IMG/VR virus record: IMGVR_UViG_3300005827_000048
Location: 1 to 35,836 of that record
Source: a virus
Reading direction: 5' to 3' (one strand)
Length of the DNA: 35,836 bases
This document shows, one piece after another, positions 1 through 35,836 of the stretch. Position 1 is the first letter of the stretch. Each line of letters opens with the position of its first letter. The position numbers were made by a program, and so were the translations under genes. Under the pieces are notes generated by a model. It saw only the letters and a list, made by a program, of their open reading frames with translations, did no database searches and was not told where the DNA came from.

Positions 1-120
1 CACGCCTTGCCAGCCGTGCCGGGAACATGCGCGGATAGATCAAGTGTTTGGGATGGCACTTCAAGCCACACATCCCCGCAACGCACGACGTTGCGGTAGA
101 TGTAAACGGTCAGGGTGTCA
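1..120. repeat. Terminal direct repeat, copy 1 (circular-assembly overlap)
   Basis: Bases 1-120 are identical to bases 35717-35836, and the identity runs to both ends of the window. One open reading frame continues in frame from base 1 to base 35716. The simplest reading is a circular or circularly permuted genome of 35,716 bases whose contig ends overlap. A true short terminal repeat is less likely because the boundary falls inside a gene. Confidence 0.95.
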
Positions 121-524
121 TACTGGCTGAGCAGGCCGGGCAATACCTGCTTACCTTCCACCCACAGCGGAGCCTGTCCGCCGCCTTTCGACCACAGCCG
201 CAGTGCCCGGCTGATTGCAAGGAAGCCGTTATTGTTTTGCGCCATGATCCCGCTGGGGGCCGTGCCGCGCTCATCTACAATCTGCCACGCCGCGCCGGGC
301 TTGTCACTCTCGCGTGATATCCAAATATCCGCGCCGTATCTCGGGAGCGTCTTTCCACAATAAGCCTGTGATACTTCATCACCCGCGACTACCCAAATCC
401 AGCCGGGCCGGTCTGCGCGCAAATTGCCATGCCCATCACCCATCCGGGCCGGGATGCGTGCGGTATAGTCCGGTTTGTTGCGCCGGGCCTTTTCTGCCAT
501 TCGTCGGTTAGCGTATTTACTCAT
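1..524 (-). CDS. Tail fibre / receptor-binding protein, N-terminal part (continues at 35716-34228)
   Basis: This is the first 174 residues of a 670-residue protein whose remainder is encoded at 35716-34228 once the circle is closed (524 + 1489 = 2013 bases, 671 codons). The start is the ATG at 524, which overlaps the methyltransferase stop as ATGA. The N terminus is basic (MSKYANRRMAEKARR). It is followed by a Trp-rich segment (GWIWVV, DIWIS, PLWVEGKQ) that could be the tail-attachment domain. The location after the tail hub and the Ser/Thr/Ala-rich remainder suggest a fibre. The receptor is unknown. Confidence in the gene is high; the fibre role is inferred from position and composition. Confidence 0.85.
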   Translation of the reverse strand, partial: MSKYANRRMAEKARRNKPDYTARIPARMGDGHGNLRADRPGWIWVVAGDEVSQAYCGKTLPRYGADIWISRESDKPGAAWQIVDERGTAPSGIMAQNNNGFLAISRALRLWSKGGGQAPLWVEGKQVLPGLLSQYDTLTVYIYRNVVRCGDVWLEVPSQTLDLSAHVPGTAGKA

Positions 525-1309
525 ATCATGGCCGCCTGTACTGGTTGCGGTTGCGCTTCATACTGGAATAGGGCGGGCTGTAATGTTGCTTCGCTTGCTC
601 GTTTTTGCATAATCTCGAAATAGTCTTGACGCTTCTCAATTCCGATGGCATTACGCCCGGTTTGGATTGCAGCTACGATAGTAGTACCGCTTCCCGCGGT
701 CATGTCAAGGACTGTTTCGCCGGGGTTGGTATATGTGCGAATTAGGTATTCATACATGGCTATGGGTTTTTGCGTGGGGTGTCCGCATAGTTCCGGGCGC
801 GTTCTATCGCCATTACTGAAGGTGATTATCGTAGTTGGGTAATACTCGTTGTTGAATGATTTGTGTTTTTCGTAATGGTGGTATACGCTGCTTTCTTCCC
901 TTGCGCTATCTCCCTTTCCGCGTGGTTTTCCGCGCACAACCATCTGCGGGTTATAAGTTGAATATCCAACGGGTGAAAAGATAACAATATCTTCATGCGC
1001 TCGCATGAGCCTGCGGTTTGCATCCAAAAATCCAACAGGTAAAACTTTATCCCAAACTGCAGCTTGACGAAACCATTCCAAATTGCTGCAAACAAGCATA
1101 CTTGTAAACGGCTGGCTGGCGGTCGTCACGAATACGCCCCGCGGCTTCAGGACATGCTTCACGGCTTCCCACATCGGCGCGAAAGGAATAACCACATCCC
1201 ACGAACAGGCAGTAGTACCATAGGGCAGGTCTGTAATGATTGCATCTACGCTGCCCGCATCCATTCCGAGCATATATTCCAGACAGTCGCCATTATGCAA
1301 AGTAATCAT
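521..1309 (-). CDS. DNA methyltransferase, N4-cytosine/N6-adenine type (beta order)
   Basis: This 262-residue S-adenosylmethionine-dependent DNA methyltransferase would methylate an exocyclic amino group. The catalytic motif IV is DLPYG (residues 27-31, a DPPY variant). It precedes the SAM-binding motif DMTAGSGTT (about 202-210), which is the beta-class order. HEDIVIFSP and HPTQKP, typical of this family, lie between them. The start is the ATG at 1309, which overlaps the hub gene stop as ATGA; a GTG two codons upstream is less likely. No cognate restriction enzyme lies beside it, so it is an orphan methyltransferase, probably protecting phage DNA or regulating it. Its position inside the tail operon, between hub and fibre, is unusual and implies late expression. 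The recognition sequence cannot be read from the sequence. Confidence 0.9.
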   Translation of the reverse strand: MITLHNGDCLEYMLGMDAGSVDAIITDLPYGTTACSWDVVIPFAPMWEAVKHVLKPRGVFVTTASQPFTSMLVCSNLEWFRQAAVWDKVLPVGFLDANRRLMRAHEDIVIFSPVGYSTYNPQMVVRGKPRGKGDSAREESSVYHHYEKHKSFNNEYYPTTIITFSNGDRTRPELCGHPTQKPIAMYEYLIRTYTNPGETVLDMTAGSGTTIVAAIQTGRNAIGIEKRQDYFEIMQKRASEATLQPALFQYEAQPQPVQAAMI

Positions 1310-4300
1310 GGGCACACATCGTAAACGAGAGAATCACCAAGATAGATTGAGCGCTCGATATTCATGGTTGAAATGTACACAGCCGCTACGGAAGTATGCA
1401 AGCCTTGCGCCGTACCGCTTCCAGGATACCATCCGCGCTGATATGAAATCGAAGTAAACAGGGTCAGCGGGTCAATGGCATTGCACAGGCCGAGCGTGTA
1501 TTTTAGGTAGGGTTGGTTAAGTCCTTCTCGCCATACCGTGCCGTTGATATTGTTGTCAGGGCCTAAGCCAGCGTAGCCGATGGAATCGGACGGGGTAAAA
1601 AACAGCGTAGCGTAAATGTACGCCGTGCTATCCGTGCGGTAACTTATTTGCTGCTGGATGGCCGTGTTAAACAGGATGGAATTTTCATTGAAACTGGTCA
1701 CCCAATCCCATTTGATGATGCCATAGCCTATGTTGGTGAAATCAGCCGACCACGTATTAGTACCGCCGCCATCGCTCAGCAGGACGTATGTCGCCGGGGA
1801 CACTTCGAGCGCAGCCTGCGCGCCGTCAGTCGACGGGCCGGAAGTCAGTACGATTTTGAAGCCAGCCACAGCCAGCGGTGATACGCCGGGGTCAAAGTTT
1901 GCCGTTAGGAATGTGCCATCGAAGGCCAGCCCGGAGCCGGTCAGAACGGGTGTTTGTTCAGCGTCAATCGCATAGATAGCAAGATTAGACGCCGCATCCC
2001 CTACTACCTTGCAGCGGATTGAGACACTTGTCGGGCCTTCCGCGTAAGATGCCGGGCGCAGTGTGCAGGGACGATAGGCAAAACTTTCCAGCGGGCCTTC
2101 GATGCCGGATAACTTCGACGGGAACCAGGTCAGGCGGAACGCGTTGCCAGGGGCAGTTGAACAGTCACCCTCAGGCGGGATTTCGGGCGGGATAACGGGC
2201 GGATCCCAACCGCTCAGGCCGGGCGTCAGGTCGAAGTCACCCGCGCTAAAGGGAGGGAACTCCCAATCGTCTACACCTGGGGCATCTGGGGGTAAAAATG
2301 TTATCCCGTCTACCCCGTCTGTTTCTTCCGCCAATGTCAGCATGGTAGACTCCGCGCCTGTTTCCGCGCTAAAGCTGTACTCCATCGACACAGGATAAAA
2401 GCGTTTCTGTGACCACGCCGCCAGCCCGCGCGGGGTTGCGCTGCTCGCAAGGGTCAGGGTGATGATGCGCCGTAAAAAGTCGGGATAATCCAGACACCAG
2501 GACAACTCAAACTCTACCGCCGGGAATGTGGAATTGACCATGCCCAGGTAATCACCTGCCAGCCGGTTGATTTCCGCTTGCGTGCTGCCTGAAAGTTCCG
2601 CCGCCGGCGCATCTACCGAGCCGAACCGATCTACTTTGTTTCCAGGTGCCCGGCTGTAAATTGTGCGCTCATTCGTGCCGTCATACGTGAGCGCGCCCAA
2701 TTCTACAATTGCGCCGGTGTCTACTGTTTCCGCGTTGAAGCTGATTTCTTCCGCAATATCCGAAGTCACACAATCGAATAGAATTTCCAGCGCCGCTTTA
2801 TCCGTGCTATCCAGCAGGGACGGCGGAACCGTCACCCAGACGCAACCAAGCGGGTCACACCATATTTTAGCCAGCAGTTTGCGCGCCGCTATGTCGGATA
2901 ATTGCGCCCAAAGGCTGCCGGGTTGCGTGCCGCATGTATACTGCCGGTCAGTCGTTCCGCTCAGGTTTACATCGCAAATGGAATAAAGCGTAGATTGCCA
3001 GCGGGCCAGCCGGTACAGGGCTTTATCCGCGTTCAGTGTTGCGTAGTGATGCCAGGCTGGGCTTGTGCCGTCTTGGATACTCACGCCGCCCAGCGTGATG
3101 CGCTCCATCCACCACGCGGGGCCGTGCGCGGTAAATGACACCGTGCCGAACTCTGGATTGACGCTGATTGATTGCCCATCAATCCAGCCGACAAACCGCA
3201 CATTCTCGCATCCGTCGTACTCGCCCTGACTGCCCGCGGTCGCCGTGCCCGCGTAATCTTTGCGATACAGCACCACAGGCGCGCGGTCGTATAACTCGCT
3301 CAAGTCTACGCCGTCCAGTCCTTCAAACCTGCACTCCCAGCCGCCGCTGTCAATGTCGCCGGATAATTGCAAATCGGTTACAGTCGCCGCAGTTGGATTG
3401 ACCAGCACTAGCCGCGTGACCGTAGTCTGTGCGCCTGTGCTATCTGTGAGCGTCAAATAGACGCGGTATGTACCCGCCGCGTCATAGGTTGCCGATGGGG
3501 TCGCCGTGGTTGTGCCGCTTGACGCGGATGCCCCGACAAATGTCCATGCGTAAGCGGATATTGTCGCGCCGGTCGGACTGTAAATCGTAGGCGCCGCAAA
3601 CTGCGTAGACACGGACGCACCGGTCAGGTCCAGAACCCGCGCCATCGGGCCGATATTGACAAGTGGGGCGAGGCTGGTATTCGGGTCGTATGCATAGCGC
3701 CCGTCTTGCAATTCGTCCGAGTCGGTGACAAAACTATCCTTGCCCCACAAGCCGTGATTATCCTTGACGGTCAAATACTGGTCGTTTGCGATCTGCACAC
3801 CAGACACCGCGCCGATTTGAAACGGGGTCAGGGTCGCATCTTCCGCGATGCGCACGATGCCAATATCTTTCAGCCCCGCCGCGCTGCCTATCCACATATC
3901 CATGCCCGCGCGGACGTTTGTAATCGTTCCTGACCCGCCATCGAACGGGATAGACTGCACGCTGTCAAGACTGCCGGGCGTGCCATTGACGCGGGCCGTG
4001 TAAATCGTGTTGTGCGCAGGGATGGCGAGCTTGTATGACTTCCAACGACCCGCCGCGCGCTGATTTTGCAGGTAGGTTGTATTCGCATACGCTGCCGTTG
4101 GGGGTGTAAACGCGGAACTGACACCCGTGCCAACCACGATACGGAACTCATCTATCCAGCCGTCAAACGCATTGCCAGAATAGCCCATTCCGACTAGCGG
4201 GCGGTTTGTCGTGTTGAGATAGTTGCTCGCGTCTGTGTAGTTTGCGCCTTCCTGCACGCCGTCCAAAAACAGCCGGGTAATACCAGCCACGCGAGAAAGG

Positions 4301-4728
4301 CAGATGTGATACCACTGCCCAGTTTGTAGCACGGTCGCCCCGCTTATGCGGTCTGCGCTGCTTACGAAATAGCGCAGGCTTGTTGTAGTCGTGTACAGTA
4401 CAGGGTAAGCGCCCTCGGCATCCGGGCGACAATCTATCATGGTATCCAGGTTTGCAATGGTATTCCAGCGCGCCCAAAAGTCGATTGTGAAATCATTGAC
4501 CAGGAAGGATAAATCCTTTGCGCCGTCACCAAAGATATAATCCCCCGTGCCATCAAACAAAGCGGATGCCCCGCCGAATTTGCTTTGTGCGGTGTCAATC
4601 TGCGCATTACCGCCCACTCCCCACGTGCGCCCGGATTGATCAGTAAACGTGGTTGCGCCGTCTGCTCCATCCATGTGGAGTAGAACCTTGACCTGTGTCT
4701 CATCGAAGGCGTCTAATAAGCCGGTCAT
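1306..4728 (-). CDS. Large tail hub/tip protein with LamG-like and PKD domains
   Basis: A 1140-residue protein follows the tape measure and two small genes, the place of the Tal-like hub in siphoviruses. About residues 10-215 look like a concanavalin/LamG fold (FGGASALFDGTGDY, FTIDFWARWN, DEFRIVVG). About 365-450 is a PKD-like Ig domain (AYAWTFVG, YDAAGTYRVYLTLTD). About 460-800 resembles the tail-associated hub region. A Pro-rich linker follows, then a C-terminal beta-rich region. LamG and PKD modules usually bind glycans or other surface polymers, so the protein probably both caps the tail tube and touches the host surface. It overlaps its neighbours by ATGA on both sides. No peptidase or lysozyme motif was recognised, so tail-linked wall degradation is not supported. 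Confidence 0.75.
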   Translation of the reverse strand: MTGLLDAFDETQVKVLLHMDGADGATTFTDQSGRTWGVGGNAQIDTAQSKFGGASALFDGTGDYIFGDGAKDLSFLVNDFTIDFWARWNTIANLDTMIDCRPDAEGAYPVLYTTTTSLRYFVSSADRISGATVLQTGQWYHICLSRVAGITRLFLDGVQEGANYTDASNYLNTTNRPLVGMGYSGNAFDGWIDEFRIVVGTGVSSAFTPPTAAYANTTYLQNQRAAGRWKSYKLAIPAHNTIYTARVNGTPGSLDSVQSIPFDGGSGTITNVRAGMDMWIGSAAGLKDIGIVRIAEDATLTPFQIGAVSGVQIANDQYLTVKDNHGLWGKDSFVTDSDELQDGRYAYDPNTSLAPLVNIGPMARVLDLTGASVSTQFAAPTIYSPTGATISAYAWTFVGASASSGTTTATPSATYDAAGTYRVYLTLTDSTGAQTTVTRLVLVNPTAATVTDLQLSGDIDSGGWECRFEGLDGVDLSELYDRAPVVLYRKDYAGTATAGSQGEYDGCENVRFVGWIDGQSISVNPEFGTVSFTAHGPAWWMERITLGGVSIQDGTSPAWHHYATLNADKALYRLARWQSTLYSICDVNLSGTTDRQYTCGTQPGSLWAQLSDIAARKLLAKIWCDPLGCVWVTVPPSLLDSTDKAALEILFDCVTSDIAEEISFNAETVDTGAIVELGALTYDGTNERTIYSRAPGNKVDRFGSVDAPAAELSGSTQAEINRLAGDYLGMVNSTFPAVEFELSWCLDYPDFLRRIITLTLASSATPRGLAAWSQKRFYPVSMEYSFSAETGAESTMLTLAEETDGVDGITFLPPDAPGVDDWEFPPFSAGDFDLTPGLSGWDPPVIPPEIPPEGDCSTAPGNAFRLTWFPSKLSGIEGPLESFAYRPCTLRPASYAEGPTSVSIRCKVVGDAASNLAIYAIDAEQTPVLTGSGLAFDGTFLTANFDPGVSPLAVAGFKIVLTSGPSTDGAQAALEVSPATYVLLSDGGGTNTWSADFTNIGYGIIKWDWVTSFNENSILFNTAIQQQISYRTDSTAYIYATLFFTPSDSIGYAGLGPDNNINGTVWREGLNQPYLKYTLGLCNAIDPLTLFTSISYQRGWYPGSGTAQGLHTSVAAVYISTMNIERSIYLGDSLVYDVCP

Positions 4729-5144
4729 GGGGTATACGTGGCAAGGTTGCTAAACCGAAACTCTACCGGCTGAAACGCGCCTTCCGTGCCCGTACCATGC
4801 CCGCGAAACTCGTAACCATCGGGCAATTCGGGCCAATGCATGATTGCCGAGTAATATCCGAATGTGACGTTATTCTCTCCAGTCGTGCGGATCACAACGG
4901 ACACGGACGCCGCCGGGCAAATTGCGCGCAAAGCTGCCCACATATCTCCAGGGATGAAGCCAAAACGCCACACAGCAGACGGGAACCCGCGCGCGTAGCT
5001 TGATCCGTCGATACAATCCACTGTTTCGGAGTAGGGGATAAACTTCGTGCCTTCACCCGGATAGATTGACGGTAACGCGCTCAGCGTTTCAACGTTCACG
5101 CGCCCCGCGTAAGTCGTGCCGATTTCAAAGGATGATACGCTCAT
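4725..5144 (-). CDS. Minor tail protein, function unknown
   Basis: This 139-residue protein sits between the tape measure region and the tail hub and overlaps both neighbouring genes by four bases. It is beta-strand rich, with no signal peptide or membrane segment. Aromatic and glycine residues are frequent (YPGEGTKFIPY, FGFIPGDMW, WPELPDGYEF). Siphovirus genes in this position often encode distal-tail or minor tail components joining the tube to the hub. The short length argues against a full distal tail protein, which is usually above 200 residues. I do not recognise a specific family. The role is inferred from gene order alone. Confidence 0.6.
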   Translation of the reverse strand: MSVSSFEIGTTYAGRVNVETLSALPSIYPGEGTKFIPYSETVDCIDGSSYARGFPSAVWRFGFIPGDMWAALRAICPAASVSVVIRTTGENNVTFGYYSAIMHWPELPDGYEFRGHGTGTEGAFQPVEFRFSNLATYTP

Positions 5145-5356
5145 AGGCCAATTACCTCAACCCGCGAAGCGTCGGAATAGTCGCCACAAAACTCATCGCC
5201 AGAAACAGCCGGGAATTTTGGCTGCCCTACTTTTCCAAGTACCGGGGCGTGTCTATGACAATGACCAGCCGGGGGCCAATCAGGATGATCTACTGCCATC
5301 CGCTCATTTACCGATGCCCATTTGACAAAGTATCTGCACGTTTCGCAAGTTTTCAT
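5141..5356 (-). CDS. Small Cys/His-rich protein (putative zinc binding)
   Basis: A 71-residue protein with an N-terminal CETCRYF, then GHCHRHAP in the middle and DEFCGDYSD near the C terminus. This C-x2-C ... C-x-H ... C arrangement suggests one zinc site. Similar tiny proteins with CxxCxxF and a later FCGxF motif are common in phage genomes and have no established function. It overlaps the tape measure gene and the minor tail gene by four bases each, so it is translated with the tail genes. A structural role at the tail tip or an assembly role is possible but not shown. Confidence 0.65.
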   Translation of the reverse strand: MKTCETCRYFVKWASVNERMAVDHPDWPPAGHCHRHAPVLGKVGQPKFPAVSGDEFCGDYSDASRVEVIGL

Positions 5357-6459
5357 AGGCTTAGTATACCTTCAATCAGCGCCCGCTGGTTGTTCCTGAC
5401 AGTGCGCCTTGATTGTCCAATCGTTGAATTGCCGATGTTGAGATTGTTCGTCACCATCGCAAGCGCCCGTTGCTGGGTGAGCCGCCCGCCGATCATGCGC
5501 TCAGCGGTTGCCGTGGTAGATGCATTTAGCACATACTCCCGCCCGCGCTCAGCACCCGCATACAGGCCGGGCCGGGCCATGTACCCGCCGGATGCTTTGC
5601 CGCCGCGGAATAGACTCTTGATGCCTTCCCAAACCGCCTTGAGCGCATCGCCAATCATGCGCCCGAGCGATTGCAGCCAGTAGCCCATAGAGACGAACAG
5701 CCGCCCCCACGCTTCCTTGACAATGACTACCAACATCCGCACAGTTTCGCCAATGTCGGCCCATGTCTGATTTGTTCCAGCCAGCGCATTGCCCAGGCCT
5801 AAGCCGATCTGCCCGCCGATCACCAACGCAAGTGCCCCGACCAGGGCCGGGATAGCTGCGGTAAATCCTGCCGCGATTGCAGCCGATAGACCAGCGCCCC
5901 CAGCCGCAGCACCCGCCGCGCCCGTAGCCGCACCAGCCGCGCCGCCGCCGATACCAACAGACGCAGCGAGTGCCTGAATGGTTGCGATGGTTTTGACCAG
6001 GTTTGCCGTGGTCACGATCAGCCCGCCCAAAACCACAAGAGTCGTCCCAATGGTAAGCGCAGCCTGCACCACGCCCGGGTTAGCTTCCGCGAAGGCTATA
6101 ACTTTTTCCAGGATGCCCGCGCCTTTTTCGAGAGCGGGCAATACCTGCGTTGCCACGATGCGCCCAAGTCGGACTTGCGACGCTTCCCACTTTGCGGATA
6201 ACTCGGTAATGCGCTTCGATACAGGTTCAGTGTCCTTGACGGTATCGGTGTACTTTTTCATTGCGAGCATGAGCGGGGCCAGGATAGCGCCGCCGCCCAG
6301 TCCAATTGTCGTTCCGACCTGGGCTACTTTCTCCATCTTTTCGCGGGTCTTGTTTGCCTGTTCTTCAATCCTGCGCAGATTGTTCACAACCTGACCCGCG
6401 CCAGCGCCTGAGCGTTTCGCGTCAATCTCAATGCCTATGCTGATTGTCTTATCTGCCAT
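5353..6459 (-). CDS. Tail tape measure protein (short)
   Basis: A 368-residue protein that sets tail length. The N-terminal 70 residues are helical and charged (NNLRRIEEQANKTREKMEKV), typical of tape measures. Long hydrophobic, Ala/Gly-rich stretches follow (about 145-240) that probably include membrane-active segments used in DNA ejection. It lies directly after the chaperone pair, the standard position. At roughly 0.15 nm per residue, 368 residues would give a tail of about 55 nm, which is short for a siphovirus. The start ATG at 6459 lies inside the last codons of the frameshifted chaperone reading frame (which ends at 6449), so translation is coupled. Confidence 0.88.
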   Translation of the reverse strand: MADKTISIGIEIDAKRSGAGAGQVVNNLRRIEEQANKTREKMEKVAQVGTTIGLGGGAILAPLMLAMKKYTDTVKDTEPVSKRITELSAKWEASQVRLGRIVATQVLPALEKGAGILEKVIAFAEANPGVVQAALTIGTTLVVLGGLIVTTANLVKTIATIQALAASVGIGGGAAGAATGAAGAAAGGAGLSAAIAAGFTAAIPALVGALALVIGGQIGLGLGNALAGTNQTWADIGETVRMLVVIVKEAWGRLFVSMGYWLQSLGRMIGDALKAVWEGIKSLFRGGKASGGYMARPGLYAGAERGREYVLNASTTATAERMIGGRLTQQRALAMVTNNLNIGNSTIGQSRRTVRNNQRALIEGILSL

Positions 6460-6990
6460 CGTTTACATCCTCAAAGCGCGCCTTTACTGCCTCGTAAGCG
6501 CCGCGTATTGTTAGCATGTCGTCTATCCAGGTTAGTTCTTCGGCCAATACCTGTGAAGGCAAAAACCGCCAATCGAACGCCGCACACACAGCGAAAACAT
6601 CATAAGCCTCCGGGTGGTGTAGCTGAATGATTGGCGGTAATTCTCCGCGCTCAGCGGTTACGAGCTGATTTAGTCGGCTGTATATTTCAGCCGTTTGCCG
6701 TTCTAATTTTTTTTTGATAGTGGAGCCGCGACAATATCCGCGTTCAATTCTTCCACGGCATCTACCAGCGGGCGACTTTCCACTAACAGCATCTTCAAAT
6801 AATCTTCACGCGGAATAAATGGATCTGTGCAGGCCGCGATAAGTGCCCATTCTTCGCTTGCGTCTGCAATTGCCTCATCAGTCAGATTTAGCGCCGCAAC
6901 ATTGCGCTGATTGATGCGCAAGCGCGCACCATGAAGGACGCCCATCTTTGAAACGGTGTATTTTCCTACTGTGATTGTTTCGGGTTCCAT
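6449..6990 (-). CDS. Tail assembly chaperone, frameshift product (gpGT-like)
   Basis: Reading the 6703-6990 gene up to the nine-A run at 6715-6707 and slipping back one base opens a second frame from 6709 to the TAA at 6449. It adds 86 residues (KLERQTAEIYSRLNQ ... FEDVNDGR) with no start codon of its own. The fused product would be 180 residues: 94 from the upstream gene plus 86. A -1 frameshift joining two overlapping frames immediately before the tape measure is the conserved lambda G/GT arrangement. There the long product recruits tape measure and tail tube subunits. The extension is Trp/Leu/Glu-rich and soluble, as expected. The open second frame and the slip site are visible directly; the slippage is inferred. 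Confidence 0.85.
6703..6990 (-). CDS. Tail assembly chaperone, unshifted product (gpG-like)
   Basis: A 95-residue soluble, acidic and mostly helical protein between the major tail protein and the tape measure. It would coat the tape measure during tail assembly and is not expected in the finished virion. It ends with LSKKN just after a run of nine A residues, where a -1 shift yields the longer GT-like form. The start ATG at 6990 shares one base with the stop codon of the major tail gene (TGATG). The family is very diverse in sequence, so the assignment rests on position, size and the frameshift site. Confidence 0.85.
   Translation of the reverse strand: MEPETITVGKYTVSKMGVLHGARLRINQRNVAALNLTDEAIADASEEWALIAACTDPFIPREDYLKMLLVESRPLVDAVEELNADIVAAPLSKKN
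6707..6715 (-). promoter_or_regulatory. Programmed -1 frameshift site (A9 slippery run)
   Basis: Nine consecutive T on the plus strand read as TCA AAA AAA AAT TAG on the minus strand. The heptamer A AAA AAA fits X XXY YYZ exactly in the zero frame, and the zero-frame stop follows two codons later. The -1 frame then stays open for 86 codons up to the tape measure start. Confidence 0.88.
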
Positions 6991-7829
6991 CAGTCCACAT
7001 CCACAGCGGTGGAGACAAGGCCATATTTCACAGCCACAAGCGCATTATTTGCCGGGGCGGTCGTCAGGTGAATGTTCGAGATGGTCAGCGCGGTAAATCC
7101 GCCAGCCGTGACAGCCGTACCCGCAACGTATACCGCCATGTTCGCGGTGCTGGCCGCGTTGTAACTGGCCGCCAGGTTGAAACTGCTGGACGTGGCATTA
7201 CCCAGGAAGAACGAGAAATGTACGCGGTTGTTACTCTCGTATTCCCGCATGGTTTCGGTCAGCTCGCGATCCACGCCAGTGGTCAGCGTGCGCCCAGTGA
7301 TTTCCGAGCTTACGATGATCGGGGAAAGGGTGTACGTAATATCCGCCCGGTCACGCCCAACCATGCTGCGGGGTTTGGCATACATCTTGCACTTGAAAAC
7401 ATACGTACCGAATGTGTCAATGCCGCTACTGTACCCTTCCTGGTACACGACCAGCCAGACGGAAATCTCACTGCCGGCGCTGCTTGTGCCCCAGCCTACC
7501 GAGTTGATTTCTGCTTCGGTGAACACGTTGGTCGCGGCGAGCATCGCCAGGGTATCAAGGTCGGAGCGGGAAACGGTCAGGGTGCCGGTCGCCGGGGCCG
7601 TGCCGGGGAAGGATGCATATTGCAAAACGCGATCATTGCCGGGATGCGCGATAATGTCAGGGTCAGGCACCACGCCTTCCAGAACGACTGACATGGGGCC
7701 GCCGATAAGCACGCCATCATAAGGCGTAATGGGTGATGTTGCCGCCGGTAGCCCGGTCGTAGCGTCACATGCGTAGATGCGCACGGATGCCAAGCCAGCG
7801 CCGAAGAATTTTTTACTTGGAGCAGCCAT
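6990..7829 (-). CDS. Major tail (tube) protein
   Basis: A 279-residue protein in the canonical place between the tail terminator and the tail chaperones. It is beta-rich with many Ser/Thr/Ala residues. About 200 residues form a tube-like core (VVLEGVVPDPDIIAHPGND, TGTLTVSRSDLDTLA, DITYTLSPIIVSSEI). The C-terminal 60-70 residues (from about SSSFNLAASYNA) look like a separate Ala/Thr-rich beta domain, as in tube proteins with a surface-exposed Ig-like addition. It would polymerise into the tail tube. The start MAAPSKKF at 7829 shares a base with the upstream gene. No other role fits the position and composition as well. Confidence 0.82.
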   Translation of the reverse strand: MAAPSKKFFGAGLASVRIYACDATTGLPAATSPITPYDGVLIGGPMSVVLEGVVPDPDIIAHPGNDRVLQYASFPGTAPATGTLTVSRSDLDTLAMLAATNVFTEAEINSVGWGTSSAGSEISVWLVVYQEGYSSGIDTFGTYVFKCKMYAKPRSMVGRDRADITYTLSPIIVSSEITGRTLTTGVDRELTETMREYESNNRVHFSFFLGNATSSSFNLAASYNAASTANMAVYVAGTAVTAGGFTALTISNIHLTTAPANNALVAVKYGLVSTAVDVD

Positions 7830-8308
7830 TAGATTAACTCCTCAATACTGATTTGAACTCGCACGCCGTAAAACACAGCGCCGGAACCGGTTGGATATTC
7901 GTACATGCCGGGCGTGATTTGTGCCGAGATTGTAGCCGTGTTTACCTGGGGGGCACTCAGGAAGCGGTAAAGCTGCCCGATTGCCCGCGCGTATTTCGCG
8001 CAATAATCGACAACGACCGGGGCCTGAACATATAGCCCGCTATCTTGCGCCGCCGCTTCGAGTAGGAAAAGGTCAGTCACAGACCACGAACACAGCGCGC
8101 CCGAACCGCTCAACACTTGCGCGCTATTGTTCCCGCCGCCCTGCCCAAGCGGAAGCAGGAGCCGGCAGGGTAGATGCGCAGTTTGCACGCTGCCGGGGAT
8201 GGATGCCAGGCTGTAAACCGTAGGGGTAGCCTGTGCGCCGTCCCTGTCGGTGTACGTGACAGCCATCGCCGCCAGTTGCGCGTAAATGCTTGTTAGGATG
8301 GATTGCAT
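7829..8308 (-). CDS. Neck / tail terminator protein
   Basis: A 159-residue protein located between the head-tail connector and the major tail protein, where siphoviruses encode the tail terminator that caps the tube and joins it to the head. It begins MQSILTSIYAQLAAMAVTY, and the C terminus (VFYGVRVQISIEELI) ends in a beta strand typical of this class. The ATG at 8308 is chosen because it overlaps the upstream TAA (TAATG). A TTG six codons further upstream is possible but lies inside the previous gene. Sequence similarity to named terminators is not obvious, so the role is inferred from order and size. Confidence 0.65.
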   Translation of the reverse strand: MQSILTSIYAQLAAMAVTYTDRDGAQATPTVYSLASIPGSVQTAHLPCRLLLPLGQGGGNNSAQVLSGSGALCSWSVTDLFLLEAAAQDSGLYVQAPVVVDYCAKYARAIGQLYRFLSAPQVNTATISAQITPGMYEYPTGSGAVFYGVRVQISIEELI

Positions 8309-9096
8309 TATGACACGATCCTGCAATAGGGTTGCAAGGTCTGAACAACATCCGCTGGTAGAGTAGTCGGCATGATAACCGTGCCATCACCCATGAGTAC
8401 CGGGCGGTCTTGGTCGCCGCTCTGGTTGTCTTTTTGGCGATAGAGCCAGGAAGCCAAACGCCTGCACGCCTGTACAATATCCTGCGGGGCCGCCAGGATA
8501 TACCCGGTCGTGTCGGTGTCACCCGCGCCGGTTTGCGCCCAGGACACGCTGCCGGATGTTTGCGCCGTGACAACGAATGACCCGTTGAAGCCGGTGTCAG
8601 CCACGCCCACCACTTCGATGGATTGGCCGATAGAGAGCGGGGCCGCGTTGGATAATGTCGCCGTCACGGTGTTAGAACTGCGCACGATGGCGGTGAAGGG
8701 TATCTTTTCCATGTAAGCCCAACGCCCGGTTACGGGTATCGCGTTCTGCACATCGTCTACATAATCCCATCCATAGCCGCTTGACGCTTTGATGCCAATG
8801 GCATAAGCCGGGCCGCGTCTGGGTGTCAGATAAACTGATGCGGTGATATTCGTTCCAGCACCGTTTGTGATGCTGGTCAGATAGGATAGGTCGCCATCAA
8901 GCTGCAATTCGCCGCCGTGGAAATCACCATAATCATGGTAGCGCGTGCTATCCGCGCCCGCGTAGAATGACCGGGCCGTGCGGCTGTCAATCCGGGCGCT
9001 CGCCGCTTCAAGCATACGTTGAAGCAGGGCGTCGTCGGCAGACGTTGCGGAAATATTCAGGTAGTTTTTGAGGTCGGTCAAGGTCGCATAACTCAT
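8308..9096 (-). CDS. Head-tail connector (gp6-like adaptor) with extra domain
   Basis: A 262-residue protein. The N-terminal 45 residues (YATLTDLKNYLNIS, ALLQRMLEAASARIDSRT) match the helical start of gp6/gp15-type head-tail adaptors, which bind under the portal. It is longer than the usual 100-200 residues because a beta-rich insertion is present around residues 110-185 (SSNTVTATLSNAAPLSIGQS, VVGVADTGFNGSFVV) before the C-terminal helix (IVQACRRLASWLYRQ). The insertion resembles small Ig-like or OB-like modules on phage structural proteins and could be exposed at the neck. It overlaps the glycosyltransferase gene by ATGA. Confidence 0.72.
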   Translation of the reverse strand: MSYATLTDLKNYLNISATSADDALLQRMLEAASARIDSRTARSFYAGADSTRYHDYGDFHGGELQLDGDLSYLTSITNGAGTNITASVYLTPRRGPAYAIGIKASSGYGWDYVDDVQNAIPVTGRWAYMEKIPFTAIVRSSNTVTATLSNAAPLSIGQSIEVVGVADTGFNGSFVVTAQTSGSVSWAQTGAGDTDTTGYILAAPQDIVQACRRLASWLYRQKDNQSGDQDRPVLMGDGTVIMPTTLPADVVQTLQPYCRIVS

Positions 9097-9809
9097 TTTT
9101 CACCCGTCCCGCCGAAAGTGGAAACGGAATCCCACATGATAAACTCCGCCGCGCTTGTCGGAATGTCGCCCACAAGATGCCCGCAAACTACCGAGCGGTC
9201 GATATAAGCCGGGAAACCAGCCGCCAGCGCAAGCTCAAAGAAGCGCCTATCCTCCCCGCCGCCCGCAAAGAGATCATCCATTTTGAACCAAAGCCCATTA
9301 CACAGCGGGGCCATTGCTTCCAAAACCGAGCGGTGCATAAGGGTGAAGGATGTACTTGTAAAGCTGATTTCTGTCAGCGCATCATCCGGGCAGGGCTCCA
9401 TCACGAACGGGCCGAATTTGATGTATTCGTTATGCTTCGCGAACCAGTCGCGGGTATCGTTGATCCGCTGGATGTGCCGATCTTCGCCGGGATATTTCGC
9501 CCAGACATGCGGGGTCACTGGATTTGTGCGCATGAATATCAGCGCGCTAATCAGCGGTTTACCCCACGATAACAGGCGGGTCAGGCTGTCAGGCTCAAAG
9601 ACTACATCGCTGTGCGTGGATAACAGCCAATCGCTATCCGTTGCCAGGAAGTCGGTGACAGCTTTATTCCATGATAGGTGTATTGCGTTCACACCCGAGC
9701 GGTAAAAGGATTTAGTCCATCCGTCAGGGATGCGCATATTGAGCCATGACAAGACGCAAGGCCAGGCGGGGCGTTCGGTTGCGGGAACCCAGTGGGTAAT
9801 GTGCGGCAT
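9093..9809 (-). CDS. GT-A type glycosyltransferase-like protein
   Basis: A 238-residue soluble protein resembling a nucleotide-sugar glycosyltransferase of the GT2/GT-A class. Residues about 45-75 hold the features of the nucleotide-binding and metal-binding region (AVTDFLATDSDWLLSTHSDV, then FEPDSLTRLL), with SDV in place of the usual DxD. A later EISFTSTSFTLMHRSVLEAM matches the acceptor-side strand-helix common in these enzymes, followed by GGGEDRRFF, like the conserved (G)ED motif. It would transfer a sugar to a protein or glycan; the substrate is unknown. It lies between a putative decoration gene and the connector, so it is expressed late and could glycosylate virion or host-surface components. 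Family placement is by motif recognition, not alignment. Confidence 0.68.
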   Translation of the reverse strand: MPHITHWVPATERPAWPCVLSWLNMRIPDGWTKSFYRSGVNAIHLSWNKAVTDFLATDSDWLLSTHSDVVFEPDSLTRLLSWGKPLISALIFMRTNPVTPHVWAKYPGEDRHIQRINDTRDWFAKHNEYIKFGPFVMEPCPDDALTEISFTSTSFTLMHRSVLEAMAPLCNGLWFKMDDLFAGGGEDRRFFELALAAGFPAYIDRSVVCGHLVGDIPTSAAEFIMWDSVSTFGGTGEK

Positions 9810-9816
9810 AAGGTTT

Positions 9817-9836
9817 GGGCGGGTGTTACCCCGCCC
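9817..9836. repeat. GC-rich stem-loop (stem GGGCGGG / CCCGCCC)
   Basis: A perfect 7-bp stem (9817-9823 with 9830-9836) and a 6-base loop lie between the glycosyltransferase and the putative decoration gene. The same stem sequence occurs at 10294-10313 on the other side of that gene. There is no T run after it on the minus strand, so it is not a good terminator. It may protect or delimit mRNA ends. Confidence 0.75.
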
Positions 9837-9842
9837 GGTTGA

Positions 9843-10274
9843 TTATCCGATTACGACAAGTTGCTGAGCGCCGGTTGTGGGCGGGCGGCTGATACCATCG
9901 TACAACGCGACGGTTGCGCCGTAGGTGATCAGGCTCGAAATAACCGAGCCGCCCGAGATTTTCAGCCACGGTTTAGCCGCGGGAATGGCGGTGTCAATGA
10001 CCATGACGTTATTCGACAGGACGCCGGAAGTCACAGCGCCCAGGGCCGCGCCCGCGATGGCGGCGTAAGTCCCGCCCTGCGTGGTTGCAGCCCAGACGCC
10101 CATGCTGCCAGACAGGGCCGCGGTCGTGTTATCGTTGGGGCCAAACTGGAAGCGGAACTGCGCGCGGCTGTAACCGGTCGCATCGACAGCGGTTGCAGCG
10201 GGAGCGCCGCTGGTGGTCGAGAGCGCGATGGCGACGCCCGCGTCTTTCAGTTCATCGGTAATATGTTTGCTCAT
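9843..10274 (-). CDS. Small Ala/Thr/Gly-rich structural protein, possible capsid decoration
   Basis: A 143-residue protein directly downstream of the major capsid gene. It is rich in Ala, Thr, Gly and beta-prone stretches (AQFRFQFGPNDNTTAALSGS, ISSLITYGATVALYDGI), with no membrane segment, Cys or signal peptide. Phages often place head decoration or stabilisation proteins right after the capsid gene, and such proteins are small, soluble and beta-rich. It has its own GGAGGAA ribosome binding site at about 10283-10289. Identical GC stem-loops on both sides of the gene suggest an independently tuned transcript level. No family was recognised; decoration is the most likely of several possible virion roles. 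Confidence 0.6.
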   Translation of the reverse strand: MSKHITDELKDAGVAIALSTTSGAPAATAVDATGYSRAQFRFQFGPNDNTTAALSGSMGVWAATTQGGTYAAIAGAALGAVTSGVLSNNVMVIDTAIPAAKPWLKISGGSVISSLITYGATVALYDGISRPPTTGAQQLVVIG

Positions 10275-10293
10275 GTTTCATTCCTCCAAAATA

Positions 10294-10313
10294 GGGCGGG
10301 CTTTCACCCGCCC
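10294..10313 (-). terminator. GC-rich stem-loop, partial terminator after the capsid gene
   Basis: The stem GGGCGGG / CCCGCCC (10294-10300 with 10307-10313), with one extra A-T pair, is followed on the minus strand by TATTTTGG. This T tract is weak, so it may be a partial terminator that lowers expression beyond the capsid gene. The ribosome binding site of the 9843-10274 gene follows within a few bases. Confidence 0.55.
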
Positions 10314-10322
10314 TTATGGTTG

Positions 10323-12242
10323 CTACTTGCCCTGGGTGTAGTAGAAGGCTTCGGACTGCAACACCAGGCCGCCGCGGTAGATATTGGCGTAAATGTTCAC
10401 GACGCCAGTACCCATGTTGGTGTAGGGGTCGCGCTGAACCAACATGCCGGGTTTTTCCCCGACCGCGTAAAAGTTGAAGTTGCCGAACAGCAGGGAGTGA
10501 CCGGACGAAGACGCCACGGTGTAGGCGTCAAGCTCATCATCAACCCAGGCGGTATATCCGAAGAAATCAGAGGGGCCGCCGGCGGGGGTCGGATTGAAGG
10601 CAAACTGCGTGCTGCTGCTCAAGCCCTTCGCGTACCATTTGGTTGCGTTCTGCATCAAGAAACCGCACTCACTCGGCACATTGTAGCCGCTGCCGAGCTG
10701 ACCGATCAGGGCTGAGAAATCAGCGGGGACGAGAACGGCGCTCGTGGTGACGGTATTGCCGGCGGTCGCGCCGACTTCAACGCCCTGCGGCTGGCCGGTG
10801 CCGGTGCCAGTCGTGAAAATGGCGTTTTCGGTGACAGCTTCCGCGCGGGCCAGAACTTGCGAGATCCAGGAGTCGAAGTTGGTGGCCTGGTTCATCATAA
10901 ATTCTTCCGTCGCCTGCACCTTTTTGGTGTACTTGTACAGGATCAGGTTCTTTTGGGCGACGGTCGGTTCGTTCTGGTCGTAGGCGGCAGCTTCGGCAGT
11001 CAGGACAAACGCGGTTGCGCTGGTGTCTTCGACCGGGATCAACAGGTGATCGGCGGTGACGCTGAACATCTGCACAGGAGCCTGGCGAACCCAGGAGGCG
11101 TTGTTGCGTTTGGCGATGATCTGATTGTACAGCGGGTCAGGAACCAGGAAACCGCCGGTCGCGCCGGTGGTCTGATTAAAGGCCGCCTTCGTCCACATCT
11201 CGCCAGTGGGCCGGATGAGATCGCCATTGACCTGACCGGTTGCCAGCCAGGATTTGAAGCCTGCCATGCCGTCGTCACTTTTGCCAGCTTCTTTGACGTA
11301 GGCGGGGGACTGGCGCAAAGCGCCCTGTGATTTCAGTTCTTCGATTGCGGCCTTCGCGCCTTCCTGTTTGGCCGCTTCGATTTCAGCGGCGCGGTCTTGG
11401 ATGGCTTTCTGTGCGGCGCGCTCAGCTTCGAGGGCCGCCTTTACAGCGGTTTGGATTTCGTCCATTTTATTCTTCTCCGTTTTGAAATATCCCAGAGCGA
11501 GCGCGCCGGGATTGGGTAAACTTTTCAGGGGCGTGGCGTGGTTGCGCGGTTCTGCGGGCGTTGGGGTCAATGACGCTTCCCCGATTGCCCAGGTCTTGAT
11601 CCAGTTCACGCCCTTGCCAGCTGGTTCACGTTCCACAAGGTGAGACAGCGCGCCGGATGAATAACCGAGTTTGCCAGCCTGCGCCATTTCGTAAATCGCG
11701 CGTTCGTATTCGTCGCGCATGTTCAGCTGCGTTTCAGCCCATAAGCCTGCGCCGTCTTTTGTGGCGATGGTTGTGCCGATTACGCGCTTGCCAATCTTGG
11801 CATCCATGCCGTGATGGTAGTACGTGTCAATCCGGGCAGGATAGCGCAGGTCTGTTTTGGCATCGAAGTAATCTCGGCTGCTTGACACGTCAGGGTCGCG
11901 CGCCGTTGAAAAGCGCACAAGATAGCCGCCCACTTTGCCGCCGCCCAATGCCTTGACCGGTTCGCCGTCCATCGCTAATTGCTCATCGGCGGGGGCCGCG
12001 TCCGGGGCCGGGGCTTCGCTGGTCATTTCTTCCCAGCTCTCTTTTGGCGCAAAGGTTACGCCAGCCTCGCCCATTTCATACGCAATGGAGTACTCGGTCT
12101 CCCCCACTTTCGCAGTGATGTGATCCGGGTACACTTCCTCTACTTCGTATTCCATCGGCGCGGTTTCGCTTGCGCCGCCCTGCATGAGCAGAGCAAACGC
12201 CGCTTCCACCATTTCGATATGCTGCTCCATGCTCATTTGCAT
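10323..12242 (-). CDS. Prohead protease fused to HK97-type major capsid protein
   Basis: A 639-residue fusion. Residues 1-100 are an acidic N-terminal extension. About 103-235 are an S78-type prohead protease: GGYLVRFST, the catalytic-type His in YYHHGMD (His143/144), Ser in YSSGALS (195/196) and the conserved GEASLTPTPAEP strand. About 258-310 are a charged coiled coil like the HK97 scaffolding delta domain. About 325-639 are an HK97 capsid fold (GGFLVPDPLYNQI, VRQAPVQMFSVTADHLLIP, WVDDELDAY, RDPYTNMGTGVVNIYANI). The start at 12242 is set by GGAGGTGA seven bases upstream. A second ribosome binding site and ATG at 11465 would give a 380-residue scaffold-plus-capsid protein, close to the 385 residues of HK97 gp5. 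So protease fusion and free capsid could both be made from this gene. Confidence 0.9.
   Translation of the reverse strand: MQMSMEQHIEMVEAAFALLMQGGASETAPMEYEVEEVYPDHITAKVGETEYSIAYEMGEAGVTFAPKESWEEMTSEAPAPDAAPADEQLAMDGEPVKALGGGKVGGYLVRFSTARDPDVSSSRDYFDAKTDLRYPARIDTYYHHGMDAKIGKRVIGTTIATKDGAGLWAETQLNMRDEYERAIYEMAQAGKLGYSSGALSHLVEREPAGKGVNWIKTWAIGEASLTPTPAEPRNHATPLKSLPNPGALALGYFKTEKNKMDEIQTAVKAALEAERAAQKAIQDRAAEIEAAKQEGAKAAIEELKSQGALRQSPAYVKEAGKSDDGMAGFKSWLATGQVNGDLIRPTGEMWTKAAFNQTTGATGGFLVPDPLYNQIIAKRNNASWVRQAPVQMFSVTADHLLIPVEDTSATAFVLTAEAAAYDQNEPTVAQKNLILYKYTKKVQATEEFMMNQATNFDSWISQVLARAEAVTENAIFTTGTGTGQPQGVEVGATAGNTVTTSAVLVPADFSALIGQLGSGYNVPSECGFLMQNATKWYAKGLSSSTQFAFNPTPAGGPSDFFGYTAWVDDELDAYTVASSSGHSLLFGNFNFYAVGEKPGMLVQRDPYTNMGTGVVNIYANIYRGGLVLQSEAFYYTQGK
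11463..11475 (-). promoter_or_regulatory. Internal ribosome binding site and ATG for free capsid protein
   Basis: Within the protease-capsid gene the minus strand reads CGGAGAAGAATAAAATG, with the ATG at 11465-11463 encoding Met260. The GGAG core ends about nine bases before the ATG. The start falls exactly between the protease and the scaffold coiled coil. The resulting product would have 380 residues, the usual size of a separate HK97-type capsid precursor. Confidence 0.65.
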
Positions 12243-12265
12243 CCGGTCACCTCCAAAGTGACAAT

Positions 12266-12294
12266 AAAAAAAGCGCGTCAAGTAAATGACGCGC
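12266..12294 (-). terminator. Intrinsic terminator / attenuator before the capsid gene
   Basis: A perfect 8-bp stem GCGCGTCA / TGACGCGC (12273-12280 with 12287-12294) with a 6-base loop is followed on the minus strand by seven T residues. It lies about 24 bases before the capsid start codon and about 125 bases after the predicted start of the promoter at 12422-12450. It therefore sits in the capsid leader and would also stop transcripts arriving from upstream head genes unless bypassed. Confidence 0.8.
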
Positions 12295-12388
12295 CTCTCG
12301 GCCTGTTGCGTTTATTCGCTCGCAGTCTACCCGGTGGGGTCTGTGCTGCGTTGGCGGTATCGTGTTGAGCGTGGTCTATATAGGGCAT
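12278..12388 (-). CDS. Possible 36-residue leader peptide in the capsid leader
   Basis: An ATG at 12388 preceded by AAGGCGG opens a 36-codon frame (MPYIDHAQHDTANAAQ ... RPRGASFT). It stops with a TGA inside the 3' arm of the terminator stem at 12273-12294. A ribosome finishing this frame would cover the hairpin and could prevent termination, as in leader-peptide attenuation. The peptide is basic at the C terminus and has no recognised family. The ribosome binding site is weak, and a chance frame of this length is quite possible. Confidence 0.3.
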   Translation of the reverse strand: MPYIDHAQHDTANAAQTPPGRLRANKRNRPRGASFT

Positions 12389-12415
12389 CCGCCTTGTTAA
12401 CTAACGCGCTCTTCT
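12295..12415 (-). ncRNA. Capsid leader RNA, possible small non-coding transcript
   Basis: Between the consensus promoter (12422-12450) and the terminator (12266-12294) lie about 120 bases without a convincing gene. The expected transcript is GC-rich, contains only the doubtful 36-codon frame, and does not fold as a tRNA. It could be an untranslated leader or a small RNA ending at the terminator. No known RNA family was recognised. Confidence 0.4.
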
Positions 12416-12421
12416 GCAAAC

Positions 12422-12450
12422 AGTATACGCTTATATTTTGCGCTTGTCAA
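12422..12450 (-). promoter_or_regulatory. Strong sigma-70-type promoter upstream of the capsid leader
   Basis: On the minus strand TTGACA (12450-12445), a 17-base spacer and TATACT (12427-12422) nearly match the sigma-70 consensus. The predicted start is near 12415. It overlaps the end of the 12431-12745 gene and gives the capsid gene its own promoter within the late operon. The leader contains a terminator, so a short RNA of about 150 bases may accumulate. Confidence 0.8.
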
Positions 12451-12745
12451 TAACTCCAGCGGAGACAGCACCGGACGCAATAAGGCTCTCTCTGATATTG
12501 TCTGTAAGCTTCTGTAATTCATTCACGCGAAACATGGCAGATTTAAACGCAAGGATCGCACCAAACACGCCGGAAAAGTCTACTTCATCTCTTACGGTAT
12601 TGTAGTCGCGAATTTGAAAATTCCAGTGCGCCTCATTCTCCTCCTTTCCTTCGATAGATAAAGACAATTCTGCAAACTCTACCCATTCCTGGTGCGTCAA
12701 TTCGACAACGCGCCCGCCGCCTTCTGTCTTAGATAATATTTTCAT
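12431..12745 (-). CDS. Small acidic protein of unknown function
   Basis: A 104-residue soluble protein, acidic in the middle (SLSIEGKEENEAHWN, RDEVDFSGVFGAIL) and helical at the C terminus (RVNELQKLTDNIRESLIASG). It has its own ribosome binding site (AGGAG about nine bases before the ATG at 12745) inside the end of the membrane glycosyltransferase-like gene. The capsid promoter begins within its last codons. I recognise no family. The position before the capsid gene could suit a scaffolding-like or head assembly helper, but nothing in the sequence shows this. Confidence 0.6.
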   Translation of the reverse strand: MKILSKTEGGGRVVELTHQEWVEFAELSLSIEGKEENEAHWNFQIRDYNTVRDEVDFSGVFGAILAFKSAMFRVNELQKLTDNIRESLIASGAVSAGVIDKRKI

Positions 12746-13508
12746 AGTTGTATTCTCCTATCTTTATTATACCGCTTGTTGTCAATGCGCACGCCAACCC
12801 GATCCACAGCGCCGCCCAGCCAGTGAACGAATTGACGTAAGGCGAGAACAACGGGCCGCACGCGAGCGCCGCGCCGATGTTGCGCCGGGTGATGGCGTAC
12901 CAGAGAATGATCAGGCCGGGCAGGATGCCATAGGGGAATATGGAAGCGTTCCAGGACTCGTTGATTGGAGTGCCGGGGACGCCGAATATCAGCACGCCCG
13001 CGCAAATTGCGATACATGCCGGGGCGAATGTCGCAATTATGTGTTTATTGTGATATGCCTGCCACGCGATATAGAGCAGGACGCCTGCGGTCATTTGCGG
13101 TTTTGCGAGCAGTACAAACACAGCAAGCGGGGACGGCAGGAATAGCCCGAGAATAACCAGCCCTTCGATGTTCCCAAATATCGCGCCGTGCAGGATCATC
13201 CATAACAGCGGGGCGCAAAGTATGGGCGGGATGCGCAAGCGGTAAAATGCGAACAGGAAGCCGGTCATGTTGAGCGCAAACACGACAAGCGCCCCCACCT
13301 TCGCGGGCAGGATGGCAAGCGGGTAAAGCGCAAGAGCAAGCCAGGGCACGGAGTAGTATTGTTGCGAGTACATCCTGAGCGGGTCAAGCGCCGCCGCGCG
13401 GAAGATGACCCAATCTCCCCCAATCGGAAAGTACAGCCAGCGATCAAACGCGAGCGCCAGCCCGAGCGAGAGCGCAAACACGGACAGCCAGCCTATTGTT
13501 TTCTGCAT
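12729..13508 (-). CDS. Polytopic membrane protein, GT-C/GT87-like glycosyltransferase candidate
   Basis: A 259-residue protein with about seven to nine hydrophobic segments. The N-terminal region matches the pattern of DUF2029/GT87 membrane glycosyltransferases: a first membrane helix, an Asp-containing loop (FPIGGDWVIFRAAA), a tyrosine-rich SQQYYSVPWLALALYPLAIL, then repeated helices. Such enzymes use polyprenyl-phosphate sugars outside the membrane. It is shorter than the usual 350-450 residues, so it may be a minimal or decayed form. The start at 13508 (MQKTIGW) is preferred because AGGA precedes it. It overlaps the upstream methyltransferase gene by 16 bases, suggesting they work together, perhaps on host surface glycans. 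The family call is tentative; the membrane topology is clear. Confidence 0.6.
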   Translation of the reverse strand: MQKTIGWLSVFALSLGLALAFDRWLYFPIGGDWVIFRAAALDPLRMYSQQYYSVPWLALALYPLAILPAKVGALVVFALNMTGFLFAFYRLRIPPILCAPLLWMILHGAIFGNIEGLVILGLFLPSPLAVFVLLAKPQMTAGVLLYIAWQAYHNKHIIATFAPACIAICAGVLIFGVPGTPINESWNASIFPYGILPGLIILWYAITRRNIGAALACGPLFSPYVNSFTGWAALWIGLACALTTSGIIKIGEYNYENII

Positions 13509-14278
13509 AGCATCCTGTAAACTTCTGACCCGTTCACGGTGTCTACTGCAAACTTGACTTGACGCAGCCCGCATTTTTCGATCAGGACACGCAGCGAGAT
13601 ATAACTAAAATAGTTTATATGCTCATGCCAGTGATGGCGATGGGTTGCATCTTCTTTTGGGACTTCGATATACAGCAGGCTATCCGCGTCCATGAAGTGT
13701 CCTATCCTGCCGACTTCCGCGACAGGATAGGATATATGCTCCAGCACAGACGCGCACACAATAAGGTCATACACGCCATAGGGCACGCGGACGCGCATAC
13801 CAACCTTGACGGGCTTCGCGCCTATGTCGTAAATGCATACGCTTTGCGCGCCTGCATACGGGGTGTTGCGCCCATCGTCGCCGCCCCAATCCAGGACGGT
13901 TTCCGGGGATGCCCCTATAAACGCTTCGATGCCTGGGGCGCTACTGGGCATAGCTTCAATCAGCGCGTTTCGCTCAAAGTAGCCTGGTTCGTAATGCTCC
14001 CGCAATGCGACATAATCCGGGCCGCGATAGTCGTCATACAGGCGGGCCGCTTCGTCGCCATCAAAGCGCGCGTCACAGAATATCAGTCCGCAGGATGTAC
14101 ACCGCGCAGTGTGGCACGGCTGGTAAGATGCGCCAGCCTTGACCGTGGTCAATCCCCACGCGGGCAGGATGGTCACAGGCTCGATACCCAAAGCGCGATG
14201 AGCCACAAACGGCATGAGTACCGCGGGTGTCTTGGTTACGTCCTTCCCGCATACCGGGCAAGCGTTGATTATTTTCAT
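13493..14278 (-). CDS. SAM-dependent methyltransferase with N-terminal zinc ribbon
   Basis: A 261-residue class I methyltransferase. The N-terminal 70 residues carry CPVCG (8-12) and CTSCGLIFCD (about 61-70), a likely zinc site. The SAM-binding motif is VLDWGGDDGRNTP (about 128-140). Later motifs are DLIVCASVLEHI and LLYIEVP, then HHWHEHINYFS. This architecture resembles the Methyltransf_23-like enzymes in sugar and glycolipid biosynthesis clusters, often with an N-terminal zinc domain. Its partner gene encodes a membrane glycosyltransferase-like protein, and both are inserted among head genes. It therefore probably modifies a glycan or lipid rather than nucleic acid. The substrate is unknown. 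It overlaps the upstream gene by ATGA. Confidence 0.8.
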   Translation of the reverse strand: MKIINACPVCGKDVTKTPAVLMPFVAHRALGIEPVTILPAWGLTTVKAGASYQPCHTARCTSCGLIFCDARFDGDEAARLYDDYRGPDYVALREHYEPGYFERNALIEAMPSSAPGIEAFIGASPETVLDWGGDDGRNTPYAGAQSVCIYDIGAKPVKVGMRVRVPYGVYDLIVCASVLEHISYPVAEVGRIGHFMDADSLLYIEVPKEDATHRHHWHEHINYFSYISLRVLIEKCGLRQVKFAVDTVNGSEVYRMLCRKQ

Positions 14279-14766
14279 AACTTCCTATCAATTTGATCGT
14301 CAATAATTTCGAGTATTAATTCCTTGAAGCGTTCCGAATAGCCGTCCGCTATTTCGTCAATCGTTTGCCATCCGTGCGAAGCCGCCCACGATACGCGCCT
14401 GACCGGATCATACAAATAGGGCGCGTATGATACGCGGGTGAATACTTCCGCGCTGTAGTCTCCTGGGTGTATCTCAGCTTTCCAATTCTTCTGTAGCTTT
14501 TCCGACTTGCGCCTGCTCGTCCACAGCGTGCCGTCTTTCCTGCGTCGCCTTGCGCCGAATTGACGCTGATACCACACGCCATTACCTTGTGCGCCCGGTT
14601 CGTGATTATACAATCCTTCTGGAGGATATACTCGCGCGCGGTCAGCTAATTCAAGCGTGCCCAATGTCAAAGCGCGCCGTCTTGCTTTTGGGTCGTTGGT
14701 GACTTCCTCTATCCATTTCTTTATTCGGTCAATGGATGGGGTGAGGGTGACGGTTCTGCTTGTCAT
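14275..14766 (-). CDS. Head-proximal structural protein, possibly neck/head completion (gp10-like)
   Basis: A 163-residue basic protein (GARRRRKDG, SRRKSEKLQK) following the MuF-like gene. It begins with a helical region (SIDRIKKWIEEVTND ... ALTLGTLELADRARVY) and contains YAPYLYDPVRRVSW and HGWQTIDEIADGYSE. The pattern of a small mixed alpha/beta protein with a Y-x-x-Y-x-x-P region resembles HK97 gp10-type head-tail joining proteins. The ATG at 14766 is chosen because it overlaps the preceding stop as ATGA. Later genes for sugar enzymes separate it from the rest of the head-tail joining genes. The role is inferred from position and general features. Confidence 0.55.
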   Translation of the reverse strand: MTSRTVTLTPSIDRIKKWIEEVTNDPKARRRALTLGTLELADRARVYPPEGLYNHEPGAQGNGVWYQRQFGARRRRKDGTLWTSRRKSEKLQKNWKAEIHPGDYSAEVFTRVSYAPYLYDPVRRVSWAASHGWQTIDEIADGYSERFKELILEIIDDQIDRKL

Positions 14767-15509
14767 TTCGTAAGCTCTACAACGGTCTGGCACCTGCAAT
14801 TAGGATGTGCGGGAGGGCCGGGTATCAGCCCATACTTTGCAGTTTGCCATCCGCCATCCTGTTTTTTCTTATGGTCAAGCGGGGCGCAAATAGGGCACAC
14901 CTTTTCGTCCTCAGCAGTCAGCCATCGAATTACGGTAGTTACGCCCTGTTCGCTCAAGCGTGATTGCAGGGCTTCGCTAAAGTACGCCTCTGCCCGCGTG
15001 GTTTCCGTGATGGCTATTTGCTGCGCATGGCCAGCACCAAAACGCAACGCAATACGTTCTATGATTGTCTCTGCGTCAATGCCTTGCCCGATCATAGCTT
15101 GCAATTGTGTCCGCGTGGTGTTTGTGATACCGCGCGCGCTGTCATTAATTGCGCGGGTCATCAGGGTATCTATGTCGCCAATTGCGCCTGTCTGGTCAAT
15201 AAACGCGGCATAATCCGAATAGGTGGTAAACGATTGTTCGATATATTGGCGCAATGGACTTGCAATCTCTTTGCGCAAGTCGTTCTCGTAAGAAGTCCAA
15301 AAGTCGTAGGGAACATTTACGCCGCTATTTTCAAGCATTGCAAGATAGGCGCGATCAATGCCCAGGATAACCCGCGCCAATCTTCGCTCCAATTCGTCCC
15401 GGCTTATGGGGGCCGCCTTCGCAAACGCAAGACGCGCCGCCGGCGATAAATATTCACGGGCAGACGGGTAAAGGCTAAGTGCCTTGATATGATCCGGGTC
15501 AATATCCAT
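14763..15509 (-). CDS. Minor head protein, MuF/SPP1 gp7-like
   Basis: A 248-residue head morphogenesis protein next to the portal. The C-terminal region has the hallmark of the MuF (phage Mu gpF / SPP1 gp7) family: an internal ARxEAYFSEA-like helix, then CPICAPLDHKK and GPPAHPNCRCQTV, which probably form a zinc or disulfide-stabilised knob. These proteins bind the portal, enter the procapsid in few copies and help DNA ejection. The start is the ATG at 15509, which overlaps the portal stop by one base; a GTG one codon upstream is also possible. There is no extra toxin or peptidase domain, unlike some MuF fusions. Confidence 0.85.
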   Translation of the reverse strand: MDIDPDHIKALSLYPSAREYLSPAARLAFAKAAPISRDELERRLARVILGIDRAYLAMLENSGVNVPYDFWTSYENDLRKEIASPLRQYIEQSFTTYSDYAAFIDQTGAIGDIDTLMTRAINDSARGITNTTRTQLQAMIGQGIDAETIIERIALRFGAGHAQQIAITETTRAEAYFSEALQSRLSEQGVTTVIRWLTAEDEKVCPICAPLDHKKKQDGGWQTAKYGLIPGPPAHPNCRCQTVVELTK

Positions 15510-16957
15510 CACGCCACCTTTGAACTAATAGCCCTTGCCAGCAGCACCGCGCCTATTTCGCGCTGCGCATCCGCAAACACGCCGGGTATATCGTCCGCTG
15601 ATTTAGCCGCTTGCAATCCCGCATTGATGCGCAATGCCAGGGCGGGCGGGATGTGCTTACATTCAAACTCCCGCGCATCCTTGCCAAACCGCTTGACCGC
15701 GTAACGCTGCCAGGCCATCAGTTCAGACGCGAGTGCATCCGCTTCCGGGTCAGGCTGTGCAGGTTGCGCCGCCGGTACAACGGGGGCCGGGGCCGGTTCT
15801 TGCGCCAGGGTGTCAAGGTCGGCATATTGCATACCTTCGGGCAGGTCAAGCCCGACAAGCTCAGCCGAGAGCGAGAGCGGTAACTTTTGCGCGTATGCGT
15901 TGAAGGCGCTGGATTTATCGACTTCATCCTGTTGGAACGCATCCAGGCCCGCCAGGTTGAATTGGAATTTGTAGTTAAACCGGGCGTAAAGTTGCTGAGT
16001 GAGTGTCTCTTGGATTGTCTGGTAGATGAGCACAAACACGCCAGCCTCGTACCATGTGCGCTTATCTACGTTTGCTGTGGCATAGTTGGCCGCGTTACTC
16101 ATGAACACGGATGCCGGGATGCCAAACGCCGCGCCGATGTTTTCGATTTGCTGCCGGGTAATCTGGATGTATGACCCGCGCATGTCAGACATGCCCGCGC
16201 CCAGGGGCACGATGCTGGATTTGTCCGCGTTGAATATCTTGGCAAGTCCGAGCCGCATCCGTAAAAATAAGTTCCAGGTTTCTTCGGCTTTCTGCGCTTC
16301 GCCCTTCGTCGGCATCCCGCTTACAAACATCGCATGGGGTGACACGAAACCATTCTCCCCGTATGTCTTTAGCGTCCAGTCCATATTAGCGACAAGCTCA
16401 GCAGCGAGCGCCGCATTGCCGACTGGGGTAATGGTCGCCGGGCCGGTTTCAACTGTATCGTCTGGCAACCAGAAGTAAATCATTTCATCCGCGGGGATTG
16501 GCTCGCGCTTGCCTTTCGGGTTCGTGCGAATGAACGCCTCTGGCAGGCCATCATCCGAATACTTTATCTCGGAAATGGTAGACGCCAGGATGTACTGCAA
16601 ATCCACCACCGTCCGCGATGTGCGCCGGATGCGCAAATAAGCCGCGCCCGAACACAGCGCCGCGGCGACAAGATAAATCATCCGTTTGGGGTTTGGTACA
16701 CCGCCGGTAATGTCCTTCCAATCGGCGCTTGTGTCCACTTGTTCGCCCGCTTCGTTGGTGACGATGAACGGCAGAGTGCTTACGGCGTTAGCGGTCATGT
16801 TCAAGGCCCGCTGAAACCAGGGCACGGCCTGACGCAGCTTGACAATGTTCCCGGCGTTTGCGCCCGTGTTGGTTGCGGCCAGGAAGCCCTCAATACCGCC
16901 CCACGGCGTGAAGTCGATCACCTTTGTATTGCCTGTTTCGATAACGGGTATTTTCAT
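15509..16957 (-). CDS. Portal protein (HK97 type)
   Basis: A 482-residue protein right after the terminase large subunit. It would form the dodecameric ring through which DNA enters and leaves the head. Family features include VPWFQRALNMTANAVSTLP near residue 50, a wing region with WKDITGGVPNPKRMI, the clip-side ADEMIYFWLPDD and the long stem helix region with RQQIENIGAAFGIPASVF, followed by NYATANVDKRTWYE. The C-terminal 110 residues are Ala/Pro-rich and then charged. The size and order are standard. It lies seven bases after the terminase stop. Confidence 0.9.
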   Translation of the reverse strand: MKIPVIETGNTKVIDFTPWGGIEGFLAATNTGANAGNIVKLRQAVPWFQRALNMTANAVSTLPFIVTNEAGEQVDTSADWKDITGGVPNPKRMIYLVAAALCSGAAYLRIRRTSRTVVDLQYILASTISEIKYSDDGLPEAFIRTNPKGKREPIPADEMIYFWLPDDTVETGPATITPVGNAALAAELVANMDWTLKTYGENGFVSPHAMFVSGMPTKGEAQKAEETWNLFLRMRLGLAKIFNADKSSIVPLGAGMSDMRGSYIQITRQQIENIGAAFGIPASVFMSNAANYATANVDKRTWYEAGVFVLIYQTIQETLTQQLYARFNYKFQFNLAGLDAFQQDEVDKSSAFNAYAQKLPLSLSAELVGLDLPEGMQYADLDTLAQEPAPAPVVPAAQPAQPDPEADALASELMAWQRYAVKRFGKDAREFECKHIPPALALRINAGLQAAKSADDIPGVFADAQREIGAVLLARAISSKVA

Positions 16958-16964
16958 ATTGTCC

Positions 16965-18125
16965 TCACGCCATAAACCAACTATTCTCTGCGCACGCGGT
17001 CAGCATACCGGACACCGCGTCTACCTGATCGTCATGCTCAACTTCTGGAAAAGCACACATCTCGTCAATCAAAGCCGCGTTCCATTCTGCCCGAGCAAGT
17101 AACAGTTTGCCCTGTTCAGCCCTTGCCAGTAACGGCTGCGCCCGCGTTATTTTATCCTGTGTTGGGGTCACGCCACGAAACGCAATTCCAGCCAGCGCTG
17201 GTTCAGCCTGCAATAAATCCAGCATACCTTTTTGTGTGCCCGCTGTCTCAATTGATTGTACAACATCTTGACCATCAGAGAGCGCCGTGTCTCGAATGAT
17301 GCGAATAAGCGCGGGCCATTCCCAGCGCCCGCGCACAATATCGACAACGTACACGTTTCCGTTATCATCCATCCCACCCAGCGCCCCTACGCTGTAATCC
17401 GCTTGTGTCTTTGTGCTGGCCGCTAAATCCCAATGCCGGACGCGGGTAAATGCGGGCAGGCTATCAGCATACTGGAAGTATTCGCGCCTGAACATTGCGC
17501 CCGCCAGTTGCACAAACTCAGCTTCGTATTCCTGCCGAAACACCAGCGCCGGTATCTGCTTCCGCGCCGCTTCAATTTCAGCCGCGTCAATGTAGGGGTT
17601 GCTGCTTGTCGGGAGTTGCCAGGACTGCCAATCGTTTTCTCGCATATTGAACAGGTCGGCAAAGTGGTTAAAACCCTTTGGCGTACTGATGAACATTGCG
17701 CCGCCCTTGCGATCTGATAGGGCAGGCCGCAATTCCTGTTCCCATATTGCGCCAAAGTTGCGGATATGTGCGCACTCATCGACAATCAGCAGGTCAAGAC
17801 CTTCCCCGCGTAGCCCGCCTTCGCTGTCTGCGCTTCTGACTTGCACCCAGCCGCTAGCGATTGACAAGCGCCTGTCTACAATCTTTGCGCCGGGGATTTG
17901 CCTACCCAGAAATTCAAGCGAGCGCCAACCTACTTCTGCGATCTGGTAAGACGGGCCTACCCACATGATTTGCCCGCCTTCGATGGCTCGCTTGATTGCA
18001 CACGCCGCCGCCAATCGCGTCTTACCCCAGCGCCGCCCGCATGACAACACCTTGAAACGCGTGGTGTTTTTAGCAATGGCAAGTTGCGCCGGGTGCAGGG
18101 CGGGCAGGGTCAATACTCTACTCAT
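16965..18125 (-). CDS. Terminase large subunit (packaging ATPase and nuclease)
   Basis: This 386-residue motor protein pumps DNA into the procapsid and cuts it. The Walker A-like motif is GRRWGKT (30-36) and Walker B is LLIVDE (112-117). MFISTPKG is the coupling motif. The RNase H-like nuclease domain shows HWDLAAS (about 225), IETAGT and EVEHDDQVDAVSG near the C terminus, giving the acidic triad. The start MSRVLTLP at 18125 overlaps the stop of the small-subunit gene by eight bases. The compact size fits the Terminase_6-type group found in small siphoviruses. Packaging strategy (cos or headful) cannot be told from this sequence alone. Confidence 0.93.
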   Translation of the reverse strand: MSRVLTLPALHPAQLAIAKNTTRFKVLSCGRRWGKTRLAAACAIKRAIEGGQIMWVGPSYQIAEVGWRSLEFLGRQIPGAKIVDRRLSIASGWVQVRSADSEGGLRGEGLDLLIVDECAHIRNFGAIWEQELRPALSDRKGGAMFISTPKGFNHFADLFNMRENDWQSWQLPTSSNPYIDAAEIEAARKQIPALVFRQEYEAEFVQLAGAMFRREYFQYADSLPAFTRVRHWDLAASTKTQADYSVGALGGMDDNGNVYVVDIVRGRWEWPALIRIIRDTALSDGQDVVQSIETAGTQKGMLDLLQAEPALAGIAFRGVTPTQDKITRAQPLLARAEQGKLLLARAEWNAALIDEMCAFPEVEHDDQVDAVSGMLTACAENSWFMA

Positions 18126-18399
18126 TCGGCGCATCCTCGGGCCAAATGACGGTTATATTCCCGTTCATATCCACTTGCAGTTTATCCGGTATCTTCCCAA
18201 ACGCATATTGTAAAAATATCTCCCTTTGCTTCGGGTCTTTCGCCATCTGGCGCAAGATAACCTCCACCGCCGTCATCGGCCCTTGCTGCGTTTCAATTGT
18301 CTCATGAGCAAGGGATAGCGCAAGCTCCCGCAGTTTGTCAAACGACTTCGGGCGGCCTTTTCGGTTGATGCGTGGATCACCTTTTTTGAATGGGGGCAT
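18118..18399 (-). CDS. Putative terminase small subunit (DUF5681-like)
   Basis: A 93-residue basic protein immediately before and overlapping the large terminase gene. It starts with FKKGDPRINRKGRPKSF, the hallmark of DUF5681-type phage proteins. It continues with a helical region (LRELALSLAHETIE ... VEVILRQMAKDPKQREIF) and ends with PEDAPNE. Proteins of this kind next to the large subunit are generally taken as small terminase subunits that recognise packaging sites. It has no classical helix-turn-helix, so DNA recognition may use the basic N terminus. The assignment is by position and the N-terminal pattern. Confidence 0.72.
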   Translation of the reverse strand: MPPFKKGDPRINRKGRPKSFDKLRELALSLAHETIETQQGPMTAVEVILRQMAKDPKQREIFLQYAFGKIPDKLQVDMNGNITVIWPEDAPNE

Positions 18400-18404
18400 C
18401 TCTG

Positions 18405-19100
18405 TTATTCGCCTGTATTACTGACTTTCGAGAGCGGAACGGTCGGACGTGCGCCGCCAGTTTGCGCATTGGATTGCGCCGCGTTATCTGTTTCGCCTGT
18501 TCCGCAGGTTTCCCGCTTCGGGTATGGTTTAGCGAGCGGGGCTATTTGTTTGCGCATTGCATCGTCAAGGGGGTATAGATAGCGGTATTTTCCGGGCGTC
18601 TTTATAATACTTGCGCCTTTCGGAATAGCCTTTTTTGTATTATGACCATGCCCATTATACCGCCGCGGGTCTATCATATCTCCGTTTATTTCTAGCATTT
18701 CCGCGCCTTGTGTTATTCCCGCGAATATCCAATTCATCGCCTGATAAATTGCGCCGTTGTGCTTGTGAAACGGGTCAGCGAAAGAGATAAGTATTCTTAT
18801 TCCTGGGTTTTTCTTTCGCAACATTCTAATTGCTATACTAACAATTTTGCTAACCGGGGATGCATGGTTGTTTAGCGCAACTCTTGTTAGTTCTGCAAAT
18901 TGAAAGTTTTCTAATCCATAAGGTTTCCCAAGTGACGGGCTTGCGCCTAATCCAAAAATAATTACACCGATAAATTTATTGTCTTCCCAAGCTCCGAGAT
19001 AGTTACTTTTATTGGCGGGCAGCGTTTTTGAATAATGCCAATGTTCCACCGCATACCGCGCCGCTTTTGCATCGCACCAATCCAGCCGTAACTCTGTCAT
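18405..19100 (-). CDS. mom: Mom-like DNA base modification protein (GNAT fold)
   Basis: A 231-residue protein with the strong signature of the Mom family. In phage Mu, Mom converts adenine in DNA to a carbamoylmethyl derivative and blocks restriction. Visible motifs are RLDWCDAKAARYAVEHWHYS at the N terminus, LGAWEDNKFIGVIIFGLGAS, FAELTRVAL, SPVSKIVSIAIRML, ILISFADPFHKHNGAIYQA and MNWIFAG. All are in the order found in Mom and related acetyltransferase-fold proteins. The last 40 residues are a low-complexity tail. It overlaps the ParB-like gene by ATGA and lies upstream of the terminase, so it is expressed late, just before packaging. Mu mom is under tight translational control; no equivalent control gene was recognised here. 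Confidence 0.85.
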   Translation of the reverse strand: MTELRLDWCDAKAARYAVEHWHYSKTLPANKSNYLGAWEDNKFIGVIIFGLGASPSLGKPYGLENFQFAELTRVALNNHASPVSKIVSIAIRMLRKKNPGIRILISFADPFHKHNGAIYQAMNWIFAGITQGAEMLEINGDMIDPRRYNGHGHNTKKAIPKGASIIKTPGKYRYLYPLDDAMRKQIAPLAKPYPKRETCGTGETDNAAQSNAQTGGARPTVPLSKVSNTGE

Positions 19101-19594
19101 TTCGGGATAAACTCCGCGCCGCAGTGCGGGCAGGTTATCGGGCTTTTTTGGTCTAGCCTACCTTGCTCATCAATCCCGACAGGTTGAAAGTCAGGCGTAG
19201 CAGGATCAACAAAACCCCACTCACCCAAATCCAGCGGGGCGAAATCGGCTTCTATCTGCTCAGGCTTCCACGCCAAATCAAGCTCAGCAATCTTGTTATC
19301 AGCGTACGCTAATTGCCGCCCGCGCTTGTCTGTCTCGGAGTATAGGTCAAGGTCAGTCCGCTTGACGACTACCAACTCATGCCCGTCTGTTTCAACGATG
19401 CGCACGGGCAGGTCAATTTCCGCCGCGCCTTCGAGCGTCTTATTGCCAGCGATGACGTTACCATGCGCATCTACCAGGATTGAACGACCCGCGCCCAATT
19501 GGCGCAGCGACTTTTCGAGCAAGCCGCGCCCGCGCTGCGTGCCGAGATTTGCATTTTGTCTGTCAGGGGTGATGCCGGATGCGTCTATTTTCAT
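19097..19594 (-). CDS. ParB/Srx-like nuclease-domain protein with C-terminal zinc knuckle
   Basis: A 165-residue protein. Residues 10-60 carry the ParB N-terminal signature (NANLGTQRGRGLLEKSLRQL, GRSILVD, GNVIAGNKTLEGA). This is followed by AYADNKIAELDLAWKPEQIE and LGEWGFVDP, typical of phage ParB-like proteins. The C terminus has CPHCGAEF, half of a zinc-binding site. There is no central helix-turn-helix, so it is not a partition protein. Phage members of this family may act as nucleases or nucleotide-binding partners of DNA modification enzymes. It overlaps the Mom-like gene, so the two products are probably made together and may form one modification pathway. That link is inferred. Confidence 0.78.
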   Translation of the reverse strand: MKIDASGITPDRQNANLGTQRGRGLLEKSLRQLGAGRSILVDAHGNVIAGNKTLEGAAEIDLPVRIVETDGHELVVVKRTDLDLYSETDKRGRQLAYADNKIAELDLAWKPEQIEADFAPLDLGEWGFVDPATPDFQPVGIDEQGRLDQKSPITCPHCGAEFIPK

Positions 19595-19881
19595 TTCGTC
19601 CTATCCACTCCCCAGATTGTGTCGATCAGCCAGCCAGCAACCACGCCCGCGCCGATGGGCAGGAAGCCGCCAAAGTAGCCAGCCAGGAAGCGCGCGTCAT
19701 GGTCTTTGATGCCATCAAGCGAACGCCACGCCACGAGAGCGACAGGGGCAGTCCCTACCACGCCGATACCCGTTCCGATGATTTCTTGATAACCCTGGGG
19801 CATCTTGCGCGTGATGCTGCTTGTTTGGTGCAGGGCCAAGCCCCACAGGAACGCTAGTACAAAGTTTATAGATGATTTCAT
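19591..19881 (-). CDS. Small membrane protein, possible lysis or membrane function
   Basis: A 96-residue protein with hydrophobic segments around 5-18, 34-52 and 65-89, the last being long and glycine-rich (LAGYFGGFLPIGAGVVAGWL). It follows two other small membrane genes with ATGA overlaps, at the front of the late operon. Holins are often of this size and come in such clusters. Without an adjacent endolysin the lysis role is uncertain; it might also act as an antiholin or exclusion protein. No family was recognised. Confidence 0.55.
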   Translation of the reverse strand: MKSSINFVLAFLWGLALHQTSSITRKMPQGYQEIIGTGIGVVGTAPVALVAWRSLDGIKDHDARFLAGYFGGFLPIGAGVVAGWLIDTIWGVDRTK

Positions 19882-20183
19882 TTCATCAGCCTAAATCCCG
19901 TGATGGGTGCCGGTTCTGTGACAGTCTCGCTGCTCTCGTCTGGAACAGGAACGCCCGCCCGGCGCATGTAGTTTTCCAGAAAGTTTATGCGCCGCTGTAA
20001 TCTAGTGTTAGCTTCTGACATTTCCGTGATCTTCTTGTCCATTTCATCCAACCGCTTCCACAACTGCGCAATGTTCCCGACCTTTACATTGGCGCGATTG
20101 GTCAAGGTAAAGTGTATCCCCGCTATGCTGGAAATGACAGCAACCACGGCTATAACGATTTCCAGAGCGGGTGACAGCTCCAT
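19878..20183 (-). CDS. Membrane-anchored coiled-coil protein (inner-spanin-like or holin accessory)
   Basis: A 101-residue protein with one N-terminal membrane helix (residues 6-26, LEIVIAVVAVISSIAGIHF). A predicted coiled coil follows at about 36-75 (LWKRLDEMDKKITEM, RLQRRINFLENYM), then a Pro/Glu-rich C-terminal tail. This layout is shared by inner spanins and by phage proteins of the XhlA haemolysin type, which sit next to holins. It lies directly between two holin-like genes and shares one base with the upstream gene. A lysis accessory role is likely from architecture and location. Confidence 0.6.
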   Translation of the reverse strand: MELSPALEIVIAVVAVISSIAGIHFTLTNRANVKVGNIAQLWKRLDEMDKKITEMSEANTRLQRRINFLENYMRRAGVPVPDESSETVTEPAPITGFRLMK

Positions 20184-20404
20184 TATCGAATAGCAGCCGG
20201 GGGAATTTCCGTATCAGCCAGCACGCGCCGCGTGATCATCACGACGGACAGAATAAATCCGCTGACAGCCGTCACGGTTTTGGCTTCGAGCCCCAGGGTA
20301 ACAAGCAGACCGGAAAACTCCGGGATAAGCGAGATTACTGCCACGAGGACAGCGAGCCAGATTGATTTCGACTTGTACCAGGGTTTGGCGGGGGTTTCTA
20401 TCAT
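20183..20404 (-). CDS. Holin-like protein
   Basis: A 73-residue protein, the first gene of the late operon. A polar start with KPWYKSKSIWLA leads into a first membrane helix (about 13-35), a short loop and a second helix (about 42-60). It ends in a charged tail RRVLADTEIPP. The KPWYxSKxIW opening and the two-helix layout are typical of small phage holins. It would form membrane pores to time lysis. The ribosome binding site CAGGAGT lies 11-13 bases upstream and only a few bases after the predicted late transcript start. Confidence 0.7.
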   Translation of the reverse strand: MIETPAKPWYKSKSIWLAVLVAVISLIPEFSGLLVTLGLEAKTVTAVSGFILSVVMITRRVLADTEIPPAAIR

Positions 20405-20431
20405 AGCGTGTTATTACTCCTGAATAAATCC

Positions 20432-20460
20432 ATTATACGCCAATTTGCCCCGCGTGTATT
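20432..20460 (-). promoter_or_regulatory. Late operon promoter
   Basis: A perfect TATAAT (20437-20432, minus strand) lies 17 bases after AATACA (20460-20455), a half-matching -35 box. The expected transcript starts near 20425, just before the holin ribosome binding site, and a terminator lies upstream. The weak -35 suggests that a phage or host activator is needed. This would be the start of the block that runs through terminase, head and tail genes. Confidence 0.6.
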
Positions 20461-20544
20461 ATGGCAATTACGGTATAGTATGGGTAATGGGCGCGCCTCT
20501 CGCTCATTCCCGCGCTGGTGTTGCAAGCACGCAGCGCAAAAGTA

Positions 20545-20577
20545 GCCGCCCGGTCTGGGTTCATCCAGCCGGGCGGC
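20545..20577. terminator. Strong stem-loop terminator between the membrane operon and the late operon
   Basis: The stem GCCGCCCGG / CCGGGCGGC (20545-20553 with 20569-20577) continues inside with CTGG / CCAG. It is followed by GGTTTGTTT on the plus strand and TACTTTTG on the minus strand. It lies right after the stop of the 20585-20782 gene and before the late promoter, so it most likely ends the leftward membrane-protein operon. Confidence 0.7.
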
Positions 20578-20584
20578 GGTTTGT

Positions 20585-20782
20585 TTATCGCAGTTCGTCA
20601 AGCTGCTTATCAGTCACTTCTTTTGTATTGATTATTTCTTCCAGGATTGCCAGCCGCTTGGCCTGCCTGACGGTCAAGCCGCACCCGCAAAACGTGAGCA
20701 GCGGGCCGTTAGGGATGCGCGCTATACAGCCATTGTCGCCGTGCATATCGAGCGGGTGTCCACATTCGGGGCAGGTCGTCAT
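20585..20782 (-). CDS. Small zinc-ribbon protein
   Basis: A 65-residue protein with MTTCPECGHPLDMHG at the start, NGCIARIP, then LTFCGCGLTVRQAKRL and a charged helical end. Cys4, Cys7, the later GC and the CGC pair could bind one zinc ion. It is the last gene of the leftward membrane-protein operon and overlaps the preceding gene by ATGA. Such proteins may bind nucleic acid or host proteins. No specific family was recognised. Confidence 0.65.
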   Translation of the reverse strand: MTTCPECGHPLDMHGDNGCIARIPNGPLLTFCGCGLTVRQAKRLAILEEIINTKEVTDKQLDELR

Positions 20783-20886
20783 TCATCACCATCCCGCCGG
20801 TTTGCGCCGCTCGAAGCCAGGCCGCCGGCGATCAGCGCGGCGAATAGGATCAGCGCGCCGGCAATCAGTAAAATGTACAGGGTCAT
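20779..20886 (-). CDS. Very small single-span membrane protein
   Basis: A 35-residue protein: MTLYILLIAGALILFAALIA is one membrane helix, followed by a short polar tail (SSGANRRDGDE). The ATG at 20886 overlaps the upstream stop as ATGA, and the TGA overlaps the downstream start. This tight fit supports it as a gene despite its size. A longer reading from 20970 would run through the zinc finger of the preceding gene and is unlikely. The function is unknown; small helices of this kind often regulate other membrane proteins. Confidence 0.6.
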   Translation of the reverse strand: MTLYILLIAGALILFAALIAGGLASSGANRRDGDE

Positions 20887-21473
20887 TTTGTGCCGTCCTT
20901 TGCTTTGTGTTTGCTTGCGTGACCATTGAGCGCGGCTTGCGTGCCAAACGAGCGCCCACAAGCTGAACACGGATAGCTAATAGCTGGCTTAGGTTCAGCT
21001 TTTACCGGCTTCACTTCGCTAATAGCTGGCTTTTCTTCCGCTATACCTTTGCTCGTAACGGCTATAGCGACCGCTACGAAGTCGGGAGCGATAGCTATAG
21101 CCGCGGCCCACAGCCAACGAGCGAGCGGGTCAGCTAAAATACGCGACGGGATGCCCGCCTGCACAGCCGGGGCGATGATGACGGGAGAGACAATCAGCAG
21201 GGCCACGAGCGCGGCATAGGCTAAATTCTGCGCCTGTTTCGCCTTCATCCTGGGCGCGTTATGGCTGACACCCATCAGGCCAAACGACAGCGCCGTGCCC
21301 ATCGTGGAGCCGCGCAAGAACGAAAAGATGCGCGTCATGGTGTCAGCCGTTTCACCATCGGCCAAAATAAGCGCCGATGAAATCCCGACCGCCTGGGCGA
21401 TACCCAAGAGCAGCATGATAATCTCGGGGTCGCGGGCTTGCCTTATCGCGTTTTTGATCTGCTCAAATGTCAT
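20883..21473 (-). CDS. Multi-span membrane protein with C-terminal C2H2 zinc finger
   Basis: A 196-residue protein. Hydrophobic segments lie at about 17-38, 55-70, 83-106 and 120-140. A Lys/Pro/Ala linker then contains the repeat KPAIS (148-152 and 163-167). The end is a classical C2H2 finger: Cys169, Cys172, His185, His189 with Phe and Leu at the normal core positions (CSACGRSFGTQAALNGH). The spacing is exactly C-x2-C-x12-H-x3-H, the TFIIIA pattern. The finger could bind nucleic acid or a protein at the inner face of the membrane. The start MTFEQIKN at 21473 follows the preceding stop by two bases. I know no phage family with this architecture. Confidence 0.7.
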   Translation of the reverse strand: MTFEQIKNAIRQARDPEIIMLLLGIAQAVGISSALILADGETADTMTRIFSFLRGSTMGTALSFGLMGVSHNAPRMKAKQAQNLAYAALVALLIVSPVIIAPAVQAGIPSRILADPLARWLWAAAIAIAPDFVAVAIAVTSKGIAEEKPAISEVKPVKAEPKPAISYPCSACGRSFGTQAALNGHASKHKAKDGTK

Positions 21474-21477
21474 GTCG

Positions 21478-21711
21478 TCACCAGTTGAACCAGCATACGC
21501 GCGTACCAGCCGTAAACGCCATGCCTTGCGTGCCATCGGCATAGCGCAACATTGCCACGGTATGACCCGCGTAGAGGCGGCAGGACTGCACCAGGGTATC
21601 ATCGTCGAGCATGGATACGCGGACGGTCGTAAACTGCAAGACGATCAGCGCAAGGATAACCAGCTCAAGGATAACGACTGCCAACGCGGCGATCTGTTTT
21701 GTTTTGTTCAT
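21478..21711 (-). CDS. Single-span membrane protein with extracytoplasmic domain
   Basis: A 77-residue protein: one N-terminal membrane helix (about 7-28, rich in Val/Leu/Ile/Ala) and a 48-residue soluble part with two cysteines (VQSCRLYAGH and TRVCWFNW) that could form a disulfide outside the cell. The layout N-in, C-out is expected from the Lys residues at the start. It overlaps the preceding gene by ATGA. The function is unknown; it may bind a surface component or another phage membrane protein in this operon. Confidence 0.6.
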   Translation of the reverse strand: MNKTKQIAALAVVILELVILALIVLQFTTVRVSMLDDDTLVQSCRLYAGHTVAMLRYADGTQGMAFTAGTRVCWFNW

Positions 21712-21914
21712 CTGCGCACCTCCCGCCCAAAATAGTCAGTCTTAGGCGCTTTCTTTTTACCAACATACTCATACACATTGCCGCCAATCTCGATAAATTC
21801 TGGGGCGATCTTGTCTTTCTTTTTTGCGCCCTCTTTGCGCGATGGCTTTGGCGCAATCAGGATGATAAATCCAATCAGCACAAGCGCCATGATGTAAAGC
21901 AGTAAATCTTGCAT
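21708..21914 (-). CDS. Small membrane protein with basic cytoplasmic tail
   Basis: A 68-residue protein starting MQDLLLYIMALVLIGFIIL, one membrane helix. A strongly basic stretch follows (KPSRKEGAKKKDK), then a short folded segment (FIEIGGNVYEYVG) and another basic end. The start at 21914 is chosen because GGGGAGGT lies seven to eight bases upstream. A longer start at 21995 would place this binding site inside the gene. The function is unknown. The basic tail could contact nucleic acid or lipid head groups. Confidence 0.65.
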   Translation of the reverse strand: MQDLLLYIMALVLIGFIILIAPKPSRKEGAKKKDKIAPEFIEIGGNVYEYVGKKKAPKTDYFGREVRR

Positions 21915-21954
21915 ACCAACTACCTCCCCACCCCGAAAGGGTGAATAATGCTGT

Positions 21955-22971
21955 CTATCTATCGGTTTGCGCCGCTGGGGGCGCTTCCTGGGCATCTTGC
22001 GCGGGTGGGGGAGTGGTTACGCCCGTCAATTCCGCAATCCACGCCAGGCCATCAGGCAGTATCGTCATTCCCGCGCTGTGATCATCCGCGTTGTTCCACT
22101 TTGCAAGATCATATTTTGCAAGCGAATATTGAAGCACGGAAAACTTACCCTCGCTCAGGCCGTTTGTGCGGGGCGTGAAGTTGTCATGCACAAACGCTTC
22201 GCCGCTTGAAATGCGGTAAGCAATATCCCGCAAATCTACCGCGTCAATTCCAGTCTCCCGACATAGCGCCGCCGTGCTTATCTTCCTGCCAGCAGTTCCC
22301 GCGAAGGGTGGAACGCTTGCGACTTGCGCCGGTTCCGGATCTTCCGCGACAGGCTCAAGCCGCCATTGGCGCTCATTCTGGATTTTTTCCCAGATGAGCC
22401 ACGTTCCGAAGAATGTCAGAACCAGCGCGATAATAGACACGATGATTGTAGCCGCGGCTATAACGTCGGGCATCATCTCCGCTACTTTTCGGTTGCGCTC
22501 ATCAATCGGAGCTTGTGCCGTAGCGGTCGCGTTCCCGGCGCTTGTCGCCTGCACAAATAGGCTGTACTGCGCCTGCGTCGCCCGCCCTACTGCGTCAGCG
22601 GTTGCGGATGCCTTGACCTGGGCGCGTTCTGTCTCTTGCGCGTGCAGGCTATCGTAAAATACAGCCGTCTCAGCGGCATCTCGCACGGCCATGTCGAGCC
22701 GGACTTTTGCGGCTTGCTCGTTGGCTTGGGCCGCGGCCAGTTCTGCGCGGGCCTGCTCGAGTTTGAGCGCGTCAGGCGTTGCGGTTGGGGCGATGGTGGG
22801 CGGGGTGATCTGGGTGGAAGTCTGAACCGCCGCCATGATACCAGCCGGGGCCGCGTCTTGCGCCTGCGGGATGGACGGCAGGGTGCCCGCGATCTGTGAA
22901 CAGGCCGCAAATGTACCCATGATAACAATTGCGATTGCGACCCAAATGCACCCGCGAAATAGTTTTTCCAT
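21955..22971 (-). CDS. Lipoprotein-signal, coiled-coil, membrane protein with C-terminal globular domain
   Basis: A 338-residue protein. Residues 1-24 form a lipoprotein signal ending in FAAC (Cys24). About 48-66 are a Thr/Ala/Pro linker (TQITPPTIAPTATPDA) of the kind common in Chloroflexota lipoproteins. About 67-160 are an Ala/Glu/Gln-rich coiled coil, 168-193 a membrane helix, and 195-338 a soluble domain. The last includes a helix-turn-helix-like stretch (STAALCRETGIDAVDLRDIA). If both lipid anchor and helix are used, the coiled coil is outside the cell and the C-terminal domain inside. This could be a transmembrane sensor or an exclusion protein. The family is unknown; the linker hints at acquisition from, or adaptation to, a Chloroflexota host. 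Confidence 0.65.
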   Translation of the reverse strand: MEKLFRGCIWVAIAIVIMGTFAACSQIAGTLPSIPQAQDAAPAGIMAAVQTSTQITPPTIAPTATPDALKLEQARAELAAAQANEQAAKVRLDMAVRDAAETAVFYDSLHAQETERAQVKASATADAVGRATQAQYSLFVQATSAGNATATAQAPIDERNRKVAEMMPDVIAAATIIVSIIALVLTFFGTWLIWEKIQNERQWRLEPVAEDPEPAQVASVPPFAGTAGRKISTAALCRETGIDAVDLRDIAYRISSGEAFVHDNFTPRTNGLSEGKFSVLQYSLAKYDLAKWNNADDHSAGMTILPDGLAWIAELTGVTTPPPAQDAQEAPPAAQTDR

Positions 22972-22973
22972 CG

Positions 22974-23204
22974 TTATTCGTCCTTAATGGTGACGATCAT
23001 CCCGCCACCCTTGCGATAATGTGACGTTGCAATTTTGTTGCCGCCGTAGCGTTTCGACCCGCCTTCAATATTGAACGAGTCGAACATCGCACCCAGATCA
23101 TGCCGCGCCTTCGCATCCAACAGCGCGCCGAATAGCGCCCACAGCAGGACGCCTACCAGGAAGCACACAGCCAGCCCGAATATGAAAATTCCTGCGTCGC
23201 TCAT
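22974..23204 (-). CDS. Small single-span membrane protein
   Basis: A 76-residue protein with the start MSDAGIFIFGLAVCFLVGVL, one membrane helix (about 5-28). A 48-residue polar tail follows with SFNIEGGSKRYGG and a basic HYRKGGG segment. The start at 23204 is chosen because the membrane helix then begins at the N terminus; upstream codons overlap the preceding gene and have no binding site. It is the second gene of the leftward operon. The function is unknown. Confidence 0.6.
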   Translation of the reverse strand: MSDAGIFIFGLAVCFLVGVLLWALFGALLDAKARHDLGAMFDSFNIEGGSKRYGGNKIATSHYRKGGGMIVTIKDE

Positions 23205-23220
23205 TTCTGGCCGTCCACTT

Positions 23221-23457
23221 TCAGCACACCCGCCGCGTCCCGCCATGATCCGGCGCCGCGATTGCGCTCGAGGGCTCGAGGGCCGCGCGAGCTTCTGCTT
23301 CCTGCCGGTCAAGCTCCACGACCAGCAGGGCCGCGGCGCGCCGGATAACCGCGTCAAATGTGACATTGTCGGGGCTGGTTGCGTTCATCCGCTCGCGTAA
23401 CCGGGTCAGCGTTTCCTTTGTTGCTTCCGTGAGTGCGATCCTTTTCTGTTTTTCCAT
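23221..23457 (-). CDS. Ribbon-helix-helix-like transcription regulator
   Basis: A 78-residue protein beginning MEKQKRIALTEATKETLTRL. A basic strand followed by two helices (ETLTRLRERM and FDAVIRRAAALLVVEL) fits a CopG/Arc ribbon-helix-helix DNA-binding protein. The start at 23457 follows AAGGAG and lies about 16 bases after the predicted transcript start. Upstream ATGs lie before that start. It is the first leftward gene from the divergent control region, which contains a large palindrome over both -35 boxes. It is therefore the best candidate for the regulator of both operons. Only family resemblance and location support this. Confidence 0.65.
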   Translation of the reverse strand: MEKQKRIALTEATKETLTRLRERMNATSPDNVTFDAVIRRAAALLVVELDRQEAEARAALEPSSAIAAPDHGGTRRVC

Positions 23458-23479
23458 GTGTAGTTTTCTCCTTTCATCC

Positions 23480-23508
23480 ATAATACGACTATCCACGCAA
23501 TATGTCAA
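23480..23508 (-). promoter_or_regulatory. Leftward promoter for the regulator and membrane operon
   Basis: TTGACA (23508-23503), a 17-base spacer and TATTAT (23485-23480) on the minus strand form a near-consensus sigma-70 promoter. The transcript would start near 23473, directly at the ribosome binding site of the regulator gene. Confidence 0.82.
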
Positions 23509-23531
23509 GCAATTGTTCAAAACGCTTGACA
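23503..23531. promoter_or_regulatory. Palindromic operator spanning both divergent -35 boxes
   Basis: TGTCAAGC (23503-23510) and GCTTGACA (23524-23531) are perfect inverted copies separated by 13 bases. Each copy contains the -35 box of one of the two divergent promoters, so one bound protein could silence both. Confidence 0.75.
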
Positions 23532-23554
23532 AGTATATACTTATCTGATATATT
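23526..23554 (+). promoter_or_regulatory. Rightward early promoter
   Basis: TTGACA (23526-23531), a 17-base spacer and TATATT (23549-23554) form a near-consensus promoter for the early operon. The spacer holds a perfect 12-bp palindrome, AAGTATATACTT (23531-23542), a second possible operator. Confidence 0.85.
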
Positions 23555-23599
23555 CAATACATCAGCGGCACGGGCCGCACAGACAATAGGAAGCAAAAA

Positions 23600-23827
23600 A
23601 TGAAAAAGACAGCCAAGAAGCAAATGAAGCAATACACGATGGTCGTCAAGTTATGCGAAGGCGTAAACGACAGGCGCTTTTCATTTGATGCCGAAAACGA
23701 TGAGTGCGCCGATGTTATCGCCTTCCGCTGGTCGCACTATCACGGAATGTACAGCCGCGACATTTGGGCAGTCCCCGCAACCGCTCACGAAGCGGAACAC
23801 TGTATGCATAACGAGTACATCCGCTAA
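23600..23827 (+). CDS. First early protein, unknown function
   Basis: A 75-residue protein, the first gene after the rightward early promoter. It has AGGAAG seven bases before the ATG. The N terminus is strongly basic (MKKTAKKQMKQ). The rest is mixed, with a YHGMYSRDIWAVPATAHEAEH segment containing several His residues. There is no membrane segment. First early genes often encode host takeover proteins; nothing more specific can be read. Confidence 0.65.
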   Translation: MKKTAKKQMKQYTMVVKLCEGVNDRRFSFDAENDECADVIAFRWSHYHGMYSRDIWAVPATAHEAEHCMHNEYIR

Positions 23828-23878
23828 TCCACCCACCCCAACGCCGAGCCGGGCGGCTATACCCGGCAAAGGATAACC

Positions 23879-24337
23879 ATGACAAAAATTCTCGTAGACT
23901 TACCGCAAGAAATGATTGACGCCCTGCCGACCGGCAAGGGCCGCGAAGGTGGGCGCGCCGAATACATCCGCACCGCCCTGGCCGCCGCACTCGCCAGCGA
24001 CAAGCCGACCACCCACCGGGCCAGCTTCGCATTTGGCGGGAACGACTTTTTGAGCGAAGATACGAACGGTAACATATATATGACAGAAGTTAGTAGAGTT
24101 ATTCCGTTTTATGATTTGGGAGATAAGTTAGCTGCGGCTTTTATTCAGCACACCGAAACCGGCAGCCATCCCGACTGCGTTATTTGCCAGGATAAGCAGA
24201 AACGCGCCTTCGCATCCGGGCGCGTGACCGATGGCGGAGAAACGATTATCACGCCAGCTGACCCGCGCAGCGAAGCCGAGCGGGAACACGACGACGCCGG
24301 GCTGGATTTGCTCGACACTCAGCGCAACGCACGGTAA
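23879..24337 (+). CDS. Putative ribbon-helix-helix protein with C-terminal extension
   Basis: A 152-residue protein. The first 45 residues (TKILVDLPQEMIDAL, then EGGRAEYIRTALAAALA) fit a ribbon-helix-helix DNA-binding domain: a strand, a helix, a G-rich turn and a second helix. The remainder is soluble, with CVICQDKQK and an acidic end (SEAEREHDDAGLDLLD). The preceding AAAGGA gives a binding site. It may be a second early regulator acting with the leftward one. The C-terminal part has no recognised family. Confidence 0.6.
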   Translation: MTKILVDLPQEMIDALPTGKGREGGRAEYIRTALAAALASDKPTTHRASFAFGGNDFLSEDTNGNIYMTEVSRVIPFYDLGDKLAAAFIQHTETGSHPDCVICQDKQKRAFASGRVTDGGETIITPADPRSEAEREHDDAGLDLLDTQRNAR

Positions 24338-24430
24338 CACGCGGGCGGTAGCGATCACGCTCAAAGCCGCCCCACTAGCCAGCCGCACGGCATGGCAAAA
24401 CAATCACACAATGGCTTAGGAGGCCACACC

Positions 24431-24889
24431 ATGAACCTGAACGATATGTTCCCCAGCACGTCCCTGAAATCCGCCGACTTTGAAGATGGCGGCACCATGA
24501 CCCTGACCATCAAGAAAGTGGAAATTCGCGACCTGGGTCAGCAGGATGCTAAGGAAATGAAGCCCTGCCTGTCCTTCGATGAAGTTGATAAATCGCTGGT
24601 GCTGAACAAGACCAACGCCATGATTATCGCCGGCATGTATGGCGACAAGAATATTGACGTCACATGGATTGGCAAGAAGATCACCCTGCATGTGGAAATG
24701 ACCACATTCCAGGGCAAGCCCACCCCCGGCATCCGCGTCAAGCTGATCGACAGCAAGCAGGCCGCCATCAATGCCTTTTGGGAACGCGCTAACGATGCTT
24801 TCCTGACCCCGGAAGAGGGCCGCAAGCTGCTCAAGCAGGCCAACGGGGATTTTGTTGCCGCGCTGGAACTAATCAACCCGCCCGCATAA
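24431..24889 (+). CDS. Conserved early phage protein, replication-module type
   Basis: A 152-residue soluble protein starting MNLNDMFPSTSLKSADFEDG and continuing with TMTLTIKKVEIRDLG, LVLNKTNAMIIAGMYGD, WIGKKITLHVEMTTFQGK and PGIRVKLID. The pattern of a small beta-barrel-like domain with LVLNKTN and WIGKKITL is common in small phage replication regions. Its function is not settled; single-strand DNA binding is one possibility. The start is set by TTAGGAGG, seven bases before the ATG at 24431. The C-terminal 40 residues are helical (EEGRKLLKQANGDFVAAL). Confidence 0.65.
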   Translation: MNLNDMFPSTSLKSADFEDGGTMTLTIKKVEIRDLGQQDAKEMKPCLSFDEVDKSLVLNKTNAMIIAGMYGDKNIDVTWIGKKITLHVEMTTFQGKPTPGIRVKLIDSKQAAINAFWERANDAFLTPEEGRKLLKQANGDFVAALELINPPA

Positions 24890-24959
24890 TTCATCCGCAT
24901 AGCACCCCACAGCCCGCGCTCGAAAGGGCGCGGGCATATCAGAACAGGAGTAATGAGCG

Positions 24960-25472
24960 ATGAAAGTAAAATGCCATAACTGCCCAACCGTACTCCCGCG
25001 CGAAGATATGTTCTATGTCGACACAAATATTTTTGTGTGCAGTGAGTGCTTGGAAGTCATTGACGCCGAACGCGCCGCGGACAAGATCCGCGTCATGCAG
25101 GCCACCATCGACCGCCAGGCCGCCGAACTCAGCGCCGCCCGCGCGATCAATGACGAGCGGGCATCGGTCATCGAAGAGTTTGAGCAGTACAATTTATACG
25201 CCGCGCAGGTGTACGAAGCCGAACAGCGCAAAGTACAACAGCAAGCCGCCGAGTTGTCCACTGCTCACGAAATGAATGATATACGATCCGCGATCATCGA
25301 GCGGCTTACGGGCGAATTGAACGATTTGCGCATGCGCAACGAAGAACTAACCGACGCCCTAAAATGCATGTACGATACCTTTAGCACGATGGGGTCAGCC
25401 CTTCCTCCGGGCCAGCGTTTTGGCGAAGGCGCAAACCGCAAAGCCCGCGAAGTTTTGGAGCGCGCAAAATGA
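24960..25472 (+). CDS. Zinc-ribbon and coiled-coil protein
   Basis: A 170-residue protein. The N terminus has CHNCPTVLPREDMFYV and VCSECLEVID (two CxxC pairs, about residues 5-8 and 28-31), a likely zinc ribbon. The rest is a long Ala/Glu/Arg-rich coiled coil (DRQAAELSAARAINDERA, then TGELNDLRMRNEELTDALK). The ATG at 24960 lies nine bases after AGGAG. A GC-rich hairpin (about 24912-24935) precedes it but lacks a T tract. The function is unknown; it may be a scaffold or nucleic acid-binding helper. Confidence 0.65.
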   Translation: MKVKCHNCPTVLPREDMFYVDTNIFVCSECLEVIDAERAADKIRVMQATIDRQAAELSAARAINDERASVIEEFEQYNLYAAQVYEAEQRKVQQQAAELSTAHEMNDIRSAIIERLTGELNDLRMRNEELTDALKCMYDTFSTMGSALPPGQRFGEGANRKAREVLERAK

Positions 25473-25654
25473 CCACGCCCGAGCCGGTACACTTCGCGGT
25501 CAAACAGCCGGGCCGCAATCCGTCCAGCAACTTCCTGCCCGCCAATTTCGCCGCCCTGCACGCCGGGCCGATGGCGGCATGGAGCGACAATAAATCACAG
25601 GTGACATGCCCGGTGTGCCTGGGCATCCTGGTCGATAAAGCGAGCGCAAAATGA
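25469..25654 (+). CDS. Small protein with single CxxC pair
   Basis: A 61-residue protein with a C-terminal VTCPVCLGILVDKASAK and an otherwise Pro/Ala/Asn-rich sequence. One CxxC pair is not enough for a full zinc site in a monomer, so a dimeric or shared site is possible. It overlaps both neighbouring genes by four bases (ATGA). The function is unknown. Confidence 0.55.
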   Translation: MTTPEPVHFAVKQPGRNPSSNFLPANFAALHAGPMAAWSDNKSQVTCPVCLGILVDKASAK

Positions 25655-25857
25655 ACGGAGTAACCTATCTGAGCGCATACCGCCGGGCGTTTGTTATGTG
25701 CATGACAATGCGGGATCTGTACGGGAAAAGCTACGGGATAGCCGTGGACAAAACTAACTACCACGCGCTCCGCTGGCAGAAGTTTGACAGACAGGCGCGC
25801 AAGTTTGAAGATCGTCTGTTTGCCGTGCTTCAAAAAGCGGATTCCGCAACCAAGTAA
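25651..25857 (+). CDS. Small basic protein, unknown function
   Basis: A 68-residue basic protein rich in Tyr, Arg and Lys (YLSAYRRAFVM, YGKSYGIAV, WQKFDRQARKFEDRLF). It is helical and soluble. It overlaps the previous gene by ATGA and is the last gene before the replication leader. No family was recognised. The composition would suit binding to nucleic acid. Confidence 0.55.
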   Translation: MNGVTYLSAYRRAFVMCMTMRDLYGKSYGIAVDKTNYHALRWQKFDRQARKFEDRLFAVLQKADSATK

Positions 25858-25913
25858 CCCCGCCGCCCGTGCGATGGGCGGCAATCTGGCCCGCGCAAAG
25901 CGGGCAGATGGTG

Positions 25914-25919
25914 TATAAT
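25914..25919 (+). promoter_or_regulatory. -10 box of a probable promoter for the replication leader
   Basis: A perfect TATAAT lies downstream of two GC-rich hairpins, with no good -35 box at the right distance. Transcription would start near 25926 and give a leader of about 177 bases before the replication initiator gene. Confidence 0.45.
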
Positions 25920-25931
25920 CAAATCAATCTA

Positions 25932-26084
25932 GTGCGATGAACGTAAGCGCACAACCAGCTTGGCGGCTGGAAATAGGTAGGGCAGCATCACCTTTATTTC
26001 TGGGTGTCTCGTCTGTCTTTTATGCACCTACCTGCATAACCGCCAACCGAGACACGGGACACCCAGAAGCAAAGGTGATTTTTT
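25932..26084 (+). ncRNA. Structured leader of the replication gene with terminator hairpin
   Basis: About 150 bases without a gene hold an ordered set of hairpins. GTGCG/CGCAC pairs at 25932-25936 with 25948-25952. CCAGC/GCTGG pairs at 25955-25959 with 25966-25970. A long stem follows, in which 25987-26012 pairs with 26054-26079 with few mismatches. Six T residues come directly after it, as in an intrinsic terminator. Inside its loop is a small hairpin TATGCA/TGCATA whose loop CCTACC(T) at 26027-26033 is complementary to AGGTAGG at 25975-25981. This allows a pseudoknot or an alternative fold. The ribosome binding site of the initiator follows the T run. No known riboswitch class was recognised. 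Confidence 0.7.
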
Positions 26085-26102
26085 ATTCACGGAGGTTACG
26101 CA

Positions 26103-26930
26103 ATGAGTAAGACGGTTTTGGCAACAGTAGATGGATTTACCCCCGTCATAGACGCAGTGGTGCAAGATGTAGGGCCGATGGCTGCACTTGCGTTCGGTAA
26201 GGTTTGGCGCTACTGCCAGATGAGTGATGGGGTATGCAAGGCAAGCCAGGAACGCATGGCGGAAGAATTGAAAATCACCCGCCAAACGATGAACACCCAC
26301 ATCGAAACACTGGTAAATGCTGGTTATCTCGTAGACACGACGCCGGGATTATTGGGTGTCCCCCACGTTTACGCCGATACTGGTAAGGCCAACCTGTCAA
26401 TTTCTTTTACAGGTAGTTGTCAAAATAACATACACCTACCTGTAAAGAATTTTGACACTAAGATAGTATCTAAGAAAGAAGATAAGACACTTGGGGATTT
26501 AGAACGCAGAACCGACGCCACGATCAAAGGCGATCTTGCGCAAGCATACATCGACTTCGCAATGGCGCCAGGTATGAAGAAGTCAATCCGAATGGATAAC
26601 ATTGCAAGTGTAATCAATGTCCGACTCGGCATCAATCCGGGTAAACGCTGGCAGGACTTCATGGAGTACGCAGACCAACGCGCCCAAAAAGACGGTCAGC
26701 TTCTTACGGTGTTCTTGGACTGGCTACAATGTCAGCCCGGCTTCGATGTTTCATTTTGGCCGCCCGCTAAACTACAGGAAAACTGGCCGCGCGCCTTTCA
26801 AAATGCCGCCGCGCCGAAGTCTGCAATCAGTGACGAAGAAAACGCCCGCATCCAATTTGAGCTTGGCCGCCCCGCACCTGCCGATCAATGCGTTCCTAAT
26901 CCGGGCCGCCGCGCAAGGGTGACGGCATGA
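26103..26930 (+). CDS. Replication initiator (phage O/replisome-organiser-like)
   Basis: A 275-residue protein. About residues 35-85 form a winged helix-turn-helix (CKASQERMAEELKITRQTMN, then ETLVNAGYLVDTTPG), as in phage O-type and plasmid Rep proteins. A poorly conserved linker (about 95-135) is encoded by AT-rich DNA containing a large inverted repeat (26395-26457), the probable origin. The C-terminal half is helical and would recruit the helicase or its loader (MDNIASVINVRLGINPGKRW). It starts seven bases after GGAGG, right behind the leader terminator. The next genes are a small protein and a DnaB helicase, which supports initiation of replication as its role. Confidence 0.78.
   Translation: MSKTVLATVDGFTPVIDAVVQDVGPMAALAFGKVWRYCQMSDGVCKASQERMAEELKITRQTMNTHIETLVNAGYLVDTTPGLLGVPHVYADTGKANLSISFTGSCQNNIHLPVKNFDTKIVSKKEDKTLGDLERRTDATIKGDLAQAYIDFAMAPGMKKSIRMDNIASVINVRLGINPGKRWQDFMEYADQRAQKDGQLLTVFLDWLQCQPGFDVSFWPPAKLQENWPRAFQNAAAPKSAISDEENARIQFELGRPAPADQCVPNPGRRARVTA
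26395..26457. other. Candidate replication origin: nested inverted repeat inside the initiator gene
   Basis: The arms 26395-26416 and 26436-26457 are inverted copies matching at 18 of 22 positions. They are built of TGTCAA/TTGACA outside and TTTACAGGTAG/CTACCTGTAAA inside, with a 19-base centre. The region and the next 50 bases are AT-rich compared with the surrounding gene. It encodes the linker of the initiator protein. This mirrors lambda, where O binds iterons inside its own gene. The inner motif AGGTAG/CTACCT also occurs twice in the leader (25975-25980 and 26028-26033). Confidence 0.55.
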
Positions 26931-27127
26931 ACCGCGAACTGCAAGAGATAATCATGGGCATACAGGAACACAGGGACTATCTGCAATTACTCATGGATCA
27001 AATTGACGCGGGGACATTTCCAAAGGCAGATCCGCGCATAGTTGTCAGGATTGACGACGCAAAAGTATTGAGCCGCTTTTCGAGCGTCGAGGCGCTGGCG
27101 GAATGGCTAGCGAAAGGATGGGAATGA
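26927..27127 (+). CDS. Small protein between initiator and helicase, possible loader or adaptor
   Basis: A 66-residue, mostly helical acidic protein (MNRELQEIIMGIQEHRDYLQ, VEALAEWLAKGWE). It overlaps the initiator by ATGA and the helicase gene by four bases. Genes in this slot often encode helicase loaders or their small partners, but this one is too short for an AAA+ loader. The function is unknown; an adaptor role is suggested only by position. Confidence 0.55.
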   Translation: MNRELQEIIMGIQEHRDYLQLLMDQIDAGTFPKADPRIVVRIDDAKVLSRFSSVEALAEWLAKGWE

Positions 27128-28509
27128 TGACAACCACTAAAGCCCCTTATTACGTTGCCCCACCTGAACCGCAATTTCAGGAATACGCCGAAGCGCCCAC
27201 TCCCCAGGGCCGCGAAGAGGAAGCCGCGCTGATCGGCGCGTGCCTGCGCCGGGGTCAGTTGTTCGATGAACTACGCGAGCAGGTCAAGCCCGCATCTTTC
27301 GGATGGTCAGCCTACGCGGAAGCCTGGCAGGCAATGGGCAAACTGCACGCCGCCGGGATGGGCATTGATGCGGTCATGGTCAGCGATGAACTCGCCCGCC
27401 TGGGCCGTCTGGATACCTGGCAGATGCACGACGGGCCGATGTTCGCCGGGATTGGCCGAGCCGCTGTGTCTTACGTGCGGGATCTGGGCCAGCCGCAAAA
27501 CGCGAGAAGCTACGCCGCCGCCGTGCTGGATTACGCGGCTAAACGGGAACTCAGCGAGATTGCCAACCTTATGGCGAAATGGTCAGCCAATGGCCGCCGG
27601 GCCGCTGATATTCTCACAGACATTGAAAAGAAGCTCAGCGCCGTACAGGTCTCGGGCGGGCTAAAAGCGGATGCGCACACAGCCACGATGAAGGAAGCAC
27701 TCGCAAAAGCATACGACCAGACAGACAAGGCAAGCCGGGGCGAGATAACGTACATCCCGACAGACTATAAGGCGCTGGATCAAATCGTTGTAGGGTTTAC
27801 CGCTCCCGACTTGTGGATTATTGGAGGGTTGCCCGGCATGGGCAAAACTGCGCTCATGCTCAATCTTGCGCGCAATGCCGCGAAGAACGGAGCGCGGGTG
27901 ATGTTCTTCACGCTGGAAATGGCACGCGAACAACTCGCAATGCGCATGGTCAGCATGTACAGCGGGATCAGCTACCAAAAGCAATTGACGGGCCACATGC
28001 CGGATGATGATTGGGCTGTGTACAACACGGCTATTGAAGCCATCGAACGGGACGACATGGGTATAGTTCTAAACGACATGCCCGCGATAAGCCCCGCCCG
28101 CATCCGTCAGCAGTTGCGCAAGAATGGGCCGTTTGATCTCGTCTTTGTCGATTACCTTCAAATTATGGGGCCGGATGAAAAGTACGATGTCAGGAACCAG
28201 GAAGTAGCCGCAATCGCGCAAGCCCTGAAAGACACCTGCAAAGAGTTCAGCGTGCCCATCGTAGCCGGGGCGCAAATGAACCGCGAAAGTCAGAAGGGCC
28301 GCAGCAACGCCCGCCCGCAAAATTCAGACCTGGGCGAGAGCAGCAAGATTGAGCAAGTGGCAGACAAAATCCTGTTTGTTCACGGCGAGAGCCTGAACAG
28401 CACAGCCCGCGAGATAATCGTGAGCAAGCACCGCAACGGGCCGACAGGGTCGGCCAATTTGACATACATTGGATTCAAGACATTATTCCAGGATGGGGAA
28501 AAACTATGA
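27124..28509 (+). CDS. dnaB: Replicative DNA helicase, DnaB type
   Basis: A 461-residue hexameric helicase. The N-terminal domain (about 30-150) is helical and typical of DnaB (EEEAALIGACLRRGQLFDEL, then YAEAWQAMGKLHAAG). The RecA-like C-terminal domain has the Walker A motif GGLPGMGKTA (about 233-242) and FTLEMAREQLAMRMVS (motif H1a). Walker B is DLVFVDYLQIMGP, followed by GAQMNRESQKGR and the DLGESSKIEQVADKILFVHG arginine-finger region. All DnaB motifs are present, so it is likely active. Two ATGs (27124, 27127) overlap the previous stop. It is the only fork enzyme in the genome, so the host must supply polymerase and probably primase. Confidence 0.93.
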   Translation: MMTTTKAPYYVAPPEPQFQEYAEAPTPQGREEEAALIGACLRRGQLFDELREQVKPASFGWSAYAEAWQAMGKLHAAGMGIDAVMVSDELARLGRLDTWQMHDGPMFAGIGRAAVSYVRDLGQPQNARSYAAAVLDYAAKRELSEIANLMAKWSANGRRAADILTDIEKKLSAVQVSGGLKADAHTATMKEALAKAYDQTDKASRGEITYIPTDYKALDQIVVGFTAPDLWIIGGLPGMGKTALMLNLARNAAKNGARVMFFTLEMAREQLAMRMVSMYSGISYQKQLTGHMPDDDWAVYNTAIEAIERDDMGIVLNDMPAISPARIRQQLRKNGPFDLVFVDYLQIMGPDEKYDVRNQEVAAIAQALKDTCKEFSVPIVAGAQMNRESQKGRSNARPQNSDLGESSKIEQVADKILFVHGESLNSTAREIIVSKHRNGPTGSANLTYIGFKTLFQDGEKL

Positions 28510-28745
28510 AATGCGCGTTCAGGAGATGTGACAATCCGACCCGCCCCAATTGCCTATACTGCTGTACCCGCTGCGCCAAGCGCGAGAGCTCAGCGGTTGC
28601 GCACGATCTGGTCAGGAACGCCAGGGTAACAGGCATCCGCGATGAAATAGAGCATCAGGCGAGCAGGCCCGGCCCGAAATGGAATGAGCGCCGCGCAGCC
28701 ATCCGCGCCAAATATGGCATATCTCGCCCGCTGGAGTTGATCTGA
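28506..28745 (+). CDS. Small Cys-rich protein, paralogue A
   Basis: A 79-residue protein with MKCAFRRCDNPTRPNCLYCC and TRCAKRESS at the N terminus: CxxxxC then CxxCCxxxC, a likely zinc site. The C-terminal half (EIEHQASRPGPKWNERRAA, IRAKYGI) is basic. It resembles the next gene closely at both ends, so the two are a tandem duplication that has diverged. It overlaps the helicase by ATGA. Function is unknown; zinc finger plus basic helix suggests DNA or RNA binding. Confidence 0.65.
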   Translation: MKCAFRRCDNPTRPNCLYCCTRCAKRESSAVAHDLVRNARVTGIRDEIEHQASRPGPKWNERRAAIRAKYGISRPLELI

Positions 28746-29098
28746 TGAAATGCGAATATCGCAAGTGCGAAAAAGAAGCGCCCGCCGGTCGCCGCTACTG
28801 TGATCGTAAATGCTGCCAAAAAGAATGTACTCAGAGAGCCGCGGACGTGCGCCGTTCAGGAAGTGAACGCGGGGAAAATATGCGAGCAAAGGAAGCCGCC
28901 CGCGATAAGCTGCGCTACCAGGAGCGAGCCGCACAGACCGCCCGAAAGGATTTGATCGAACACCAGGCGAGCCGCAATACAAAATCCTGGGATGAGCGCA
29001 AAGCAGAGATCCGCGCAAAGTATGGCGTCAAATTCCCAGAACGCGCCACAATTACGCGCAATAATCCAAGCATCATGTTTGTGGAGGTGGTAGGATGA
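28745..29098 (+). CDS. Small Cys-rich protein, paralogue B
   Basis: A 117-residue protein. The N terminus (MKCEYRKCEKEAPAGRRYCD, RKCCQKECTQ) and the C-terminal motif (DLIEHQASRNTKSWDERKAE, IRAKYGV) align with the preceding 79-residue gene. Between them is an inserted, highly charged helical segment (about 35-75). It begins at the last base of the previous stop (TGATG). The longer charged helix could form a coiled coil or bind nucleic acid. Together with gene A it looks like an expanding zinc-protein family within this phage. Confidence 0.68.
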   Translation: MKCEYRKCEKEAPAGRRYCDRKCCQKECTQRAADVRRSGSERGENMRAKEAARDKLRYQERAAQTARKDLIEHQASRNTKSWDERKAEIRAKYGVKFPERATITRNNPSIMFVEVVG

Positions 29099-29271
29099 AA
29101 AAGTTTTCTTATCTCAAATACACCGTCCCTGTCGGGCTGATATTCGGGGTTGCGCTTGGAACGATGAAATCCCCGGAAAGCCTGTCTATTTCGTTTCTGG
29201 TTATCCCGCTCATCATCGGGGCTGTGATTACCGTCGGCTATATTATAGCGAGCTCGTGGCGGGAATTATGA
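29095..29271 (+). CDS. Two-helix small membrane protein
   Basis: A 58-residue protein: MKKFSYLKYTVPVGLIFGV begins a first membrane helix (about 9-24). A short loop (MKSPESLS) leads to a second helix (about 31-52, FLVIPLIIGAVITVGYIIA), then the tail SSWREL. The ATG overlaps the previous stop and the TGA overlaps the next start by four bases each, which supports its reality. The hairpin topology is typical of small holins or membrane regulators, but the gene lies in the early operon, so an early membrane role is more likely than lysis. Confidence 0.65.
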   Translation: MKKFSYLKYTVPVGLIFGVALGTMKSPESLSISFLVIPLIIGAVITVGYIIASSWREL

Positions 29272-29462
29272 CCACGCGCCACTACATCGGCGGGCCTGGC
29301 AAGCCCGCGAAGGATGGGATGCCGCTCAAACTGGAGTATCACGTTATATGCCCATCGTGCCGGCTTGTTTTCTGGACGCGCCATCCGTTTAGATTTGTTT
29401 GCCCGCGATGCGGGTACGATAATGCGGTAAAGGGTGAACAGGTGGTAAAGGAGCAAGCATGA
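29268..29462 (+). CDS. Zinc-ribbon mini-protein
   Basis: A 64-residue protein with ICPSCRLVFWTRHPFRFVCP and RCGYDNAVKG in its second half: two CxxC pairs 16 residues apart, a clear zinc ribbon. The start at 29268 is chosen for its ATGA overlap with the preceding small membrane gene. It also overlaps the PAPS-reductase-like gene by four bases. Such mini-proteins may bind nucleic acids or host enzymes. The function is unknown. Confidence 0.65.
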   Translation: MTTRHYIGGPGKPAKDGMPLKLEYHVICPSCRLVFWTRHPFRFVCPRCGYDNAVKGEQVVKEQA

Positions 29463-30253
29463 TACACGTAGGAAGTTTTTCAACTGGCATTGTTTCCGCC
29501 CTGATGTGTGAGCGCATGATAAAGCGCTATGGAAAAGAAAATTGCCTATTCGTTTTTATGGACACCCTGATTGAAGATCCTGACAACTACCGCTACATGG
29601 CGGATGTTGAAAAGTATTTGGGCGTGGAAGTCGTCAAGTTGACAGAAGGGCGCACGCCGTACCAGGTGTTTACGGATGAGCATGTTATACCGTCCGCCCG
29701 TTTTGCGCCGTGTACGTTGCGCCTCAAACTAAAAATGTTCCGCGCCTACATCGCCACGCTGCCCAAGCCGCTGACCGTTCATATCGGCTACGATGTATTC
29801 GAGTTGGAACGCTGCGAGCCGACGCGCAAGAATTACGAGAAGTTGGGGTATTCGGTAGACTTCCCGATGTTGTGGAAGCCCTACGAATACCGCGATTATT
29901 CGGTAGTAATGCGCGAAGAGTGGGGAATAGAGCCGCCTGAAATGTACCGCTTAGGCTACACTCACGCCAATTGCGGCGGTCGCTGTGTGAAGCAGGGTCA
30001 GGGTGACTGGCTGCGCACACTCATAAATCATACTGATAGGTTTGCAGAAGTCGAAGCCTGGGAAAACCAGATGAGACAGAAACAGAAGGATAACAATAAA
30101 AGACAGTATGCTATTGCCAAAAGTCGCAAGGGCGGAACAATGCGCCCGCTTCCATTGTCAGAATTGCGCGCAAGATACGAAGCCAATCCGAATCAGCGCC
30201 TTGATCTTCTTGACGAGCAAAGCACCTGTGTTGTGTGCGGTATCGGCGGATGA
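29459..30253 (+). CDS. PAPS reductase/PP-loop ATPase-like protein
   Basis: A 264-residue protein of the adenine-nucleotide alpha hydrolase type. The N-terminal PP-loop is HVGSFSTGIVSAL (SFSTG-IVS, residues 6-13). It is followed by LFVFMDTLIEDPDNYRYM and VEVVKLTEGRTPYQVF, typical of phage PAPS reductase-like proteins. Cysteines occur in FAPCTLRLKLK (the CTxxLKx motif), NCGGRCVKQGQGDW and, at the end, CVVCGIGG. These could bind a metal cluster or zinc. Phage members are thought to act in sulfur transfer or nucleotide modification rather than sulfate reduction, for example in phosphorothioate or tRNA thiolation pathways. The substrate is unknown. It overlaps both neighbours by ATGA. Confidence 0.78.
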   Translation: MIHVGSFSTGIVSALMCERMIKRYGKENCLFVFMDTLIEDPDNYRYMADVEKYLGVEVVKLTEGRTPYQVFTDEHVIPSARFAPCTLRLKLKMFRAYIATLPKPLTVHIGYDVFELERCEPTRKNYEKLGYSVDFPMLWKPYEYRDYSVVMREEWGIEPPEMYRLGYTHANCGGRCVKQGQGDWLRTLINHTDRFAEVEAWENQMRQKQKDNNKRQYAIAKSRKGGTMRPLPLSELRARYEANPNQRLDLLDEQSTCVVCGIGG

Positions 30254-30546
30254 ATGACCTCCCCGTATTCATCCGCTGGCTGCTCATGCCGCCGTGGGTG
30301 CCGCGCCCAGTGTACATGCGCTGGTATTCCGACTACCTGCGCACGGATCATTGGTGCACATTCTCCCGCTGGCATCGCCGCGTCTGGACTTTGCGCGGTG
30401 GCCGTTGTGATGTGTGCGGACGGGCGCGGGCGGAACAGGTGCATCACCTGCCCGGCGCTTATGCGTGGTGCTGGCTTGAATGGCTGGTGCCGTGGAAGTT
30501 TCGTAATCTCTGTGCTTCCTGCCATTATCGCACACACGCCAAATGA
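30250..30546 (+). CDS. HNH-type endonuclease-like protein
   Basis: A 98-residue protein with the metal- and zinc-binding pattern of HNH nucleases: RCDVCGRARAEQVHHLPG (CxxC then HH), then FRNLCASCHYRTH (N..C..CH). A basic, Trp-rich N terminus (RWYSDYLRTDHWCTFSRWHR) may contact DNA. The start at 30250 overlaps the previous stop as ATGA; upstream codons would lie inside the PAPS-reductase-like gene. It may cut DNA during packaging or host takeover, or act as a mobile homing enzyme. Catalytic residues look intact. Confidence 0.72.
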   Translation: MNDLPVFIRWLLMPPWVPRPVYMRWYSDYLRTDHWCTFSRWHRRVWTLRGGRCDVCGRARAEQVHHLPGAYAWCWLEWLVPWKFRNLCASCHYRTHAK

Positions 30547-30648
30547 CACCAGGAAACGCAAGGACAGGCCTTTCTTTTCTAGGCATAGCGTGAGCCGGAA
30601 ACGCTGTGAAATCGCCAAATTCCCCGCATATTTTCGAGAATTTGGGCA
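30547..30648. other. Intergenic stretch upstream of the LuxR-HNH promoter
   Basis: About 100 bases between the HNH gene and the next promoter hold no convincing gene. A short T-rich stretch (CTTTCTTTTCT) follows the HNH stop codon without a strong stem. Nothing else was recognised. Confidence 0.5.
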
Positions 30649-30677
30649 TTGCAAGCGGGACGGACAAGGCGTATAAT
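30649..30677 (+). promoter_or_regulatory. Promoter for the LuxR-HNH gene
   Basis: TTGCAA (30649-30654), a 17-base spacer and a perfect TATAAT (30672-30677) make a strong sigma-70 promoter. The transcript would start near 30684 and run through a hairpin with a T run (30708-30769) before the next gene. Confidence 0.8.
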
Positions 30678-30707
30678 AGAGACATAACAGCCTGTTCAGA
30701 GGCCAAA

Positions 30708-30769
30708 TACAAAGAGAGTCGCCGCCCTTCTCCGGGGCTGAACACCCGGATTAGGGCGGTCTCATTTTT
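30708..30769 (+). terminator. Leader terminator/attenuator before the LuxR-HNH gene
   Basis: CCGCCCT (30723-30729) pairs with AGGGCGG (30752-30758). The outer GAGA can pair with TCTC, and TCCGGG with CCCGGA inside. It is followed by CATTTTTGG. This is a hairpin with a five-T run placed between promoter and ribosome binding site, as at the capsid and replication genes. Confidence 0.65.
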
Positions 30770-30781
30770 GGAGATAATCGA

Positions 30782-31282
30782 ATGAAAGAACTGACAGCAA
30801 GGGAGAGCGGAGTTGCCCACTGTATCTATTGCGGGATGAGTAACGCCCAAATAGCAAAGCATTATTCAACATCGCTACAGACGATAAAAAATAAAATAAC
30901 TTCCGTTATGGGGAAAATAGGGACAAGAGATAGAACCATACTGGCTATATGGTGGGCTAGATACGCAATATACGGAAACGAGCGCCCCGTATACTCGCCA
31001 GACAAAAGAGCAGGAATTTACAACCATCACGCATTAGCCCTGAAATCTGCCGGAGGCTCCGGAGTCACAAAGAAGCAGCGCTCCGAAATACTGCAAATTA
31101 ATGGCGGGATCTGTGAATGTTGCGGGGCAAAGTCTAATCTTACAATTGACCACGTTGTGCCACTTTCTGTTGGCGGAGAAAATAGCCCGGATAACTGCCA
31201 AGTATTGTGCCGTTCTTGCAACTCAAAGAAAGGAAAAAAATCGACAGACTACAGAAAATTAGTACCAATGGGTTACTCGTAA
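30782..31282 (+). CDS. LuxR-type helix-turn-helix fused to HNH endonuclease
   Basis: A 166-residue protein of two domains. Residues 4-60 match the LuxR/GerE DNA-binding domain (LTARESGVAHCIYCGMSNAQ, IAKHYSTSLQTIKNKITSVM, GKIGTRDRTI). Residues 100-150 are a complete HNH nuclease: zinc cysteines Cys111/Cys114 and Cys143/Cys146, catalytic DH at 123-124, and Asn138. The combination suggests an endonuclease with its own DNA-targeting domain, for example a homing-type nuclease, or a regulator that can cut its site. It has its own promoter and leader hairpin, unlike its neighbours, which suggests an acquired mobile gene. The fold assignment of both halves is strong; the target is unknown. Confidence 0.8.
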   Translation: MKELTARESGVAHCIYCGMSNAQIAKHYSTSLQTIKNKITSVMGKIGTRDRTILAIWWARYAIYGNERPVYSPDKRAGIYNHHALALKSAGGSGVTKKQRSEILQINGGICECCGAKSNLTIDHVVPLSVGGENSPDNCQVLCRSCNSKKGKKSTDYRKLVPMGYS

Positions 31283-31383
31283 AACCCGCAGCTATGCGGG
31301 ATAATAAAGACGCCAGCCGTTCAAGGGTCACGCCGCAAGGATGTTTCCGACTGGCTGGTAAATTTCAAAACAGGAGCGCAATT
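31283..31383. other. Structured intergenic region after the LuxR-HNH gene
   Basis: This stretch contains a CCCGC/GCGGG stem-loop (31287-31302) just after the stop, and a wider pairing of GCCAGCC with GGCTGG(T) (about 31312-31359). There is no T tract and no gene. Its role is unknown; because an HNH gene precedes it, an intron or homing site is possible but unsupported. Confidence 0.4.
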
Positions 31384-31671
31384 ATGGAAGATAAAACTTG
31401 TGCGTGCGGGAAAACATTCAAACGCCTGAAAGATGGTCGATGCCCTCATTGCGGGCTGCGTATTGTAGAAAAAAGCATGGACACCTTTTCTATGTTCATG
31501 GCCGGAGAATTGGAAGAAATAGCGTTCGTTGATGACGATAAACACGTGCGCTATTATTACCGCGATCCCGAAGTGAAAGGCCCGCCGCGTCACGGCTGGA
31601 ATAGTTGGCCTTCATCCTTCACGCCTGCGCAAGTCAAGGCTATTGAAGCCGTGCAGAATATCAAGTTTTAG
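31384..31671 (+). CDS. Zinc-ribbon protein, unknown function
   Basis: A 95-residue protein with CACGKTFKRLKDGRCPHCGL at the N terminus: two CxC/CxxC pairs 13 residues apart, a zinc ribbon. The rest is acidic, with aromatic residues (VRYYYRDPEVKGPPRHGWNS) and a helical end (PAQVKAIEAVQNIKF). The start at 31384 follows AGGAG by eight to nine bases. Longer readings run through the structured spacer. The function is unknown. Confidence 0.62.
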   Translation: MEDKTCACGKTFKRLKDGRCPHCGLRIVEKSMDTFSMFMAGELEEIAFVDDDKHVRYYYRDPEVKGPPRHGWNSWPSSFTPAQVKAIEAVQNIKF

Positions 31672-31679
31672 CAAGCATC

Positions 31680-31722
31680 CCGCTCGGTTTGATGGCTTGC
31701 CCCATCAGGCCGGGCGGTTTTC
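31680..31722 (+). terminator. Stem-loop terminator or attenuator
   Basis: CCGCTCGG (31680-31687) pairs with CCGGGCGG (31710-31717) using one G-U pair. Inside, GATGG (31691-31695) pairs with CCATC (31702-31706), and TTTTC follows. It lies between two early genes, about 15 bases before the next ribosome start region. Confidence 0.6.
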
Positions 31723-31736
31723 ATAGGAGTAAGGCG

Positions 31737-32042
31737 ATGGGTAAATCATGCGATATATGTGGGCATAGTTCGGATTTTCACGCAGTGGACGGTTGCTTCT
31801 GGAGGCCAAATATAAATATTCCATCGTGCGCCTGCTTAAAAACAAGCACTCATTTTAAGCTCGAAGCGGTTAGCGCCGAACTGACAGCCGCCCGCGCGGA
31901 AATCGAACGGCTAAATAAGGCGCTTGAGTTTTACGCAAACAAAAACACGTACAATGGTGACTATGGCGATTCTGGGTATCTTATTATCCTGATGGACGAA
32001 GGAAAAATTGCCCGCGCCGCGCTCGAAGGCGGGCCGAAATGA
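31737..32042 (+). CDS. Cys/His-rich, coiled-coil small protein
   Basis: A 101-residue protein. The N terminus (SCDICGHSSDFHAVDGCFW, then PSCACLK) holds five Cys and several His residues, similar to the small Cys/His protein at 20585 (CxxCGH ... H ... GC). The C-terminal part is a coiled coil (VSAELTAARAEIERLNKALE). The start at 31737 follows AGGAGTAAGG. It overlaps the nuclease gene by ATGA. The function is unknown; the zinc-plus-coil layout repeats in the 24960 gene. Confidence 0.62.
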   Translation: MGKSCDICGHSSDFHAVDGCFWRPNINIPSCACLKTSTHFKLEAVSAELTAARAEIERLNKALEFYANKNTYNGDYGDSGYLIILMDEGKIARAALEGGPK

Positions 32043-32308
32043 TACGCCAGCGCAAGGACGGAAACGAACGCGGGATAGTCCTTGCCCTGCGTGCTGCCGG
32101 GTGCTATGTTCAGCAAATGGACAGGAGCGCCGGGTTTGATCTGCTTGTGATGCGGGGCGGGGAAACCTGGGCGATTGAAGTCAAACAGCCTGGCGAAACC
32201 TACACGGAAAACGAGATAAAAACCTGTACCGCGATACAGGCGCACGGCGGGCAGTACCACACAGCGCGAAGCATTGACGACGCGCTCAGGATAGTCGGAA
32301 GCGCATAA
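32039..32308 (+). CDS. PD-(D/E)XK nuclease (VRR-NUC-like)
   Basis: An 89-residue minimal nuclease. The conserved residues are Glu10 in the first helix, Asp34 in SAGFDLLVMRGG and the E-x-K pair in WAIEVKQPGE (Glu47, Lys49). This is the standard PD-(D/E)XK core as found in VRR-NUC proteins and Holliday junction resolvase-like enzymes. It may resolve branched replication intermediates before packaging. It is the last gene of the rightward operon, overlaps the previous one by ATGA and ends five bases before a terminator. Confidence 0.8.
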   Translation: MIRQRKDGNERGIVLALRAAGCYVQQMDRSAGFDLLVMRGGETWAIEVKQPGETYTENEIKTCTAIQAHGGQYHTARSIDDALRIVGSA

Positions 32309-32312
32309 ATCA

Positions 32313-32343
32313 GAAACGCCCCTAACACAGGGGCGTTTCCTTT
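32313..32343 (+). terminator. Terminator of the rightward operon
   Basis: A perfect 11-bp stem GAAACGCCCCT / AGGGGCGTTTC (32313-32323 with 32329-32339), a 5-base loop and a CTTTTC tail. It marks the meeting point of the rightward operon with the end of the leftward late operon. Confidence 0.88.
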
Positions 32344-32382
32344 TCGGGTCAGACGGGGGCGACAGGAGAAACCAGATATATT

Positions 32383-32574
32383 CTATAACATCCTGGGCAG
32401 ATTTGCAAGCGCCGCCGTAATCTCATCTACTCGCTCGCGCAATATCTTTGCGGTTTGTAGGTCGTTGATATTATCCGTCTGACTGCGCTCAATCTGATTG
32501 ATGCGCCAAAGGAACGCATCCCGCTCAGCAGTGAGCCGGACGACTTCATCGCGGGCTTGTTCGGTTGTGGTCAT
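32383..32574 (-). CDS. Small coiled-coil protein, last late gene
   Basis: A 63-residue, highly charged helical protein (EQARDEVVRLTAERDAFLWR, then ERVDEITAALANL) that is probably one long coiled coil. It overlaps the preceding gene by ATGA and is the last gene of the leftward late block. Its position after the fibre genes suggests a virion or fibre-assembly helper, but no family was recognised. Confidence 0.6.
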   Translation of the reverse strand: MTTTEQARDEVVRLTAERDAFLWRINQIERSQTDNINDLQTAKILRERVDEITAALANLPRML

Positions 32575-32837
32575 TTTACCTTCAAGATGTTAGTACGATG
32601 CCCCGCCGCCAGAACCGTCTGGAAAGCGTCAAGCGTGACAAACATAGCGGTGACGTCTGCTTTTGTGATACCTTCCACGCCGTCAAAATCCGGGCCGTCT
32701 GTGATCCAGGTAGACATGCCGCCGTCCCATTCTTTGCGCAGGGCGATACCGTCCTCATCGTTGGCGGTGTTGAGTGCCTTTGCCACATTGCGCAGGCGGT
32801 CGATGAATGTTTTTCTGTCCGTTGCTGTGTTTGCCAT
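32571..32837 (-). CDS. Small protein linked to fibre genes, unknown function
   Basis: An 88-residue soluble protein (MANTATDRKTFIDRLRNVAK ... VEGITKADVTAMFVTLDAF), mostly helical with one conserved-looking WDGGMSTWI motif. It has AGGAG about nine bases before the start. It lies 14 bases after the 413-residue tail protein gene, in the fibre region of the late operon. Similar small proteins often follow receptor-binding genes and may be chaperones or accessory tail parts. The role is inferred from position. Confidence 0.58.
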   Translation of the reverse strand: MANTATDRKTFIDRLRNVAKALNTANDEDGIALRKEWDGGMSTWITDGPDFDGVEGITKADVTAMFVTLDAFQTVLAAGHRTNILKVK

Positions 32838-32851
32838 TTGTCACGCTCCTA

Positions 32852-34093
32852 TTATCTGATTTCTTTCCAGCCGAGTAAAACACGGCAGGCCGATGTTGCG
32901 CCAATACCGGTCGCGTAAATTGACACCGTGCCGAGCGCACGCTGGACACCAGCCGCGTCAAGTGTGAGCGGGTACAACGATGATAAATCCAGGCTCGCTG
33001 CCTGCTTCGCGGTTGCGGACGCCGGAACGTAAAACGACTCTGCCACGATGGGCGTGGTTGCAATTGTACCCGCCGCCGTGGTGATTTCCGCGCCCGAGTA
33101 TGCGCTGAACCCCGCGCCCGCCCAGGTTGGGCCAGCCGAGAATGTCGCGCCGTAAACGATTTCAAACAGTACAGGACTGTTGCCAGTCACCAGCGCGTCA
33201 ATGTGCTCCACTCTCATAGGGTATCTTACGGGTATCGCGTTAAATGTCGTGAACGGTCGCAGTGAACCGAGATGTACCCGGGTTCCGTTGCCAGCCGTGC
33301 CGGTAAATTCCGCGTCAAAGTCGTACCCCAGGATATTGTCCGTCCCGCCTTCGCTGATTACCGCCGCGCATATTGGCTTCATGTCTGCACTGACATTGGC
33401 CGCCGTGCTGATTTCGTAGCGGATAGGCAAGCTCAGCGTTTGCGCGTAAACGTCCGTAACGAAATTAGCGTTCAGAAATTGATGAGCGTAAACGACCGTG
33501 CCGCCAATATCGAAGCCGACGCGCACGCGCCCCACACCTAGCCATTGCGCATCAATGACAAGGATCTGCGCTTTGGTCAGGTCGAGAGTGTACCCGCTTG
33601 CGCCTGACCCGTTGAGTTTATCCAGGTTCCAGTCAGCCTGTGCGATGGCCTGATCTGCCTGCGTGCCCGAATTTGTCAGGCAAATGTTCACAGTGGCCGC
33701 GCCGGTTTGCTCCAGGTAGATGCCATTCTGCACAGTCACAGTCGCGCCCGCGTTTGTAGCCGAGAACAGCCCCACGCGCCGCGTCACATTGGCCGCAGCC
33801 GCACCCAAAACGAATGTCACGAATACAAGCTGTGACTTGCCCGGCTGGTATCGTATCCATCGGTAGGATTGCATTGCCGCCAAACCGGTCGCCGCGCTAA
33901 TCGAAAGTAGCGCGTTTGAGTCGGTCGCGTCATGGGTGATTGTTCCGCTACTCGTGATCTGCTCATACTGCAGCGGGGCCAGATCGTAGCGGAATGTGCT
34001 CTCGAAAAGTGTCTCGGGTGATGATATGCGAAGCCGGGAGAATGAGTCAAGGTTAGCGCCGTCAATGATTGTTACGCCTCTAAAGTCTGTCAT
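32852..34093 (-). CDS. Virion surface / tail protein with 'SRLRISSPETLF' motif
   Basis: A 413-residue beta-rich protein. The N terminus has ANLDSFSRLRISSPETLFES and FRYDLAPLQYEQ, a motif found in many phage structural proteins of unclear role, probably fibre or appendage proteins. A jelly-roll-like body follows (QSYRWIRYQPGKSQLVFVTF, then VGLFSATNAGATV) and a C-terminal Ala/Thr-rich region ending in VLLGWKEIR. The strong GGAGG is six to ten bases before the ATG. It lies directly after the 670-residue fibre, so it is likely a second receptor-binding or tail appendage protein. Confidence 0.7.
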   Translation of the reverse strand: MTDFRGVTIIDGANLDSFSRLRISSPETLFESTFRYDLAPLQYEQITSSGTITHDATDSNALLSISAATGLAAMQSYRWIRYQPGKSQLVFVTFVLGAAAANVTRRVGLFSATNAGATVTVQNGIYLEQTGAATVNICLTNSGTQADQAIAQADWNLDKLNGSGASGYTLDLTKAQILVIDAQWLGVGRVRVGFDIGGTVVYAHQFLNANFVTDVYAQTLSLPIRYEISTAANVSADMKPICAAVISEGGTDNILGYDFDAEFTGTAGNGTRVHLGSLRPFTTFNAIPVRYPMRVEHIDALVTGNSPVLFEIVYGATFSAGPTWAGAGFSAYSGAEITTAAGTIATTPIVAESFYVPASATAKQAASLDLSSLYPLTLDAAGVQRALGTVSIYATGIGATSACRVLLGWKEIR

Positions 34094-34227
34094 GATGCCT
34101 CCTGTGATATAATTACATTATCTCGACCGGGAAGGGCGCACCCGGCTGCCGTAGCTGAAAATGCTCTTAGAAAATAACGGTTAACAAAAACGCGCCGCAA
34201 TTATAGCCCCTGATTGGGGCTTTTTTA
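34094..34227. other. Spacer between the two fibre genes
   Basis: This 134-base spacer has no gene. It contains the ribosome binding site of the 413-residue protein, a CCGGG/CCCGG stem (34127-34145) and the plus-oriented terminator described separately. A convincing minus-strand promoter was not found. Confidence 0.6.
34205..34226 (+). terminator. Plus-strand intrinsic terminator between late fibre genes
   Basis: The stem AGCCCC / GGGGCT (34205-34210 with 34216-34221) is followed by six T on the plus strand. Genes on both sides are on the minus strand, where the same stem has no T tract. It may stop read-through or antisense transcripts coming from the rightward operon before they enter the fibre gene. 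Confidence 0.65.
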
Positions 34228-35836
34228 TTAGTGAATTAGGATCCAGTTTGCATTATTCGACTGCACGGTGATTTGCTCCCATTGCGCCAATTTGAGTGTG
34301 CCGGATGCCGCGCCGTTGATGGTCTGGCTGCTCGTGGTCGCGATGGTGATTGTGCCCGTGCCGGAATTGTTGATCTGGTAAATCTGCCCAGCGCGCCCTA
34401 CCGCCGTAAGCAGGGTCACGGTAAACGAATTGGCCGTACAGTCTACCGTATAGTCGCTGTCCAACGTGGTGTAGTTTGCAGTTTTCGCCACGTAGGGCAG
34501 GGTTATTGAGCTTGTAAATATCGCCCTGACTGCGCTGCCGGTTGCGCGCAATTCTAGTGCGATCCGCTCCGCTGTGTCCCAGGCCGTTAGAAATAATGAC
34601 GATTTGAAAGTAGCCGCCGCCGCTTCCACGATTTGAGCATAGACGCGTCCCGCCGTGAGTTTGGTTGCCGCGGTCGCCGTCTGAAGCTTGAACACCAGCG
34701 CCGCGCCCAGGCCAGCCGCCGCTGTGCCGGTCGAGTCGGTTTCAATTTGCAGCACATCCCGCACAGTATTAGTGGCGGCTGTGTTATCGAAAAATCCAAC
34801 AACGGGCAATGTCTGGGTTGTGTGCCCGGTCACCTTTAGCTGCTGACCGTTCGCCTGTGGTGTGATAAATATAGAGCTATGTGTAATATCCAGGCGCTGC
34901 GATCCTGTCGTAGTTGTTGCGGTCTGCGCTGTATAAAATCTGATGAGCGTCGCGGCATTGAAAGCAGACGACCCTCCCCCGTAGAAAATTCCACTACCAG
35001 AAGCAAAAAACAGACAGTGCGGTTCTTCTGTATTTGTCGCGTGTGGCCATGCCATGCGCGCCACTTTGTTGACTCCGTCTGTCCGCGTGTATGCGTTATT
35101 GTCTGCTCCCAGCAATATCCCAACTCCTCCGCTATGTAAATCAAGCATAGTTGGAGTTCTGCCAAGATCCGCGAATGTCGCGTCAGTGCTATCTACAAAA
35201 TCCAATAATTTATTGGTTGTATTGTCATCTGTTGTTTTTAGGACTAGCGCCCGGCTCGTTGCAGTGGGAACGCTTATTGTGTTTGTCGCCGTGAACGTAT
35301 TAGCAACCGCCAGCCGCGCGTAAATGGCATCATACAGCGCGAGCAGGGCCGCGTAGGTCACAGACGACAGGCCGCCGGTCGAAGCATCCCAAAACGGGAA
35401 CTTGTCAGCGGAAACGGGGGTATTGGCTGGGGCCGCGTTGATAGCCGCCGCCATTACATCCCCGTCAAGCATGGTCACATTGGCCGCCAGCCCATCCCAG
35501 CGGAGGTCTACAATATCGGTGTAATTCTCGCGCCCGTCTGCGATGATGGTCTGTGTGTTGTACAGCCGCACGCCGCCTAAGACCTTCGCGGTATCAGCAG
35601 GAACGGCGGGCAGATTGGCTAGCATGAGATTAGCGGTTGTCATGCTCGCAAGTGTGAAATCTTCCCCAACCGTGTGCACAATCGCGCCGCTCGTATTGAC
35701 CGTAACCAGCACGAGACACGCCTTGCCAGCCGTGCCGGGAACATGCGCGGATAGATCAAGTGTTTGGGATGGCACTTCAAGCCACACATCCCCGCAACGC
35801 ACGACGTTGCGGTAGATGTAAACGGTCAGGGTGTCA
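34228..35836 (-). CDS. Tail fibre / receptor-binding protein, main part (N terminus at 524-1)
   Basis: Together with 524-1 this encodes one 670-residue protein; bases 35717-35836 duplicate 1-120. The body is rich in Ala, Thr, Asn and Gly with many short beta repeats (TFTATNTISVPTATSRALVL, ITHSSIFITPQANGQQ, TKLTAGRVYAQIVEAAAATF), as in trimeric fibres. The C-terminal 90 residues (YTTLDSDYTVDCTANSFTVT, INNSGTGTITIATTSSQTIN, WEQITVQSNNANWILIH) form a beta domain seen at the ends of many phage fibres. No chaperone-type autocleavage domain was seen. It probably binds the host surface. The gene ends at a TAA at 34228-34230. Confidence 0.82.
   Translation of the reverse strand, partial: DTLTVYIYRNVVRCGDVWLEVPSQTLDLSAHVPGTAGKACLVLVTVNTSGAIVHTVGEDFTLASMTTANLMLANLPAVPADTAKVLGGVRLYNTQTIIADGRENYTDIVDLRWDGLAANVTMLDGDVMAAAINAAPANTPVSADKFPFWDASTGGLSSVTYAALLALYDAIYARLAVANTFTATNTISVPTATSRALVLKTTDDNTTNKLLDFVDSTDATFADLGRTPTMLDLHSGGVGILLGADNNAYTRTDGVNKVARMAWPHATNTEEPHCLFFASGSGIFYGGGSSAFNAATLIRFYTAQTATTTTGSQRLDITHSSIFITPQANGQQLKVTGHTTQTLPVVGFFDNTAATNTVRDVLQIETDSTGTAAAGLGAALVFKLQTATAATKLTAGRVYAQIVEAAAATFKSSLFLTAWDTAERIALELRATGSAVRAIFTSSITLPYVAKTANYTTLDSDYTVDCTANSFTVTLLTAVGRAGQIYQINNSGTGTITIATTSSQTINGAASGTLKLAQWEQITVQSNNANWILIH
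35717..35836. repeat. Terminal direct repeat, copy 2 (circular-assembly overlap)
   Basis: This is an exact copy of bases 1-120. Joining the two copies makes a circle of 35,716 bases and restores the fibre gene in frame. Confidence 0.95.

Follow-up and report, generated by a model that had tools for sequence, protein, structure and literature searches.

What might a phage gain from eight leftward genes, kept in a unit of their own opposite its early operon, most of whose products belong to no recognised family? The question is raised by a block at positions 20585-23457 of the window, that is, of the whole 35,836-nucleotide stretch of DNA analysed here (IMG/VR virus record IMGVR_UViG_3300005827_000048). 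A preliminary description had suggested membrane-directed host takeover, superinfection exclusion or immunity evasion, and the anatomy of the block is compatible with any of these roles. Our findings support an operon that is dedicated to unrecognised membrane proteins and transcribed on its own, and analogy with known phage systems leads us to view it, tentatively but ahead of the other readings, as an early and accessory set of membrane ORFan genes with its own ribbon-helix-helix (RHH) regulator and with superinfection exclusion as its most likely function.

Genome organization

Positions 1-120 and 35717-35836 of the window are identical, and because this 120-bp terminal direct repeat is exact we regard the genome as complete and circularly closing, with a unit of 35,716 bp and with a junction that is crossed by a single tail-type gene (34228 to 524, 670 aa). 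The genome comprises three transcription units. The rightward early operon (23600-32308) encodes a replication initiator-like protein, DnaB, a PAPS-reductase-like protein and HNH- and VRR-type nucleases, and the leftward late operon, running from 20404 through the junction to 32383, encodes the membrane proteins h1-h3 followed by ParB-like, Mom, TerS, TerL, portal, Mu F-like, capsid and tail proteins. The block lies between the two as a third transcription unit, distinct from both, and sits at the early control region, not in the late operon.

An operon with its own promoter and terminator

All eight ORFs of the leftward block are present on the minus strand, as had been claimed. In codon log-odds each of them lies above no fewer than 99% of the genome's wrong-frame windows, and the codon use of all eight resembles that of the well-supported genes of the genome. 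From g1 to g8 the intergenic gaps measure 16, 2, 40, -4, 4, -4 and -4 nt, the three 4-nt overlaps (g4/g5, g6/g7 and g7/g8) being ATGA start/stop overlaps.

The consensus promoter and the terminator that were said to bound the block could both be located. The block promoter (TTGACA-17-TATTAT; 23508-23480, minus strand) matches the consensus at 11 of 12 positions and stands back to back with a divergent early promoter (TTGACA-17-TATATT, with an extended -10; 23526-23554, plus strand). Since a first generic scan at a looser threshold had not risen above chance, we made a stricter count, in which sites with 11/12 matches occur three times in the whole genome versus about 0.1 expected from shuffles; the divergent early promoter is one of the other two. 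The block is closed by an intrinsic terminator (20538-20577, minus strand), that is, a 13-bp GC-rich hairpin (20577-20545) followed by the U run UACUUUU (-29.4 kcal/mol, z -5.4), which the generic scan missed because its stem is interrupted; a 180-base gap then leads to h1. The presence of an early-type promoter, a regulator and a terminator argues that the block is expressed as soon as infection begins and disfavours a role in lysis. Two symmetric elements lie between the divergent genes. An inverted repeat (TGTCAAGC-13-GCTTGACA; 23503-23531) covers both -35 boxes and may be only a reflection of the two -35 hexamers, and a perfect 12-bp palindrome (AAGTATATACTT; 23531-23542), located within the early promoter and unique in the window, is a candidate operator.

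The first gene of the block, g1 (23221-23457, minus strand; 78 aa; SD AAAGGAG), is probably its regulator. Its earlier designation as an RHH protein holds as a resemblance, the match of residues 1-51 to Pfam RHH_1 (14.3 bits, E = 0.04) lying below the cut-off of 20.5 bits. Relatives, too, have RHH-type genes at their early control region; one of these (in contig L009) exceeds the Arc cut-off (21.9 versus 20.4) and another (in L087) is near RelB. A match of g1 to a PPR protein in a search of solved structures (E = 0.0008, 28 residues) was judged to be due to chance, as no stretch was significant alone.

A DNA-binding-type gene that stands first in a unit divergent from the early genes, with membrane genes behind it, is likewise the arrangement of lambda cI-rexA-rexB, and the block could by this layout be the immunity operon of a temperate phage, with g1 as the repressor and the membrane genes switched on in the lysogen. 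We consider this very unlikely. The block shares no sequence similarity with the lambda genes, and the ParB-like protein is of the phage methyltransferase-associated type. Moreover, no integrase, transposase, excisionase or partition ATPase was recognised in the complete genome, the lack of a recognised integrase disfavouring lysogenic immunity, and the phage is probably lytic (virulent).

The block proteins and their predicted topology

Where five to six proteins with one to four membrane helices had been proposed beside a lipoprotein-like transmembrane protein, hydropathy predicts membrane segments in six of the eight products (g2 to g7). The remainder of the genome has about six such proteins among 47, a difference with p about 0.0007 by a one-sided Fisher test that is post hoc and uses a gene list counted by hand. 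By hand count, nine of the ten genes in the run from g2 to h3 are of the membrane type, g8 being the only one without a helix. Single membrane helices are present in g2 (22974-23204, minus strand; 76 aa, helix 6-24), which has a basic tail, in g4 (21708-21914, minus strand; 68 aa, helix 4-22), whose tail is strongly basic, and in g7 (20779-20886, minus strand; 35 aa); the positive-inside rule would place all three tails in the cytoplasm. By the same rule, the approximately 50-aa domain with two Cys that follows the helix (7-25) of g5 (21478-21711, minus strand; 77 aa) is probably outside. The last protein, g8 (20585-20782, minus strand; 65 aa), had been described as a zinc-ribbon protein; it is indeed Cys/His-rich and zinc-ribbon-like, its resemblance to a known type being weak (phrog_1311, E = 0.002). 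An early-operon protein (31737-32042) is its paralogue (blastp E = 3e-5), a link between the block and the early genes of the phage itself.

The largest protein, g3 (21955-22971, minus strand; 338 aa), consists of an N-terminal membrane/lipobox segment (GTFAAC24), a Pro/Thr linker, a long helix (66-149), a membrane helix at about 170-188 and a C-terminal domain of about 140 aa. Judged by eye, GTFAAC conforms to a loose lipobox pattern; the strict pattern prefers L/V/I at -3. The second larger protein, g6 (20883-21473, minus strand; 196 aa), combines three to four membrane helices with a C-terminal C2H2 zinc finger (167-191), which the preliminary description had omitted and which, as a C-x2-C...H-x(3-5)-H finger, exceeds the Pfam cut-off (zf-C2H2_6, 27.2 versus 25 bits, E = 3.8e-6). 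AlphaFold2 (AF2) models of g6 and g3, built without alignments, are weak overall (pLDDT 57 and 58, respectively), the finger (pLDDT 72-84) being the best-modelled part of g6 apart from its N-terminal end. Segment 66-149 of g3 is modelled as a single helix with pLDDT mostly 77-91 and is probably outside, in which case the C-terminal domain would be cytoplasmic. For the latter a strand-helix-helix-strand-helix order is predicted at pLDDT of about 30-55, making a winged helix possible as far as the model goes; this domain matched no family, its Foldseek matches to HTH proteins all have E > 0.2, and a search of solved structures gave nothing for the tail.

Homology searches and the question of lysis

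Searches of Pfam, PHROGs, NCBIfam and PADLOC returned only the g6 finger above cut-off, in agreement with the earlier statement that most members have no recognised family, and gave no relevant match of the block to known exclusion or defence families. Nor did the family searches of the block proteins find a match to holins or spanins, the first of two findings that had been named beforehand as refuting the proposal. Scans of viral contigs with g1, g3, g5 and g6, and with an early gene (24431-24889), using a method that detects close relatives only, gave nothing; tblastn searches for g3, g6 and g8 in reference phages and for g6 in plasmids, as well as a search at the DNA level, gave nothing useful; and neither g3 nor g6 was found in the complete records that underlie 39 relatives. 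In fold searches against viral structures, g3 and g6 yielded nothing better than E = 0.1, with matches of g6 confined to the finger. A scan of viral contigs for the g6-type finger pattern produced two matches, but in neither case does a membrane protein carry a finger of this type.

The lipobox-like N-terminal end of g3 and its later membrane helix invite comparison with spanins, and one may ask if the block is a lysis or lysis-control module in which g3 would be an unusual unimolecular spanin and g2, g4, g5 and g7 would be holin- or antiholin-like. In favour of this, no other endolysin, holin or spanin reached a family threshold anywhere in the complete genome, which may reflect either a highly diverged enzyme or a host without ordinary murein; the Pro/Thr-rich linker of g3 (PTATP/ATATAQA) hints, as we presume, at a Chloroflexota host. 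Nonetheless, a lysis module appears quite unlikely to us. The block has its own early-type promoter and terminator, none of its proteins matches a lysis family, and the late operon opens with h1-h3 (19591-20404, minus strand), three membrane genes in a holin-like position where relatives keep theirs. Furthermore, the prototype of the unimolecular spanins, T1 gp11, carries its membrane domain at the C-terminal end and consists mainly of beta structure (PMC6139136), whereas g3, which resembles it in a loosely lipobox-like N-terminal end and a membrane helix, has this helix internally (170-188 of 338 residues), is predicted to be helical in its outer part, carries an inside tail of about 140 aa and is encoded outside a lysis cassette. 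Spanin and holin readings of the block are disfavoured, as is lysogenic immunity. The earlier assertion that the block is separate from the late lysis genes stands in so far as h1-h3 form part of a separate unit; the identity of these as lysis genes is unproven, no lysis gene having reached family threshold and h1 matching holin models at E = 0.012-0.013 only.

Relatives and gene order

A search with the terminase matched 141 contigs, of which the best, at 78-79%, end just upstream of ParB, and three relatives (L009, L006 and L087) are readable across the early/late junction. In these the regulator/early genes are followed by one to three small membrane genes and then by ParB-like, TerS and TerL, the late strand opening directly with membrane genes or others ahead of the ParB-like gene, and counterparts of g1-g8 are absent. 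In this limited sample of three readable relatives the gene order is thus not conserved, which is the second finding that had been named beforehand as refuting the proposal. We conclude that the block is accessory and specific to its lineage and does not represent a conserved system, its absence being consistent with a module that can be swapped. Among 54 relative contigs of at least 8 kb, the largest same-strand cluster of membrane genes within eight genes has four members, as compared with six for the window in the same count, although the crude gene caller lost g2 and g5. The position of h1-h3 matches that of the membrane genes of L009, but their sequences match no membrane gene of the relatives; we infer that the whole junction evolves fast and that the equivalence to relatives is one of position.

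Possible functions of the block

We prefer superinfection exclusion since this is what the best-known membrane proteins made early by phages do. To our knowledge, known exclusion functions need one protein and not eight. In the scenario that we favour, host RNA polymerase would start the block at once, alongside but opposite to the early operon, under control of the RHH-like g1, which would probably bind the palindromic shared promoter region, and the products would enter the host cytoplasmic membrane. There, g2, g4 and g7 would form single-helix proteins with basic cytoplasmic tails, g5 would expose a small extracytoplasmic Cys pair, g3 would place a coiled coil outside and a domain inside, and the polytopic g6 would hold its zinc finger on the inner side, so that a membrane altered early in infection might no longer allow a second phage to deliver its DNA. 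T4 Imm and Sp as well as HK97 gp15 are phage-encoded exclusion membrane proteins (PMC4737114), likewise small and expressed apart from structural genes; in contrast, the block comprises eight genes with their own regulator and has no sequence match to them. The proposed exclusion role thus draws on general resemblance and not on a homologue of known function. Most plausibly, the block either protects the infected cell from competing phages or takes over functions of the membrane.

The latter possibility corresponds to an early membrane-directed host takeover without exclusion, by small fast-evolving host-shutoff ORFans that would inhibit or redirect the transport, division, energy or respiration machines of the host. 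Host-takeover regions of phages typically hold small orphan early genes, and the evidence from promoter, position and membrane segments applies equally to this reading. We consider it somewhat unlikely. Nothing specific speaks against it, although g3 and g6 exceed the usual shut-off peptides in size and degree of structure. If it is correct, the block would be another cassette of early membrane ORFans, from an uncultured phage lineage.

A different role is suggested by the finger at the C-terminal end of the polytopic g6, the predicted order of secondary structure in the g3 C-terminal domain and the basic cytoplasmic tails of g2 and g4: g3 and g6 might tether replicating phage DNA to the membrane. 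Phage phi29 uses the membrane proteins p1 and p16.7 to anchor DNA (PMC4974454), and g6 would share with these a possible nucleic-acid-binding domain on the inside, DNA binding by its finger being putative. However, the folds differ as far as they could be modelled, and the block has a multi-helix C2H2 protein. Moreover, C2H2 fingers can also bind proteins, the low pLDDT of the g3 domain and its want of convincing matches weigh against this reading, and the phage has a DnaB helicase while genes for protein-primed replication were not found. Such an anchor is an unlikely alternative. To a further variant we accord only a slim chance, namely that the products assemble into a multi-protein membrane complex which, under RHH control, gates or captures DNA by nucleic-acid-binding domains at the inner face (the g6 finger and the possible g3 winged helix).

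A complex of this kind would constitute a new type of DNA anchoring or exclusion apparatus, acting on phage or incoming DNA. If either exclusion or DNA anchoring proves to be correct, a multi-gene membrane module would join a field in which the known cases are small proteins acting singly; a C2H2 finger on a membrane protein would in itself be an unusual design. Because its boundaries are clear, the block should be easily cloned and tested.

Other features of the genome

The major capsid gene (10323-12242) encodes a 639-aa protein with a prohead-protease-like N-terminal half (S78 match below cut-off), and a third near-consensus promoter (TTGACA-17-TATACT; 12422-12450, minus strand) is located just upstream of it. 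A seven-helix membrane protein of unrecognised family is encoded among the head genes (12729-13508), and its relative in L006 (258-1013) adjoins a DNA methylase. Tandem Cys-rich small paralogues (28506-28745 and 28745-29098; E = 3e-16) are found in the early operon. At 18405-19594 the Mom-type DNA modification gene (PF25680, E = 3e-42) adjoins the gene for a short ParB-like protein; L004 and L005 lack Mom and have a ParB-like protein of 386 aa, which gives the impression that the second half was replaced. Together with an N4/N6 methylase (521-1309) and the PAPS-reductase-like gene of the early operon (29459-30253; phrog_424, E = 3e-34), Mom possibly provides the phage with more than one route of DNA modification.

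Follow-up and report, generated by a model that had tools for sequence, protein, structure and literature searches.

The replication initiator gene of this phage is preceded by a structured leader RNA whose fold is kept in at least 13 related phages. Because that fold persists despite wholly different sequences, we regard it as a real control RNA for phage DNA replication, and the structure itself is close to certain. Our preferred reading, which from sequence comparison we hold to be slightly better than an even bet, is that the 5′ leader of the replication operon would act in cis as an attenuator, switched by a pseudoknot and operating with no antisense RNA. With this leader, the replication operons of Chloroflexota-type phages, in which to our knowledge little is known about the timing of DNA replication, gain a structured RNA at their head that is supported by covariation and has no counterpart in Rfam 15. 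Coordinates throughout refer to the window, that is, the whole 35,836-nt stretch of DNA analysed (positions 1-35,836 of IMG/VR record IMGVR_UViG_3300005827_000048), in which the region studied occupies 25858-26102.

The gene that follows this region, rep (26103-26930, plus strand, with an ATG start codon at 26103), encodes a replication initiator of 275 amino acids with an N-terminal winged helix-turn-helix, and its product matches PHROG 270 "replication initiation protein" (E = 1.8e-6) and HTH_11 (1.7e-4). A DnaB-like helicase gene lies downstream of rep (27103-28509), and terminase, portal, capsid, and baseplate genes are present on the same IMG/VR contig. No integrase was found among the ORFs scanned in the window, and no Rep homologues were found in named phage and plasmid records. 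Within rep, an inverted repeat (ACAGGTAG...CTACCTGT) spans 26409-26443, and in relatives L003, L011, and L012 iteron-like direct repeats occupy a comparable part of the gene. These repeats suggest an origin within rep, as in lambda O. Elsewhere in the window, divergent consensus promoters (23480-23554; TTGACA-17-TATTAT on the minus strand and TTGACA-17-TATATT on the plus strand) lie between the leftward structural and rightward early genes, a single protein encoded at 30782-31282 combines a LuxR-type (GerE) helix-turn-helix with an HNH nuclease domain, and a gene for a Mom-like DNA modification protein (18405-19100; PHROG 1384, E = 7e-55) adjoins a DNA methyltransferase/ParB-like gene.

The 245-nt region 25858-26102 folds at −105 kcal/mol, whereas dinucleotide shuffles average −77.3 (SD 5.0), which gives z = −5.6; none of the 200 shuffles is equally stable. 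From a TATAAT box (25914-25919) to rep, the leader consists of two 5′ hairpins, a stem of about 25 bp, and six T, all on the plus strand. The box is the putative −10 element of the leader promoter, which here matches the consensus at 8 of 12 positions and has no good −35. Hairpin A (GTGCG...CGCAC, 25932-25952), predicted by folding, is not universal among the relatives and is missing in L024. Hairpin B (25955-25970), with stem pairing that is conserved in the relatives, joins CCAG and CTGG through an 8-nt loop (CTTGGCGG) that holds segment a (TTGGCGG, 25960-25966). Segment b (TAGGTAGG, 25974-25981) follows, and after it comes the 5′ arm (S5, 25987-26011) of the long terminator-like stem, identified by folding and by covarying basal pairs. 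Apical hairpin C (ATGCA-CCTACC-TGCAT, 26022-26037), which has an equivalent in the relatives, exposes segment b′ (26027-26034) in its loop, and segment a′ (CCGCCAA, 26040-26046) adjoins the 3′ arm of the stem (S3, 26048-26079, from folding and alignment), which contains the Shine-Dalgarno-like AAAGGTGA. The six-T tract directly after the stem (26079-26084) is invariant in nine aligned leaders, and the Shine-Dalgarno GGAGG of rep lies at 26091-26095.

An earlier sequence-only reading had placed a long stem, six T, and a ribosome binding site at these positions and had pointed to the complementarity between the apical loop CCTACCT (26027-26033) and AGGTAGG (25975-25981, within segment b); both are present as claimed. 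It overlooked a second contact. With TTGGCGG in segment a complementary to CCGCCAA in a′, the apex offers a partner to each of the upstream segments, a′ to a and b′ to b; covariation and the folding of truncated transcripts support both b′ and a′ as partners. Just ahead of the TATAAT box, and reaching into the stretch where its −35 would be expected, is a pair of neighbouring GC-rich hairpins (25863-25909) that lack a T run; the leader RNA probably does not include them. An open frame of 57 aa (25937-26110) runs through the leader into the start of rep; it has no Shine-Dalgarno and is not conserved, and since no conserved ORF with a Shine-Dalgarno was found across the leaders either, a leader peptide was rejected. 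The sequence CACCTACCTG recurs exactly at 26433 inside rep. Pairing of leader and origin through it was also rejected and the recurrence judged to be chance, because the contact segments of the relatives have no consistent match of this kind.

The relatives were located through Rep and comprise IMG/VR contigs, Anaerolinea/Chloroflexi MAGs, and one contig in an archaeal MAG bin. Thirteen other phages of Chloroflexota type have the same leader layout ahead of their rep operon. Its common elements are the promoter, hairpin B (loop of about 8 nt), segment b, the long stem with its apical hairpin, the T tract, and, after these, whichever gene opens the rep operon. Except for the base of the 3′ arm and the T tract, these leaders are unalignable by sequence, and because of this divergence MAFFT/RNAalifold on nine of them recovers hairpin B only; the helices were therefore registered by hand and tested by permutation. 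Complementary pairs in the relatives include TTGGAAG/CTTCCAA and GGAGAGG/TCTCTCC in L003, TTTGGTAG/CTACCAAA in L023, TTTGGCAG/CTGCCAAG and AAAAACGA/TCGTTTTT in L024, and CTGGCTA/TAGCCAG and GACACGAAG/CTTCGTGTC in L175. Ten leaders (subtype I) have the order a, b, S5, b′, a′, S3, so that a:a′ and b:b′ nest and together form a single hairpin, Hx, whose loop holds S5. The other subtype (L012, L016, L171, and L020) has a′ before b′, with a′ in the loop of the apical hairpin, making a loop-loop contact.

Covariation among the relatives, to which the sequence-only reading had looked for a decision, is strong and extends to the stems. In the permutation test, applied to a set of 11 leaders and later to 14, the pairing score of each leader's 5′ segments with its own apex was compared with their scores for the apices of all the other leaders, with 100,000 random re-pairings. 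Across the 14 leaders, which are mutually related and whose segment limits were set by eye, none of the 100,000 re-pairings reaches the observed value for loop a with the apex (z = 6.1), for segment b with the apex (z = 6.8), or for the unsegmented 5′ region with the apex (z = 6.0). The helices registered by hand in ten leaders are 98-100% paired, and five helices show two to four Watson-Crick types per registered position. Both sides vary in the hairpin B stem (39 of 40 cells paired over 10 leaders) and in the basal pairs of the long stem (40 of 40), and an equivalent of apical hairpin C is present in all ten. Three leaders were examined once the rule had been fixed: L175 (contacts of 7 and 9 bp) and L020 (6 and 6 bp) fit clearly, and L171 fits mainly at b:b′, which is strong there, its a:a′ being weak. 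The a:a′ contact is also weak in L012 and L016, and b:b′ is unconvincing in L027. On this comparative evidence, both long-range contacts and all helices are shown to be kept by compensatory change while the sequence diverges.

If the leader is a cis-acting attenuator, RNA polymerase would first make a, b, S5, b′, and a′, and a:a′ and b:b′ would close as the nested hairpin Hx around S5 while S3 is still unmade. When transcripts cut just before S3 are folded, a:a′ forms in 9 of 13 and b:b′ in 8 of 13 (L020 was not in this set); for most type I leaders, Hx is accordingly the fold to expect at the last moment before S3 allows a terminator. Once Hx is closed, the polymerase-tethered S3 could not quickly wind about two turns around S5, so the terminator would be delayed and the polymerase would read through; readthrough, with the Shine-Dalgarno (inside S3 in several relatives) left open, would turn rep ON. 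Where Hx is slow or blocked, the stem would form immediately, ending transcription at the T tract and shutting the ribosome site, which would leave rep OFF. The balance might be set by transcription speed, by a phage or host RNA-binding protein, or by released leader acting in trans. In six relatives (L003, L011, L021, L024, L171, and L175) the Shine-Dalgarno must lie in the 3′ arm because an ATG comes within a few bases after the T tract; in these leaders the stem would also block translation and may thus double as a means of Shine-Dalgarno occlusion.

The sequence-only reading spoke of mutually exclusive or pseudoknotted folds, and covariation bears out a leader capable of forming a pseudoknot. 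Exclusivity, on the other hand, is not required: Hx and the terminator arms have no bases in common, so the folds could coexist and need not be alternatives. The linkers in most type I leaders (2-8 nt from b to S5, 9-21 nt from the end of S5 to b′, and 0-9 nt from a′ to S3) are also compatible with side-by-side packing. Exclusion might be a matter of topology and kinetics, S5 in the loop of Hx being impossible to wind unless Hx opens, or Hx and the stem might coexist as a compact pseudoknot, as the linkers permit. Both could hold in succession, with Hx and antitermination coming first and the full pseudoknot later. The putative antiterminator role of Hx rests on a topological argument, and it raises the question of whether termination can still be prevented by a pseudoknot that occupies neither terminator arm. 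In the attenuators and riboswitches that we know of, alternative helices compete for one strand; the mechanism proposed here, if true, would be an attenuator switched by loop capture and topology and not by strand exchange with a terminator arm. A further, very doubtful elaboration is that the terminated sense leader, rising with genome copy number, would serve as a dosage sensor by pairing in trans through a and b with a′ and b′ of nascent leaders, blocking the cis pseudoknot and enforcing termination. Such a sensor, if real, would provide copy control or superinfection exclusion without an antisense gene and would explain the fast diversification of the paired segments.

Some features of the leader would also suit a stand-alone small RNA, in which the promoter-to-T-tract unit of about 150 nt acts in trans, with replication or superinfecting phages as possible targets, and rep just happens to be downstream. 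The unit has its own promoter and a terminator-like end, a compact pseudoknot fold would suit a stable RNA, and the first gene after the leader varies among the relatives (rep, an HNH endonuclease, or other small ORFs). However, the unit is always found at the head of the rep operon and shows no conserved complementarity to rep or the origin region, and in the six leaders with a start codon just past the T tract the only possible Shine-Dalgarno is in the stem, so that the mRNA of the downstream operon must include it; we consider a free-standing RNA unlikely. HNH endonuclease genes lie between leader and rep in three relatives (L009, about 350-610; L021, about 4537-4971; L175, about 4576-4970), which indicates that the leader would control the head of the operon and not rep alone. 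That the RNA remains when the first gene changes also tells against a protein-binding operator, in which the pseudoknotted leader would be bound by Rep or a different phage protein that thereby represses its own synthesis, at the level of translation or of transcription. So does the finding that, other than around the T tract, no unpaired residues are invariant. Such an operator, for which the leader pseudoknots of T4 and RB69 that autoregulate a replication protein (gp32) from diverged sequences offer a precedent (PMC535899), seems to us decidedly unlikely. The long inverted repeat beside a replication gene might also be read as a DNA-level element, such as a cruciform, an origin, or a Rep-binding site. 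This is scarcely credible, given that the covarying contacts are RNA-type long-range pairs across the stem, that promoter, T tract, and Shine-Dalgarno all fix one strand, and that the origin-like repeats are located inside the rep genes instead.

The sequence-only reading proposed copy control of the plasmid kind by an antisense RNA. Under such a scheme, modelled on pT181, pIP501, or IncI plasmids, the antisense RNA would bind hairpin B or the apical loop and so bring about attenuation. The UUGGCG loop, presumably the same loop sequence as in IncI-type rep leaders, carries a YUNR motif and, with its loop-to-downstream pairing, resembles the IncI rep leader. In plasmids, antisense RNA is well established as a means of attenuating rep, and it drives the attenuators of pT181 and pIP501 (PMC4981023, PMC8383071). 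Of this proposal the attenuator-like structured leader stands and the antisense RNA does not. The weak minus-strand pair TTGGCG/CATAAA that had been noted as promoter-like is present, but its −35 is simply the complement of the a′ strand, and we rejected it as a by-product of a′; the best minus-strand match in this leader is equalled in 198 of 200 shuffles. In 12 of 13 leaders, all but L016, the antisense promoter matches do not exceed those in shuffled sequence, and no minus-strand promoter-like site was found in the window from 24.7 to 27.8 kb. Sense promoters matching the consensus at 10-12 of 12 positions, by contrast, lie directly upstream of the leader in nine relatives, with TTGACA-16/17-TATAAT in most relatives. 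This, combined with the lack of a conserved leader peptide, led us to keep the attenuator and drop the antisense RNA: antisense control is not supported at the level of promoter sequence, and the plasmid-style scheme as a whole is very improbable.

The leader resembles the pT181/pIP501 attenuators in having an intrinsic-terminator-like hairpin immediately before the ribosome site of rep and upstream segments that pair with the hairpin region. It belongs to a phage and not a plasmid, its a and b pair with the terminator loop where the plasmid segments pair with a terminator arm, and, in a further difference from these attenuators, neither arm of the terminator contributes bases to its antiterminator-like hairpin; a terminator-like hairpin and T tract precede the rep start, and no alternative helix uses a terminator arm. 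A hairpin-loop-to-downstream pseudoknot before rep is shared with IncI/IncB/IncL-M leaders (the ColIb-P9 repZ pseudoknot) and is evident here in a:a′, whereas the phage leader makes two contacts where those leaders make a single one, each reaching the apex of a long stem that ends in a T tract, no translated leader peptide or antisense RNA was found in it, and its loop sequence is not conserved among the relatives. As far as its sequence tells, the leader lacks defining features of both the pT181/pIP501 attenuators and the ColIb-P9 pseudoknot leader. Fluoride and ZTP riboswitches likewise form a pseudoknot during transcription that competes with a downstream terminator. In the fluoride riboswitch, the pseudoknot strand overlaps the terminator base (PMC11077080), whereas the phage contacts have no base in common with the terminator arms and nothing like a conserved ligand pocket can be seen. 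The T4/RB69 gene 32 leader is similar in being an mRNA-leader pseudoknot of a replication protein with a sequence that diverges between phages; it differs in consisting of a pseudoknot of about 28 nt and UUAAA repeats, in acting through translational repression by gp32, and in having no terminator-like stem.

Rfam gave no match (gathering score or E < 0.1) in the window or in four relatives, and a miRNA match at E = 0.36 was taken as chance. The leader RNA is apparently undescribed in the literature searched, a coverage that mostly excludes subscription journals. A descriptor scan of 472 kb found these leaders heading rep operons, its few remaining matches resembling those of a reversed control, and a DNA-pattern scan of viral contigs for the 3′ arm and T tract returned, among the matches listed, coding noise and no new leader. 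At least seven rep-bearing contigs have no such leader nearby, and the leader is thus not essential for rep function. Variant leaders with similar, long complementary contacts and no T tract occur in L025 (2781-2946) and L026 (4777-4973) and may represent a version of the switch that works through translation alone. Two unrelated contigs start within the leader (L009, 1-150; L046, 1-125), possibly as a result of assembly breaks at the structured region, or by chance.
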